From contig OX422205.1 in the NCBI GenBank assembly GCA_949130485.1, positions 3,268,415 to 3,332,414 on the forward strand: DNA of 64,000 nucleotides, written 5' to 3'. The translations under genes were made by a program, and so were the position numbers. Below the pieces are notes generated by a model that worked only from the letters and a program-made list of their open reading frames with translations, ran no database searches and was not told the DNA's origin. The stretch is from Agelas oroides. Lineage: Eukaryota; Porifera; Demospongiae; Agelasida; Agelasidae. Shown piece after piece: positions 1 to 64,000 of the stretch. Numbering within the stretch: position 1 is the stretch's first letter; each line of letters opens with the position of its first letter.

Positions 1-595
1 ACATAGTCTAGAAACTTTATTAGCTTGACACCATTACCTTCTGGTTCAGGCAGCTCAAGCACCAGTGGATTCGTAGCACTGGTGCTGTAGTCACGTATCA
101 TGCCATCAGAAGCCAATTCTTTCCTCTTGAACGTCACAGTCACCTGGTCCAAACGAACTTTGAAGTTTGGGTCCCACTGTCGCAGCTTTCATTGTGTCGT
201 ACACATCAGCATCATGCTCTACTTTCACAGAGATTGCCCGAAGAGAACGCTGGTCCACACGAACCCAAACCTTTACTTTTCCCGCCTGTAATGTGAGAAG
301 TGGGTGACCAAACTTATGAGAGTCAGCCACAACACAAATTTTGACAGGTTGCATCCTTAGAAGGTGAAAAATCTAGAGACTACAACTCAATAGGGCAACT
401 GCAGCAGTAACAAGGATAAATCGCTATCCAGAGCACAAAAACTCGCCCTGCTGAACCTGCTTAAACCAATGTCTTGCTTGAGAGAGAATATTTCAAATCA
501 GCAGGACTGTTCTAATGAGGGAACCAGGCTTATAATGTGAATAGTCTTACCTTCACTTGCGGTGCTGTACTGGTTGTGTCCATTGGAGTTGCCAT
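1..595 (-). pseudogene. 5' part of a Crinkler-like gene with a ubiquitin-like N-terminal domain, frameshifted (runs off the left edge)
   Basis: Two exons are visible on the minus strand. Exon 1 is 595-551: an ATG and 15 codons, ending at a GTAAGA donor. Exon 2 starts at 285 after an ACATTACAG acceptor and runs off the window. The exon 2 product begins KVKVWVRVDQ and continues through EHDADVYDTM. After about position 182 the sensible protein lies in another frame (VRLDQVTVTF, then NPLVLELPEP near position 50), so a single-base frameshift, or an assembly error, lies around 172-182. The layout (two beta strands, a helix, then a ...NPL.L...P end) fits the ubiquitin-like header found at the N-terminus of Crinkler-type proteins. 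The effector part would lie outside the window. The family call is from pattern only; the exon structure is clear. Confidence 0.5.
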
Positions 596-1539
596 AACAC
601 TGAGAGAAGAGAGGGTAAGGGGATAACTTCGGACACCAATACAACTGTACAATCTAGTCTCCCGAGCAAGCTGCGGTACTGGGGCGAGTTTGAACTTGCA
701 AGGTGTCAACTTGGCATACTTTGAACCATAGATCTATGCTTTGGTCGGTTGGAAACCGGGGGGCAGAGAGGGGCACTCAAATGGGGCGGCAAACGGGACG
801 GCAGAGGGGCACTCAAAAGGGGAGGCAGCAAACGGGACGCCAGAGAGGGGCAGTATTTTTGAACCAGAATTAAAATTTTACAAATGCTAGAAATGTTATT
901 ATTAGCTTTGTTAGTTCATACAGTGCAGTGCCCTGGTGCAGGTTTAACTTAGGCAGATAAAACATATTCATGGTGCTGTCATTTAGAAGTAAAACCTTTG
1001 GTCGAACATGTTCAGTATAGACTTCAAGCCCAAGCATCGCAACCTGGCCACTTTTCCATAAGCCCACCATCTGCTCGTTACTTTGAGCTTCACAGTTTGT
1101 CGGGAAATCTCTGCCGTTTCTCACATGCAAATTTATTACCTTTTGTAAGTGGATGACAAATGGTTCCCTTCTGCTGCCCATTCTACTGCACATGCACCGA
1201 GCCAGAGAATGACGTAACGCATTGTCACGTGAGTTTAATGCAAGTTCAAACTTGACTTGGACCTTGGTTCCACATCCGACTCTTCCCGACTTCGGTCGTT
1301 GCCGCCTCGCCCTTCGCACTAGCTCTCCTCTTCCAGAAATGTAAGTAAGGTATAATTTAGTTGTCGTGTATGTAGGTAGGGTTATTAACACCTCATTTGT
1401 GTTTGGTACTAGCACCTTGCATTCAGTGGGGCTTCGCTGTTCGCCCAGGTAGACCTTCATGGCGGCATAGCTTGTTCCCATGTGGGGGGGGGGAGGGGGG
1501 GGGGTGGGGGAGTGGTATTACAACTAAACCATGATTCAG
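596..1539. other. No confident gene; contains a long G-run
   Basis: Nothing here resembles a known family. A 203-codon open frame on the minus strand (1481-870) has no recognisable domain and is probably chance. Degenerate GC-rich repeats built on a ggggc/ggcagagag pattern lie at 755-850. A purine tract of about 30 bases, almost all G, at 1482-1512 could form a G-quadruplex on the plus strand. Confidence 0.4.
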
Positions 1540-1699
1540 ATGTTAACGATTCGGTGCCACGTGATCAATTCTCGTGAAATCAATTCTCACAAAATCAACT
1601 TCTCACGAGATCAATTCCCATATGATCAACTCAATTTTTTTATCTGATAACAGCAATTTATACAAATGAATTATGCAACAGTAACAAAATAAAAGAAGT

Positions 1700-2005
1700 C
1701 TATAGTCCAGTATGGTGTTTGAACGATTCAAGGTACTTATCAATACCGTCGAAGTCAAAATAGTTCCATTGTTTGAACTGGAACTGTCCATTGACCCATG
1801 TGCTGTCGAAGTACTCGACAAGGCTGTCGACTTGTGGGATCTGTGGAGCCTCTTGCTGTACTGGCAGCCAAGCTGGACGAACAAATGATGGGGGACAAAA
1901 GGCTATTGCTGCCATTTTCTGCACAAACAGCTTCAAAGTGGGATCATTGGATCTGTATGCATCTGCAAGCCCAAGGGACTGGACCTTGCGCCAAATTGCC
2001 TGCAT
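1700..2005 (-). pseudogene. MULE transposase C-terminal remnant
   Basis: A 101-codon open frame inside the TIR element. It reads AIAFCPPSFV, then LVEYFDSTWVNG, then QWNYFDF. The pattern (small-residue 'ALAFVP', a variable linker, 'L.DYFE.TW.nG', an aromatic strand with W-N) is the C-terminal part of MULE-type transposases found in animal genomes, downstream of the catalytic DDE core. The core is absent and the frame has no independent start, so this is a remnant or a captured exon. It may mark the parent autonomous element of the surrounding TIRs. Confidence 0.6.
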
Positions 2006-2017
2006 AAAGTGTTGATA

Positions 2018-2128
2018 GGATTTGAGTTATGTACCCCTGACCTTTTGACAGCATGCACCCCTTTGAAGGCATCTCTATGTTGATTGGATTTGAGTTATGC
2101 ACCCCTGACCTTTTGACAGCATGTGAGC
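2018..2128 (+). repeat. Two-copy direct repeat inside the MULE
   Basis: A block beginning near GGATTTGAGTTATG and ending TTTTGACAGCATG occurs twice (about 2018-2056 and 2080-2124), separated by a short unique piece. It lies just upstream, in element orientation, of the transposase remnant. Confidence 0.7.
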
Positions 2129-2217
2129 ATCTCAGTAGTTACCACTAACTACAACTAGCTATATACTGCAAATTAAAAGTAGGTAGCTATATACTATAAA
2201 CTACAAGTAGCTATACG

Positions 2218-2403
2218 GAGGTTTTCAGGTTGCTTGTCAAACTGGACAAGCTGTAAGTGCAAAGTCCTCTTGTTTAAACTAACCACTAATTAGATTTAAC
2301 ACTTCACTAAAGCCTGCTTGTGTAACAATTTAATTAGTAGTTAGTTTAAACAAGTGGACTTTGCATTTGGCACTTGTGCAGTTTGACACGTACAGACCTT
2401 TTC
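2218..2403. repeat. Hairpin MITE 1 nested in the MULE
   Basis: Imperfect inverted repeat. The left arm (about 2236-2295, containing GTTTAAACTAACCACTAATTAG) pairs with the right arm (about 2330-2396). Both arms contain CTTGTTTAAACTAA on opposite strands. It is bounded by AGGTTTTCAGGTT-type sequence on the left and ACCTTTTCAGG on the right, which suggests a short foldback element of about 185 bp. Confidence 0.65.
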
Positions 2404-2580
2404 AGGTTGGTTGAGGGATGCTGCAGAGTAGCAAATCACTCAAGCATGCCTAATTAAATAATGGCAAGCGGTACATCAAACACAACACTTGTCATTATTT
2501 AATTAGCACGCATGAGTGATTTGCTACTCTGCAGCTATGCTACCTCAACCAACCTGAAAAGGTCTGTAACCTGAAAACCT
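2397..2580. repeat. Hairpin MITE 2 nested in the MULE
   Basis: Near-perfect inverted repeat. TTTTCAGGTTGGTTGAGG at 2400 pairs with CCTCAACCAACCTGAAAA near 2552-2569, and the arms continue through CTGCAGAGTAGCAAATCACT and its complement. Only a short loop around 2465-2490 is unpaired. It abuts hairpin 1, with which it shares the 'ACCTGAAAA' border. Confidence 0.75.
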
Positions 2581-2892
2581 CTGTACTAAAGTTGGAGTTG
2601 ATCATATGGGAATTGATCTCGTGAGAATTGATCTGGTGGGAGTTGATTTCGCGAGAATTGATCTGGTGGGAGTTGATTTCGTGAGAATTGATCTCGTGGG
2701 AGCACCCCATGTTAACGTGGCACGATGGTCCATATATTTGACGACATTTGTAAAACGGACGATCAACATACCGCTGTAATCCTCTTGGGCTACTTAATTT
2801 GATGCAACCCCGACAGGTTCGAAAAAACGTTTGTTGGATGAGATTTCCAAGTATAGCGCACCCGACCGAGCGCGCACTAAAATGCTTAGGCC

Positions 2893-3166
2893 CTATTCAG
2901 CAAAAAAAATGCATCATAGAACGTCATTATATCGCGTAATCTCCATGTAGAGGGTGGGGTTACTGCTTTTGCTTCCGGCACATATGTGGAGAACGTTACT
3001 CAAAGCATACGGAGGATGATCACATGGCTGGAATGGGGATGAGGCCGAGGACAAACCTCCGTATACTCGAAGAAAACGTTCTCTGCATACGTACCGGAAG
3101 CAAAAGCAGTAACCCCACCCTCTACATGGAGATCACGTGATATAATAACTAATTTTTGCTGAATAA
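2893..3166. mobile_element. Hairpin MITE, about 270 bp
   Basis: The terminal inverted repeats begin TATTCAGCAAAAA on the left and end TTTTTGCTGAATA on the right. Inside them a longer arm (about 2940-2998) pairs with 3063-3137: CATGTAGAGGGTGGGGTTAC is matched by GTAACCCCACCCTCTACATG, and CTTTTGCTTCCGG by CCGGAAGCAAAAG. The loop is about 60 bp. No coding capacity. Confidence 0.8.
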
Positions 3167-4060
3167 AAAACCTGACTGTGATCTATCTGCTGCAACCCCT
3201 GCTGCAACGAGCCAACGTGCTGTAGATGGTGAGTTCCAGTTTTGGTAGTTTTGTGTAGCTAGGCTATTTTTTTTGAGATAAAAAGGCCGAGAAGTAGACT
3301 GAATACGCGAGGCTGAAGTTTATGGAGGAGTGTCACGTATCCAGTTGGGACTGATATTGGCCTGGCTACACAAATCCACCTAGAAATAAATGTATATTTG
3401 ATGGTATGAGGCAAATACTAGCTGCCCATATTCAACTTTTCTCTTGCCGCTGTCGGAGTGAATATTGTCCCCCCGGACATTATTCACCGGTGAATATTGT
3501 CCCCTCTAGTGAATAATGTCTCCCCTCGTGCATTCGTTGTCTGCGGGCAAGGTGGTCTGGCATTTTATTTGCCAAGTTCAGAGCATTACAACTGGCAGCC
3601 GGCAACATGCCTGGACCTGACAACAGCAGCACGATCCACAATCTGAGGTGAAATACAGCTCGCAAGGATACGTCTCGTGTGGCCAGATCCAACTGGGTGA
3701 CTAAGCCTCGTACCCACACCTTCTGGACTTGTGTTGGTCATTCACAGAATCTTACCTTTCTGGCTTCTTTCCTGCAAGCGACAAATGCTAGGGTAAGAAC
3801 GTGTGTAGGAGACACTCTGCATAAATCATCCCACTCCACTACGGTATTTATGCATAAATCGAGTTTGTGCCAAGAACGCCGTACGCATGGCTCCATAGTC
3901 TCGCAGACCTGTGAGCTCCGGAGACTCCAGCACATTTTAGCTGCATGGCAATGTTGTTTCATGCTTGGAACCACTACTAAATTGTCAGTGCTGTTTCAAG
4001 TTCTGGGGTTGTAGTTACACTTGAAAGAAGTATTCTTCTTAGGCTTAGGTGTAACTGTAA
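3167..4060. other. Intergenic, no supported gene
   Basis: Short direct repeats of GAATATTGTCCCC / GAATAATGTC type lie at 3458-3525. Open frames up to 111 codons (3679-4014) have no recognisable features. Nothing else is supported. Confidence 0.4.
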
Positions 4061-4099
4061 CTGAGATTAACATCAAAAAAGTACAAAAACAAGACTTAA

Positions 4100-4341
4100 A
4101 AAACATTAAAAATGTAAAAGGATGTAGGGATGGCATGCCAAAAAGTATGCAAACAAGGTATAGGGATGGTGAAGGTAAATTTACAAAGCCCTATCCTTAC
4201 ATCTTTTTACATTACAGTTGCAGACTAATGTGAAAACAATGCAGGGATGAGGCTTTGTAAACTTACCTTCACTTATCATCCCTACCTTGTTTGCATACTT
4301 TTTGGCATGCCAGCCCTACATCCTTTTACATTTTTAAATGC
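4100..4341. mobile_element. Hairpin MITE directly upstream of the nuclease-kinase gene
   Basis: The left arm (about 4100-4195) and right arm (about 4245-4341) are inverted copies. ATGTAAAAGGATGTAGGG is matched by CCCTACATCCTTTTACAT, and GGCATGCCAAAAAGTATGC by GCATACTTTTTGGCATGCC. The spacer is about 50 bp. It ends roughly 140 bp before the ATG of the downstream gene and so may contribute to that gene's 5' region. Confidence 0.75.
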
Positions 4342-4439
4342 AGTGCATGTGTACACACGTAGCCCACACCTAACCCCCCTAACCCCTTCTGTACTGTACT
4401 TTGTCGTTATCTGGCCTTTCATGCACCCAATTCTCTCTC

Positions 4440-4440
4440 A

Positions 4441-4475
<35 letters not shown>
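4440..4475 (+). repeat. (CT)n microsatellite in the 5' UTR
   Basis: About 17 CT units run to within 4 bases of the chosen ATG at 4479. The frame is open upstream to 4401, but there it only encodes Ser-Leu repeats, so the repeat is taken as 5' UTR pyrimidine tract and not as protein. Confidence 0.85.
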
Positions 4476-4478
<3 letters not shown>

Positions 4479-5894
4479 ATGGCAAGTCATGCTTATTTCC
4501 CAAGATCTCCATCAGCAAGTGCTAGCTCTAAAGTCATTGACATCAGAACTCTACTCTTATTTGCTGCCAGAAATAGTGAGCCTTTCTCATATCTGCCTAC
4601 CTCCTATGAGCATTATGATCTTGATGCCCTGGCAGTCGATGTAGGGGTTGTGCCGAAATATGTAGAATCACACGCAAGTGACAAATTGGCCCAAGAGTGT
4701 GTTAAAGCTATTTTTCCTGACCTGCGTGTGTGTAGAGAAGAGGAAGTAGTCTCACCTACTGGAGTCAAGATTAGTGCTTTACCTGCCATTGTAAGTTCAA
4801 CACATGAGCGAGCTGATGTGCTACTTTATAGTAAAGAAGGAAAAAAGCTACTGACTTTCATTGAGGTACAATCCTCAGCAATGCTTTACACTGAGAGGAA
4901 GACGATCCTTGGTGCTGCAAATGTCATACGTTTTCTACGCAGCACTGATCTGGATTTTACAGAGTTTACTGCGTTTGCATTTCCAAACAAGCAGCAAAAG
5001 CAGTGTGTTATTAAAATAACAGTCGTCTGGGACCAGTTGAACTTCTGGTATACCCTGGAACGGATACCCAACCTGAAGGACGTGAAGAAACAATTACTAG
5101 ATGTTGTAAAAGAGCAGATCAACCGTGTTCCAGAACTACCAGACCAGCTTAATACTCAATATTTGATACATCTCTCAACAGCGGATCTACGTGTGCTTTC
5201 AAAGAGTGATGCAATAAAGCAAATACCATCAAGACACCATATAATAGCCATGGATGATAGCAGCGTGTACAAGATGTTCATTGATGGTGATTCCATCTTC
5301 AGTGCACTAGGGTTAGGGTTTAGCCTATATAGTAGGCTGGGTCAGCGACCACAACCTATTCATTTTGTTTTGCCAGAACCAACAGAAATAGATAATATCC
5401 TCAAATATCTCAAAGTGCATCATGATCCATTATCAGTGGATGAAGCAAGGAAATGCCTGTGTGATTTATTGAGGAAGATCTATGATGCTCTGAAGGAGTT
5501 TCATCAAGCTTTATTTTCACATAATGATATTCGCCTTGAAAATATCTGCTTTGACACTAGCTTCAATGCTGTTTTGATAGATGTAGATAGGTGTACATCT
5601 ATTAATCGCACTTTTGATGCTTCTGCACCCAGCTGTATGTATCCTTCACGTCTACCTCCACAGTGCACAGACTATGTACAGTTGGGTTGGCTGGCAGCAT
5701 GGGTGTTGAATCCCACAGGACAGTACCATGAAAGGAAATGGAATGACCTACCACGACTTATCAAAACGGACAAGTTTATATCTTCACTTATTCAAGAAGG
5801 TCGATACTTGCAGGAGCAGCTGAACTCAAGCACTGTCATCCATGGTGGACAGTCAGTAGAGTCAGTTATTTCCAGTAGGAATGTTTCAGTATGA
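4479..5894 (+). CDS. Crinkler-like protein: nuclease-like (PD-(D/E)XK) domain fused to a kinase-like domain
   Basis: 471 residues, single exon, intact. The start at 4479 (MASHAYFP...) is preferred over an in-frame ATG at 4401 because the sequence between is a CT microsatellite. Residues ~85-170 hold a restriction-endonuclease-like core: RADVLLYSKEGK then LTFIEVQSSAM, that is Asp, then Glu-x-Gln, following a conserved helix. Residues ~310-400 hold a kinase-like core with HNDIRLENICF (catalytic-loop type, H.D....N) and VLIDVDRC (D-x-D in the metal-binding position). No glycine-rich loop is obvious. This order, REase fold then kinase-like domain, is the architecture described for eukaryotic Crinkler-type (CR) effectors, which are thought to derive from transposon-linked genes. 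No signal peptide or membrane segment is seen. Whether it acts in defence, conflict or transposition cannot be told from sequence. It lies between a MITE and a tandem repeat, and 4 kb from a ubiquitin-header fragment of the same broad type. Confidence 0.7.
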   Translation: MASHAYFPRSPSASASSKVIDIRTLLLFAARNSEPFSYLPTSYEHYDLDALAVDVGVVPKYVESHASDKLAQECVKAIFPDLRVCREEEVVSPTGVKISALPAIVSSTHERADVLLYSKEGKKLLTFIEVQSSAMLYTERKTILGAANVIRFLRSTDLDFTEFTAFAFPNKQQKQCVIKITVVWDQLNFWYTLERIPNLKDVKKQLLDVVKEQINRVPELPDQLNTQYLIHLSTADLRVLSKSDAIKQIPSRHHIIAMDDSSVYKMFIDGDSIFSALGLGFSLYSRLGQRPQPIHFVLPEPTEIDNILKYLKVHHDPLSVDEARKCLCDLLRKIYDALKEFHQALFSHNDIRLENICFDTSFNAVLIDVDRCTSINRTFDASAPSCMYPSRLPPQCTDYVQLGWLAAWVLNPTGQYHERKWNDLPRLIKTDKFISSLIQEGRYLQEQLNSSTVIHGGQSVESVISSRNVSV

Positions 5895-5994
5895 GGGTTC
5901 ACAGAGCTAATTCTGACATACACGGTTATTTAATAATGTATTTGCTATTGTTGTGTTATAAAATCAGTAATTATTATTTTTTTTGTGGAACACC

Positions 5995-6225
5995 AGAGGG
6001 AACAAGAATAATAGGATAATTTCTCATGTGTTCGGGGTGCTTCAACGCTACTGAACCTCCTTGAACCACTGAGGTCCAGAGGAAACAACGATCATATATA
6101 GGATAATTTCTTACGAGTTTGGGATGGTTCAACTCTTCAGAACCTGTTCAAACCACTGAGCTCTAAAGGAAACAAGGATTATAGGATAATTTCTCATGAG
6201 TTCGGCGGGGTTCAACTCTTTTTCA
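5995..6225 (+). repeat. Tandem repeat, ~90-bp unit, about 2.5 copies
   Basis: The motif ATAGGATAATTTCT recurs at about 6010, 6100 and 6181. Each is followed by a TTCGG/TTTGGG..TTCAAC block and a GAACC..CCACTGAG block. The copies are about 80% alike by eye. No coding signal. Confidence 0.8.
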
Positions 6226-6254
6226 TCACTGCCTCCATTGTCTTCTCTATCTAC

Positions 6255-6405
6255 GTCACCACAAAAAATGAAATGCTGCTGATTTTACTGTCATTCTACT
6301 GCTGACTCTATGGCCATTCTACTACTGATTGTACTTCCATTCTACTGTTGATTCTACTCCTAGTCTATAGCCATTAGAAGTAGAATTGATGACAGTAGCA
6401 GATTG
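6255..6405. repeat. Degenerate pyrimidine minisatellite
   Basis: Irregular repeats of a CATTCTACTGCTGA-like unit, ending in an inverted piece (AGTAGAATTGATGACAGTAG). The same unit type makes up the longer array at 37690-38050, so it is a dispersed simple-repeat family. Confidence 0.65.
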
Positions 6406-6859
6406 GTGCATGAATAAAGCCAAATGTATGATTTCTGCATCAGCTCTCGAGAAAGAAATTGTGACGTCTGTTAGCGGAAACGCAGTTCCGCATTGGGTCT
6501 CACGTCGTTTGATGCCCCCTCACGTGATATGTGTGGGTGGAGCATGCATACTGTATATATAGGTTCAAAGGGTAATTTGGCACGTAATAGTGGCAATGTC
6601 TACTCACTCTTGGTCTGTCGATGGTTCAAAGGAGGCAGATGGAAGCTCTGTCTAGAGGTATAAGTAAGTTATGATACTGTGGACTGTGTGGCAGTGTCAG
6701 GTTTTTGGTGCACTCAAGCAAAGTGTGTCTACCTCGACGTCATTGCATGTGATGCGGTCTCCCATGCCTTTCCTCGCCATTTTAGAATACTGCAAGCAAT
6801 CAAAATCTGAAGCCGGAGAAGGTCTGGGAACCAGGCTGTGCATTTTGTTTGCAGTGTAC
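6406..6859. other. Intergenic; possible LTR or promoter-like segment
   Basis: A CACGTGATATG..GCATACTGTATATATAGG segment at 6520-6565 has a TATA-like box in front of a gypsy remnant, so it could be part of a decayed 5' LTR. No matching 3' copy was found, so this stays a guess. Confidence 0.25.
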
Positions 6860-7418
6860 ACTTCCAACCCAGCCTGTTGCCAAGACTATGCCGTTTGCCA
6901 CTTCCTCAGACTCCTACAGTCGTTCCAAACCTTGGTAACCCTCCTCTTGCTCATGGAGGATTTGGACACTGTATCGCCTTAGACAGCCAAGACTTGGACC
7001 AACAAAGAAACAGTGCTGGCTCAAGTGCAAAGATTTGCGCTCCATGGTTGGCCTTCTCAAGAGCCAAAGGGAGGAATGCATGCAGCAGAATTTGAGGAGG
7101 AAAGAGTTGAGTGTGCTGGATGGTTGTGTACTTTGGGGTGCAAGAGTGGTTGTTCCACCACCAGGAAGAGAGCGAGTAATCCAGGAACTGCGCGAGATAC
7201 ATTTAAACCCAGGCATTGCAAGTATGAGAAGCTTAGCAAGAAGCTGTGTGTTGTGGGTGAGCCTGGATGCAGACCTGGAAGCCAAAGTGCGAACCTGTAC
7301 CAAGTGTCAGTCAAGTCGACCCCCAGAATTAATTAGTCTCATGCCCAGACCCTCTTTCCACTTTTCAGGAGGGTCTGGAGATGAGACTACCTGTGTTGAT
7401 CTAAGTGAGGGGATGTGA
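6860..7418 (+). pseudogene. Ty3/gypsy pol remnant (RNase H end to integrase zinc domain)
   Basis: Fragments in shifting frames read LPLPQTPTVVP (the RNase H-integrase junction of gypsy pol), then 7098-7320 ELSVLDGCVLWGARVVVPPP, ...QELREIHLNPGIASMRSLA..., ...KVRTCTKCQ. The last is the HHCC integrase zinc domain (the His pair degenerate, the CxxC intact). The integrase core is missing: the frame passes within 40 codons to what looks like a polypurine tract (GTGAGGGGA, 7405-7413) and a TG start of an LTR at about 7416. The copy is therefore internally deleted and frameshifted. Confidence 0.7.
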
Positions 7419-7817
7419 TATATATGACTTTTGACTGATTAAACTTGTTGAACCTCTATAAACATGTTCCAAACAATTTTGTCCTGTTCCAAAGTGGCTT
7501 TCAGGCTTAAAATTCTACATTTGTCAGTGGTTTTATAACCGGTGACAACAAAATTAGAAAATTTTGGAGAATATGTGGTCACGAACACATAGAGCATTAT
7601 AAAAATGTAATATGTCAGAACTATGAAGTCATAAACTTTAATATGATGACAAAGATACTTTACATAACTTTCAACCAGCTGCTCATTCACTGTTCTTCTG
7701 TGTGTTCTTCAGTAGGTGCCTCATTTTGAAAGAGTTTGTTCATCCGTTGCCTTGCACACTGGCACAGAGCTGATGATGCTATGTAAACTGCAAGCCTTCT
7801 AGACTGATGTGCTGCCA
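7419..7817. other. Possible gypsy LTR remnant; otherwise no gene
   Basis: The segment starts TGTGATATATATGAC next to the putative polypurine tract, as an LTR would, but no second LTR copy is in the window to confirm it or give its end. AT-rich, with no coding signal. Confidence 0.35.
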
Positions 7818-8018
7818 GGAAAGTGAAAGTGAAAGTGAAACTTTAATGGCCATTCAGCCAGAGGCTGTTCTTACATGGTCATACATAAAGCACAATTCAC
7901 ACAACATAAGACACATGAAAGTACAGAGTAATATACAATAACATGAACGCAAGTGGCTATACAGAAGCAAAATAAAACAATGCACTCTAGGCAAACAGTT
8001 AAAAAACACTATAGTTGA

Positions 8019-11000
8019 TCAGTGACAGGAGATATGCTGCTTGAACACATCCAAGCTCTTAGCTGTTCTAGTAGATTCGGAGAGTGAGTTCCATAAGACA
8101 GTACCCCGGTACTCAAATGATCGTTTCAACATGTTTGTTCTAGGACGTGGCATGTACACACCACTGCTTTGTCTAGTATAATGTTGATGAACCTCAGAAT
8201 TTGGTACAAATATATTTTGGAGGTATGAGGGAGCAGATCCTCTGACACAACGGTACATCCATACAGCAGTGTGATTTTCTCTCCTTTGGGCCAAGGTTAA
8301 CCAACCCAACTGGTTTCTCAGGCTTGTGGCTGATGATCTGTAGGGTGCCCCCATAATAGCCCTAGCAGCATTATTATGGACTACTTCCAGGCTGGCTTGG
8401 GCTGTCTTCGAGCAGCCGTCCCATACCACATCACAATAGTCTAAGGCTGGAAGTACCAAACTAGAATACAGTTTCTGAACGGCTTTGGGAGGCACAAATT
8501 GACGGAGTCTGCGAAGCATCTTCACTGTTCGATTTGTCTTGCTTCGTAAACCTTCAATATGATCATTCCATGAAAGATGGCTATCAAGGATTACGCCAAG
8601 GTATTTGACCTTCTGGATCTGCAGCAAGTCACTACCATCCAGGGTGACACATAGTCTAGGTGACTGTGAGAGTGCTGGTCTACTACCAAATAGGACAACA
8701 CAGCACTTGATGCCATTCAGGTGGAGCTTCTGTTTCCTCAACCAGCTTGATACTTCTACAAGATCACTGTTGAGTCGATGCTCAATTTCTGGAATGAACT
8801 TAGAAGCTGTATATATGGAAGTGTCATCAGCAAATTGGCTAGTTTCACAAAAGCTGGCTTGTTTGGGAAGGTCTCGAACATATATTGAGAACAGTAGTGG
8901 CCCCAGTATGGAGCCTTGGGGTACACCACAAGTTATTCTCCCAGTCGTGGAGATTGAATTTTTAAATCGAACAAATTGCATTCTGTCTGTCAAATAACTT
9001 CTAAACCACTTGAGTGAGTTACCCTTCACACCAATTTCAGCCAACTTGCTCAGCAGGATTTCGTGGTCAACTGTATCAAAGGCTTTACGTAAGTCTAGGA
9101 ACACAGCCCAAACATAGCAGCCATCATCAATTGCTCTCATCCAGCTTGTCGTAATGTTTAACAGTAGAGACATAGTGGAAAAACCATGTCTAAATCCTGA
9201 TTGTTGAGGAGGAAGCAAGGCATTTGACTCCAAGTGATACGTTAGTTGGTTGTGGACTAAGTGTTCAATAATTTTACTCAAAACTGGGTGTGTCGATATC
9301 GGTCGATAGTTATTCATGATGGTTTTATCACCACCCTTGTGGACTGGGGTAACTCTAGCTTGTTTCCACTGCTTAGGAACTTTGCCTGTTACGATGGAAT
9401 AGTTGATACTTGTTAAAGAATACACAATGGCAGGGGCTGCCTCCTTGATTAGGTAGGCAGGCATATTGTCACAACCTGTGGCTTTTTTTGTTGGCAAGGT
9501 TTGCCGGCAGCTGGAGATGGTTTCAGCTGATTCTGTGCAGAGATAAAAATTTATTTCCTGGGAGCTGTGAGTCAGGTCTTCATCATCATTAAGCTCTTGT
9601 GTGGAAGGAGAAGATTCACTGTTGTGATTTAAAGAGGGGCCTATATCAACAAAGTAGTCATTGAATGCATTTGCCAGAGTTTTAGGGTCACAGCAAGGGC
9701 ATCCATTTACCTCTAGGGATACAGGTTTCTGTCGACTAGATTGCATCACTTGAGAAATGTTTGACCAGAAGGCCTTTGGTGTAGGAGACTCATTAGACAA
9801 AAGATGGTGAAAGTATTCCTTCTTTGCTAATCTCAGCTCACTAGTAATACGGTTCCTCATACATTTATAGAGTTGAATGTAGCTCACATCTTTAGACTTG
9901 ATGGCAATGCGATGAGTTTGATCCCTAAGTCTCATTAGTTCGCGTATTTCAGTATTCATCCAAGGGACCTCTCTTTTTTTACATCTTCTAGTCTTTAGTG
10001 GGGCATGATCGTTTACGACTTCTGTGAACAAGCTATTCCAAACATAGTATCGATCGTCTACATCATCAAAAATATCACAAACAGACCATGGCACAAGCTT
10101 GAGATCCTGGCGAAACTTGTCAGGTGAGAAGGTTTTCATATTTCGATAAGTCACATACCTTGCTGCAGGCTTCAAAGTAGCCTTACGTATGCAGTACACT
10201 GCCGAGTGATCACTCATGGCATGAACCAGTACTCCAGAATCATTAATGCGTTCCTTGTTCGATGTAAGGACAACATCGAGAAGAGACTCTGAATGTGCAG
10301 TGATCCTAGTTGGTGTGTGGATCAGTTGGTCCATATGGTAAGATTGGTATACTGATACAAGGCCATGGGTATTGTCCTTATCTGATAGTTGGTTAAAGTT
10401 GAGATCTCCCATGAGAATCAACTCTCGTTCGCTGTCAAGACACATCTCAATAGTTTCTGAAAGAGATGCCAAGAATCTTTGATTTGCCAATTTTGGCGGA
10501 GTGTAGACACTCGATACTAAGAAGGGTGATCGGTTGGGAATGTAGACTTCAAGGACAATCTGTTCTAGGTTTTTATGTTCCAAGTCAATCCTACGTTTCA
10601 CAGATAGTTCATCAGAGTAGTAAATTGCAACACCACCCCCTTTGGATCCATTGCAGCGATCTCTGCGAATTATACAGTAGCCAGGTAGATGGAGTTCGTC
10701 ATCAGCTATACTTGAGTTCAACCATGTTTCTAACGAACAGATTAGGCTGAATGGCTTACTTTCATGGACAACTCGAAGTTCACTTATCGAGGAAAGTAAA
10801 CTTTGAATATTGTAATGTATAATTCTGATATCACGAGGATACTGTAGAGCTAGTTTTTTGCATTCCCCTTGATGATCTAGATCTTCATCGTCATCAGTGA
10901 AGATAGTAGTCTTCAAGTGTAAATGTTCCTTATTAGTCACGGGGGAAGCCCTTCCATATTCCTCAACCAGAGAGTCAGAGAGTGGAGGCATTACACACTT

Positions 11001-11471
11001 GCAACAGAACCAGGGGTCATCACAGTTCGATAGTCTCAAATATTCCTCTTTGCTCATATATTCACAAACCCTGTGGCACCACTTCTCACAGTTACTGCAT
11101 TCAATTCCATGTTGATTACTTCTTACTGCCTTGTCACACACCTGGCAAGGATACTTTATGGGCCCTGGATTCGGCTGTACGTCACCACAGCATAGGAGGA
11201 GACTCGTCAGGACCCTCAAACTGGTTATGCTCCATTTAGGGCCCACCATAGGTGTATAGGCCCCTCGCTGCCTCCAACCTAGACCTCGAATATATCGCAC
11301 AGTAGGATAGATAGCCACCTCAGGTACTTCCACACTGGAAGAATTGTATTGAACGACATGAGACCTTCCACTAAAGCGTAAGAACAGAGCAAGCCAGAGC
11401 CAGAGATTCAGTATGCACTTCATCGCTGTCACGTGCATATATAGGAGTCCATCACCTGTGAATGAAGACAA
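8019..11471 (-). CDS. LINE polyprotein: 2A-like motif, PHD finger, APE endonuclease, reverse transcriptase
   Basis: 1150 residues. Residues 18-37 are hydrophobic and could serve as a signal sequence (from MKCILNLWLWLALF). Residues 87-104 end in LLLCCGDVQPNPGP, a 2A-type ribosome-skipping motif with Gln where Glu is usual. It is followed at once by a PHD-like zinc finger (~109-160, CQVCDK...CSNCEKWCHRVC...WFCCKC). The APE endonuclease spans ~215-430 (IIHYNIQSLL, MGDLNF, SDHSAVY). The reverse transcriptase spans ~640-950 (FLDLRKAFDTVDH, GVPQGSILGPLLF, QFADDTSIY); the catalytic YADD-type box is FADD. A C-terminal region of about 200 residues follows. All catalytic motifs are present and there is no stop or frameshift. 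The first ATG was kept; the Met at residue 17 is an alternative that would place the hydrophobic stretch at the very N-terminus. Confidence 0.92.
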   Translation of the reverse strand: MSSFTGDGLLYMHVTAMKCILNLWLWLALFLRFSGRSHVVQYNSSSVEVPEVAIYPTVRYIRGLGWRQRGAYTPMVGPKWSITSLRVLTSLLLCCGDVQPNPGPIKYPCQVCDKAVRSNQHGIECSNCEKWCHRVCEYMSKEEYLRLSNCDDPWFCCKCVMPPLSDSLVEEYGRASPVTNKEHLHLKTTIFTDDDEDLDHQGECKKLALQYPRDIRIIHYNIQSLLSSISELRVVHESKPFSLICSLETWLNSSIADDELHLPGYCIIRRDRCNGSKGGGVAIYYSDELSVKRRIDLEHKNLEQIVLEVYIPNRSPFLVSSVYTPPKLANQRFLASLSETIEMCLDSERELILMGDLNFNQLSDKDNTHGLVSVYQSYHMDQLIHTPTRITAHSESLLDVVLTSNKERINDSGVLVHAMSDHSAVYCIRKATLKPAARYVTYRNMKTFSPDKFRQDLKLVPWSVCDIFDDVDDRYYVWNSLFTEVVNDHAPLKTRRCKKREVPWMNTEIRELMRLRDQTHRIAIKSKDVSYIQLYKCMRNRITSELRLAKKEYFHHLLSNESPTPKAFWSNISQVMQSSRQKPVSLEVNGCPCCDPKTLANAFNDYFVDIGPSLNHNSESSPSTQELNDDEDLTHSSQEINFYLCTESAETISSCRQTLPTKKATGCDNMPAYLIKEAAPAIVYSLTSINYSIVTGKVPKQWKQARVTPVHKGGDKTIMNNYRPISTHPVLSKIIEHLVHNQLTYHLESNALLPPQQSGFRHGFSTMSLLLNITTSWMRAIDDGCYVWAVFLDLRKAFDTVDHEILLSKLAEIGVKGNSLKWFRSYLTDRMQFVRFKNSISTTGRITCGVPQGSILGPLLFSIYVRDLPKQASFCETSQFADDTSIYTASKFIPEIEHRLNSDLVEVSSWLRKQKLHLNGIKCCVVLFGSRPALSQSPRLCVTLDGSDLLQIQKVKYLGVILDSHLSWNDHIEGLRSKTNRTVKMLRRLRQFVPPKAVQKLYSSLVLPALDYCDVVWDGCSKTAQASLEVVHNNAARAIMGAPYRSSATSLRNQLGWLTLAQRRENHTAVWMYRCVRGSAPSYLQNIFVPNSEVHQHYTRQSSGVYMPRPRTNMLKRSFEYRGTVLWNSLSESTRTAKSLDVFKQHISCH
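11160..11206 (-). other. 2A-like ribosome-skipping site within the LINE ORF
   Basis: Encodes SLLLCCGDVQPNPGP (residues ~90-104). Known 2A peptides end D-V/I-E-x-N-P-G-P, with skipping between the last Gly and Pro. Here the Glu is replaced by Gln. 2A motifs near the N-terminus of APE-type LINE ORFs are reported in sponges, sea urchins and other invertebrates, where some act as alternative signal sequences. If active, it would release about 103 residues and start the downstream enzyme with Pro just before the PHD finger. Confidence 0.75.
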
Positions 11472-11639
11472 AGACTGATTTTCAACATCACTATTATGGT
11501 AGTTACTTTAATGCATTTGACATTAGTTTTAAAAGCACAGCAACTTGTGACCAGGTCTAGCACATTTCATCATGTTGCGTGAGTGTGTACATATTTTGGT
11601 AACAACTTGCCAGCTGTGATTAAACATATCATCCTGTTA
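11472..11639. other. Intergenic between the LINE and the minisatellite
   Basis: AT-rich, no coding signal. It may include the 5' UTR of the minus-strand LINE. Confidence 0.3.
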
Positions 11640-13130
11640 AAGGTACTTAGCCACTTATTTGGTTACCTGCCATGGTAATGGGTGGTCCATGCAAGCACCA
11701 TTCAAAAGCAGTCAATAAATGGCCAGAAAAAGTCACCTTGATTACTTGTTCATAAAATCAGCATTCAAAAGCAATCACATGGTGCATATGTTAATGGTTG
11801 GCCTGAAAGGTCACCAGTTTGACAACACCCAAAATGTAATTGCCGTCTTTTTGTAATGGTTGGATGAAAATGTCACCTACATAGCTTACAAAATCAGCAT
11901 TTAAATGCACTCACACTGTAATGCTTATGTGAAAAAGTAGCCTACAGAGTCTATAGAATTATGATTCTAAAGCAATGTCTTCACATGGTAATGGTTGGCC
12001 AGGAAAAGTTACCTACAATCTTCATAAAATTACAATTCAATGCCTTCATGTTGTACGGTATGTTGGCCGGGAAAAGTCACCAACATGGTCCACAAAAGTC
12101 ACCTTTAAGGTCTAAAATTATCAATCAATGTGCAATCATTTACTCACGTAATGGGTGACCAGAAAAAGTTGCCTACATGGTCTTCAAAATCAGCGTTTGA
12201 TTAGCTTTAATGCCCTTACATTGTAATAGTTGGCCAGAAAAAGTCACCTACAAGGTCAATAAAATTAACACTCAATTAGTTTTAATGCCCTCAGACTGTA
12301 ATCAGCCTTGTGCTCACATTGTAATGTTTGGCTGGAAAAGTCACCTAGCTACATAGTCTAAAATTCAGCATTCAATTAGCTTTAATGCCCTCACATTGTA
12401 ATGGTTGGCCGGAAAAAGTCACCTACAAGTTCTACAAAATCAGCATTTCATGAGTGCCCTCACATTGTAATGGTTGGCCAGAAAAGGTCACCAAGCTACA
12501 TGGTCTACAAAATCAGCATTCAATGGCCTTACATTGTAATAGTTGGCCAATAAAAAGTCACCTACAAGGTTTATAAAATTAACATGCGCTCAATTAGTTT
12601 TAATGGCCTCACATTGCATGTAATAAGGATGTCATTTTCATAGTGAGCATGGCAATGACCTCATGCATATTTTAATGGTTGGCCGGAAAATGTCACCAAG
12701 CTACAAAATTAGCATTCAATTGGCTTTAATGCCCTCACATTGTAATGGTTGGCTGGAAAAAGTCACCTACAAGGTTTACAAAATCAACAATTAATGAATT
12801 CATGAGTGCCCTCATATTGTAATGGTTGGCTGGAAAAAGTCACCTACAAGGTTTACAAAATCAACAATTAATGAATTCATGAGTGCCCTCACATTGTCAT
12901 GGTTGGCTGGAAAAAGTCACCTACAAGGTTTACAAATCAGCATTTGAGTGCCCTCACATTGTCATGGTTGGCCGGAAAAAATCACCAAGCTACATAGTTA
13001 TAAAATCAGCATGCAATTAACTGCCTCACATTGTAATGTTTGGCTGGATAAAGTCACCTACAGTGTCTATAAAATTACCTAGCTTTATTGCCCTGATGTG
13101 ATGGTTCGCCAGAAAGTGTCACCTACATAG
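11640..13130 (+). repeat. Degenerate minisatellite, about 19 units of 60-100 bp
   Basis: The core ATTGTAATGGTTGGCCGG followed by AAAAAGTCACCTACAAGGT and ACAAAATCAGCATTCAAT recurs from about 11675 to 13090. Spacing is mostly 65-95 bp, with variable insertion of an ATTAGCTTTAATGCCCTCAC segment. Two adjacent units at about 12735-12890 are nearly identical over 80 bp, which shows local duplication. Unit length and sequence drift together, so the array expanded by unequal exchange. No open frame runs through it. Confidence 0.9.
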
Positions 13131-13173
13131 TCTGGAATTTTGTATTACATATCAAAGTATTGGTGCAAAGGCA

Positions 13174-14596
13174 TTAGAAATGTATGCAGCCACAAAACAT
13201 ACCACAAGCAGTTTCAGGAAACATTTCAATGACCACCTGTCCAGGATAAGTGAGAACAGACACCAGTTGGTTTAGAAAAGAGACAATGGACCTCCCTGCA
13301 TGAGCACAGGAATCACTCTTTTGTCCTGAAAACTGGATTACGTTACGCTGGTCATCTGGGGACAAAAAGTTGAAGTGCTCCTTGACGAGCTTTTTGTCTT
13401 TAGACCAGTGACCAACCACTACAGCCATCAGGTTGTCTGCAAATCCAAGACCTAAAATGTAGTGGTAATGAGGTCATTAACACACTACATGCAATGCAAA
13501 TGCAAGTGACTGACCTTTTGCTTTCACTGTTGTATCATAGCTGTATATCACACTTTGGTTGGATGTACACTGCTGAAGTGCATCTTTAGCCATGTCGACC
13601 TGTTCCAGGTTTCCACAAAATGCAATGTTGTAGACTGCAATGGTACTATTGGCATTTATTTGACAAGCAGTGAAAACCATTTGGTGGCAAGCATCGGCAG
13701 TTGTTCCCTATGTGGATCACAATGCAGATAAATAATAAATAACTTTGGATATAACTTCATGATATGTAGTACTCACTTGATCCATGTAGTTGATGAACAA
13801 GCTTGCATGCGCCTTTGAACCCTGGAATTCTGCTGTTCACAATAGCGGGATCGAATGACTCCATAGTGCTAGCTTCAATGATGTAGTTACCCAAGACTTG
13901 TGTTGTTGTGATCAATTCAATCTCAAATGAGGATTGCCATTTTACAGCTGAGGCACAAAAATGACTGAACACATCTGGTGTCTCCTTTGTAAAGTCTAGT
14001 GTTACGAACTGTTCCAGTGCCTTGTCTGTTGCATGCTTCGGAAATCTCTCTTCAGCTTCCTCCCATTTGTTGCAGTTTGTGAGGTGCAAAAACTTATCTT
14101 TAAGATCACCCATCCTTTTATCCTTTGCTGCTGTTTGCTTCAATTCTTTCAGTGTGATTTCCTTTGAAACTAAGCTTTGTAACAGTTCTATCTGTTTTGC
14201 TTCTTGCAAGCGTATAGAATAGTAAAGCAGTAGGAGGCCCGACCGTCTAAACTTAACACTGTCGGAATAGCCCCACTTTCACCTGAAGAATTAGCATTGT
14301 GCGGCATTGTGCGTGCCACAAATAAGTACATATACGTATCTACTGTGTGCTGGACTTACCGCATGCAATGCCGTACTCTAGCCGTATTTGTTCTGGAACG
14401 CCTTGTCCTTCCCCGCAGTGGAACTAACTTTCACAACACGCCCTAGTTCTCCGTTTCCTGCACCTTTCTTACGAAGCAGTTTTGCGCTTGAAGCATCATT
14501 GTTTTTCGTTTCGTATGTGTAGATGTTGCCTTCCTTGATCCTGAAAAACCAGCGAGTGGAAGGCATTCCCGACTTGCAGACTGCGATGCTATGCAT
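13174..14596 (-). CDS. Multi-exon gene of unknown function (possibly decayed), source of the exon copied into the neighbouring LINE
   Basis: Minus-strand exons with clean splice sites: a basic N-terminal exon (from 14596, MHSIAVCKSG..., ending near a GTAAGT donor at 14361); an exon about 14203-13778 (EAKQIELLQSL... to a GTGAGT donor); exon 13707-13515 (GTTADACHQM... to a GTCAGT donor); and a last exon about 13451-13174 with its stop. The last exon reads YPGQVVIEMFPETACG, which loosely resembles motif I of SAM-dependent methyltransferases; the match is weak. Two problems argue for decay: the frame ends at TAG near 14381 before the first donor, and the second exon shifts frame near 13810 (the frame that fits the GTGAGT donor reads HASLFINYMDQ). 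I do not recognise the family. Confidence 0.55.
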
Positions 14597-14743
14597 GGGA
14601 TTGAACGCAAATGAAGTGCTGATGGTGTAGTGGACTTGTTGCGACTCTTGGATGCGTCGAGAACGACAAGATTTTTGTGAAACCTTTTGAGTTCACGCGT
14701 ACTATTATTTAACGGAGTAGTGTAGTAGTACTATAACTATATG

Positions 14744-14943
14744 GCATGCGCCTTTGAACCCTGGAATTCTGCTGTTCACAATAGCGGGATCGAATGACTC
14801 CATAGTGCTAGCTTCAATGATGTAGTTACCCAAGACTTGTGTTGTTGTGATCAATTCAATCTCAAATGAGGATTGCCATTTTACAGCTGAGGCACAAAAA
14901 TGACTGAACACATCTGGTGTCTCCTTTGTAAAGTCTAGTGTTA
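14744..14943 (+). repeat. 200-bp exact copy of positions 13805-14004, at the 5' end of the RLE LINE
   Basis: By eye every base matches the exon segment 13805-14004, same orientation on the plus strand, about 740 bp upstream. The left edge overlaps the target-site duplication by the shared trinucleotide GCA. The right edge switches into LINE sequence after TCTAGTGTTA. It lies inside the LINE's TSDs and so belongs to the insertion event. The element is on the plus strand and the source gene on the minus strand, so the captured piece is antisense relative to the element RNA. Confidence 0.9.
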
Positions 14944-17900
14944 GCTCCAGAACTAACGCCCAAGAAGGTGACTGATAGCTCTGACTCTCTGTCTGACTTC
15001 TATACGTTTTGCTGTGCTGTGGCATGCCCGTCGTATGCTGTCGGTGTAACGCCAGCGGGCGATGCAAAAATTGCTCCTGTAGGAAAGCTGGCAGAGAATG
15101 TTTGAACTGTCTGCCCCGTCGACGAGGGCACTGTGAAAACTCATCCCCATTGGCAAGTTGCGCACATGGCCCCACAACAACGGACACTAGCCTGAATGAA
15201 CCTGACTACAGCAACCCGCAACATTCGCCCACGAACCCACGGGGGGACATGAACATGGTGGACCAGACCATGGTAACATCCATCCCTGAGACTCAAGAAA
15301 CTCGAATGCCCTCCCAATCTGAAACTCAACTAGATCTTGAACAGGACATAGAGGACCTACCTACCTTCACACCTGTCCCAGAGCCCGACTTTCGATGGGG
15401 AGAAGCGAAAGAGGGCAGAAGCTTCGCCTGTGCTCTAAATAGAGTATATGACGAAATTGTGCAATGGAAGAGAAATCTCTTCAAGGTCCCGTCAGGGAAT
15501 GCTGGAAAAGCGTTCGTTCGAGAACTATCACGTATGTTCAATGCCTACGCTGAAGGTTCAGCACTTGAGTGTGTGGCTATGAAGGCTGCAATGACGATGC
15601 CTGCTCTGCTCTTGCAGAAACCTAGCTCCAGATCAAAGGCAAGGGAACATGCCCTCCACCTTGAACGCCGCCTGAAACTCTGGTCGGATGGAAAGCTGGA
15701 CGATCTATTGCACGAGGGCCGCACAGTCCAACGACAACTAACTCTGAGACAGCAGTCACAGCAGAAAGACGATGATCGAACTGCTAGAGTTTTTGCCAAG
15801 CTCATGATGGAAGGCAAGGTGCGTGCAGCCCTAAGACTTGTCACACAAGCAAATGGTAGTGGTCCTCTCCCTCTGAACACCACAGCCAACCCCAATGACC
15901 CAACTAGCACACAAACAGTGCGTGACATCCTACTTGAGAAACACCCACCCAAGCAGCCACCTAAGAAATCAACCATCGCCAAGCCTGACACACCTGTTCC
16001 TGAACCCCACCCTGTACTTTTCGATGAAATAAACAGCCAAATGATTCGTGACACGATACTGAGAATGGATGGTGCAGCAGGTCCATCTGGCCTTGATGCT
16101 GCCTCATGGAAACGTCTATGCACTTCCTTCAAAGGTGCATCTACTGACCTATGTGAATCTTTGGCAGCCACTGCCAGACGAATTTGCACCTGCTATGTTG
16201 ACCCCCGTGGTCTGTCATCTTTTGTCGCTTGTCATCTTATTGCCTTAGACAAGTGCCCTGGGGTAAGACCAATTGGCATTGGTGAGACTGTCCGAAGAAT
16301 AATTGGTCGAGCGACTGCAAGAGTCCTTAGCGATGACATCCAAGCAGCAGCGGGACCACTTCAGCTGTGTGCTGGTCACCAATCAGGCTGTGAGTCTGCT
16401 GTCCACGCCATGCGTCAGGTGTTCGAATCCTCAGAGACACAAGCCATCATTCTAGTTGATGCGAAAAACGCTTTCAACACTCTAAACCGACAAGCTGCTC
16501 TGAGAAACATCCACCACTTGTGTCCATCACTATCCAAGATTCTTATCAACACCTATCGGGAGGACGTTCGATTATTCATCGATGGCGAGACCCTACTGTC
16601 GCAGGAAGGCACTACTCAAGGGGATCCACTAGCTATGGCAATGTATGCCATAGCTGTTAATCCACTCATCCACCGACTAAAATGCGACACAACGAAGCAA
16701 ATCTGGTTTGCAGATGATGCTACCGCTGGGGGAAAGCTCAGAAACTTGCGAGAATGGTGGGATTGCCTCACCAATGCTGGCCCAGACTATGGCTACTTCC
16801 CGAATGCATCAAAAACCTGGCTCATTGTGAAAGAAGGATACAATGATGAAGCCATATCTACATTCGAAGGAACCCAAGTGGTCATTACCGAGGAAGGGAA
16901 GAAATACCTAGGATCAGCCGTAGGAAAGCAGACATTCATAGAGAGATATGTGCAACAGAAGGTCACCACTTGGGTTGGTGAGCTGGAACGCCTCTCATCA
17001 ATAGCCATCACCCAACCACATGCAGCCTTTGCTGCCTTCACACATGGTCTGACAAGCAGATGGACGTATCTAGCAAGAACCACTCCAAACATTGAAAATC
17101 TCATCAAGCCTCTTGAAGAAACCATAAGAAAAGTCTTTTTACCAAACCTCACTGGTCAGAATGCTTTCAATGACACCGAGAGGGAATTATTGGCATTACC
17201 AGCTCGCCTTGGTGGACTCGGTATATTTGATCCATCCAAGAAGAGTGCGCTACACTACTCTATGTGCGAGACAATCTCAGCACCCCTTGTATGCTTGATT
17301 CTAGACCAGTCAGAGGCATATGCACCTGAAGTAAAGGAAGCTCAAACAAGAATGAGAAACAATGCCCGAAAATTCCACAGACAGTGCGAAGCAAGAGCAG
17401 CAAATGACCTGGAGGAAAACTTACCCACCAAGCTGCAGAAGGCCCTCACTATTTGCTCCGAGAAAGGAGCCTCAAGCTGGCTTTCAGCCCTACCCATCTC
17501 TGAACATGGGTTTGCCCTGCATAAAGGGGCCTTCAGGGATGCTCTATGCTTGCGGTACGGTTGGCGACCATCACATCTACCCTCCCACTGTGTTTGTGGT
17601 CACCACTTCACCATCGAGCATGCACTTAGCTGCTCAAGGGGCGGATTTCCTTCTATTCGGCACAATGAGATTCGTAACATCACGGCGGACCTGCTGAGCG
17701 GAGTCTGCCACGGTGTCGGAACCGAGCCGAGCCTACAACCTGTAACTGGGGAGCAGCTTGAGCACAGGACTGCCAACCGAGAGGATGGCGCCCGACTTGA
17801 CATTGTGGCACAAAACTTTTGGGGGAGAGATAGACAGAGTGCATTCTTTGATGTCAGGGTTTTCAACCCCTACGCACCTTGCTATCGAAGCTCCACCCTA

Positions 17901-18407
17901 CCTCAGTGCTATCGGAAGAATGAGTTAGAGAAGAAGAGGGCATATGAAGAACGTGTGCGGGAAATAGAACACGGCTCCTTCTCCCCATTGGTTTTTTCAG
18001 CCGCAGGAGGCATGGGCACCATTGCAACTGTTGTGTATAAGAGGCTGGCCTCTCTCTTGGCCGAGAAACAAGGAAGACCATACAGCTCGACATTGCACTG
18101 GCTAAGATGCAGACTGAACTTTTCTTTGCTGAGATCAGCCATAATGTGCATTCGGGGCTCCCGATCTATCTTCTCCCGAGACTCTACATCCCCACCCATG
18201 GAGTCCATTGACCTGGCCCTTCATGAAGGCCAGGTGCCAGCATTTTAAACCTTATGAACATCCTTTATAACTACATGCATCACTTTCTTTATTTTTAAAC
18301 CCTTATCGCCACTAAATTTTTATCTCTCATTTTGTGCCTGTACACGTTCACTATTTCATCCTGTTATTACACATTTCGTGGAAAAAAAAAAAAAAAAAAA
18401 AAAAAAA
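14747..18407 (+). mobile_element. RLE-type LINE with poly(A) tail and 11-12-bp TSD
   Basis: The element is bounded by (A)ACTATATGGCA at 14735-14746 and 18407/18408-18418, a target-site duplication. It ends in a run of about 26 A (18382-18407). Between these lie the captured exon piece (14744-14943), about 65 bp of leader, the intact ORF (15009-18248) and a short AT-rich 3' UTR with no obvious AATAAA. A perfect tail, TSD and ORF mark a very recent insertion. Insertion does not look site-specific: the target is AT-rich unique DNA. Confidence 0.9.
15009..18248 (+). CDS. LINE polyprotein: CXC-type zinc finger, reverse transcriptase, restriction-like endonuclease
   Basis: 1079 residues, intact. 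Residues 10-42 are a cysteine cluster, CCRCNASGRCKNCSCRKAG.. C..C, like a tesmin/CXC DNA-binding motif. The reverse transcriptase spans ~380-640: PGVRPIGIGE, ILVDAKNAFNTLNR (~481), TTQGDPLAMAMY, and IWFADDATAG (~567) with the catalytic FADD. The C-terminus has a CCHC-like finger (CVCGHHFTIEHALSC, ~862-877), then RHNEIRN (~884), GARLDI (~928) and FFDVRVFNP (~946). This is the restriction-like endonuclease order of R2/NeSL/Hero-type LINEs. There is no APE domain. It resembles a group widespread in sponges and corals that I cannot place in a named clade with certainty. Confidence 0.88.
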   Translation: MLCCGMPVVCCRCNASGRCKNCSCRKAGRECLNCLPRRRGHCENSSPLASCAHGPTTTDTSLNEPDYSNPQHSPTNPRGDMNMVDQTMVTSIPETQETRMPSQSETQLDLEQDIEDLPTFTPVPEPDFRWGEAKEGRSFACALNRVYDEIVQWKRNLFKVPSGNAGKAFVRELSRMFNAYAEGSALECVAMKAAMTMPALLLQKPSSRSKAREHALHLERRLKLWSDGKLDDLLHEGRTVQRQLTLRQQSQQKDDDRTARVFAKLMMEGKVRAALRLVTQANGSGPLPLNTTANPNDPTSTQTVRDILLEKHPPKQPPKKSTIAKPDTPVPEPHPVLFDEINSQMIRDTILRMDGAAGPSGLDAASWKRLCTSFKGASTDLCESLAATARRICTCYVDPRGLSSFVACHLIALDKCPGVRPIGIGETVRRIIGRATARVLSDDIQAAAGPLQLCAGHQSGCESAVHAMRQVFESSETQAIILVDAKNAFNTLNRQAALRNIHHLCPSLSKILINTYREDVRLFIDGETLLSQEGTTQGDPLAMAMYAIAVNPLIHRLKCDTTKQIWFADDATAGGKLRNLREWWDCLTNAGPDYGYFPNASKTWLIVKEGYNDEAISTFEGTQVVITEEGKKYLGSAVGKQTFIERYVQQKVTTWVGELERLSSIAITQPHAAFAAFTHGLTSRWTYLARTTPNIENLIKPLEETIRKVFLPNLTGQNAFNDTERELLALPARLGGLGIFDPSKKSALHYSMCETISAPLVCLILDQSEAYAPEVKEAQTRMRNNARKFHRQCEARAANDLEENLPTKLQKALTICSEKGASSWLSALPISEHGFALHKGAFRDALCLRYGWRPSHLPSHCVCGHHFTIEHALSCSRGGFPSIRHNEIRNITADLLSGVCHGVGTEPSLQPVTGEQLEHRTANREDGARLDIVAQNFWGRDRQSAFFDVRVFNPYAPCYRSSTLPQCYRKNELEKKRAYEERVREIEHGSFSPLVFSAAGGMGTIATVVYKRLASLLAEKQGRPYSSTLHWLRCRLNFSLLRSAIMCIRGSRSIFSRDSTSPPMESIDLALHEGQVPAF

Positions 18408-18408
18408 A
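18382..18408 (+). other. Poly(A) tail of the RLE LINE
   Basis: An unbroken run of about 26-27 A directly followed by the right-hand target-site duplication. It marks the 3' end of the reverse-transcribed copy. Confidence 0.95.
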
Positions 18409-18488
18409 CTATATGGCAGCGGCGCCGCTATACGCGCGTATATAGACGTCTATAGTAGCCAACTATAGTATGACTTCCGCTCTGGTCA

Positions 18489-19845
18489 GACAGTTACTGT
18501 AGGGTTGTGAATGTGAAAAATCAACCTCTGGATTTCGAACAACGTATACCATGCGCATGAAGACCTCACTGATGCTTAAACAATCGCACACTAAAACTTC
18601 TCCTCCAAGCGTATATTGCATGCAAACTGCACCGAAACTTCTTTACGTCGCTAAGGGGTTAAAGTACGGGTGGTATCACGATGATAAAGTAATACGATTT
18701 AGCACGGTGGTTTTGCCAAAACCTTGCTAGAGTGAAGGAGTTTCAAATTTGCAAATTTGAGTCACAGAGGTCGCTGTGCAGAGGCAGTGGAGCATTTTCT
18801 TTCTTGTACATGAGTAAGAAATTGCTGGAACCCTGAGAATTAGCATGTATTGCAGATCAGCAGTTAGAGTGAAGCAATCCCTCCTGGTTCAGTTTTGTGA
18901 AGGTTGGTCTAAATAATATATAAAGCAGGTTTGGTATTGATTGAAGCTTCTTTGCCATCTGGCTAAAAATGCAAACGTGACATGGCTCTGGATGAGGAGG
19001 TAAAGCGATTCAGGAACACCTTTTCAAACTTTTATGAGTAACTAGTTTTGGGTACAGTAAAATTCATCATTTAATTCTGAATAGAACAGTTTTTGTTGCA
19101 CCTAAATCGGTGCAGTAAGAGTGGAGATATTTATTTTTGAAGTATTTTTGCAGTTAACTACACCAGGTTTGGTAACTTTCTAAGATAAAATTCTCATAAG
19201 TGGTTGATTACAAATAAAAAATTATATCTCCACTTCTACAGCACCGATTTTGATGAAACAAAGACCATTACATTCAGAATTGAATGACAAATTTAGCTGT
19301 AATCAAAATTTACAATTCATCAAAGACTAAAAAGCTATCACCAACCTGACCGATGCTAATGTCACAATTTCAATGGTGTTAGCCAGATGGCAAAGACCCT
19401 TCAATCACTACCAAACTTGATTTATATGTTATTTGGACCAAGCCTCACAAAACTGAACTAGGAGGGATTGCTTCATTGCAACCGCTTACCAGCAATAAAT
19501 GCTAATTCTCAGAGTTCCAGCAATTTCTTACTCACCTACAACACAGAAACAGCTCCACTGCCTTTGCACAGTGACCTCGGTGACTCAATTTTCGCAAATT
19601 TGAAACTCCTACATCCCAGCAAGGTTTGGCAAAATCAGCTTGTTAAATTGCATTACATCATCACGATGATACCACCCGTACTTTAACACCTTAGTCACGT
19701 AAAGCAGTTTCGGTGCAGTTTGCATGCAATATACGGTTGGGGGAAAAGTTTTGGTGTGCGATTGTTTAAGCATCAGTGAGCTCTTCATGCGCATGGTATA
19801 AGTTGTTCGAAATCCGGAGGTTGGTTTTTCACATTGGTAACCGTC
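18489..19845. mobile_element. Foldback (long-TIR) non-autonomous DNA element, 1.36 kb
   Basis: The two halves are inverted copies. AATGTGAAAAA..CAACCT and GGATTTCGAACAAC at 18512-18545 are matched by GTTGTTCGAAATCC and AGGTTGG at 19803-19825. The arms (~18489-18960 and ~19370-19845) share further blocks such as AAACAATCGCACAC and ACGGGTGGTATCA. Even the centre pairs in part (AAATCGGTGCAGTAAGAGTGG against CCACTTCTACAGCACCGATTT). No transposase frame. Related partial copies lie at 51290-51740 and 57705-57800. It ends 68 bp before the start codon of the DUF7869-like gene. Confidence 0.85.
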
Positions 19846-20676
19846 AGTATATAGTCACAGGGGAACTTGGCTTGCTGCAGTTGTACCTGGCTATTTAGCT
19901 ACATTGAATAGCGATGGAAGAAGAAAGAAATGAGCCACTTGCTACAAGTACCCCGAAGAAGCGAAGAACGGATTCAGACGCAGATGCACACTGTTCGTTC
20001 AGCTCTAAATGTGACAATGCCGATAGCGTCTATTCGGAAGACAACGCAGAAAGTTTGTTGTTCTATTCTGCAGATACGAAAGACGAGAGCATTTTGTTCT
20101 ATTCACCAAGTCACGAGACGCAATGTTCCAATCAGTCTGCAGATGGTGGCGACGTTCTTTCCAGTAACTTGGAAGAACCCATCACAATGACCACCTCGCA
20201 ACTGTTAGAGGAGCCATGCTGTCAGCAAGGGTGCCCGAAGTATCTTTCACCAGCGGAAGCCCGTCAGGCTAGGCAGCACTTTACTTCCAAGACTGCGGAA
20301 GAGCAGAGACAATACCTACTAGATTGCGCAAGTGTCTCGACCCTTACTACATCTTCTGGAACTCCAAAGCTAACATCATTTACTCTATTTGGAAAGAATG
20401 TGTGCAAGAAAGCGTTTGCGCTGGTCCTTGACTGTTCTACCAGAAGACTGGATAGAGTGGCATCATTATTCAGAGAAGGTGTGACGAAGATTTCACACAG
20501 GAACGCTGGCCAGTTGCGTCAAACTAGTAAGACTGCTGATGCTATCTCTTGGATGGATAGTTACTTCCGAATGATCGGAGAGCACCTACCCGACTGCGAT
20601 CGAATCCATCTTCCTTCTTTTCTTACCAAGCGGGATGTGTATGAACGGATGGTAGCCGAACTACGCGAGAACGGTC

Positions 20677-21074
20677 TGTCATGGTAAAAATGGACCCCCC
20701 AAAATTGGTTCCCCCCGGAACTAATTTTTCGATAAATAAGGACCCCTTGGAACTTATTTTACTGCAAAATATGGACTCCCTCTGAAAAATTTGGACCACC
20801 TCCCAGAGATGAAGTAATGTAGACATTGTACGAAGTTCGCGACTAATGCACATTTCGAACGCTGCGTGGGGCCACTGAGGCATACTCATAGAAACGGTCA
20901 TTGTTTCTTCTAGATATGCAACTGTGAACTCCACTGATGTCCTTAGTAGTCACTGATTTGCCTTCGTGTGGCTGGCCTATAGTAGGAACAAATTTTTCAG
21001 GGTGGGTCCAAATATTTCAGAAAAATTCGTTCCGGGGGAAACCAATTTTATGGGGGTCCAAATTAAACGTGACA
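20677..21074. mobile_element. 398-bp TIR MITE inserted in an exon, 4-bp TSD GGTC
   Basis: The ends are TGTCATGGTAAAAATGGACC and the near-complement GGTCCAAATTAAACGTGACA. GGTC is duplicated on both sides (20673-20676 and 21075-21078). Excision in silico leaves AACGGTC followed by TCTCGG, which keeps the exon in frame, so the duplication is real. Inside, GGTTCCCCCCGGAAC-like blocks near each end form a second inverted pair. A related partial copy in opposite orientation lies at about 36183-36310. Confidence 0.9.
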
Positions 21075-21157
21075 GGTCTCTCGGAAGGAGATATCATTTC
21101 TCTATCAACATTCTACAGCGTGTGGGAATCGATTTTGCTAAGGTGATGATTCCTGAG

Positions 21158-21644
21158 GTAAGCTGCTGCACGTATGGATATGTTTCCTTTGATAAATTTA
21201 CATTCCTTTTTTGTAAGGCCCAATTTATCGCACGTAGCCAAGTTAGTTCTATTTCGGTCAAGTGTGGAGTGGGTGTAAGTGCGCTTATAACTGGGTATTT
21301 CTTGTCAGGCTTATTAGAAATACTTATAGTGTATAGTTTTAAGGCAAAATCTTGGACGTTGCATTTTACTCGCACATACTCCTTCGTACCATTAACCTAT
21401 TCGATAATCATTTTGTCTGGTTCATGTTATAGCTAGGGCATTTCTTACTGTAATATTCTGGTCAAACTGCGAGTGCTTCCATTGTAAGTAGCCTGTAGAT
21501 CTATATTGGAAGTGTGCATGGAACGTGGTATAGCATACTTCTTTGCAGCATGACACAGCTTATCACACGTTCCACACTTCGTATGTAGCCTAATTTTGAA
21601 GGATTCTTACCTTCCAAAAGCCTTTTCAATTTCACGTGCTTTGT
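21158..21644. other. Intron sequence of the DUF7869-like gene
   Basis: Begins with a GTAAGC donor after 21157. It contains a small hairpin (GGAAGTGTGCATGGAACGTG near 21509 against CACGTTCCACACTTCG near 21570). No coding exon recognised. Confidence 0.5.
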
Positions 21645-21662
21645 GGATGACGTGGCATCAAG

Positions 21663-23285
21663 ATGGCGAACAGAAAGTCTCGTACAGCATCTCTCTCGCA
21701 ACCATCACCGAAAAGTCTACCGGGCTCTCCTGTCCGAATTCTTACCCGTAGCTGCTCCCAGAACAACTCACACGCTGCCCCACCCCTTGAGGCCGAACCC
21801 CTACCCTCCTCCTCACTCTCCACAGCAGCCCAGCCCCTCCCTACACCGCCACACCCGCCTGCACCCTTGCAAGCCACAGCTCCCCTCGTCGCGAATAATG
21901 CTCCCGAAGAACACCCTACTATTGCTAACAGTGAGTTGGCCAAACACTCGCAAGACGAAGATTGTACCTCTGGTGACTACGGCTGTAATAATTCAAATGT
22001 TAACTGCAAATGCGGCACTACCACTGATGACGGCTCCCAGATGGTCCAGTGCGAGACATGTGGTTCTTGGTCACACCTAAACTGCGCTGGACTCACTGCC
22101 CGTAGTGCAAAAAAGGCCACCTTCAAAAGCCATATCTGCAATCCCCCCACGCAGAAGAAGTCGACACAGCGTGCATCCAGCACAAAGACCAGCAAGTCAA
22201 CCAAGAAGTCTGGCTCCTCCCCCCCCACCACCACCCCTGCTGTTACCACATCCACTACCACTCCTGCTGCCACACCTGCACCCTCCAATACAGCACCAGG
22301 TGAGGGTAACTCTTCTTCAGTTACTACTCTGCATGATCACTGCCTGTGCTCAGTGGGTGGCTCCTGTGACATCTGCCGCACAGCACACCCAGTGGCTTTA
22401 GCCACTAAAGCTGAAGTAGACTCCTTCCTCCAACGGGTACTCGACCTAGAAGTCCGCCTAAAAACAGAAAACAAATCCTTGCGCTTGCAGGTCCTGGCCT
22501 TAGAGGAACGAACTGACCATCTGGAAAACGAAATTGCTATGCTGAGGTCAAACACAAGTACTAAAGCAAAATCTGCCAGTACTAACAACAAAGGCCGTTA
22601 TAAGGGAGCCCCACCAAAAAGCAGCCTCCCCCTCCCAGCCAAATCCCTCCCCCACAGTGCAATCCCGCTCCCAACTCAAATAGGAAATCCCACCTCCAAT
22701 TCTCAGGCTACTGTACATGCTGTAACTAAACCCACCTCCTCACCAAAGTCCTTCCGTATTGTCTGGGGTACCCAGTGGCGATGCACACCTGAAGAGCTGC
22801 TTAGGGCTATTTCCCCCATGCTACCCAATGAAGACTACAAGGATGTAGCTGTCAAAAAGTCCTATAGACGATCAAATGGGAAAGGTAAATGGTGGTTTAC
22901 CATTATCGCCCCACCCAGCACCTTGTCTATCATTGAAGCAGCTTGGCCTGCTCTACAAGCTAAGTCACGCTGGACGTTACAAAGCTCTCTACGTAAGCAC
23001 CGCCCCCTCCCCTCCCATCTACCCTCTCCTTCCAATGCTACTACCCCAAATTCCATACCACCTCCCCCAATTACACTCTCACTCCCAGATTCTGATAATT
23101 ACCCTACCCATCCTCACGCATCATCATCACCTACCAGCACTCACCGCCCCCCTTCTAGTTCTCGTGATGAGAGTAATCCACCCCCACACTCACCACCTGA
23201 CTCAACACCATTGGTTCCCTCTGCCCCTTTTTTAGAGGGAACACCTACACTCCTTGGAGGGCCCCCTCTGGGGCCTGTCCCCTAG
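21663..23285 (+). CDS. LINE ORF1 protein with PHD finger and coiled coil
   Basis: 540 residues, intact. Residues 1-110 are Pro/Ser-rich. Residues ~115-160 form a PHD-type finger (CKCGTTTDDGSQMVQCETCG, WSHLNCAG). A Ser/Thr/Pro linker follows, then a small Cys cluster (CLCSVGGSCDICRTAHP, ~220). A leucine-rich coiled coil lies at ~245-290 (VLDLEVRLKTENKSLRLQV). A conserved C-terminal block ~350-420 (FRIVWGTQWRCTPEELLRAI) may be the nucleic-acid-binding domain. The tail is proline-rich. It would package the LINE RNA with ORF2. The start at 21663 lies 18 bp from the putative element 5' end. Confidence 0.8.
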   Translation: MANRKSRTASLSQPSPKSLPGSPVRILTRSCSQNNSHAAPPLEAEPLPSSSLSTAAQPLPTPPHPPAPLQATAPLVANNAPEEHPTIANSELAKHSQDEDCTSGDYGCNNSNVNCKCGTTTDDGSQMVQCETCGSWSHLNCAGLTARSAKKATFKSHICNPPTQKKSTQRASSTKTSKSTKKSGSSPPTTTPAVTTSTTTPAATPAPSNTAPGEGNSSSVTTLHDHCLCSVGGSCDICRTAHPVALATKAEVDSFLQRVLDLEVRLKTENKSLRLQVLALEERTDHLENEIAMLRSNTSTKAKSASTNNKGRYKGAPPKSSLPLPAKSLPHSAIPLPTQIGNPTSNSQATVHAVTKPTSSPKSFRIVWGTQWRCTPEELLRAISPMLPNEDYKDVAVKKSYRRSNGKGKWWFTIIAPPSTLSIIEAAWPALQAKSRWTLQSSLRKHRPLPSHLPSPSNATTPNSIPPPPITLSLPDSDNYPTHPHASSSPTSTHRPPSSSRDESNPPPHSPPDSTPLVPSAPFLEGTPTLLGGPPLGPVP

Positions 23286-23332
23286 GAGTAGCCCCACTGC
23301 ATCCCCCCCGTGCCCCTGCTAATAAGATACCC

Positions 23333-26300
23333 TTGACATCCTCCACAGGCACGGGGTCCCAACATCTTAGAGTAGGATGTCTTAACGTCAGAGGCTTAAA
23401 AGCCAACACTTACTATACCCACCAGCTCCTCAACCAACACGACATTTTTGCCATCTCCGAGCACTGGCTCCAGCCCTACGAATTGCAATCTCTTCAAGCT
23501 CTCCACCCTGACTTCAATTTCTTATCTTCTGCCCCTCCCGCAGAAGAGGATGACCTCTACTGCAGGCCTAGACATCTTCGAGGTCATGGAGGAGTAGCAA
23601 TCGCATGGAGAAAATCGCTTGACCACCACATCAGCAAGCTTGACAACTCCTCCTCTCATCGAGTGGTCGGCATTTCACTCCAAGCCCAACCTCCACCCAT
23701 TTGTCTGCTTTCTGTCTACCTTCCAACTCGCACAGGCTGCACTGACGTTTTTAAAGAATCCCTCGACTACCTAGACTCCATGATTAATTTGTTCAGCTTT
23801 GACAATGATGTGTTTATCCTTGGTGATATAAACGCAGACCTTGGACTGGGCGGAGGCCCAATGGCCTCTACTCCTATCAATGAACAGGGTAAAATCTTAA
23901 TGCAGTACCTAAAAAGATTGAACTTTCTATCTGCTCACCTACATCTCAGCCCTACCCCTGCAACCTCCACCTATGAGAGTGAAGCCCATGGCTCCATATC
24001 AACAATTGATCATATTCTTTGCCCATCTCACGTACTCCCATCTCTCTCATCTTGCCATGTCATCGAGGAGGAACCATCTAACAACTCTGACCATCTTCCG
24101 ATAACCTGCCAGATAAGTACTCACCTTCCCAACTCCCCTACCCATCACAAAAAATCCAGTCCCCCACCCCGTCCCAACTGGAGGAAGCTCACAACGCATG
24201 ATTTGATGAGATCTTATACATCCCCACTAGAAGCTAGCCTATCCCACCTACCCCTTCCGTCACTGTCAGATTACTCTTCCAACCCCCATCTCATTGACAG
24301 AACCCTCTCCCACTTAATCTCCCTAATGAAGTCTACAGCTGACACAAACATCCCCTCAAAGCGTTTCTTTCCCCACCAAACACCTGAGTGGGATGATGAG
24401 CTTAAGCTGGCCCAAAAGACCGCTAACAATGCACACAAGACCTGGAGAAATGCCGGAAAAACTAGAAATCCTGATCACCCTCTTCGAATTATCTATAAGG
24501 AATCCAAACGGAAATTTAGAGCCAAACTCAGAAACCACCGTAAAAATCTAAGGGAACTTTTCTTCTCGAAATTAGACCTGGCCAATACAGATTCCCGTAA
24601 ACTCTTTAGAGAAATCAGGAACATCAATGGCCACTCACCTGAACCCTCCCGAGTCATCTCATTTAATGGCACCACCTTTCAAGGAGATGCCCTCCTCGAG
24701 GGATGGACCTCCTACTTCGAACAACTCGGTGTCCCCTCTCCCCATAGCACATACGACTCTGATTTCCAGCAATCCATCAATGAAGAGTACCTGGCCCTTC
24801 TTGATACTACAGCAGGGAATGAAATACCCATCACAGTGGATGAAGTCAAGGAAGCCATTCAAGGCCTTAAACCTCACAAGGCCTCGGGCCCAGATGGAAT
24901 TGACCCTGAGCACATCATTCACTCTGGCCCTCTGGCATGCAACCTCCTCACCGATCTCTTCAATGCCATAGTCACCACTGGCCATATCCCTACAGTCTTC
25001 CAACTCGGTTACATTACGCCAATACCTAAAGACCCGAAAAAAGACCAGACTGATCCATCCAACTACCGTGGAATTTCCCTCCTCTCTAACATCTCCAAAC
25101 TCTTCGAAAAAGTCATCCTTGCCAAACTCCAATCCCCCGCCCTCTCCCTAAATCCACTACAGGGTGGCTTCCGCTCTGGCTACAGTCCCATCCATACTGC
25201 CTTTGTCCTGCAAGAAGCCATCCAATCAATCAGGGAAAGTGGTAAGAAGGCATATGTAGCATTGTTAGATGTCAAGAAAGCCTTCGACACAGTCTGGCAC
25301 CAAGGACTGTTCGTCAAACTGCACCACAAAGGCATCCCAACCCGGATCTGGCATATCCTAAACAACTGGTACACCTCCTCCTCTTGCTCTGTACTTCAAT
25401 GTGGCGATCACTCCAGATCATTCCCAATCCTACAGGGTGTCCGCCAGGGAGCAATTCTATCCCCATTGTTATACTCTATCTTTGTGGACGACCTCTTAAA
25501 CACTCTTGACCACTCCGGTCTCGGAGCGAGGATTGGAGAAGTCTTCTGCGGTGCCCCAATGTACGCTGACGATCTAGCACTGGTGGCCAGCTCCCCTGAA
25601 GAACTACAAGCAATGCTAGATATTGTCTCACACTACGCCTCCCAGTGGCGCTACCGTCCAAACTCCTCCAAATCCGTGATCCTTGTATTTGGTGAATCAC
25701 CCCGCTCCAGGCCCTCGCAAGATCCAATAGGCAATGGCTACTAGCAGGCCAGCAACTGCAAGAGGTTGATGAGCACCACCACCTTGGAATCCTACGCTCA
25801 GTTCACTACTCCACCTTGGCTCGGACTTCTGAGCGTTGTGCCGCTGGCCGGAGTGCCTTCTTTGCCCTGAATGCAGTCGGCTCCAGATTTGGCTGCTTAC
25901 ATCCTGTCACCTCCCACAGACTTTACTCCACACTCTCTCTTCCCATCATGCTGTATGGATGTGAACTATGGTCTATATCTAAAACTGAATCACTTATGCT
26001 GGAACGCGTCCACCGGAAGATCCTAAGGACCATTCAAGGCCTCCCTGTCAGATGCCCTAGTGTAGCTCTAACTAGTCTCCTAGGCTCCAGGGACATATCT
26101 TCGTTCATATCACAGCAACAACTCACCTTCATCAACTCCATCGCATCCATGTCCACTACTGACCTTCCCAGACTGATCCTTGAACAACGGTTGACTAACC
26201 CATTGCTCTCTGGGATCATCCCCCTATGGCAACAACTATTGGACAATCTCCACCTTCCATCCCTTGAACAGCTTATCTCCACCCCAAGGGGCAAAGTCTC

Positions 26301-26837
26301 TTGGAAAAACTCCAACAAAAGGCTGCTAAATATCAATCACTACATCGCCCTCACTGAAGAGTGTCCAAACTATCCGATTGGCTACTGCGACCTCCCCCTC
26401 GGTAAACCCTCCCACCATTGGTCCTCCACCCTGCACGATCGACAAGCCACCATCAGAACCAACTTTCGTCTTAGAATGCTGGTTGGCTGCGATGGCCTGG
26501 AGGCTGACGCCTCGAGGTTCCGACGCAGGATGAATAGCACAGCACAGCCCCTGGCAACTCCACCTGCAAGCTGTGTCTCACTGCACCTGAGGACCCCGCC
26601 CACTTCATCTTGCGCTGCCCCTCCCTCTCCACTCGCCGCCGTGAATTACTCTCAGATGCACCCTCCCACGTTAAATCGCTACTCCCTGATATCAACCTGG
26701 ACCCGGACCACTTTGTCGACGTCATGCTCGGTTGTGTATGGATTAAGGACCACGCAACACAGGTGTACATTGTGGACTTTCTAAACCAACTCCGTGCACA
26801 CCGGAACGCACTACTACTCCAACCCGGCCCTACATAG
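23333..26837 (+). pseudogene. LINE ORF2: APE endonuclease and reverse transcriptase, two frameshifts
   Basis: The first segment (23333-25744) has the APE endonuclease (LRVGCLNVRGLKAN, ~11; FILGDINADLG, ~163; NSDHLPITC, ~251) and the reverse transcriptase (ALLDVKKAFDTVWH, ~642; GVRQGAILSPLLYSI, ~702; MYADDLALV, ~743). Near 25710 the frame shifts by one base; the continuing protein (HLGILRSVHYS, then 25816-26540) is the RT thumb region. A second shift near 26545 leads to CKLCLTAPEDPAHFILRCP (26560-26620), a CCHC-type zinc knuckle typical of LINE C-termini, and then to the stop at 26837. Otherwise the copy is well preserved. Confidence 0.85.
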
Positions 26838-26894
26838 CCCAACTTGGGATACTCTCCTAGAAAGGAGGTTACAAAGACGAAGAAGAAGCTTTGT

Positions 26895-27349
26895 CAAAAT
26901 GTGCATGCATACACGCATGCTCATTCTCGTCCGATGATAGATGGGTTGAACCTGCGCGCTTCTTCACGCGACACTTTTCTCCGTTGTACAACAGAATGGC
27001 TGATAATTGGAGGTTAGGTAGAGCAAGGATAGCTGCGGCTGAAAACCAAGTTTGGTGGACAGTGCTGCCTCCCTCGCTTTATAGGACTTCATCGTCCGTG
27101 GATCAGTAGTTTCGTCCGTCCGATAATTGATTGGTTACTCTAGTACTCAGCACTGGAAACTCAGAAGTTTGGAGTCTTCAGCAACGGCCACTGCATGGCA
27201 TGTGGACGTCTATGCGAATTAGAGTCGTACATGCGAAGACGTACAGATAACAATGATAACTGTAGTGCCGGCCGGTTTGGGCGTATTTTTATTTTTTTGG
27301 ACGCACTTTCGACTTAGTCTCTGGACGACAATGCATCTGTGCATGCGCT
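26895..27349. other. Non-coding stretch within the broken gene
   Basis: AT-balanced DNA with short open frames that have no family features. It could be intron of the DUF7869-like gene. No splice-consistent exon recognised. Confidence 0.35.
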
Positions 27350-28880
27350 GTGCCACACCCTCTGTGTACTTAGACCTTTGTGATAGAGCAAAACGACTGC
27401 CAAGAAGACTGCAGTTGGAAAGACAGGGATTCCTCAGGTGATTTTTACAACACGGCAAACTTTCAGCCTATAACTACAATGTAACTGTGAACAAGACTGG
27501 AAAGTATCTGGCCACTGTTCAATGAACTGTTGTTTCCTCTAGAAATAATTTGCCAAAGACAATCGTGATAGTGCGTCATATAGTCCATTTTAGCCATTCC
27601 AGTAACCTGGAAACTCCCAGGGAATGTTGTCCCAGGAATGGGCAGCAATTAGAACTATACTGTGTTTACCCGATGGGTAACAGAAAAGACTCGGAGGGTC
27701 ATACTGAGCTGTGTATTAAACTGCTATTCCATGGGGTGCCTGGGAATGGTGTGAGAGTCTGTCATCATGTTGATTGAACATGATCGAGTCAAATAATAGG
27801 AAAAGAAGCTTCCTTCTGGTGACCTTTAACATCAAGAACTTAAACAATGCATGTAATTGTCCATGCAAAATGTGACAGCATTCTAACAAAGTGAGCTTGC
27901 AAATTCATGCACACGCCATAGACAATCATTTTTTAGTAGCGTCTGCCAATGTTTGGGTCAGTCAGGTCTGAGCAACGTAAATGGTATGGCTTATACCTAT
28001 ACAAATAGCAATTAGCTAGTCCTTGTAACAATCATCACTGACATCCTTGTAAGTTTTTTTTTCTACATCCTATAAAATCAAGACTGTTTGAGGAGGTCAG
28101 TTGCCCCATTACGTAGACTTAGCACTTAGTACTTAAACCGGCTGGGCTAAACCACACCCACCCATTATGTGGTTTACAGAAAGCAGTTTCCAAAGTGCAT
28201 TTACACAGCTGTCCTAAACTGATATGAAACTGATTTGAAACGGGTTTAAATGTGCTAGTGTAAATGGTTCTATTGTTCTGGAATTGTGCATGATCAATGG
28301 ACAAGGTTTGACAGACTTTCCCCAGACAAGTTTATTTTTGCAACAGCTATATCACAATCTTCATGAGGCACAATAAAAAATGCCGATGAAGATTGAAAAT
28401 GAGCAGTTGAAATATCACAAGATTAAAAATTTGTCCAGTAAAAGTGTGTCAAAACTAATCAAGGTCACTTTGTTTTCACTTTCCAAGTGCCAATATATCA
28501 GTTATTCCCTACACTCATTAAACGTTCAGCCTCACTGCTTCATTAGTCTTGTTCCCTCGAAACTACTGCTTCAACACCCCACAGAATTGCTGGGACAACA
28601 TCCCCTGAGAGTTTCCAGGTTGCTGGAATGTCCTACTGGCTAAAATGGACTATATGACGCACTATCATGGCAAATTATTTCTAGAGGAGGCAACAGAAAT
28701 GGAACAGTGGCCAGATACTCTCCAGTCTTGTTCACAGTTCATCGGCAGTACATTGCAGTTACAGTTCCCTGTTGTTAAAAGTCACCTGAATAGCTCTCTT
28801 TCCAACTGCAGTCTCCTTGGCAGTCTCTATCATGTTAAACACGCCCTTCTCAAAGGTCCAAGGACCCTTGTCCTACCTAG
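27350..28880. mobile_element. Foldback element with ~270-bp inverted arms
   Basis: Left arm ~27360-27640 and right arm ~28570-28835 are inverted copies at roughly 80-85% by eye. GACTGCAGTTGGAAAGA pairs with TCTTTCCAACTGCAGTC, and GTGCGTCATATAGTCCATTT pairs with its complement at 28645-28665. The middle (27660-28550) is AT-rich and non-coding. No clear target-site duplication was seen, so the limits are approximate. Confidence 0.7.
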
Positions 28881-29260
28881 TTCAATTGACCTCTGGCACT
28901 GTGTGGAAAAGGCATGTTGATCATATGCTAGAGTCTGTGGATAGTCTACTAGAGGAAACTGTCACTCCGGACCTGTCATGCCTGAATTAGAAGAACTGCC
29001 AAGGTTTCCCTTGTCTCCAAGTACTCCAGTTTCATCACCTACTGTTCCTGTTGCAGAACAACCTGCCATTTCAACAGACAAAGCATCTGCCCCTGAACAT
29101 GCACCAGAAATAGCTGTTCATCAGCCCGAGTCAGTGCAGACACCACCTCACCGTTATCCACAGCGCCAACGTCATCCACCAGAACGATTTCATGATTTAA
29201 CCTGGGAATCAAACAAGGAGAGGAAGAGAAGATGTAATGTATGGACAATTGCTCATTATC
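28850..29260 (+). pseudogene. Ty3/gypsy pol C-terminal fragment
   Basis: One frame reads GPLSYLVQLTSGTVWKRHVDHM, the chromodomain-like 'G..Y.V.L..G....RH.DH' end of gypsy integrase. It is followed, in another frame, by a Pro/Ser-rich stretch and HRYPQRQRHPPERFHDL, the basic tail common to gypsy pol proteins. The frame is broken near 28970. A purine tract (GAGAGGAAGAGAAGA) follows. Confidence 0.7.
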
Positions 29261-29422
29261 TTTAATTCAAATATACAGCTGTTTATGTTTACTCTTATCA
29301 GTGACTTGTACAGTTGGCGCCTCTGAGTTATTACAGCTGCACATACGCTATATAATGCTTGAGTTTCTGTATATACGCCAGTCGGCCTATTGAGTTGTAA
29401 TTCAAAGAGAGAATATACTACA
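29233..29422 (+). mobile_element. Candidate gypsy 3' LTR (about 190 bp)
   Basis: The segment starts TGTAATGTATGG directly after a polypurine tract at the end of the gypsy pol tail, and ends ...ACTACA immediately before coding sequence of the DUF7869-like gene. TG..CA ends and position fit an LTR. The 5' partner LTR is not in the window, so this is an inference. If right, the AG acceptor assumed for the following exon is partly made of LTR sequence. Confidence 0.4.
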
Positions 29423-30594
29423 GAAAGAACGACATGTCTATCATGGTCACCGACAGAAGGCACGATCTCAGCCTGATAAGTACTTGTGCATAATAATTGA
29501 TGGCATGGATCAGCAGAAAACATCCCTTCCTTTGCTCCGCAAGGCTGCAAAATCAACATCATCCTTATATCGACTCAGAACACACCTCACTGGTGCCCTA
29601 CTACACACTCGTACTGACCATGGAAAAAAGGCACATGTTTTCATTGATCTCCTTCCGTGGCCGCATGATTCAAATTTAACAATATCTATTCTGAACAGAG
29701 TATTACTCAATCACATTGCAGTTCATGGTCATCTTCCCCAAGTGCTCTATCTTCAAATGGATAATACATCTCGGGAAAATAAAAACCGATATGTCCTTGG
29801 TTATTGTGCATTCCTCATTGAAGCACGAATATTTCAGAAGGTACAGTCCCACTTAACATATAACATACATTTCTTTGAGTACAATGTTTCTGACTTTTTT
29901 CATTGCATGACATGTTACATGGTCATTACAACATTTTCATGTGATTATTCCACCTCTCAACTGTAGATTAGAGTAAATTTCCTGCCAGTTGGGCACACAC
30001 ATGAAGATGTGGACCAAATGTTCAGCCGAATTGGGAAACGACTTCTCAGAATTGGAGCACAGAGTCTTGAAGGTATGCATGCAACATTTGGTGTAGAATA
30101 GTAAATCCATTATTTTCTTCTATTTTTTAATTAACAGAACTTGTATCTGTTGTTGAAGAGAGTTACACCCCAAAGCCCACAGTAACAGTACTGAAAGGTG
30201 CAGGTGACTACAAATCTATTGTGGAACCAGTTGTTAAGGACATACACCACCATTCAAAGCCACTGTGCTTTCGCTTTTTGCTGAATAAAAGCACAGGGAA
30301 GGCTGTTACTTCACTACCGTCACACTACTCCTGAGAAGTGGCTACCATCAGGCACAGGACTTGAATTATTGGAGGTTAGTGGGAAGCATACATACTGAAC
30401 AATAGTTTCATCAATAAAAAGTAAAACATCTCACCACAATGAACAAAACAACAGCCATACAAAACTGTAAAATTGTTATACTACGTGTTTTAGTGGTAAT
30501 AAGTGATTAGGTACTTCATAATGTTATTGATGTTGCTGTGTATTTTTTGCAGGAGCAACCTGACATTGGAAGAATCACCACTGTTACTCCTTCT

Positions 30595-30640
30595 CCAGAC
30601 AAAGTTGAGATCCTTCTCCAGACAAAGTTGAGATTGCCAG
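30595..30640 (+). repeat. 23-bp tandem duplication inside an exon
   Basis: GACAAAGTTGAGAT..CTTCTCCA is repeated once in tandem in exon 30553-30866. The exon length is 314 bp; without the duplicate it would be 291 bp, a multiple of three that fits the flanking phase-0 introns. This is therefore a lesion that breaks the frame. Confidence 0.9.
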
Positions 30641-31059
30641 GCTCAAGAGTGATATTCCTAAATATTATCCGTTCCTCCAGCCAAGCTCTAAGTTGGTATG
30701 GGAGTCCTTTCTTGAAAAGGAGCTGGACGAACTGACTTCATTCAGTGTTCCAGCAACAGAGTTTGCTGATCTCCACCGTCAACTTGTTCGTGCTGCTTCA
30801 CTCATCACTGTGCAAGAGAGTCAACAAAATGTGGTGGAAATTGAAGTACCTTTGAAGAGAAAAGAGGTAATTCATTTACTACAGGCCAAGCACAAAACAA
30901 TTATTAATGTTCAGCATTGCTAAATGTAGTAGGTCATACATATACTTAACATTACAGGTGGCTGCAAATATTCACCTATTAAGTATCCCATTTAGTGACC
31001 TTTTTGTGTTATTTTTTTATTACTGGATTTATCAGAACAGTACACTTGCTGATAATAAA

Positions 31060-31430
31060 CATCAGTTCTGCTAGGTGGCTGTTCAAAACCACTTATATAT
31101 AGCTAGTAATGGACGATCTTGGTACAGTAATGCATCCTCACTGTTAATGCTAAACTTCAGTTGTACTTTTAATTGCCACCTATAGTATTGCAATCTAGGT
31201 AGACTAATGCTTTCTGTCTCTTAATGGTAAAATTCACTTCTGTTAGGTGACTGTCTGAAGTCACCTATAGTTATGGACAATCTCGGTAGTCATGTATTCT
31301 CCCTGTTAATGCTCTGTTAGGTGACTGTTTATAGCCACCTATATAGTATTGCACAATCTAGTAAGTGGCTATAAACAGTCACCTAAAGTTTACCAATAAC
31401 AGAGAGAAAGCATTAGCACATTTTCCATAA
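31060..31430. repeat. Palindromic MITE-like repeat in an intron
   Basis: The blocks GTTAGGTGACTGT..AGCCACCTATA recur about three times in alternating orientation (about 31070, 31243, 31315, 31365), with TTAATGCT and GGACAATCT blocks between. It probably consists of nested copies of one hairpin element. Confidence 0.6.
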
Positions 31431-31854
31431 ACTAATATCTCCCTGTTTATGACAGATTACAGTTGGCAAGACAAGACAACAGAGTCGAAAAGTCCAGATG
31501 CAGCATCCTTCAGTAACAGCTACCAATGCTAGCTATGAGACATTCAGTGGAGACACAAGTACTCTCAAACCTGGAACCTTGGTTGCTGTAAATCTTACAA
31601 AATATGAAGAATGGCCACAGATAGGAGAGGTAATTTGTAGTGATCGAGACACAGTAACACTGGCATGGTACGATGGACTATATTCAACTCCTTGGATAAA
31701 AGTAAAGCTGAAACATGGAGGTGAACATTGTGACTGGATAGAAACTGTCTCTAAGGATGCAGTCATCATCCAAAATATCAGCCTCACTGCTGGACACAGG
31801 CTAAGGAAGGATGCTGTTGAGAAGCTGAAAGCATCTTCTCAGAACACCAACTAG

Positions 31855-32177
31855 GACAGTGAACCAGCAACTATCCTTATACAGTGTGTATTTCTTGCCA
31901 TATCAATTTCTGATCATAGCTATAAAGCTAAGAAATATATCATTTAGCATCCACCGACTGCAAACTTTTCCTTACTGGTGCTTTCAACCTTACATGGTTG
32001 AGAGAGAGATAGATCAAGATATCATTCTAATCTGCAAAATAGAGTGCTGTGTTTAATGCAAAGCACTTAAAATCACAAATTTTTCCAAAATTTAAATTTA
32101 GTGACTTTAGCTTATGTGATTTCCATTCAAATAAGCACCAAAATCAAGTTTGGAACAGGACAAAATTCTTTGCAACA
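31855..32177. other. 3' flank of the broken gene
   Basis: AT-rich, with no gene. It separates the last DUF7869-like exon from the dispersed inverted repeat. Confidence 0.4.
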
Positions 32178-33796
32178 TGTTTTATGTATTATGTAATTTG
32201 CACTAAATTTACATATAACAGCCAGTTGTGTAGATATGTGCTAAATATAGAACAGCTGATTGCACAACACTCAGATGATGTGACCACCAGTGACCACCAT
32301 TCTGTCTGCGCATGTTCTGCGTTCTCTTTATCCTTAATCCAGGCTTACTGGCTTTAATCCCCACGCCCTCCTCTTTCTCCAGTGTGTAGGCTTAAGGAAG
32401 AGCCTCTACTGGCTCCCTTTCATCCTCCCCACCCTCCTCTTTCTCCACTATGTAGCCTTAAGGAAGAGCCTCTACTTGCTCCCTTTCATCCTCCCCACCC
32501 TCCTCTTTCTCCACTATGTAGCCTTAAGGAAGAGCCTCTACTTGCTCCCTTTCATCCTCCCCACCCTCTTCTTTCTCCAATATGTAGCCTGTAATGGTAT
32601 TGGACCAAAAACATGATGCTCTCCCTAGAGTATAGGTAAGGGAGAAGCATTGGCAAGAGAAGAATTAAGGGCTGATTAACAACAGTATGACAGGGCGAGG
32701 GCATGTAGTATAGCTATAAATCTTTTCATTCCAGATTTCATCTCGAACTTCAGGACTGAAAGCCTGAGTTTGAGGCAACATCTACTGTCCAATATTTGAA
32801 CTGTCTTCCTTTAATTATACGAATCTCAAGTAGGTGATCACCAAGGAAACATGAGTGCACTACAAATCACAAGACAATGAATGTCCTGTCTCTACCACAG
32901 AAGTTGTCCTGACCTCAAAGCACCACGAGGGATAGTGCAACTTTAGGAACTCTTACCACTGGAACTGGAACAGTATTGACGTTGGACCAAAGTGGGACCT
33001 TGTCGGGGACCTCACAGCCAGTGTGCGAGCAGGACAATTCAGCTCATCTTCTTTCTAGGGATGCAGTAGCTGGTTTCTAGCCAATGTCATGTCAGAAAGT
33101 GCACTATCAATGGCCAATGTAATGGTCAAGTGCCACTTTTTGGTGTGACTTTGGCAAGTGCTGGCCATGATTCCTGAATCATCAAATAACGAACATGCTT
33201 GGAAATTTGATTGCACACTGCTCTATGAACAAGGTGTGCAACCCTAAAACCTAGGTTGTTGTCTAGTCAAATCAGTGTTAGTGCATAGTTAATAGACAAG
33301 TAGCTAGGTGTCAGCACGCTTGATAAGATACATTGCTACCTATGTACAGGCAGATGCAGATTGTGACTAGCTAGTCAAGCAGCAGAATTCACCAATTCTG
33401 GTCTAGAATTATCGTCTTCTCTTTAACAGCTTGCATGCTGGCTACATTACTCTGAAGGCCTGGTGTGATGTTACTTGCAGCTATATTTGTCTAAACTTGT
33501 ATTGCAATGTTATAATGCAACTACATAACAACTAGCTGTATGTACTAGCTGTCTAGTAGACAAAGTGCTAGTTCAATAACAGCAGAAGTTATGGTACTAA
33601 GTCTATACCGTCATGTAATGTATTATTGTAGTAAGTCTACCGTCATGTAATTTTGTCAGATTTCTACGGCTGAAGCTAGGTTGACTGATAGAATACTCCA
33701 CTTTTATGAATTGGTTTTCCCTCAGCAAGTTTTATATTGATGTCATTTCCATGAATCATGGGTGTCCCTGGAAGTGTGACATTGGGATGAAAATGT
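32178..33796 (+). repeat. Dispersed 1.6-kb repeat, copy 1
   Basis: This copy is matched in inverted orientation by 47083-48836. Homology runs from ATGTA(T/-)TATGTAATTTGCAC at the left to CATTGGGATGAAAATG at the right. It includes a three-copy minisatellite (listed separately). Both ends stop abruptly against unrelated DNA, which suggests a mobile element. No long open frame and no clear TIR. Confidence 0.8.
32388..32590 (+). repeat. Three-copy ~65-bp tandem repeat in the dispersed repeat
   Basis: The unit begins TTAAGGAAGAGCCTCTACT and ends CCACTATGTAGCC, with a pyrimidine-rich middle (CATCCTCCCCACCCTCC). Three copies lie here; the inverted copy at 48560-48660 has about one and a half, so copy number differs between the two elements. 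The unit is not in a real gene even though the frame stays open. Confidence 0.9.
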
Positions 33797-36182
33797 TCTA
33801 TTACAGAGTACCTCAGATGAATGTTGCAAGTTCCCTTGATGAGCACTTTTGGTCCTGAAGAAGCCTATTGTACATGCTGAAGGACTTTCACGGACAACTG
33901 TGGTTATAATAACACAGTACTTGCTCAGACCAATCATAAATTAGGACGCCAAGAAATATCTTGATCTCTGAAAAGGCTTATATGGAGAATTTTCAGCAGA
34001 TGTAATTATGACAAATTTGTTTTCCACGCACTGTAGTACAAGACTGTATGGACACATTAGGGAATACTGTCAATATACTCTAATATTGGGTATGATCACC
34101 TAAGAAATTTAATTCAAGGAGTACTAAGTTAGATTATTTATGCTAATCTAATTAATAACTGAAGGCAAATAGCACACTTCTTAAAGTGAAGCCAAAAACA
34201 CTTAAAGATGAGAGCCAAGAGAAATCCTTCAGGTTCTACGTACTCACCATCAATCCCATCAAAGAGTCTTCTTCATTAGATCTACAGCTAGCATCCTTTA
34301 CCCTTCATTTTCCTACAGTTTCTTAACAGGTGGTACTGTGTTCATTGGTTGCTGGGTTGAGGAAGTCTGTTCACAATTCCAGGGAAAACCAGCTATCTGC
34401 GTATCTAGCTATCCAAGTGTTCCCATTCATTTTCAGGATTTGTGTGATGAATCCAATCAAAAATTAGGCTGAAACCCAATTTTTAAACCATACTACACCT
34501 ATAATAAGGATATATAGAAGTAGGTATTGGTCGATCCTTTTTGTTTTCTTACCCAGGAAGGAAGACATATACAATGAATGTCCACTTACTTATACACCTT
34601 GTCACCTGTGTGGGGGACCTTTGTGGGCATATTCATGTTTTCCTTTCGAGAGCATGAATTTTGATCTAAAAGAGCTTTTTCATGGTTCTCAAGATAGCTA
34701 TGTGCCAACAGGTATAGTATATAATCCATTTATGCTATTAAATTTCCACAGCACTTGTAAACTCTTCATACATTTAGCCTTTAAACTCATACTTTATTGA
34801 CTTCTCTAGCCATTAATTAACATTACTATTATTAATACCCTCAGTAAAATAAAGCTTCAGTAACTCACTCTTCTACTCACCTCAAGCACTTCACCGAGTT
34901 GATGTACCAGACTAAAAAAAAAAAAAAGAAGAGATTAGTTAAGTAGTTGTATAACACCCTCAGAACAGTGCATGCATGCCATCTACTGGTCACCCCACCG
35001 CGGTTGACAAGGCCTGTTAGCTGTTGTTCAAAATGCATCTTGTGCAGTGTGTGACTTTACATGACATCTGGGCCTGCCTTTTTTCAGGGAGGTGTGCTTG
35101 ATTGAATGTTTATGCTTGTAATTCATGATCCAAGGATTATTGTATATTTGAACTTTTCTTTACCTGTTTTGCCTGGTACTGTAGGTTTAGGGGTCACCCA
35201 CTAGACCACTCTGAAAACTTCGTAGTTGGAGTGTATCTAAAAAGCCACTCCCCACTTGAAACTCAACTACTACAAGACTATATACTTGTCCAAGTATGGA
35301 GTGACAGCCAACATCAGCAAACTGCAAACATTTTATAACCTCCTTCCGCTCCAGCCAACATTATATGCTATAGCTGTATGTCTTTTAATAACAAAATATG
35401 AAACATTTTAGTTTTTAGTTCAATTATAGATCCTTACTCTAATTTTAGTTAGTTTAATCAAACAACACTTCAAGTTGTGGTAAACCCAAAGTATTGATCC
35501 ACCAGTTTTAGTAATTAAAAACCATTGAGCCTAATTAGGTTTACATAAGAAATAGTTTTGTGCATGTACAGTGTACAAGCTCCTCATCACTCAAGCTCAA
35601 TAATAAAGAACAGGAGATTTACTTAAGGACCTATACAGTTTTGGTACAACATTAACTCACAAGCTTGCTCCTGTTTAATTTAGTAACTAATTCTTAGATG
35701 TGTGCAGCTAGTTAATCAGGAATACTAGTGCATTTTAATATGAGCATTAGTTAACAAAAACAGCACTACCTTGGACACAATCATTTAACCACTCTAGACA
35801 AGGGATACTAAAAAAAGTGGTAGAAACACAGAATAGTGCAAAGCACCAGAATAGAATACACATGCACACAGTACATAAGTCATGCAATGCCCCTTTGCCG
35901 AGACCAATCCTATATACTCATGAAGTAGTCGCACGGGTTGACAGTGAAGTCCATAAGCTATATACAACGGAGGAAGAGCAGGTACTTGCTATCCATTGAA
36001 AATGGTGGGAAATCTGTGGCAAAACATCCAGCAATGGTAGCTAGTTTTTTTGTAGATGATTAGCTAAAAAACACTTGTGTAAAACTAGTTGCACGTGGGA
36101 TACAAGCTGTTCTGTCATAATGCTAAGTTCAACATGATCTGCAGGCAAACTTCAAGCCCAATTTCTGGGGAAAGTCCTAGCT
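33797..36182. other. AT-rich intergenic DNA, no supported gene
   Basis: No frame with family features was found. A 14-A run lies at about 34914. A short exon-like frame at 35817-35999 (VHKLYTTEEEQ) is not supported by anything else. Confidence 0.4.
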
Positions 36183-36310
36183 ATCACATTTAATTTGGAC
36201 CCTTTAAAATTGATTCCCTGGAACAAATTTTTCTGAAATATGTGGACCCACTCTGAAAAATTTGTTCCCACTGTAGGCCAGTCACATAAAGGCAAATCAG
36301 TGCATGTCAG
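36183..36310 (-). mobile_element. Partial copy of the GGTC-TSD MITE family
   Basis: ATCACATTTAATTTGGACCC, GATTCCCTGGAAC, AATTTTTCTGAAATATGTGG and AGGCCAGTCACA match, in inverted orientation, the right half of the element at 20677-21074. The other end is not recognisable, so the copy is truncated or has diverged. Confidence 0.75.
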
Positions 36311-36870
36311 AGTAAGATGCTGTTTTCGTTTGTTGGCAATTGGATAAGAAGTGTATCAACAAATTGACAGGGAGCAGAGACGATAGATGGAGACCAGATA
36401 CTCACGGCCGCTTGCCTCTAGCGTCTCATTTGACTGAGCCTCTGCCTCTGTCTGGTACTGCATGAGTGGATGCAGCATCCCCATCGGAAGCAGACTAAAC
36501 TAAATTTACAGGGGATAAGAGTCGATCATGTCGAAAAAACTGCCATCCAGAAAATTGACAGGGAGACGAGAGGGGCTCATCCCCAGCAACTACATTGAGA
36601 GCATTACGGAAACCATTGATAACCCTTTGATAACCCTTTGCATGAGGCGGCAAAGAGAGGAAACCTCCCATTCTTACAAGAATGCTTAACAAACAGGGTT
36701 TCTGTGAGCGGCCTGGATAAGTCAGGGTCTGCTGCATTGCACTGAGCTGTCAGTGGCGGCCATTTAGATTGTGTGCAGGCTCTGCTTGCTATCCCTATTC
36801 AATTTGTACATTTTGCTGTGCTTTCCAAATTATTGCCTCTTCGCTTTGTTCCAGTAACTAAGGACATTAG
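36311..36870. other. No supported gene
   Basis: Two GACAGGGAG direct repeats (about 36367 and 36558) and short open frames without family features. Nothing else is seen. Confidence 0.35.
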
Positions 36871-36872
36871 TG

Positions 36873-37562
36873 GAGTCCACACTATATATAAGATGGTTCC
36901 TATATATAGTGTCATATTTTCTGTAGTCCAATTATTGCGGGATCTTACCATTGTACATAAGATGGTCCTTGTATATAGTGTCATACTATTCTGGGTCCGC
37001 CTTATGTAGTCCAATTATTGCGGGATCTTACCATTGTACATAAGATGGTCCTTGTATATAGTGTCATACTATTCTGGGTCCACCTTATGTAGTCTGATTA
37101 TTGCGGGATCTTACCATTGTACATAAGATGGTCCTTATATATAGTGAGTGTCATACAATTCTGGGTCCACCTTATGTAGTCCAATTATTGCGGGATCTTA
37201 CCATTGTACATAAGATGGTCCTTATATATAGTGAGTGTCATACAATTCTGGGTCCACCTTATGTAGTCCAATTATTGCGGGATCTTACCATTGTACATAA
37301 GATGGTCCTTATATATAGTGAGTGTCATACAATTCTGGGTCCACCTTATGTAGTCCAATTATTGCGGGATCTTACCATTGTACATAAGATGGTCCTTATA
37401 TATAGTGAGTGTCATACAATTCTGGGTCCACCTTATGTAGTCTGATTATTGCGGGATCTTACCATTGTACATAAGATGGTCCTTATATATAGTGAGTGTC
37501 ATACAATTCTGGGTCCACCTTATGTAGTCTGATTATTGCGGGATCTTACCATTGTACATAAC
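36873..37562 (+). repeat. Tandem array, nine copies of an 83/87-bp unit
   Basis: The marker GCGGGATCTTACCATTG occurs at 36937, 37020, 37103, 37190, 37277, 37364, 37451 and 37538, after a diverged first partial copy. Spacing is 83 bp for the first two and then 87 bp, because a GAGT insertion appears in the later units. The later units are almost identical to each other, differing at CAATT/TGATT. Each holds an ACATAAGATGGTCCTTATAT block and a TATATATAGTG block. At 87 bp (29 codons) the frame stays open for 114 codons, but the earlier 83-bp units break it, so it is not a protein repeat. Confidence 0.95.
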
Positions 37563-37689
37563 ATATTCACAACGGTATAAAGCTTAAAGAATGCTATCAA
37601 TTGACGTGTCAAATACAAAGTACGATAGGATAGCATGGGAGTACAATTCAGATAGGGAAGGTGTAGTAGAATGGAGGTACATTTGAGAT

Positions 37690-38050
37690 TCTACTCCACA
37701 CCCATTGCACTTGCTCATTTTACCCCCTTTCTACTGCCCATTCTACTACCGTTCTACTGCTTCTACCCCAGTTCTACTGTTCATTCCACCCTTTCTACTG
37801 CTCATTCTACTCCTATTCATCTGCCTATTCTTTTCCCATTCAACCCCCATACTACATGTCATTCTTCTCCCAATTGTAGAATTGGCAGTAGAATATCCAC
37901 ACTAGCTGTCCTGCTCATTCTACTCTCATTCTGCTGCCCATTCTACTGCCGTTTCTGCCCCCATACCATTCCTCATTCTGCCCCTATTCTACTGCCCATC
38001 TAGCCCCCATTCTACTGCTCTTCTCCCATTCTGCAACTCAATTCTACTCA
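37690..38050 (+). repeat. Pyrimidine minisatellite, ~16-bp degenerate unit
   Basis: Irregular repeats of CCCATTCTACTG-like units, more than 20 copies. Strongly strand-asymmetric (C+T rich). Related to 6255-6405. Confidence 0.85.
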
Positions 38051-38119
38051 AAACACAGTAAATAGTGTTAGTGCAGTGTGGATGAGTACTGAGGGGAAAA
38101 TTCTTGGATATTTTCTAAA

Positions 38120-38502
38120 GTCCGCCTCTGGTTTCTCATAACACCATTTTATCCTCATCAGCACCTTTATCTGGTAAAGATTGCCTTGTTGTGCATTTGA
38201 CTGGTAGTGGCAAATTATTGCGTTTTCAGTTAATTCCCACCAGTGTTTTATTCTTCTGTGTTGGTAACCTGGTCTTGCATCAGTTGGCATTCATGACTAC
38301 AATTTGGAAAAAAAGAATAGAGGCTGTCTATTTAGGCTCGGATCTCAGCGTTGAACATCAAGTTGTCTCACCTGAGTGTGGTGTTAAGTTGGTCTTTGTT
38401 ACCCCAGAATGGATATATATCAAAATCGCAGAAGAGAATGACAAATCCCGAGAGAAGTACTTATTGCTTCACAGATTCAAAAATTCCCATCTAGGAATGT
38501 AG
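38120..38502 (+). pseudogene. RecQ-like helicase fragment
   Basis: The frame reads LTGSGKLLRFQLIPTSV, a degraded Walker A (TGSGKS..FQ..P) of RecQ helicases. Next comes IEAVYLGSD where motif Ia/Ib lies, then KLVFVTPEW, the conserved 'V.VTPE' strand. The DEAH box and C-terminal domains are absent, and the lysine-serine of Walker A is changed to Lys-Leu. It is a truncated, non-functional copy. RecQ-like fragments are numerous in sponge and cnidarian genomes, probably spread with mobile elements. Confidence 0.5.
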
Positions 38503-39093
38503 TAGCTTGAGTGGTTTGAAGTCTATCTACATCTCTTGCAGCAATAGTTCCAGGTTCACTGTTGCAAGATACTACCTTCACAGATAAACAATGTGACTGG
38601 GGTCAGCTGCCACCAGGTGGGCAGAATCGTTGATGCAACCATGCCACTTGCAGATGCTTTATAAAGATTTTTCGCTGATGAAAAGAACGACAAAATTTTC
38701 AGCGTTCTACCATGCCTTACCATCAACATCTAATTTCGAAAAAGCATGAGAAATGGTAGACTCATCAATGGTGTTGATTCCACACTGGGAACAACAATTC
38801 GATGCTGAATTCAAGCCAAGTTGACTGGAGTTGTAGATATCACTGAGCACTGATTATGCACATTTTATGTAACGTGGAAGCAGAGTAGTTTCAAATGGTA
38901 GGAACTAGATTAAGATGATGGAGCAAGGGCAAATATCTCTGGATGATGAATTTTGCAAATATTGTGTGTCATGGTACGCACTGGGTGTTGTTAATGTTGG
39001 TGTTGGTCTATTGCTAATTGATTTTGAATGTATTTTGAAGTAATTGATTTTATTTTGACCGTTTCTAATCTTTTAACACACAGGGAGGGCATG

Positions 39094-39403
39094 CCGTGAG
39101 GAATCCCATCAACTGACGTTGGCTGATAATTGAGCCAAGAAACTAGACCCCAGAGTTATACCATCACCTGCCGAAGCAGTTTGCATATATGAGGCACATG
39201 GTGGTCATATAACAGAAGAGGGCCATTTTGGACAAGATCCCCTTGCCAATGATGCTGAAAAATATATGATTAGGGAAATGGATTTAATGGAAAGATACCC
39301 TTCATTTGAACCTTCATTTCACACTGTCAATGGAAAGGATGCTCTGTTTAGGGACGAGTTCCTCTACTTTATGGGATATAACATACCGACTTTTGCATCT
39401 TGA
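39094..39403 (+). pseudogene. 3' exon of an unrecognised gene, one in-frame stop
   Basis: After an ACACACAG acceptor (39077-39084) the frame gives CREESHQLTLADN, then a TGA at about 39134, then KKLDPRVIPSPAEAV, GHFGQDPLANDAEKYMIREM and FRDEFLYFMGYNIPTFAS before a stop at 39401-39403. Composition and charge pattern look like real protein. The stop suggests decay. It may belong with the RecQ-like fragment upstream, but no link was proved. Confidence 0.45.
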
Positions 39404-39891
39404 GTTTGTACTATAGTATATGATGAAGCAAGCAAGCATTATAGTTTTCTAACCATAACTAGTATGTACAAGAACTGCACTTAGTTGTTCCTAGCAATCA
39501 TTTCAGCAGAAATTACTTAGTCATGTGAGGTTGTTTAAGGGTTAAATTATAATTGTGAACCAAATAGCTGACTGAAAGAAGCAGTGAGTATATATGTAGA
39601 GGAGGATAATAATCAGTGAAAGATAAATGTGTACATGAACATGTACATAGTAAGTTTGAGTGTAAATGAGATGAATATTTGGCAGAGTAATGAATAAGAA
39701 TAGTTCTCCACAGAGTCTGATTTATATGATGTTACAAACAGTGATTGGCTGACTTGAGTACCCATATAAGCCTGTCACTGTCATTGGACTTGGTACACGG
39801 AAAATATGTCGACAAGGATTGCCACTTGTGTTGGAGACATTGGGTGCACTAGCAGTAACATTGTCATCAGCAATCAGCAGAGCAATGGCAT

Positions 39892-40619
39892 TCATAAAGT
39901 CATCCAGTCCATGAAATTAATGCGTATTGTTTCGGTGAAGGCACGTTCCAACCTGCACAGAGGGCACTTTTTTGATTGTCCATCTTCACCGCTACACCAG
40001 CTGTCTACACACCTTTTGCATCCTAAGATACTCTTACAGCAGCGTGTGAATATTACTGGAGGATGTATTGGACTCGACTGGCGTATATTGCACTTGAATG
40101 TGTCATGAAGCAATGTGTGTAGGCCAGGTGGAAGCTCCATGCCCTTACTCAACATTAAAACTTCACTGGTATCTTTTCGGATTCCTTTGATCTCTAGAGT
40201 GATCGAGTTCATCTAACTGTACATGCTTCAGTTTCTTGGAAGGTGGTAATTCATCGTCACTCTCACTTTCAGAGATATGGATCACGTCTCGTTTGCGACC
40301 TTAGCCTTTTATACGGTTGAGCTGTGATTCCAACACTGTGAATATTTTCCTGCTTCAAAACTTCCAAAACTTTAGACCTGGATCAGTGAAGGAGGCCAGT
40401 CATTTGCTTTACGAATAACTAAGATTTCTTATAGTACACCACAAACACAAGATTCATACAGAGGTATGGACTATAACATTTAACGTTTGTGTGTAATGAT
40501 TGTATACATTTTACACAACTTGTGTTATCACCACGTGACACATCAAAAAATTTTTTGCCAACATATAAAGAATCGCTGACAGCAGTATACATTATCTTGG
40601 GTGCCTGCAGAATCCTCAA
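39892..40619 (-). pseudogene. Decayed BED/RING-type gene
   Basis: Three pieces in minus-strand order. 40575-40510 resembles a BED-type zinc finger start (GKKFFDVSRGDNTSCVKC). 40310-40200 is an acidic/basic linker (ISESESDDELPPSKKLK). 40212-39892 is a RING domain: GMELPPGLHTLLHDTFKCNI, PPVIFTRCCKSILGC, KRCVDSW and KKCPLCRLER. The second zinc ligand, expected as Cys after KCNI, is Arg. The linker and RING lie in different frames. Both point to a dead copy. The RING type is one seen in multicopy, often transposon-linked, genes of fishes and cnidarians. Confidence 0.5.
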
Positions 40620-42420
40620 TCCTCAGACCGTCACTTGTCAACACATATACATATAGTCATACCCCATTTTCTCTGTAGTGATAAAGTTGACATTGGCCAT
40701 ACTTTGCTTTACTTCTACAAACGTTTGACCAAACAATTTGCCAGACGAGAGTTTTGAAATGCTTGATTGCACAACTTTGACACTTACGGAAGCACTCTTT
40801 TCCCTGAAAATATGGGTTTGTAGCTAGTCTGACATTCTACTTGTAGAAGGGGTGACAGTAGGTTGTGACATTCTTAGTGTTCCAGCTACTGGGGGGGAGG
40901 GTTGCTGAGATGTGCATGAAGGGGTACCTCGGACAAAGAAGGAAGTAATGGTTCACCAACATCAAATTTGATGCATCAGGGAAAAAAGCCTTGGGCCTAA
41001 ATTCTTCTTTCAACCAGATGGTTGCAACATCAACCAGTGTACTTATCAACTAATTTGTATGTAGCAGATATTCAATGTATATCAACTAGAAGTATTGTCT
41101 AAAGATCTACCTACACAATTATGAGAAACCTAGTTGGTCACAGCTAGGCTCAAGGAAGTCATGAACTTCACATTATAATAGAAGCCTAGATTGAAAACAA
41201 TGTTATAAGGGAAGAGTTTCATTATTTCTTCAAGGAAAGGTCTCACCTAATTATGCTGTAAGGGCACTTTCTGTGGTCAATGTCTCTCCCCAGCGGTACT
41301 GACACCCTAGGGTATCTCTGTACTCTCTTACAAAAGTCGGTAAATTTTTCGTAATTATCTGTGAACTACTTCATGCGCCCCCTGCAACATTGTCACAAAT
41401 AGGGTCTGTACATTTCAACAGCCCTATTTCCAAAGGTTATTAGTCACCACTAACCTACAGGTATGTGGGGACCATTGCTCATGCTATTAGTATGATAATT
41501 AACCATTAGGCCTGACCTTGACAGACAACTGCAGGGCAGGTTGCTAAAAATACAAAAATACCGTCTGTGCATGGCTGTACAGCGCCAAGTTTCTCGCAAG
41601 TCAGACTTGCGGAAGTGGGTTTGGCTTGCGAGACTAGCCATGAACGTACAGCAACTATATCTTAAATAGCTCTTCGTTACAAAGCAAGGTGGTAGAGACC
41701 ATCAGTCAGCATACTATTATCAACAAATATGCCACAGAGATGAAACTAGATTACAACACTCCAGCCACTGACTGCACAAACTGCATGGTATGAGAAATTC
41801 AAACCTCAGCCCCGCCCCGCGCTGAACTAGCAGCTGCAGACAAAGGAAAGAAAACCGCTACTTGTCACTGTGTAGCACGTGCACGTGCTCGTCGAGCAGG
41901 CGAAAGTTAAGGGGGTGGGGCTGCTCTTCTCCTCAAAGGCCATAGCTTCAGCCTACTACGTTTTAGTGCTGCTATACTCTCAAGCTGTCTTGCAGCTCTT
42001 TCCGAATTATAAAGCTGAAATCTGAGATAGCTTAATAATCAGTCGACAACGACAACGATAGCAACATTACGGTCAAATCTATAATCAAAACACAGTTATT
42101 TTGTAAATCTGCATGCGAGTTCAACTCTACCATCATTTTTAACGTGACAATTTTTGTCACCTATTAGACTGTCATAACGCATGAAAGTAAGATTCATGGA
42201 TATTTAAGTGCATGAAATTATTTTGAGTGCTCAACTGGAATCTAAATGTACAAATACACATTCTGATATACAGCTTGTTTGCCAGGTGGTGATTTAGCCT
42301 CGTCATTTTGCTGATACATCAACTGCAGGGTATGGAATTCATGACTTGAGATATATAGGTCATTATCAGAACTATCTTGAAGGACATAAGTTTAAACCAT
42401 TCCATTACATCCAAATACAC
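40620..42420. other. No supported gene
   Basis: A 70-codon minus-strand frame at 41049-40837 (VATIWLKEEFRPKAFF...) has protein-like composition and might be an upstream exon of the BED/RING gene. Otherwise nothing. Confidence 0.3.
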
Positions 42421-42575
42421 TGCTGTTTCACATATTATTTCCGAATTACAAACCAGAGGCCCATTGCTTTGAAACAGACTATCTCTACAGCTCCATAGCA
42501 CTTGCTATAATGAGGCCCATTGCTTTGAAACGGACTATCCAGCTCTACATCTCCATAGCACTTAATTGCTATAAT
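42420..42575 (+). repeat. Two-copy direct repeat of ~60 bp
   Basis: GAGGCCCATTGCTTTGAAAC followed by GACTATC..CTCCATAGCACTT..GCTATAATG occurs at about 42453 and 42511, nearly identical. Confidence 0.8.
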
Positions 42576-42784
42576 GCAACCCACAGTACCATAGTCAAAG
42601 TCAGCCTTGTCCTTTTACGGCTATAATATACAGCAGAAAAGTAGTTAGTGTAAGTCCAACCCTAAAGTGATCCAAGGAAGGTGGGTAAGTACGCGTATAC
42701 ATATATCTGTCTATGTATAGACGGATCAAGTTATGATGAATGCTGGCATGTGCACTACAGAATGTCATCAACAGGACAAGCATG

Positions 42785-43170
42785 GCATTATCCTGTTGTG
42801 AATAGGTACATGTAGGATGCACACAACAACAATTATTAAAGGCAGCAAAGTGTCTACATATAGTGAGTGCAGCTGAATAGCTATAGTCCAACAGTGGCAT
42901 TGCCCCAACATACAGCATTGTTTTATTGTCAGATCTTCTTAATTACAACAAGCTTGTGGAGACGATTCGGTACTTCATTGTTTAGCTTTTCACTGGTATA
43001 TACAAGACATCAGCAACATGCACTGTTTATCTTCATTGTAGCAAGATAATTCACTCTGCTGTATGTTCGGACAATGTCAAGGTGTAGATATTCAGCTGCA
43101 CTCACCTCAAGGAGATATTTTGCTGCCTTTTTTGCTATTTGTTGTTGTATAAATATTATGTATAGCTACA
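42785..43170. repeat. Imperfect inverted repeat (~100-bp arms)
   Basis: 42820-42890 (ACAACAACAATTATTAAAGGCAGCAAAGTG..GTGAGTGCAGCTGAAT) pairs with 43083-43155 (GATATTCAGCTGCACTCAC..TTTGCTGCC..TTGTTGTTGT). A probable foldback element. Confidence 0.55.
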
Positions 43171-43589
43171 CCTATGAGAATAACTATACACCTATAGCTA
43201 TGTATGTAGATATTCACAACAGGGTAATGCCAATTTCCTTCACTGTTAAAGTGCTTACTTACATGTTTATATATAATGTATAGCACCTTGATATACCTAG
43301 CTATATGTATATATGGCCTCTGGGCATGGTAAGAAGCATATAGACAGGTACACATCTGGATAGCACAAAAAATTATACATATGTAGGAACTCCAAAGCCC
43401 TGTATGGTGTACTTATACATGAGTTGCTGGTATGTTAAGCATGCATGAAGCTAGCAGATGTGTACAGTACTCCACAACGTGCATGAGAGTCTGGCCCACG
43501 AGACTACATTGTCAATTGAAGGGAAACCTGGAGTTGCATGAGCTCAGTCTCAGTCAGGCTATTATGGTAGGAAGTGAATTAAAATTCCA

Positions 43590-43800
43590 ACGAAGATACG
43601 AGCGCCCACCTTAGCGGTGTACTGACTTCCGGAAGTTTCTTTTAAAATGATCGTGGAGTTGAGCTCGCACGCAGACTTATATGCTTCGTCACTGATAAAC
43701 CTAATACTGCGGTCACCACAGCCGTCCCTATACTCATCCACTGCTACCGTGGCTATTCCTGCCAAGCCTGCTGCCGTCACACCAGAGATCTTGCCCAGTC
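43590..43800 (-). CDS. Exon of an unrecognised minus-strand gene, divergent from the coiled-coil gene
   Basis: The frame reads GKISGVTAAGLAGIATVAVD, then GCGDRSIRFISDEAYKSACE, then KETSGSQYTAK, followed by GTGGGC, a plausible donor at 43617. Upstream lies TGACTATAG, a possible acceptor near 43800. There is no in-frame ATG in the exon, so it would be internal. Composition is clearly protein-like. Rest of the gene not found; no family recognised. Confidence 0.4.
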
Positions 43801-43828
43801 TATAGTCAGTTTACATGCCGTCACTGTT

Positions 43829-43896
43829 GCATGCCTTCATCGCAGTCATCGCGGAGCTCCAGACCGGGTACCAAGACCATGGCAATCTCACGGTTG
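43829..43896 (+). CDS. Possible first coding exon of a Ser/Arg-rich N-terminus
   Basis: ATG then PSSQSSRSSRPGTKT, ending at a perfect GTAAGTG donor (43897). It precedes the coiled-coil gene by 0.5 kb, but the intron phase (2) does not match the phase-1 start of the exon at 44393. A linking exon is missing, or the two are unrelated. Confidence 0.25.
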
Positions 43897-44392
43897 TAAG
43901 TGTATTTGTACTTTTAATACACTGAATTGTGTGGTGGGTTTGTTTGTGAGGTTGCAGGTCTCTTGCTCAGGTCTACTGTACGAGCGCGGCCTCCAGCTTT
44001 CACTGCGACAAGCATATACTCACGCGGCAAACGTTGGCCTTCCGTGTTCAAAGTTAAACTTGTAACCTTGCTAAGCAGACGGGTGATTCATCCTCGCGCG
44101 GCGAGCTTAAACGAGGACAGAGTAGCTTCACTGGTAGTTGTGTGCTGTGTAATTAGACAATTGCAAACCCTATCATGTATAGGTGACAACACTCCCGAAT
44201 GGCATTGTATTAAACTCGTGGAGGTTGCGCAGCAGAAAGACTGACCGGATTCAGACCCGCTTATCTTAGCTCCAGAGATATGGAAGTTGTTCATTACGTG
44301 AACACTTAATTTCGCACAGGATTTTGCATTTTGGAGTGCAATGCTAACAGGAGGGTGTGCATGAACTTGAGTACAATTCTACCAACTTGCAG

Positions 44393-45434
44393 ATATGCAT
44401 CAAGAGGACAACGAGGAGTCATTCCATTCGGCCTGCGCAGAAACCAATCCAACACTCACAAGCCTCATCAAGGATGTTACAAAACTGCAGGCAAACTCAG
44501 TCATGTAAGTCAGATTTCTTCTAAGGAGGTACTCAAATTTGTGGAAATAAAGTAAAGTGTGATGGGTGGTAGTTTCCTTATTGTGGTCTGAGCATGTACT
44601 GGCTGTTCAATCCAGAGGCAGTGTTTGCCTCACACAATAATGTGTATTTTTCCTTAAATGCAGCCATGAATGCAGGAAGCTTGAGCTTGGGATGGAGGTC
44701 AGTATACTTGTTTAGCTAAGCGTGCTGTCATGTTAACACCGTTTTGAGGTATATATCTTGGTCATACCCACATACAGATTCAAACATTGAACGACACCCT
44801 AGAGATGTATGTAGTAAGCTGCATGCAAATTAGCTGGCCTTTCTAAAGTCTAAACTGTACCCCAAGATGCCCTAAGCAGTTCCTCTCCCCTTCCCCCCTC
44901 CCCCCTCGCCCCTCCCAGGACTTCTAGGTACATGTAGCAGTGTATGTAAACTGTTTCCTTTTATATAAGTACATCTCAGGTAATCTATTATACATGAATG
45001 TTTACACCTACAGGTATTGTCAGCAGTTAGAAGAAACAAAAAATATAGTAAGTAATGCATGGGGACTAATCTTGCTACTATATATACAAAACATATCAGA
45101 TTCTGTTTGTTTTCAACAGCTTAGCTCAGTAAAGAGAAGGTGCAATGAAGTGACAGAGCAGCTAGAAGAGACACAACAAAAGGTATATGTCTAACTGACT
45201 GCTGCATGTGGTAATCATATTATAGTATATTATAGTATATTAGAGGCAGAAACTTGAAGAAGAGTACAAAAGGTGAGTATAGCTTCATGTAATCAGCTGC
45301 AGATGTAAAGCGTGTCATACTCCAAGCTCCATCATACTTGTGTTTATAGCAAGTCAATGAAGCAAGCAAGTGTTATGACTATGTATATATATCTTGATAT
45401 CTGCAGCATTCGTGATGTACTGGATGGCAAATGA
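44393..45434 (+). CDS. Small coiled-coil protein gene, seven short phased exons
   Basis: Exons 44393-44504, 44664-44697, 44778-44806, 45014-45047, 45120-45182, 45244-45272 and 45407-45434 (TGA). Every intron is GT..AG and every phase agrees (1, 2, 0, 2, 0, 0, 2 into the next exon), giving about 109 residues without a stop. That would be very unlikely by chance. Four exons are 28-34 nt, so these are micro-exons. The protein has an acidic start (HQEDNEESFHSACAETNP), then a continuous helix with heptads: SLIKDVTKLQANSV, CRKLELGME, QQLEETKN, VKRRCNEVTEQLEETQQK, RQKLEEEYKS, ending VLDGK. It looks like a subunit of a coiled-coil complex (kinetochore, BLOC or HAUS type), but I cannot name it. The first exon is uncertain. 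Confidence 0.7.
44880..44920 (-). other. C-rich tract, potential G-quadruplex on the minus strand
   Basis: Several C runs of 3-6 bases (CCCCTTCCCCCCTCCCCCCTCG) lie inside the third/fourth intron of the coiled-coil gene. Confidence 0.6.
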
Positions 45435-46120
45435 CTTTTTTCTATGACCTCCCAAGCACATGTGAATAGCTACTTGTTCTTGCTATTGTCATATGTCACA
45501 AAAGATGACTTTATTTCCTAACTATTGTCTTCTCATCCCACCTGCAATGGTAAAGCAGCTGATGTACCTCGCTAGTTAAAGTGGGGACAGTCACAGCGTC
45601 AGGATTGGAACTTATATAATGCATGGAAGAACACTTGCTACATTGTTCTTCTGCACACTCTTATGCGTGTTTGTACTTCGTTTTGTTTTTGTTTGCTTAT
45701 TTCTTTTTGTTGTTGCTGTTGTTTTTTTTCTTCTTTATCTGTTTGAGGACCTTCTGGAAGACCGGCCATTACAGGCTGAAGGAGAATTCCTACAGAATTA
45801 AAAGCAAACAAACAAACAAACAAGTCACTTATAATTTACCAATTGGATAATGTCCTGAGAGGATACTGTGTACATGAATGATCAATCAACCACATGTCCC
45901 TTGAAAAAGACATGCCTAGATGTTCTGTGAGTGACAGGGGGTGGGCTCCAACAAAAAATAATCTCCAATTTCTTGCACCTCCAATAGTGAGTTGATACAG
46001 GGCCTAAAATTACGGGTTAGCTGCGTCTGGTAGGTTAGTTGCTGCACCAAGGTGCAGGTTAGTTGCAGATGCTGTAGGGTTAGTTGCCTACTTCACTCAA
46101 ATTGTGCATTATGCAGATGC
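45435..46120. other. No supported gene; T-rich tract
   Basis: A TTTTG/TTGTTG-rich stretch (45675-45745) and (AAAC)n near 45805-45825 resemble a retroposon-type tail. No gene. A short direct repeat of GGTTAGTTGC type lies at 46030-46088. Confidence 0.35.
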
Positions 46121-46339
46121 AGATTGTTTTAATGACAGACAGTTGATGGATTTCCCTCCAGAGCAAGAAGCTCCATGAACTACAGGTACCAATTCCTCCT
46201 GAAGTCCCAAAACTTTCATAATTGGCAGGGATCCTCACAAAAAGCCTTGGGAATATACTTTGTCCTCTGAAGCATATGCTGTGTGCAACAGGTGATAACA
46301 CATCTTACCAACCAGTCTTCAAGCAACCCAGCACCAACT

Positions 46340-46745
46340 CCTACCTGGTCAACTGTGATTTGTAGCCTCTACTGTAGAAGCTGCTGAAAAGATTGTGAAT
46401 AACATATCAACACAGAAAATCATCATGCCAGACAGACTTCAGGATCTACTCAATACTTTACCACCTGCAGATTGTCACAGGCTCTCCCATGCATGCACTT
46501 TCTACTCCAACTCCAACGGGAATCATACATCTATTCATACTATCACAGAAAGGCATTTTAAAGGATGCAGCACACGCAAACGATATTCTTGCCCTTGCAG
46601 AGCAGCTGGGTTATGGAAACGACAAGGTGACAGCTGCAAACAAGAAAACAACAGTTGTCTTCTGCAAATGAAGATTTGAAGACCTCACTGACACTGCTAA
46701 AGAAGGATGAAGATAACCTAGCTCCAATACCAAACTTTATTTAAG
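46340..46745 (+). pseudogene. Decayed coding region with coiled-coil end
   Basis: In-frame pieces in shifting frames: VEAAEKIVNNI..QKIIMPDRLQDLLNTLPPADC (46365-46490), then ILKDAAHANDILALAEQLGY (46553-46612), then QQLSSANEDLKTSLTLLKKD with a stop (46645-46740). Each looks like helical protein, and together they would form a C-terminal coiled coil. At least two frame changes without splice sites imply decay. Confidence 0.35.
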
Positions 46746-47082
46746 TAAAATTGCAGTGAACACACTTAATTTTCACTTGTCAACTGCAGATGTTGGATGA
46801 CTCCATGTAGTTATTCTGATACACAATATGTTGGATTGATTCAAACAAAATTATTCTGCATCTCCGGAAAACTGATTTTCAAAAGCACAATATTGTGATT
46901 GCTAGCAAATCCTACTATTGTTGTTAGTGTTTAGCAAGCATGACTTGATACTTGTTTATATTTGATCATCACGCATTCCAATGAACACTTTAAGTGGATG
47001 CAGCTATAAAGAAACTGAAAAACAAACAAAAAACACGCAATTTATATTGCAAGCAAATTACTTTGTAGGGCTGAGCATTTTC

Positions 47083-48836
47083 ATCCCAATGTCAAACTTC
47101 CAGGGACACCCATGGTTCATGGAAATGACATCAATATAAAACTTGCTGAGGGAAAACTACTTCATGAAAGTGAAATATTCTATCAGTCAAGCTAGCTTCA
47201 GCTGTAGAAATCTGACAAAATTACATGACGGTAGACTTACTACAATAACACATAAACTTCAGCTGTTATTGAACTAGCACTTTGTCTACTAGACAGCTAG
47301 TACATACAGCTAGTTGTTATGTAGTTGCATTATAACAAGTTTAGACAAATATAGCTGCAAGGTAACATCACACCAGGCCTTCAGAGTAATGTAGCCAGCA
47401 TGCAAGCTGTTAAAGAGAAGACGATAATTCTAGACCAGAATTGGTGAATTCTGCTGCTTGACTAGCTAGTCACGATGCATCTGCCTGTAGCTACATAGGT
47501 AGCAATGTATCTTATCAAGTGTGCTGACACCTACTTGTCTATTAACTATGTACTAACACTGATTTGACTAGACAACAACCTTAGTTTTAGGGTTGCACAC
47601 CTTGTTCATAGAGCAGTGTGCAATCAAATTTCCAAGCATGTTTGTTATTTGATGATTCAGGAATCATGGCCAGCACTTGCCAAAGTCACACCAAAAAGTG
47701 GCACTTGACCATTACATTGGCCATTGATAGTGCACTTTCTGACATGACATTGGCCAGAAACCAGCTACTGCATCCTTAGAATAATTGTTCTGCTCACACG
47801 CTGGCTGTGAGGTCCCCGACAAGGTCCCGCTTTGGTCCAACGTCAATGCTGTTCCAGTTCCAGTGGTAAGAGTTCCGAAAGTTACACCATCCCTCGTGGT
47901 GCTTTGAGGTCAGGACAACATCTGTGGTAGAGGGAGGACACTCATTGTCTTGGTGCACTCATGTTTCCTTGGTGATCTACCTACTTGAGATTTGTATAAT
48001 TAAAGGAAGACAGTTCAAATATTGGATAGTAGATGTTGCCTCAAACTCAGGCTTTCGGACCTGAAGTTCGAGATGAAATCTGGAAAGAAAAGATTTATAG
48101 CTATACTACATGCCCTCGCCCTGTTATACTGTTGTTAATCAGCCCTTAACTCTTCTCTCCCTCACCTATACTCTAGGGAGAGCATCACGTTTTTGGTCCA
48201 ATACCATTATACAGCTTTCTTGAAGAGATCAGCCCATTCATCTGGGTCAAACATCTCAGCTCTAAACATGGGAGCAAACTCAGGGTACCTGTGGACAAGA
48301 GGAGAGACAGTCATTATCACAACTCCTTTAGTAAACATGTTACATATTGGTAAAATAACATGGGTAGAAATAGTGAGAGGCAAGACTTTGGCAGGCTACA
48401 TTGAACAAGGCAAATGTTTTTCTGTCTCAAGGACGCTTGTTAATTGTCTGTCACTAACCCTCGCCACACACCAAACGGTTCTAACCCCTGTTGTTCACCC
48501 AGATTCAAATTTGGGTTGCTAAGCAACAAACCTTGTACACATGTTTTGTGTATACTGGCATTAAGGCTACACATTGGAGAAAGAGGAGGGTGGGGAGGAT
48601 GAAAGGGAGCCAGTAGAGGCTCTTCCTTAAGGCTACATATTGGAGAAAGAGGAGGGCGTGGAGATTAAAGCCAGTAAGCTAGGATTATAAGGGTAAAGAG
48701 AACACAGAGCAAACAGAATGGTGGTCACTGGTGGTCACATAATCTGAGTGTTGTGCAATCAGCTGTTCTATATGTAGTACATATCTACACAACTGGCTGT
48801 TATATGTAAATTTAGTGCAAATTACATGATACATAA
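47083..48836 (-). repeat. Dispersed repeat, copy 2 (inverted relative to copy 1)
   Basis: Inverted match to 32178-33796 over the whole length, about 95% by eye in many stretches (for example CAGGGACACCCATG, GACATCAATATAAAACTTGC). It carries an extra ~340-bp piece (about 48215-48560) that is absent from copy 1, and fewer minisatellite units. Confidence 0.8.
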
Positions 48837-49610
48837 GTGGATGTTCCATATTTAGTACATATAGCAACATTTTCTTATTCACTCTCATTGGGTGTGGAGT
48901 CACAGGTTGAAAAAAAAAATCGTTCCACACTTCAATTGATATTTGATGCATTTGCTCAGCACATGTCAGCCCCACCCTTAACGTTGATACATTGCCCTCA
49001 AATATATGAACAATGTCTGATTTTACCCAATGACTGCCACATAAGGAAAATGAAGTAGAAAGGGAGGCTGAGAGCACTTAATGTTCCTCCCACTCTCATA
49101 CACTGATAATCATACCTTGCAAAAGCCGAAACAAATGAACTTTTCACTGCAGAATTCACTTGTTGGAATGGAAGCAATCCTGGACAATAACTACCAGCAG
49201 GCTAAAATAGCTTTAGCATAGCCACTAGCCTTGTTCCCCAGCTCCCCGCCCAGTTACTTGTAGTATGTACATAGCTAACAGAAAACCTGGGAGTGAGGCT
49301 GCATACAACCATAGCCTTGTTTTCAACCCCCTATCCAGCTTTTTTGTGGCCTGCAGTATGTGGACAAGGGAAAGTTTGGAAACTAGGCTACAAAATCAGC
49401 TACCTTTCTCCCAGGCCTCAGTGCGTGTGGGGGGATGGGGGTGGGGGTGGGGGTGGGGTCTAGTCCAGCCGGCACCTCCGCTGATGAAGTAGCTCAGTTG
49501 TACAGCTAGCCTTTCAACTTGGCCTACCTCTGCCCTAACCCTATTTATTAGCCAGTCAAAAACAAATTAAGTCTTTTGTCTGTCTTTTGTTCTGCCTCTT
49601 GATCACTTGG
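48837..49610. other. No supported gene
   Basis: AT-rich unique DNA. It contains a G-rich tract (listed separately). Confidence 0.35.
49429..49458 (+). other. Canonical G-quadruplex motif
   Basis: Five consecutive runs of 4-6 G separated by 1-2 bases (GGGGGGATGGGGGTGGGGGT..). It meets the G3+N1-7 rule several times over. Confidence 0.85.
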
Positions 49611-49612
49611 TA

Positions 49613-50119
49613 GGGTTGGGCGGATCATGCTCCATTTTTTACCAATTATGCTATTCCAATATGCTCAAAATTGTACCAATTATGCCTAAAATTATGCCCA
49701 AAATTTGCCTATTATGCTCAAACTATGCCCATTATTTCTGGAAGGAGCAAACTTGCATGTTCGAATAATTATTTTGCAAAGCAAATCGAAACAGGATGGC
49801 AGTTCATAGACCATTGTAGTCTCGCGTGGTCACACCCCGTTCCGCAAGAGTGGGTGTGGCCACGCTAACATCATGGAAAGTTCGATGTAGATCACCAGAC
49901 TCTGCGATTGCTGATCATTGCTCCGTTACTTTGCCGCTTACCAACAGGGCATGGGACGAGATACAACACGGTCTGGGACTGGTACACGATCTGAGGACGA
50001 GACTACCAGTCTACCAAAGCCACATTATGCTCAAAATGTACCTATTATTCCCGCATAATGCTCAATGCTTTCTGGTACCTATTATTCCCAAAATTATGCC
50101 AGCATAATCCGCCCAACCC
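49613..50119. mobile_element. 507-bp MITE with TA duplication, upstream of F-box copy A
   Basis: The ends are GGGTTGGGCGGATCATGCT and AGCATAATCCGCCCAACCC, each next to TA (49611-49612 and 50120-50121), as in Tc1/mariner-type MITEs. Subterminal regions are rich in ATTATGCYCAAAA repeats. It sits at the point where homology to the F-box copies' upstream region begins (CTAGGCTGGAG, 50123), so it truncates that upstream region in copy A. Confidence 0.8.
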
Positions 50120-50121
50120 TA

Positions 50122-51110
50122 CTAGGCTGGAGACTGGAGTTTCGAAAATTTCCCCGGCGCGTGGCGTATGACCTGCCAGACAGGAATGGATGAAAGGATT
50201 TCTACAAAAATGCCTCCCTCTCTCATGAATTCATCAAAAGTTTTCATTCAATACATACCTCATATCACTTTGTTATTGTTCACTCACAGTTTGTCTTCAA
50301 GATGCCTTACTCTACCAAGGGATCACTGGAGCTGCTCACCTACCCTCAAGAGCACAAGGATATATCCCAACTGAGCTGTATTCAGCAGGAGTACCTCTGA
50401 TTGCGGAGAGAGTATTTTCCCTCTTGAACACCACTGACCTGTGTAGCTGTCTGCAAGTCTGTACAACATGGAACTGTCAGGTCTCCTCTGCTCCCAAACT
50501 CATGGACAAAGTCTCTGCCTACCGCAAGAAGTGCAATGAGAATGCTGATCATGTGTCAAAGAAGCAGATGGAGCTCACTGTGTTTCCCACTCAGAGGCAG
50601 CCACTTGCTACCTTCTCCCCTAACACCTTGACACAAATCCAGACCAAAAAGACGTGTTCAGCTGCTGTTCCATTCAAGTGCATCAAGCCTGTCTGGCATG
50701 AGAGTGGGTGTAGTGGGAGAGTGAGTCCCAGCAAGAGACCAAGACAGTCTGATGACATCTGCTGCACCAAGAAGAGCAAGAAGAGGTTGCGCAGGCTGTG
50801 AACTTTGATATCAAGAAGCAAGCTACAAAATGTGGTTGAAGTGCAATTGACATTAGTGCAGTAGATCTGTACCACGAGGGTGCAGCTGAAGACTGCAGTT
50901 GAGATGATGACAGAGAGCGCATAGACAGATCTCACAGAGAGCTAGAACTCTCCTACCTTTTGTATATATAACTATACCTTATTGGCTTGTAATCTTGCTG
51001 CTTACAGATTTGTACATAACTATATTTTCTGGATCACCATGGAAGTGGCCCTAAATATTTATCTGAAGTATAATAGACCATGCATGATATACATATCAAC
51101 ATGTATAGTA
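50122..51110 (+). repeat. F-box cluster unit, copy A
   Basis: Homologous to 56680-57700 and 63010-64000, with the same upstream segment (TTTCGAAAATTTCCCCGGCG), gene and 3' flank (GATCTGTACCACGAG..GTGCAGC). It stands alone, 2.6 kb before the tandemly duplicated part. Confidence 0.85.
50303..50801 (+). pseudogene. F-box / LRRL-tail gene copy A, frameshifted
   Basis: Same gene as the intact copies, but a two-base insertion (GGATATATCCC in place of GGATATCCC, about 50361) breaks the frame after 20 codons. A second lesion removes six bases near 50543 (in-frame loss in the KENAENHH segment). From 50424 the frame is open to the same C-terminus (KKSKKRLRRL). A truncated protein from an internal Met is possible. 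Confidence 0.85.
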
Positions 51111-53745
51111 GTTTACAACTAATGTGCTAAATTTCCTCATAATGATTCCAGGCAAATTACACAGCAATTTCAATCTGGGTACTATATGCCCACTCCCATT
51201 TTTTCTTGCTTGAACTGCAAGTAAATTTTCTGGCAACCACAAAGTGAAAACCCAACCTCCAAATTTTGAATTTACACCAGGTGCACAAAGAGCTCACTTG
51301 TGTGTTGAACAATCGCACACTAATACTTCAGCTTCTAGCATGTATTTCAGGTGAACACTGACATTGTTTTGCATGGCTGAAGGTTTAAAGTATGGGTGGT
51401 GCCAGGGCATAATGATGTATGTAATGCAATTTAGCACCTTAGTTTTGCCAAATCCTTTCTGGAGTGTATGACTTTTATAGTTGTTATTCAAACTGTCGTT
51501 GGCATGGGTGAGATTAGTGATACTCTGGCTTTTCAGCCTTTGTCAATCTATTTTGTTTTTTGTTTCATTCACTTCTGAATGTAGTGATCTTTGTTATGTC
51601 CAAATCAGTGCTGCAGGAGTGAAGATGCTCTCTACATTTTGAAGATTACCGAAGCTGGTGTACGTAGTTGATTGCAAAATATCACCACTCTTACTACTCT
51701 GGTTTAGACGTAACAAATCTAGCTGTACCCAACACTAGAAGTTTTGTCCTGAATTGCTCAGCTTGACTTACACCCATGTCACAAAATTCAGTTCACAAAG
51801 ATATCTATGATTGACAAGTACCAGACTATGTACCCTTAGTACAGAGTGAGCTATCATAACTAATCAAATAGACTAATAAAGTGAATAGTTACACAGACTC
51901 CAACAAAAGGACAACTGGTTTGATTTTACAAACCTGGATTTTTATATATTTGGTACACCTGCAAGTTATGTTAACAACTGCACATAGAGATATCCCGTGT
52001 CCACGTTATAATGGTAGTCTTACCAGCCAGACTCTCACAGGGGGAGAGTCTGGTCTGTGGGTCTAACATACAAGTAATCTTGTTATGCTTAATTCCCTTA
52101 ACTGAAATGTTCTGTACTTGCATGCACTAATATTAAAGTAAATGAAGGAAGTAAGCATAAAATCAGTATGGAAAAGTAGTCAGGATGAAGGTGCACTTTT
52201 GTGGAAAAGTAGTCAGGAAGGAAGGTGTGACAGCTGTGGAGAGGAAGTGCACTGCACAGATCAGAGCTATAGCTTTCCATCAGAAAATAATTTTGTATAC
52301 AGACAACTGGCTGAGAGTCTAGTGAAAACATGCACAAGATAAATTGTCGCACATGAATGCATTGCTAGTACATCTGAGGAAACTCACTGTGTACAGTCAG
52401 CTGTAAGCAAGCTATGTATGCACTCAACTACCCATGGAATGCCCATCTTCAATGTAGTGGGGACAGGAAAATTCTCATGTATACATTTTATGACAAAACT
52501 TCATGGAACTATGTGATCCTAACTATATGACATAGAGAGTTCCATACAGGCACCTAAGTGCATCCAACCTCTTCTGCATATACCTGGAGATGGGGCTGTG
52601 ACAGATGTGAAACAACAAAGACAATACAGCTTTAACTCTAGGCAGTTTGCACAGCAACTTCCGAGAACTTTGGATCCAGGCTGTTCACCTTATGTGGTAT
52701 GGCCACCTGGTGGTGGTTATCCATGATGTTACAACATTGTGCATGAACAATCAAAGAACCACATCTCCCGGTGCTGTTGTATTAACATGGCATGAAAACC
52801 GAGCATGAACACAGAGTATACTCTCACAAAACTCACTGGTTGCATTGCCCTGAGCAAGTGCAGAAAGTGGTTAAATGGATTCTGCCATGTAAACAATGAT
52901 CTGGCCACCTAGTAAAGTCCATCGCTTCTAGTGATGAAAACTTGTCTATAGTCCAACCAACTGGGTAGCATGGAGAAGTCTCTTTCTCCTGCAGTTAATG
53001 CTGGAAAGGTACAAGTATTGACATTTCAGCTACATTATCACTGATGGTAGATGAGTAAAAAGGCAAAGGCATATCTTGGGCTACATCACATGACCTTAAT
53101 TGGAGCAAAAAAATTGTGGTGATACACACATGGGGTGCTGGCCAGGAGTTTAAGAGAAGGTTGCAGCGGGCTCACCTTACGAATGGCTGATATTTCACAA
53201 ACAATACAACAGTTGACACATTATTTCCAAATGTGCCATTCCTACTGTTGACAGCTACACCTATCACAGAAATATTGACAATGTAAGCCTCATACATATA
53301 TAGGCCTACAACACAAGAGAGAAACTATTCAATACTCTGACAGTGCATCATAGAGAAATAATATATGCTGTTGGCGGTGAAGCACAAATATATTTATAAT
53401 ACTGACTTTGTTGCTGATGTGTGTCCAATTCTTTGTGGCAAAGTTTCAAGTTTGGGAATGGATCCCACAGTAGACAAAAGTTAGTGGCGATTGGAAATGT
53501 CTAAATTTATAATGCTGCAACACAAAAATTTGGGGCTTGGAATTGATGAGAGTGATACATAGTTGACAGGCCACAAGAAATGGAGTACAAGAGACTTAGG
53601 TGGATTTAGGAGACTAGTGATTGCAGGCAGGGTTAGACTGTCTTTTTCCATGATTTGGAGCATACAGACACATGGAAAATAAATTGAACCCTCCAGCCTC
53701 GTACCCAGGCTGAATATCTTATTTTAAACAAAAGAGCAAGCCTGT
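51111..53745. other. Mostly unique AT-rich DNA with one repeat fragment
   Basis: 51290-51740 is related to the foldback element of 18489-19845 (GAACAATCGCACAC, AAAGTATGGGTGGTGCC, TTTAGCACCTTAGTTTTGCC). No gene was recognised in the rest. Short frames (for example 52142-52342) lack features. Confidence 0.45.
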
Positions 53746-53973
53746 GTACGAGAGTAAGCCAAGAGAACTTTACATTGTAAAGAATGTTCTGTTGTCTATT
53801 CATAAAATAATTACACCCGTCTAGCACAGTAAAAGCACTGTTTTGCTGTACACACGGAACAGGAGAGTTACTGAGTTGAAGCTGTTGACACTTCCACTCA
53901 CAGGAAAGTAATTATACTGACCACTAGTCTCATCAAAGTACTACAGAGTATAAACTCTAGTTTTCTATAAGTA

Positions 53974-54330
53974 TTATCTGATGGGTGGTCCAGGCACATC
54001 TTCTTCCTGTTCATTCTCAAATGATACAGTGAGATCAACATACTGCTGGGTTGGTCCTGGCTTCAAGAGATTTAGCACACTGTGAAAATGTGGACCATAA
54101 AGTTGCAGGAGTGTGGGTTGAAGACATCATGAACATTAGCCCAACACACTGTAACAATACCACTATGACAGAAGCTATACAAAATAGCAGCACTTGAGGT
54201 GAGAAAATTTTCATAACATTGTGTGAAACAATGATTTCATGGTTTTACATGCATCCACAACAATTTTTAACTGCTCCAAGGTGTAAGAGCCTCTTTCACA
54301 ACCACTGAATCCAACAAAAATTGGGGGGTT
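53974..54330 (-). pseudogene. Minus-strand gene fragment in module X, copy 1
   Basis: The C-terminal frame reads LQLYGPHFHSVLNLLKPGPT, VDLTVSFENEQEEDVPGPP and a stop at 53974. Upstream, RFCHSGIVT..CWANVHDVF lies in another frame because four bases (TTTC) are missing compared with copy 2 (near 54122). Protein-like, family unknown. Confidence 0.4.
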
Positions 54331-54529
54331 GCATGCTACAACCACATAACCATACACATTTCATATTTTCATGCTCTTGGTTTGCAAAGTTTTTCTTGAT
54401 TAGCAAGTAACTTACTTTCTCAGTTGAAAGTGATGGGTCATCACAACATCTGTGTTGATCCTATACCACCAACAGCTACCCCGATCCATTTAAGCGGACT
54501 TCCTCAACTGAGAAACCTGTCATCTCTTA

Positions 54530-54665
54530 CATGCATTTCCCAGCCAGAGGAGGAGTCAGTGCACAACTCTCCACACAGGATTACAGAATGGACCCTGTGC
54601 TTAGAGCCATGCTGGAGGAGTTTGATAAGGGATATGAGCTACTAAAAAGGAGGAAATGGAGCTAC
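54530..54665 (+). CDS. Possible small 3' exon in module X, copy 1
   Basis: After a TTTCCCAG acceptor-like site the plus strand has frames open to stops at ~54645 and ~54666. One reads MDPVLRAMLEEFDKGYELL then KRRKWSYS. The copy at 58620-58690 keeps it with a single Lys-to-Arg change, which would fit selection, but the sample is too small to judge. Confidence 0.3.
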
Positions 54666-55546
54666 AGCTAACATCATTGATCTTGGAATCATTATTGGAA
54701 TGTGTCAACATGCCACTTACTTTATTCATCAGGAATTATAGCTAATCACCACTGTAGTGTAAGGTTGTTTTCATACAAGTAGTTTGTAAATTGCATGCAA
54801 AAATATATACGGAGTACATGGTATAATGTACATCAATAACAATTGCATCAAACTAGATTCTGACTTTGTAACTTGTAAAACTTGTTCAGTCCATAACTTG
54901 AACAAATCAATGTCATACTATAGCTAGGACAAGCCACTTTTGACAAACCAAATTAAGGTGCTGTTTTATAGATGTATAAGTGTGTGCATTAAATTCCTTA
55001 CATGAGTGGCTCCTGCATAAAAAATAAATCTGTTACCTACTTAAACTGGGTGTTGCAACTGGTATGCAGTAACTTACATTTCTTTTCTGCATGTACATAT
55101 GCCCAATCAATGGCAGCTCAGACTACCTCTTCACCTTTCAGAACAATAATGCATGCAGACCTATCTAAAGTGTTACAGCCACACTTTTTCCTTCTCTCTA
55201 TATAGGTAAAAGAGCCTTTGCAGACAATAAAGAAACTTCATAGAGTTGTAAAGTTATTGTAGTGTTGCTTTCAATAAATTTTTGCCTTGCAAAAGTTGTT
55301 TGCAGAAGTACAGATCTGTATGGAGAAAATAACAGCAAATTCTGATAGATAACATACCTATAGTACAGACAGAAATCCAAATGAGAGCTCAGACAGCTCC
55401 AGTTCTCTATGAAGATTGATTTGTCTATGCACTTGCTGTCATCTTCTCAAGTGCAGTCTTCAACTGCATTCTTGTAGCACAGATCTGCTGCACTAGTCTG
55501 AACTGCACTTCAGCCAGGCTGGTAGCTTGCTGCTTGATCACAAAGT

Positions 55547-56062
55547 TCACAGCCTGCACAACCTCTTCTTGCTCTTCTTGATGCAACAGATATCATCAGA
55601 CAGTCTTGATCTCTTGCTAGGACTCACTCTACCGCTGCACCCACTCTCATGCCAGACAGGCTTGATGCACTTGAATGGAACAGCAGCTGAACATGTCTTT
55701 TTGGTCTGGATTTGTGTCATGGTGTTAGGGGTGAAGGTAGCAAGTGGCTGCCTCTGAATGGGAAACACAACGAATTCTATTTCCTTCTTAGACACATGAT
55801 GGTTTTCAGCATTCTCTTTGCACTTCTTGTGGTAGGCAGAAACTTTGTTAATGAATTTGGGAGGAGAGGACACTTGATAGTTCCATGTTGTACAGACTTG
55901 CAGACAGCTAATCCTGTCAGCATGCAGGGTTCAAGAGGGAGAAGATTCTCTCTGCAATCTAGGGCACTCCTGCTGAGTACAGCTCAGTTGGGATGTCCTT
56001 GTGCTGTGGAGGCCAAGTGCAGGTGATCATCTCCAGTGAACCCTTGGTAGAATAAGGCATCT
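55547..56062 (-). pseudogene. F-box / LRRL-tail gene copy B, nonsense mutation
   Basis: Minus-strand homologue of copies C and E. It starts MPYSTKGSLEM..., reads PTELYSAGVP, then a TAG (about 55961) where the intact copies have a Leu codon. A small rearrangement follows in the F-box core (near 55915). The C-terminal part from 55873 is open and ends KKSKKRLCRL, so the LRRL tail has also changed to LCRL. Confidence 0.85.
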
Positions 56063-56864
56063 TCAAGACAAACTGTGAGTGAACAATAGCAAGGTGGCAG
56101 GAGGTATGAATGTGATAAATCCACGAGAGAGGGGCTCCATTGTAGCAATTGTAACGTCCATTTTGTCTGAGAGGCCATGCGCCATGCGCCAGGAGAGGTT
56201 TTGAAACTCCAGCCTAGACAGACCCGAGATTAGAGTTGTATTCCAATCCACCAATCACATTTCAGCGCGCCAATTGCCTTTGGCGGCCCCGGCGGCTCAG
56301 TCACGAAGGTCGAGACAGAGCGAGACCGACATGTAGTAGCAGGCCAAAACTTGTCCAAGTTCGTGTAGCTAGTCTTTCTCTTAGTATTCAGAGGGGTGTG
56401 CTGGAGGATGACCTCTCTATTTTCCTACTCTTTTATGAACCTTTGTACCATGCGAGAGAGAGAGTCCTTTCTCCTGGCAGGTGAGCTTACACTTTCCTAA
56501 TCAAGCTATGTGGAAGAACACACCAAAACAGACAAGCATTCCTTATGGACTTTTTCTTGAGTATGAAATCAAGACAGACAAGCTTCGCAAAACGACAACA
56601 GGCCGCACGGGGGGCGCACGAGGGCCGCAAGGCGGCGCTTCGCACGCTGCAATCTGATTGGTCAATTACAACTCCTACACCGTCTAGGCAGGAGCCTGGA
56701 GTTTCGAAAATTTCCCCTGGCGCGTGGCGTATGACCTGCCAGACAGGAATGAATGAAAGGATTTCTACAAAAATGCCTCCCTCTCTCATGAATTCATCAA
56801 AAGTTTTCATTCAATACATACCTCATATCACTTTGTTATTGTTCACTCACAGTTTGTCTTCAAG
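56063..56864. promoter_or_regulatory. Divergent intergenic region between F-box copies B and C
   Basis: The two genes are head to head, so this 800-bp, GC-richer segment probably holds both promoters. Each gene side has GTTTCGAAA..TTCC/CTCC and a CATGCGCC or GGCGCGTGG block. The middle holds a CCAATCA box (56255) and another CTGATTGGTCAATT (56653-56667, two CCAAT-type elements on the minus strand), a TGGCGGCCCCGGCGGC GC-box, and a small open frame (LRTLQSDW...) conserved in copy E. No TATA box is clear. Confidence 0.6.
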
Positions 56865-57368
56865 ATGCCTTACTCTACCAAGGGATCACTGGAGCTGCTC
56901 ACCTACCCTCAAGAGCACAAGGATATCCCAACTGAGCTGTATTCAGCAGGAGTGCCTCTGATTGCGGAGAGAGTATTTTCCCTCTTGAACACCACTGACC
57001 TGTGTAGCTGTCTGCAAGTCTGTACAACATGGAACTGTCAGGTCTCCTCTGCTCCCAAACTCATGGACAAAGTCTCTGCCTACCGCAAGAAGTGCAAGGA
57101 GAATGCTGAAAACCATCATGTGTCAAAAAAGCAGATGGAGCTCATTGTGTTTCCCACTCAGAGGCAGCCACTTGCTACCTTCTCCCCTAACACCTTGACA
57201 CAAATCCAGACCGAAAAGACGTGTTCAGGTGCTGTTCCATTCAAGTGCATCAAGCCTGTCTGGCATGAGAGTGGGTGTAGTGGGAGAGTGAGTCCCAGCA
57301 AGAGACCAAGACAGTCTGATGACATCTGCTGCACCAAGAAGAGCAAGAAGAGGTTGCGCAGGCTGTGA
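56865..57368 (+). CDS. F-box protein with C-terminal LRRL tail (Emi-like), copy C, intact
   Basis: 167 residues, single exon. Residues ~22-62 form an F-box-like motif: IPTELYSAGVPLIAERVFSL, LNTTDLCSCLQVC, TTWNC. A basic helix follows (KVSAYRKKCKENAENHH), a Ser/Thr/Pro linker (~90-115), a Cys-bearing segment (KTCSGAVPFKCIKPVWHESG), and a basic tail ending KKSKKRLRRL. An F-box plus LRRL C-terminus is the arrangement of Emi1/Emi2 (FBXO5/FBXO43), where the tail blocks the APC/C. The zinc-binding region of Emi proteins is not evident; at most a few Cys/His remain. The start follows TTTGTCTTCAAG and is the same in all copies. A link to cell-cycle control is inference. Confidence 0.65.
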   Translation: MPYSTKGSLELLTYPQEHKDIPTELYSAGVPLIAERVFSLLNTTDLCSCLQVCTTWNCQVSSAPKLMDKVSAYRKKCKENAENHHVSKKQMELIVFPTQRQPLATFSPNTLTQIQTEKTCSGAVPFKCIKPVWHESGCSGRVSPSKRPRQSDDICCTKKSKKRLRRL

Positions 57369-57704
57369 ACTTTGATATCAAGAAGCAAGCTACAAAATGT
57401 GGTTGAAGTGCAGTTGACACTTGTTGAGTAGATCTGTACCACGAGAGTGCAGCTGAAGACTGCAGTTGAGATGATGACAGCGAGTACATAGACAGATCTC
57501 ACAGAGAGCTAGAACTCTCCTACCTTTTATATATATAACTGTACCTCATTGGCTTGTACTCTATACTGCTTACAGATTTGTACTTAACTATATATTTTAT
57601 GGATCAGCATGGAAGTGCCCCAAAATATTGAGCTTCATTGCCTGAAGTATAATAGACCATGATATACATATCAACATGTATAGTAGTTTGCCACAACTAA
57701 TGTG

Positions 57705-57800
57705 CTGAACAATCGCATATTAAAGCTTCAGCTTCAAGCATGTATTTCAGGTGAATCACACTGACATTGTTTGCATGGCTGAAGGTTTAAAGTATGGGTG
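57705..57800 (+). repeat. Fragment related to the 1.36-kb foldback element
   Basis: GAACAATCGCATATTAAAGC and AAAGTATGGGTGGTGCC match 18580-18680 and 51305-51400. It ends at the boundary between the two segmental duplication units, so it may have taken part in the recombination. Confidence 0.65.
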
Positions 57801-58029
57801 GTGCCTGCATAGTGAGTAAGCCAAGAAAACTTTACATTGTAAAGAATGTTCTGTTGTCTATTCATAAAATAATTACACCCGTCTAGCACAGTAAAAGCAC
57901 TGTTTTGCTGTACACACGGAACAGGAGAGTTACTGAGTTGAAGCTGTTGACACTTCCACTCACAGCAAAGTAATTATACTGACCACTAGTCTCATCAAAG
58001 TACTACAGAGTATAAACTCTAGTTTTCTA

Positions 58030-58319
58030 TAAGTATTATCTGATGGGTGGTCCAGGCACATCTTCGTCTCAAATGATACAGTGACATCAACATACTGCTG
58101 GTTTGGTCATGGCTTCAAGAGATTTATCATACTGTGAAAATGTGGACCATAAAGTTGCAGGAGTATGGGTTGAAGAAAGACATCATGAACATTAGCCCAA
58201 CACATTGTAATGATACCACTATGACAGAATCTATACAAAATAGCAGCACTTGAGGTCAGAAAACTTTCATGACATTTCATGGTTTTACATTCATCCACAA
58301 CATTTTTTAACTGCTCCAA
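58030..58319 (-). pseudogene. Minus-strand gene fragment in module X, copy 2
   Basis: The frame is longer here (MEQLKNVVDECK to FHSMINLLKP, stop near 58109) because the TTTC lost in copy 1 is present. A TGA replaces the Gly codon after LLKP, and part of the acidic tail is deleted. The two copies are broken in different ways. Confidence 0.4.
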
Positions 58320-59487
58320 GCTCTTTCACAGTCACTGAATCCAACAAAAATTGGGGGGGTTGCATGCTACAACCACATAACCATACACATTTCATATTTT
58401 CATGCTCTTGGTTTGCAAAGTTTTTCTTGATTGGCAAGTAACTTACTTTCTCAGTTGAAAGTGATGGGTCATCACAACATCTGTGTTGATCCTGTACCAC
58501 CAACAGCTACCCCGATCCATTTAAGCGGACTTCCTCAACTGAGAAACCTGTAATCTCTTACATGCATTTCCCAGCCAGAGGAGGAGTCAGTGCACAACTC
58601 TCCACACAGGATTACAGAATGGACCCTGTGCTTAGAGCCATGCTGGAGGAGTTTGATAAGGGATATGAGCTACTAAGAAGGAGGAAATGGAGCTACAGCT
58701 AACATCATTGATCTTGGAATCATTATTGGAATGTGTCATATGCCACTTACTTTATTCATCAGGAATTATAGCTAATCACCACGTTAGTGTAAGGTTGTTT
58801 TCATACAAGTAGTTTGTAAATTGCATGCATAAATATATACTGAGTACATGGTAAAATGTACATCAATAACAATTGCTTCAAACTAGATTCTGACTTTGTA
58901 ACTTGTAAAACTTGTTCAGTCCATAACTTGAACAAATCAATGTCACACTGTAGCTAGGACAAGCCACTTTTAACAACCCAAATTATGGTGCTGTTTTATA
59001 GATGTATAAGTGTGTGCATTAAAATCCTTACATGCATGTACATATGCCCAATCAATGGCAGCTCAGACTACCTCTTCACCTTTCAGAACAATAATGCATG
59101 CAGACCTATCTAAAGTGTTACAGCCACACTTTTTCCTTCTCTCTATATAGGTAAAAGAACCTTTGCAGACAATAAAGAAACTTCATAGAGTTATAAAGTT
59201 ATTGTAGAGTTATTTTCAGCAAATTTTTGCCTTGCAAAAGTTGTTTGCAGAAGTACAGATATGGAGAAAATAACAGCAAATTCTGATAGATAACATACCT
59301 ATAGCACAGACAGAAATCCAAATGAGTGCTCATACAGCTCTAGTTCTCTATGAAGATTGATTTGTCTATGCACTTGCTGTCATCTCCTCAAGTGCAGTCT
59401 TCAACTGCATTCGTGTAGCACAGATCTGCTGCACTAGTCTTAACTGCACTTCAGCCAAGCTGGTAGCTTGCTGCTTGATATCAAAGT

Positions 59488-60001
59488 TCACAGCCTTCGC
59501 AACCTCTTCTTGCTCTTCTTGGTGCAACAGATGTCATCAGACTGTCTTGATTTCTTGCTAGGACTCACTCTCCCACTGCACTCATTCTCGTGCCAGACAG
59601 GCTTGATGCACTTGAATGGAACAGAAGCTGAACACGTCTTTTTGGTCTGGATTTGTGTCAAGGTGTTAGGGGAGAAGGTAGCAAGTGGCTGCCTCTGAAT
59701 GGGAAACACAACGAATTCTGTTTGCTTCTTTAGACACATGATGGTTTTCTGCATTCTCTTTGCACTTCTTGTGGTAGGCAGAATCTTTGTTAATGAATTT
59801 GGGAGGAGAGGACACTTGATAGTTCCATGTTGTACAGACTTGCAGACAGCTAATCATGTCAACATGCAGGGTTCAAGAGGGAGAAGATTCTCTCTGCAAT
59901 CAAGGGCACTCCTGCTGAGTACAGCTCAGTTGGGATGTCCTTGTGCTGTGGAGGACAAGTGCAGGTGATCATCTCCAGTGAACCCTTAGTAGAATAAGGC
60001 A
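59488..60001 (-). pseudogene. F-box / LRRL-tail gene copy D, broken
   Basis: The tandem partner of copy B. Here the first stop of copy B is absent (CCC TTG reads Pro-Leu), but the same rearranged stretch in the F-box core gives a TGA near 59856. The downstream frame is open and ends KKSKKRLRRL. The rearrangement is therefore older than the duplication, and copy B's extra stop is younger. Confidence 0.85.
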
Positions 60002-60225
60002 TATTCAAGACAAACTGTGATTGAACAATAGCAAGGTGGCAGGAGGTATGAATGTGATAAATCCACGAGAGAGGGGCACCTTTGTAGCAATTCTGACGTC
60101 CATTTTGTCTGAGAGGCCATGCGCCATGCGCCAGGAGAGATTTCGAAACTCCAGCCTAGACAGACCCGAGAGTAGAGTTGTATTCCAATCCACCAATCAC
60201 ATTTCAGCGCGCGAATTGCCTCTGG

Positions 60226-61517
60226 TAGCGTGTCCAAAGAAAAAACAAAATTTTGCAATCAAAAAAAGTTATTAATACAGGCTTAAAGAGCAGCCTGAGA
60301 GCAATTGAACGATATGCAGATTGCATGGGTTACTTATATTTTACCCCAAGATATGGGTTTCCGAAGTCAAATGGTACCGTACCCACTTTTTACAACAAAA
60401 TTCAATGGAGAGGGTTGTACCGCGCAACATCATCTAAAGATCAAGTACATACAACACCTCATCCAGCTTTAAATTTTCTGGAGATGTAAATCAGTCCTGT
60501 GCTATGACATCATAGCCTTTTTTGGAGCACAACAGCTCACAGCAATGGTACCAGTGCATATTATGGTAGATGTTTAAAGTTTGTTTCTTTCAAGAGCTGT
60601 CTATGGGGATGACTCTGATGATGAAAATGACGTTTGTTTTGGCTAATGAGTCTAAGTGTAGCTACCAGTGAGTCCCCAAACCTGCAGACAGGAGTCACCA
60701 ACATGCATGGTCATCATAATCTGCACCTTAGTGCCTTGAGTCTCTAGGAAGGGCAGTACGGCTTGTCCACTATTCCCTTCAACCCAATCACTGGTCATTC
60801 ACCATCACATTCTTGTTTGCGAATCTCTTAATAGTCCATCTTCTTTCCAACTGCAAACACTCCCTTCTCTCCTTCATCATTCTGTGGGCCCACTTTATCT
60901 CCCAGCAGCTACAGTTGTGGATTTCATACACTCTTTAGCTCTATTATACATGAACAGACTCGTTGCCACACACACAAGCCTATGCAGATCGTAGGTCAGC
61001 ACACAGCCTCCACCACTCAGGTATCAGGAGTGGAATGTTTATTTCTGAGATCAGCTGAGGTCCTTTGGTAATCCGAATGGGAATAAAGTAAGTTTCAGCA
61101 GAAAATGAACTATACTGGAGTGACACTCGCTTGCAATGTTCTGAGCTTTTTGCTGGTTACCACAGCAGTGTGACTGTTTTCACGGCAAATACAACCCAAA
61201 AAATTGATATCTGCACCCCAAGAAACCTATTTCCCATGGTAAAAGTTGCATATACCTTAGAAGTCCAGTGAAATTTGTAAAAAGCGGCTAAAACACCAAA
61301 AATAAAAGCTAGAATTTTTAAAAAATGATTGTTCTTACCAGCAGAATTGAAAAGAAGAACGAAAGCGCTTCAATTTGATGTGCTATTGGCCGAAATTTCG
61401 ACTGTGGGTGCGGGTTTTTGTAAGACACACACAACGCTGCCGCATTCAATATAGCACTTCCGCTCCAAAAAGGGTTACGCAATTTTTCACTGTTATGAAT
61501 ATCATTTGGACTCGCTA
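60226..61517. mobile_element. 1.29-kb TIR element with 7-bp TSD CCTCTGG
   Basis: The ends TAGCGTGTCCAAA and TTTGGACTCGCTA form short TIRs. CCTCTGG flanks both sides (60219-60225 and 61518-61524). The empty site is seen in unit 1 at 56272-56280 (GCCTTTGGCGG). The interior is AT-rich with no transposase frame. TSD length is near the 8 bp of hAT elements, but the family is uncertain. Confidence 0.8.
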
Positions 61518-61524
61518 CCTCTGG

Positions 61525-61677
61525 CGGCCCCGGCGGCACAGTTACGAAGGTACAGAGCGAGTCCGACATGTAGTAGCAGGCCAAAACTTGTCCAAGTTCG
61601 AGTAGCTAGTCTTTCTCTTAGTATTCAGAGGGGTGTGCTGGAGGATGACCTCTCTATTTTCCTACTCTTTTATGAAC
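61525..61677 (+). promoter_or_regulatory. Middle of the D-E divergent region
   Basis: Homologous to 56281-56440 (GGCGGCCCCGGCGG, GTAGCAGGCCAAAACTTG, CTTAGTATTCAGAGGGGTG). It is isolated between the two inserted elements. Its promoter role is inferred from position. Confidence 0.45.
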
Positions 61678-61754
61678 AATGAGTGTACAGAAACGGCCAT
61701 TCCGGATTTGTGCAATGGGTGGGGGGAGATTGCCAAGTCACACTGAAACTTTCT

Positions 61755-61900
61755 TGAATTGCCACCTTTGTTGAATGTCCACTTTTTGTTGAATTGTCAG
61801 TTTTGTTGAATTGCCAGTTTTGTTGAATTGCCAGTTTTGTTGAATTGCCAGTTTTGTTGAATTGCCAGTGTTGTTGAATTGCCAGTGTTGTTGAATTTCT
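61755..61900 (-). repeat. 17-bp tandem repeat, left arm
   Basis: About eight units of TTGTTGAATTGCCAGTT, most of them identical. Inverted relative to the right arm. Confidence 0.9.
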
Positions 61901-62397
61901 TATGTTTGCTGGCAGCCTCCACGCCCACACACTAGTGTATGCAGCCCCACCTCCTGGGCACTGGTGATATGATGTCATGAAACTTCGCATGTGCTAATCT
62001 TCTTGTCATCTGCACGGTAATGTCATGAAACTTGGCAAAAGTTGTAGGTCAGCCCTTCGGCGGCAAACAGAATCTAATCATTTATTTTAGAACAAACTAC
62101 AAACTCATGCAAGCACGCTGGAGATCAGTTGCTTTTCTTTTAGTTTGAGCTACTTGCCATCTCTTTTAACGGTAAACAGCTTGTAGGGGTTGTCACTGGT
62201 CATTTTCTTCCCAAACTCTGTACTACGAGCAAGCTTTCTGAAATATATATTTACTAAACATCATGATTATTGGTTCTCCTTACCGCCAAGGACCAGTGCA
62301 GATGACAAGAAGATTAGCATGTGCAAAGCTTTATGACATCACCAGTCCCCAGGAGGTGGGGCTGCATGCACTAGTCTATGGGTGTAGAGGCTGCCAA

Positions 62398-62690
62398 CAA
62401 AAATTGGAAATTCAACAAAACTGGCAATTCAACAAAACGTGGACATTCAACAAAAGTGGCAATTCAACAAAACGTGGACATTCAACAAAAGTGGCAATTC
62501 AACAAAACGTGGACATTCAACAAAGGTGGAAATTCAACAAAAGTGGCAATTCAACAAAACGTGGACATTCAACAAAACGTGGACATTCAACAAAGGTGGA
62601 AATTCAACAAAAGTGGCAATTCAACAAAACGTGGACATTCAACAAAATGGGGAAGTCAAAGTGGAAGTTCAACAAAACTGGAAATTCAAA
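62398..62690 (+). repeat. 17/18-bp tandem repeat, right arm
   Basis: About sixteen units alternating AAAAGTGGCAATTCAAC (17 bp) and AAAACGTGGACATTCAAC (18 bp). They make higher-order blocks and keep all three frames open, but there is no protein gene. Confidence 0.9.
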
Positions 62691-62774
62691 AAAGTTTCGG
62701 TGTGTCCTTCTGGCAATCTCCCCCCACCCATTCTATAAATCTGGAATGGCCGTTTCTGTACACTCATTATGAAC

Positions 62775-63192
62775 CTTTGTACCATGCGAGATAGAGAGTC
62801 CTTTCTCCGGCAGATGAGCTTACACTTTCCTAATCAAGCTATGTACCAAAACAGACAAGCCTTCCTTATGGACTTTATTCCTGAGTATGAAATCAAGGCA
62901 GACAAGCTTCGCAAAACAAGACGACAACAGGCCGCACAGGGGGCGCACGAGGGCCGCAAGGCGGCGCTTCGCACGCTACAATCTGATTGGTCAATTAGAA
63001 CTCCTACACCGTCTAGGCTGGAGCCTGGAGTTTCGAAAATTTCCCCGGCGTGTGGCCTTTGACCTGCCAGACAGGAATGGATGAAAGGATTTCTACAAAA
63101 ATGCCTCCCTCTCTCATGAATTCATCAAAAGTTTTCATTCAATACATACCTCATATCACTTTGTTATTGTTCACTCACAGTTTGTCTTCAAG
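62775..63192 (+). promoter_or_regulatory. Upstream region of F-box copy E
   Basis: Matches 56457-56864. Contains CTGATTGGTCAATT (62980-62993) with two CCAAT-type sites, and the TTTCGAAAATTTCCCCGG block (63034). An open frame (62769-63062, LRTLQSDW..) covers it; most of that frame is preserved in copy C, but with frame changes, so it is probably not coding. Confidence 0.5.
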
Positions 63193-63696
63193 ATGCCTTA
63201 CTCTACCAAGGGATCACTGGAGCTGCTCACTTACCCTCAAGAACACAAGGATATCCCAACTGAGCTGTATTCAGCAGGAGTGCCTCTGATTGCGGAGAGA
63301 GTATTTTCCCTCTTGAACACCACTGACCTGTGTAGCTGTCTGCAAGTCTGTACAACATGGAACTGTCAGGTCTCCTCTGCTCCCAAACTCATGGACAAAG
63401 TCTCTGCCTACCGCAAGAAGTGCAAGGGGAATGCTGAAAACCATCATGTGTCAAAGAAGCAGATGGAGCTCATTGTGTTTCCCACTCAGAGGCAGCCACT
63501 TGCTACCTTCTCCCCTAACACCTTGACACAAATCCAGACCAAAAAGACGTGTTCAGGTGCTGTTCCATTCAAGTGCATCAAGCCTGTCTGGCATGAGAGT
63601 GGGTGTAGTGGGAGAGTGAGTCCCAGCAAGAGATCAAGACAGTCTGATGACATCTGCTGCACCAAGAAGAGCAAGAAGAGGTTGCGCAGGCTGTGA
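63193..63696 (+). CDS. F-box protein with C-terminal LRRL tail (Emi-like), copy E, intact
   Basis: 167 residues. It differs from copy C at only three residues (Gly for Glu in KCKGNAEN, Lys for Glu in QTKKTC, Ser for Pro in SKRSRQ). F-box region, Cys segment and KKSKKRLRRL end are unchanged. Its upstream divergent region is intact near the gene but split from copy D by two transposons. The near identity with copy C means either a recent duplication or gene conversion. Function as discussed for copy C. Confidence 0.65.
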   Translation: MPYSTKGSLELLTYPQEHKDIPTELYSAGVPLIAERVFSLLNTTDLCSCLQVCTTWNCQVSSAPKLMDKVSAYRKKCKGNAENHHVSKKQMELIVFPTQRQPLATFSPNTLTQIQTKKTCSGAVPFKCIKPVWHESGCSGRVSPSKRSRQSDDICCTKKSKKRLRRL

Positions 63697-64000
63697 ACTT
63701 TGAGATCAAGAAGCAAGCTACAAAATGTGGTTGAAGTGCAGTTGACATTAGTGCAGTAGATCTGTACCACGAGGGTGCAGCTGAAGACTGCAGTTGAGAT
63801 GATGACAGCGAGTGCATAGACAGATCTCACAGAGAGCTATAGAACTCTCCTACCTTTTGTATATATAACTGTACCTCATTGGCTTGTAATCTATACTGCT
63901 TACAGATTTGTACATAACTATATTTTATGGATCAGCATGGAAGTGCCCCAAAATATTGAGCTTCATTGCCTGAAGTATAATAGACCATGATATACATATC
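63697..64000 (+). other. 3' flank of F-box copy E
   Basis: Matches 57369-57680 and 50802-51090 almost base for base (GATCTGTACCACGAG, GAGCTATAGAACTCTCC, TATACATATC at the window end). Conserved across copies as part of the duplicated unit. Confidence 0.7.

Follow-up and report, generated by a model that had tools for sequence, protein, structure and literature searches.

Tandemly amplified F-box genes without a zinc-binding region are probable paralogues of the Emi gene in the sponge Agelas oroides

The genome of Agelas oroides carries a ~161-kb array (C23:3318716-3480168) of short, intronless F-box genes, here called mini-Emi, which a well-supported, sequence-based comparison identifies as probable FBXO5/FBXO43 (Emi) paralogues descended from the genome's own Emi gene. 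The assignment follows from the loss of an intron at the exact splice site and from a linker, a D-box-like motif and a tail that the array genes have in common with that gene. A search of open-licence papers on Emi duplication, retrogenes and sponge Emi found nothing on a mini-Emi family.

The window, i.e., the whole 64,000-nucleotide stretch of DNA that was analyzed, covers the start of the array, which runs for a further ~148 kb past it. As an earlier note on this DNA had stated and as coordinates and reading frames confirm, five copies are present here, two intact and three broken; the broken ones carry frameshifts, and the intact ones encode 167 residues ending in KKSKKRLRRL. These are copy C (56865..57368, plus strand), with an F-box at residues ~33-63 and the D-box-like motif RQPLATFSPN, and copy E (63193..63696, plus strand). 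Copy A (50302..50801, plus strand) is broken near its start by a 2-bp insertion and carries a 6-bp in-frame deletion; it is in frame from residue 20, from the F-box through the LRRL tail. Copies B (55547..56060, minus strand; 6-bp and 4-bp insertions, stop at reference codon 32) and D (59488..60002, minus strand; 6-, 4- and 1-bp insertions) are pseudogenes of a minus type that stand head-to-head with C and E, respectively. The B/C pair lies in a repeat unit of ~3.9 kb (53752..57672, plus strand), pieces of which match the next unit (57814..64000, plus strand), carrying the D/E pair, at 93.9-95.9% identity in a self-comparison; the match reaches the end of the window. The D/E unit is longer by ~60226-61517 and ~61678-62766, the latter of which contains a minisatellite. 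Frames resembling non-LTR retrotransposons were noticed by eye in the same window.

The multiplication proposed in the earlier note is thus borne out on a scale larger than first described, with 109 matches in the whole genome, far more than chance would give, although many of them are fragments of a single copy. Among the aligned array copies, 15 of 22 on the plus strand and none of 19 on the minus strand are intact as a 167-codon frame. The minus copies represent an older, head-to-head partner type, and all 19 have an identical 4-bp insertion after base 128. Copies or fragments are also found outside the array, on C16, C18 and C23 near 2.71 and 2.74 Mb.

The profile search that had been called for places the F-box of copies C and E above the cut-offs of both PF12937 (E 2.3e-6, 27.7 bits, cut-off 24.3) and PF00646 (E about 3e-5, ~24 bits, cut-off 20.5). 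The same Pfam search yielded no IBR domain up to E 10 and no separate substrate-binding domain. The motif RQPLATFSPN aligns with human EMI1 RTPLASVQ and, at the sequence level, has the features of a pseudosubstrate D-box; RxPLx5N occurs in 51 of 84 collected relative proteins, fragments counted in. All 17 loci checked end in SKKRLRRL, one of them with an internal stop. LRRL is present in 43 of the 84 proteins and terminal in 34; among the others are fragments, frameshifted pieces and parents with LHRL. After filtering on length, on an F-box motif and on a final RL in the tail, 44 proteins remained and 40 were dropped; the tails of those kept are LRRL (34), LHRL (8), LCRL (1) and SRRL (1), and five of them are zinc-bearing (four LHRL, one LRRL). 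In relatives P0005, P0013, P0019, P0068, P0081 and P0082, a W follows the tail; our guess is that the gene caller translated a TGA stop as tryptophan. The F-box was matched in 14 of the 19 members of alignment A2, the other rows being mostly exon pieces, and most invariant columns of this alignment are in the tail, although rows without an F-box preclude invariance in that region. Searched alone against the PDB, the 167-residue protein did not match FBXO5 but only the F-boxes of other proteins (KDM2B, E 0.0029, then KDM2A, FBXW1A and FBXW11). Its AlphaFold model is poor (pLDDT 55.9, pTM 0.20), with low-confidence helices at residues 21-40, 43-62, 64-90 and 158-166.

The genome's own Emi gene (C22:1111145-1112042, minus strand; L039 4646-5543) encodes 250 amino acids and, in contrast to mini-Emi, has one 145-bp intron, the tail LHRL and a complete zinc-binding region (C-x2-C, C-x2-C, C-x2-C-x4-H-x4-C; PF22191, 29.1 bits, cut-off 27). 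It is the one zinc-bearing Emi locus found in a single search of the genome. Its last exon matches the PDB entries of FBXO43 (2rt9, E 1.6e-5) and FBXO5 (2m6n, E 0.002). The intron, with a GTGAGT donor and a CAG acceptor, lies between DLC and R/SLQ; the array copies read DLCSCLQ, the intron being gone at the exact junction with the length unchanged, although there is only one intron to compare. Gene and copies also have a GRVSP.KRPRQS stretch in common. For a profile built from 19 sequences, of which 6 are zinc-bearing parents and 13 lack the zinc region, the match to FBXO5 (9gaw_S, E 3.6e-8) extends from the F-box through the tail and puts RxPLA onto human RTPLASVQ. The F-box protein and the Emi-type tail of the earlier note are upheld. 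In a quick tree, rooted on the zinc-bearing parents, zinc-less and zinc-bearing proteins fall on opposite sides of one branch (SH-aLRT 93). The minimal form without a zinc-binding region is also substantiated, in that ~36 residues of this region of the parent are absent from the array copies and three of eight zinc ligands remain by eye, while F-box, D-box-like motif and LRRL tail are retained. Other assemblies contain zinc-less relatives of three types, and also long frames that are 56-89% identical.

The array sequence bears signs of past maintenance by selection. Older paralogue comparisons give dN/dS of about 0.25-0.57, and the plus and minus consensus sequences differ by 22 synonymous and 22 non-synonymous changes (p 9e-5 to 0.006 for ts/tv weights of 1-6). 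Recent variants of the plus copies are weakly constrained (omega 0.51-0.71, p 0.009-0.11) and the minus copies drift neutrally (0.80-1.11), with overlapping bootstrap intervals of the pooled plus and minus ratios. The dispersed copy C23:2711518 has 0.028 non-synonymous and 0.018 synonymous changes per site. The fast protein evolution suggested earlier is therefore at odds with the constraint in the older comparisons and the weak constraint of the newest copies.

A CCAAT box and a CHR-like site are found upstream of both parent and copies; in copy E (62980..63192, plus strand) these are ATTGG at −207 and TTCGAA at −161. We do not press the CHR-like site as strong evidence, as TTCGAA, carried by the mini-Emi copies, is outside the optimal LIN54 motif (PMC4974476). 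Between loci, the last 200 bp ahead of the ATG align and the preceding 200 bp mostly do not; the edge may reflect constraint or simply the border of the duplicated piece. Some copies show suggestive similarity to the parent in their upstream DNA and copy D shows none; shuffle tests were mixed (0 to 126 of 500). If the upstream DNA does resemble that of the parent, this counts against plain mRNA retroposition, which would not carry upstream DNA.

Mini-Emi shares its F-box and C-terminal TKKSKK.LRRL tail with the APC/C inhibitors FBXO5/EMI1, FBXO43/EMI2 and Drosophila Rca1 (the last named in PMC6534075), and its RxPLA motif sits at the place of the human EMI1 D-box, residues 322-330 (PMC11579458). 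It differs from them in the deletion within the zinc region, the absence of introns, a short N-terminus and many tandem copies. Its last four residues are identical to those of UBE2S (motif from PMC11579458), but no UBC domain was found, which would make it at most a competitor and not an E2. Emi proteins are described as multi-part inhibitors whose parts act together; the EMI1 tail alone is enough to inhibit UBE2S, and EMI1 with an inactivated zinc-binding region becomes a D-box-dependent substrate (PMC8182066). An Emi2 C-terminal peptide or mRNA releases meiotic arrest, and displacement of endogenous Emi2 is the proposed cause (PMC12040968); mini-Emi likewise has an RL tail without a zinc region, but is a natural gene with an F-box and a D-box-like motif.

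By analogy with this work, we propose that mini-Emi genes are retro-derived, zinc-less Emi paralogues that were amplified and act as dose-dependent competitors for APC/C docking, a reading for which we see equal grounds to accept and to doubt. In this account, an Emi transcript would have returned to the genome as an intronless copy, after which the zinc-binding region was deleted; the gene left with F-box, D-box and LRRL tail was then duplicated as a head-to-head pair and amplified in tandem, and the minus-strand partner in the array died. The tail would dock on the APC/C at the APC2/APC4 site and the D-box at the CDH1/APC10 site. Since a protein without the zinc region presumably could not block UBE2C, it would compete weakly, at a dose set by the many gene copies, displacing both UBE2S and full-length Emi, and might also become ubiquitinated itself.

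It is somewhat improbable that mini-Emi is instead a dying retrocopy family, formerly functional and now amplified by unequal exchange into near-identical tandem copies of no present role. The breakage of all 19 minus and 7 of 22 plus copies, the omega of the recent plus variants and the lengths of the C18 plus-type copy (496 bp), C16:440144 (508 bp) and C23:2711518 (505 bp), all off-frame, would suit such decay; 15 plus copies, however, keep 167 codons while the adjacent minus copies drift, albeit with the overlapping intervals given above, and long frames exist in other assemblies. Unlikely, too, is an SCF substrate adaptor, in which the F-box would recruit Skp1/Cul1, the tail would bring the APC/C or a bound protein as target or partner, and F-box function, not tail competition, would be selected. 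The F-box scores above the Pfam cut-offs and recurs in A2, and its retention needs a reason, as APC/C inhibition by EMI1 is expected to involve its C-terminal part alone (PMC8182066); the lack of a substrate-binding domain in the Pfam search and the concentration of invariant columns in the tail, within the limit stated for A2, speak against it.

A plain APC/C inhibitor like full-length Emi, e.g., an oocyte or embryo arrest factor, is very unlikely: the D-box-like motif, the tail and the upstream CCAAT and CHR-like sites would fit, but the region that hinders UBE2C is gone, its inactivation converts EMI1 from inhibitor to substrate, and TTCGAA departs from the optimal LIN54 motif. The mimic entertained in the earlier note gives way to a paralogue of the genome's own Emi gene, and a foreign or selfish Emi mimic, as viral or transposon cargo, is extremely improbable. 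The dispersed copies and the retrotransposon-like frames would be in keeping with such cargo; against it stand the descent just described and viral contigs, which gave no relative in one scan with alignment A1 that rested on two short patterns, so that a viral origin was rejected.

Extending the competitor reading, we tentatively suggest, with more doubt than confidence, that the APC/C of this sponge lineage operates with a natural, dosage-amplified family of 'decoy Emi' proteins; having the tail and D-box but no zinc region, these would oppose full-length Emi and UBE2S, and the zinc region would have been lost in more than one way. The loss might, as a similarly doubtful part of this suggestion, have occurred by deletion in two types and by erosion in the P0081/P0084 type. 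After the loss of the UBE2C-blocking part, the parts used for docking seem to have been retained, and in many copies. Mini-Emi would amount to a naturally occurring APC/C regulator with separated functions in an early-branching animal, for which the intact parent and the broken siblings, present alongside it in the genome, serve as controls.

The short F-box genes of the window belong to a real, multi-copy family derived from Emi (FBXO5/FBXO43), here called mini-Emi, with relatives in other assemblies. Judged from sequence, mini-Emi lacks one defining Emi feature, the C-terminal zinc-binding region, and has the others that can be assessed in this way. As the earlier note had claimed, five copies are present. 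Frames and breaks agree: copies C (56865–57368, plus strand) and E (63193–63696, plus) each carry an intact 167-codon frame with the C-terminus KKSKKRLRRL, and copies A (50302–50801, plus), B (55547–56060, minus) and D (59488–60002, minus) are broken. Their F-box identity was confirmed by a Pfam search, in which both intact copies scored over the cut-offs. The supposition that the copies are multiplying was borne out genome-wide (259 Mb, 141 contigs), where 109 protein-search matches, many of them pieces of a single copy, merged into 57 copies or fragments. We aligned the 49 copies longer than 300 bp, leaving out 8 shorter ones; copy counts exclude C23 3376047, 3422576, 3451555 and 3457305 (minus strand) and 3457664 (plus strand).

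The parent is a 250-residue Emi gene on contig C22 (L039 5543–4646, minus strand) with one intron, predicted from the sequence to be 145 bp long, with a GTGAGT donor and a CAG acceptor, between DLC and R/SLQ. Its last exon matches the solved FBXO43 and FBXO5 zinc regions, and its Pfam IBR_1 score of 29.1 bits exceeds the cut-off of 27. Searched against the PDB alone, the 167-residue protein found F-boxes of other proteins only (best KDM2B, E 0.0029) and not FBXO5; the FBXO5 link is therefore drawn from the parent match and from a profile that includes the parents. At the parental intron site the array copies read DLCSCLQ with unchanged length, and about 36 residues are missing (FKCIKPVWHESGC versus parental FCQHCFKPWHKGEC), leaving, by eye, three of the eight zinc ligands, which upholds the minimal, zinc-less form described earlier. 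Among 103 genome matches to the parental last exon, that on C22 is the sole highly identical one across the zinc region. Two weak matches extend into it, C23:3417971–3418186 (49%) and C23:2735356–2735574 (43%), and were rejected as zinc-bearing loci because the copies, of 505 and 515 bp, are too short.

Two protein searches (63 and 29 proteins) yielded 84 distinct relatives in other assemblies, of which six (P0064–P0069) have the zinc-region motif. Three of these, P0065–P0067, carry intron-like residues immediately before SLHVC/SLQVC, as expected if the same intron is present there. Zinc-less relatives are of three types: the first is 69–98% identical to the window copy, and the second 56–60% identical with a parent-like N-terminus (20 proteins of these two types were aligned). 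In the third (P0081, P0082 and P0084; longest contig in each case 2,749,471 bp) the zinc region has eroded and was not excised as in the other types, which suggests, on sequence grounds, a second route of loss. LRRL is contained in 43 of the 84 relatives and forms the C-terminal end of 34, so the tail is kept beyond the window, where its loss would have told against the earlier reading. A quick tree, built from 47 rows and rooted on the parents, has a branch (SH-aLRT 93) to one side of which the zinc-less proteins lie, a result compatible with, but not proof of, their single origin. The member sequences represented by P0001 (23) and P0004 (36) suggest amplification in other assemblies too; P0001 may come from the same species as the window genome.

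The main array spans C23:3318716–3480168, and its larger part therefore lies outside the window, which occupies C23:3268415–3332414. Of its aligned plus copies 15/22 are intact, with a 16th intact copy at C23:2738773–2739276 (minus strand); none of the 19 aligned minus-strand array copies is. All 19, and the copy at C23:2735062, share an identical 4-bp insertion after base 128, and thus the minus partner broke before the array grew. The copy on contig C18 nearest to this partner lacks the 4-bp insertion and has a 6-bp insertion also found in 18/19 minus copies. Within the window the repeat unit is about 3.9 kb (piecewise matches, 93.9–95.9% identity in self-comparison), and its minus and plus copies face each other head to head. 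On C18 one copy of each type, minus and plus, assigned by synonymous distance, is found in the same head-to-head arrangement, and shorter pieces at two places on C16 have the same two orientations. In the D/E unit, the additional stretch contains mutually inverted minisatellites of 17-bp and 35-bp units (61678–62768). Elsewhere in the window we noted, by eye, long non-LTR retrotransposon-like frames at 8019–11507 (minus), 14997–18248 (plus) and 21651–26784 (plus), and a 503-codon open frame (4383–5894, plus) with a kinase-like stretch, HNDIRLENICFD.

Plus and minus consensus sequences differ by 22 synonymous changes per 107.8 sites and 22 non-synonymous changes per 393 sites (ratio 0.27; 0.30–0.44 with transition/transversion weights of 1–6, p 9e-5 to 0.006). 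The plus consensus gave ratios of 0.25–0.37 against the C18 plus-type copy (12 synonymous, 10 non-synonymous), 0.30–0.44 against C16:440144 (17 and 17) and 0.38–0.57 against the C18 minus-type copy (22 and 28; p 0.0009–0.033). Close comparisons are less clear, with synonymous and non-synonymous proportions of 0.018 and 0.028 for C23:2711518 and of 0.009 and 0.008 for C23:2738773. Recent plus-copy variants comprise 24 synonymous, 41 non-synonymous and 2 stops (weights 1–4: ratio 0.51–0.71, p 0.009–0.11). Recent minus-copy variants (32, 90 and 7 stops) showed no departure from neutrality, with a ratio of 0.80–1.11. Pooled pairwise ratios with bootstrap intervals, which overlap, are 0.45 (0.21–0.97) for intact plus and 0.69 (0.46–1.07) for minus copies. 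Taken together, the older branches show clear constraint and the most recent copies a weak one. As several comparison partners are now broken, the ratios blend periods under constraint with periods free of it.

Copy C and the C18 plus copy differ at 11/199 sites over the 200 bp immediately upstream of the ATG, versus 71/194 in the preceding 200 bp and 34/169 in the 200 bp directly downstream. In comparisons across the four other loci, 54–62% of sites differ from −400 to −201, and this stretch is therefore mostly unalignable. The conserved upstream stretch may be merely the edge of the duplicated piece. The copies also have recurring sites, an ATTGG box near −207 and TTCGAA near −161, and in the parent ATTGG lies at −338 and TTTGAA at −238; GGAGTTTCGAAA occurs in 19 and GATTGGTCAATT in 12 of the 21 plus copies with upstream DNA. 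Of 500 shuffles, those scoring at least as high as the alignment to the parental upstream DNA numbered 0 for copy E, 7 for C18, 13 for C16, 17 for copy C and 126 for copy D. If the promoter was carried along, simple mRNA retroposition would be an incomplete account. An HSP70-like frame, recognized by eye (L039 6306–8609, minus), directly precedes the parent in the same orientation, with about 0.8 kb between it and the parental ATG; as a speculation, read-through from it could account for promoter carry-over.

Separately, in the 20 kb read of the 22,436-bp mitochondrial contig, TGA encodes tryptophan, 22 tRNAs are predicted, an ATP9-like protein is present by eye, and a segment bearing a LAGLIDADG-like frame (by eye) interrupts cox1. 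This combination suggests that the genome is probably that of a demosponge. A stop-free COX1 match at G000:C107:16176–16808, as against the mitochondrial cox1 that uses TGA, could be a nuclear copy or belong to a bacterial contig.

The published functions of EMI1 and Emi2 parts allow the action of mini-Emi to be anticipated. According to PMC11579458, PMC5717348 and PMC6534075, human EMI1 residues 322–330 block the D-box receptor, the zinc region hinders UBCH10 (UBE2C) at APC11, and LRRL competes with UBE2S. The family profile aligns the RxPLA motif with human RTPLASVQ, which starts at R322 as counted from the printed alignment. PMC8182066 describes EMI1 with an inactivated zinc region as a D-box-dependent substrate and its tail alone as enough against UBE2S; in PMC12040968, a C-terminal Emi2 peptide or mRNA released meiotic arrest, with displacement of endogenous Emi2 proposed. 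Because of these part functions, we infer that an F-box, D-box and tail without the zinc region would still dock, and that zinc-less mini-Emi would inhibit UBE2C poorly and would compete with UBE2S and with Emi itself.
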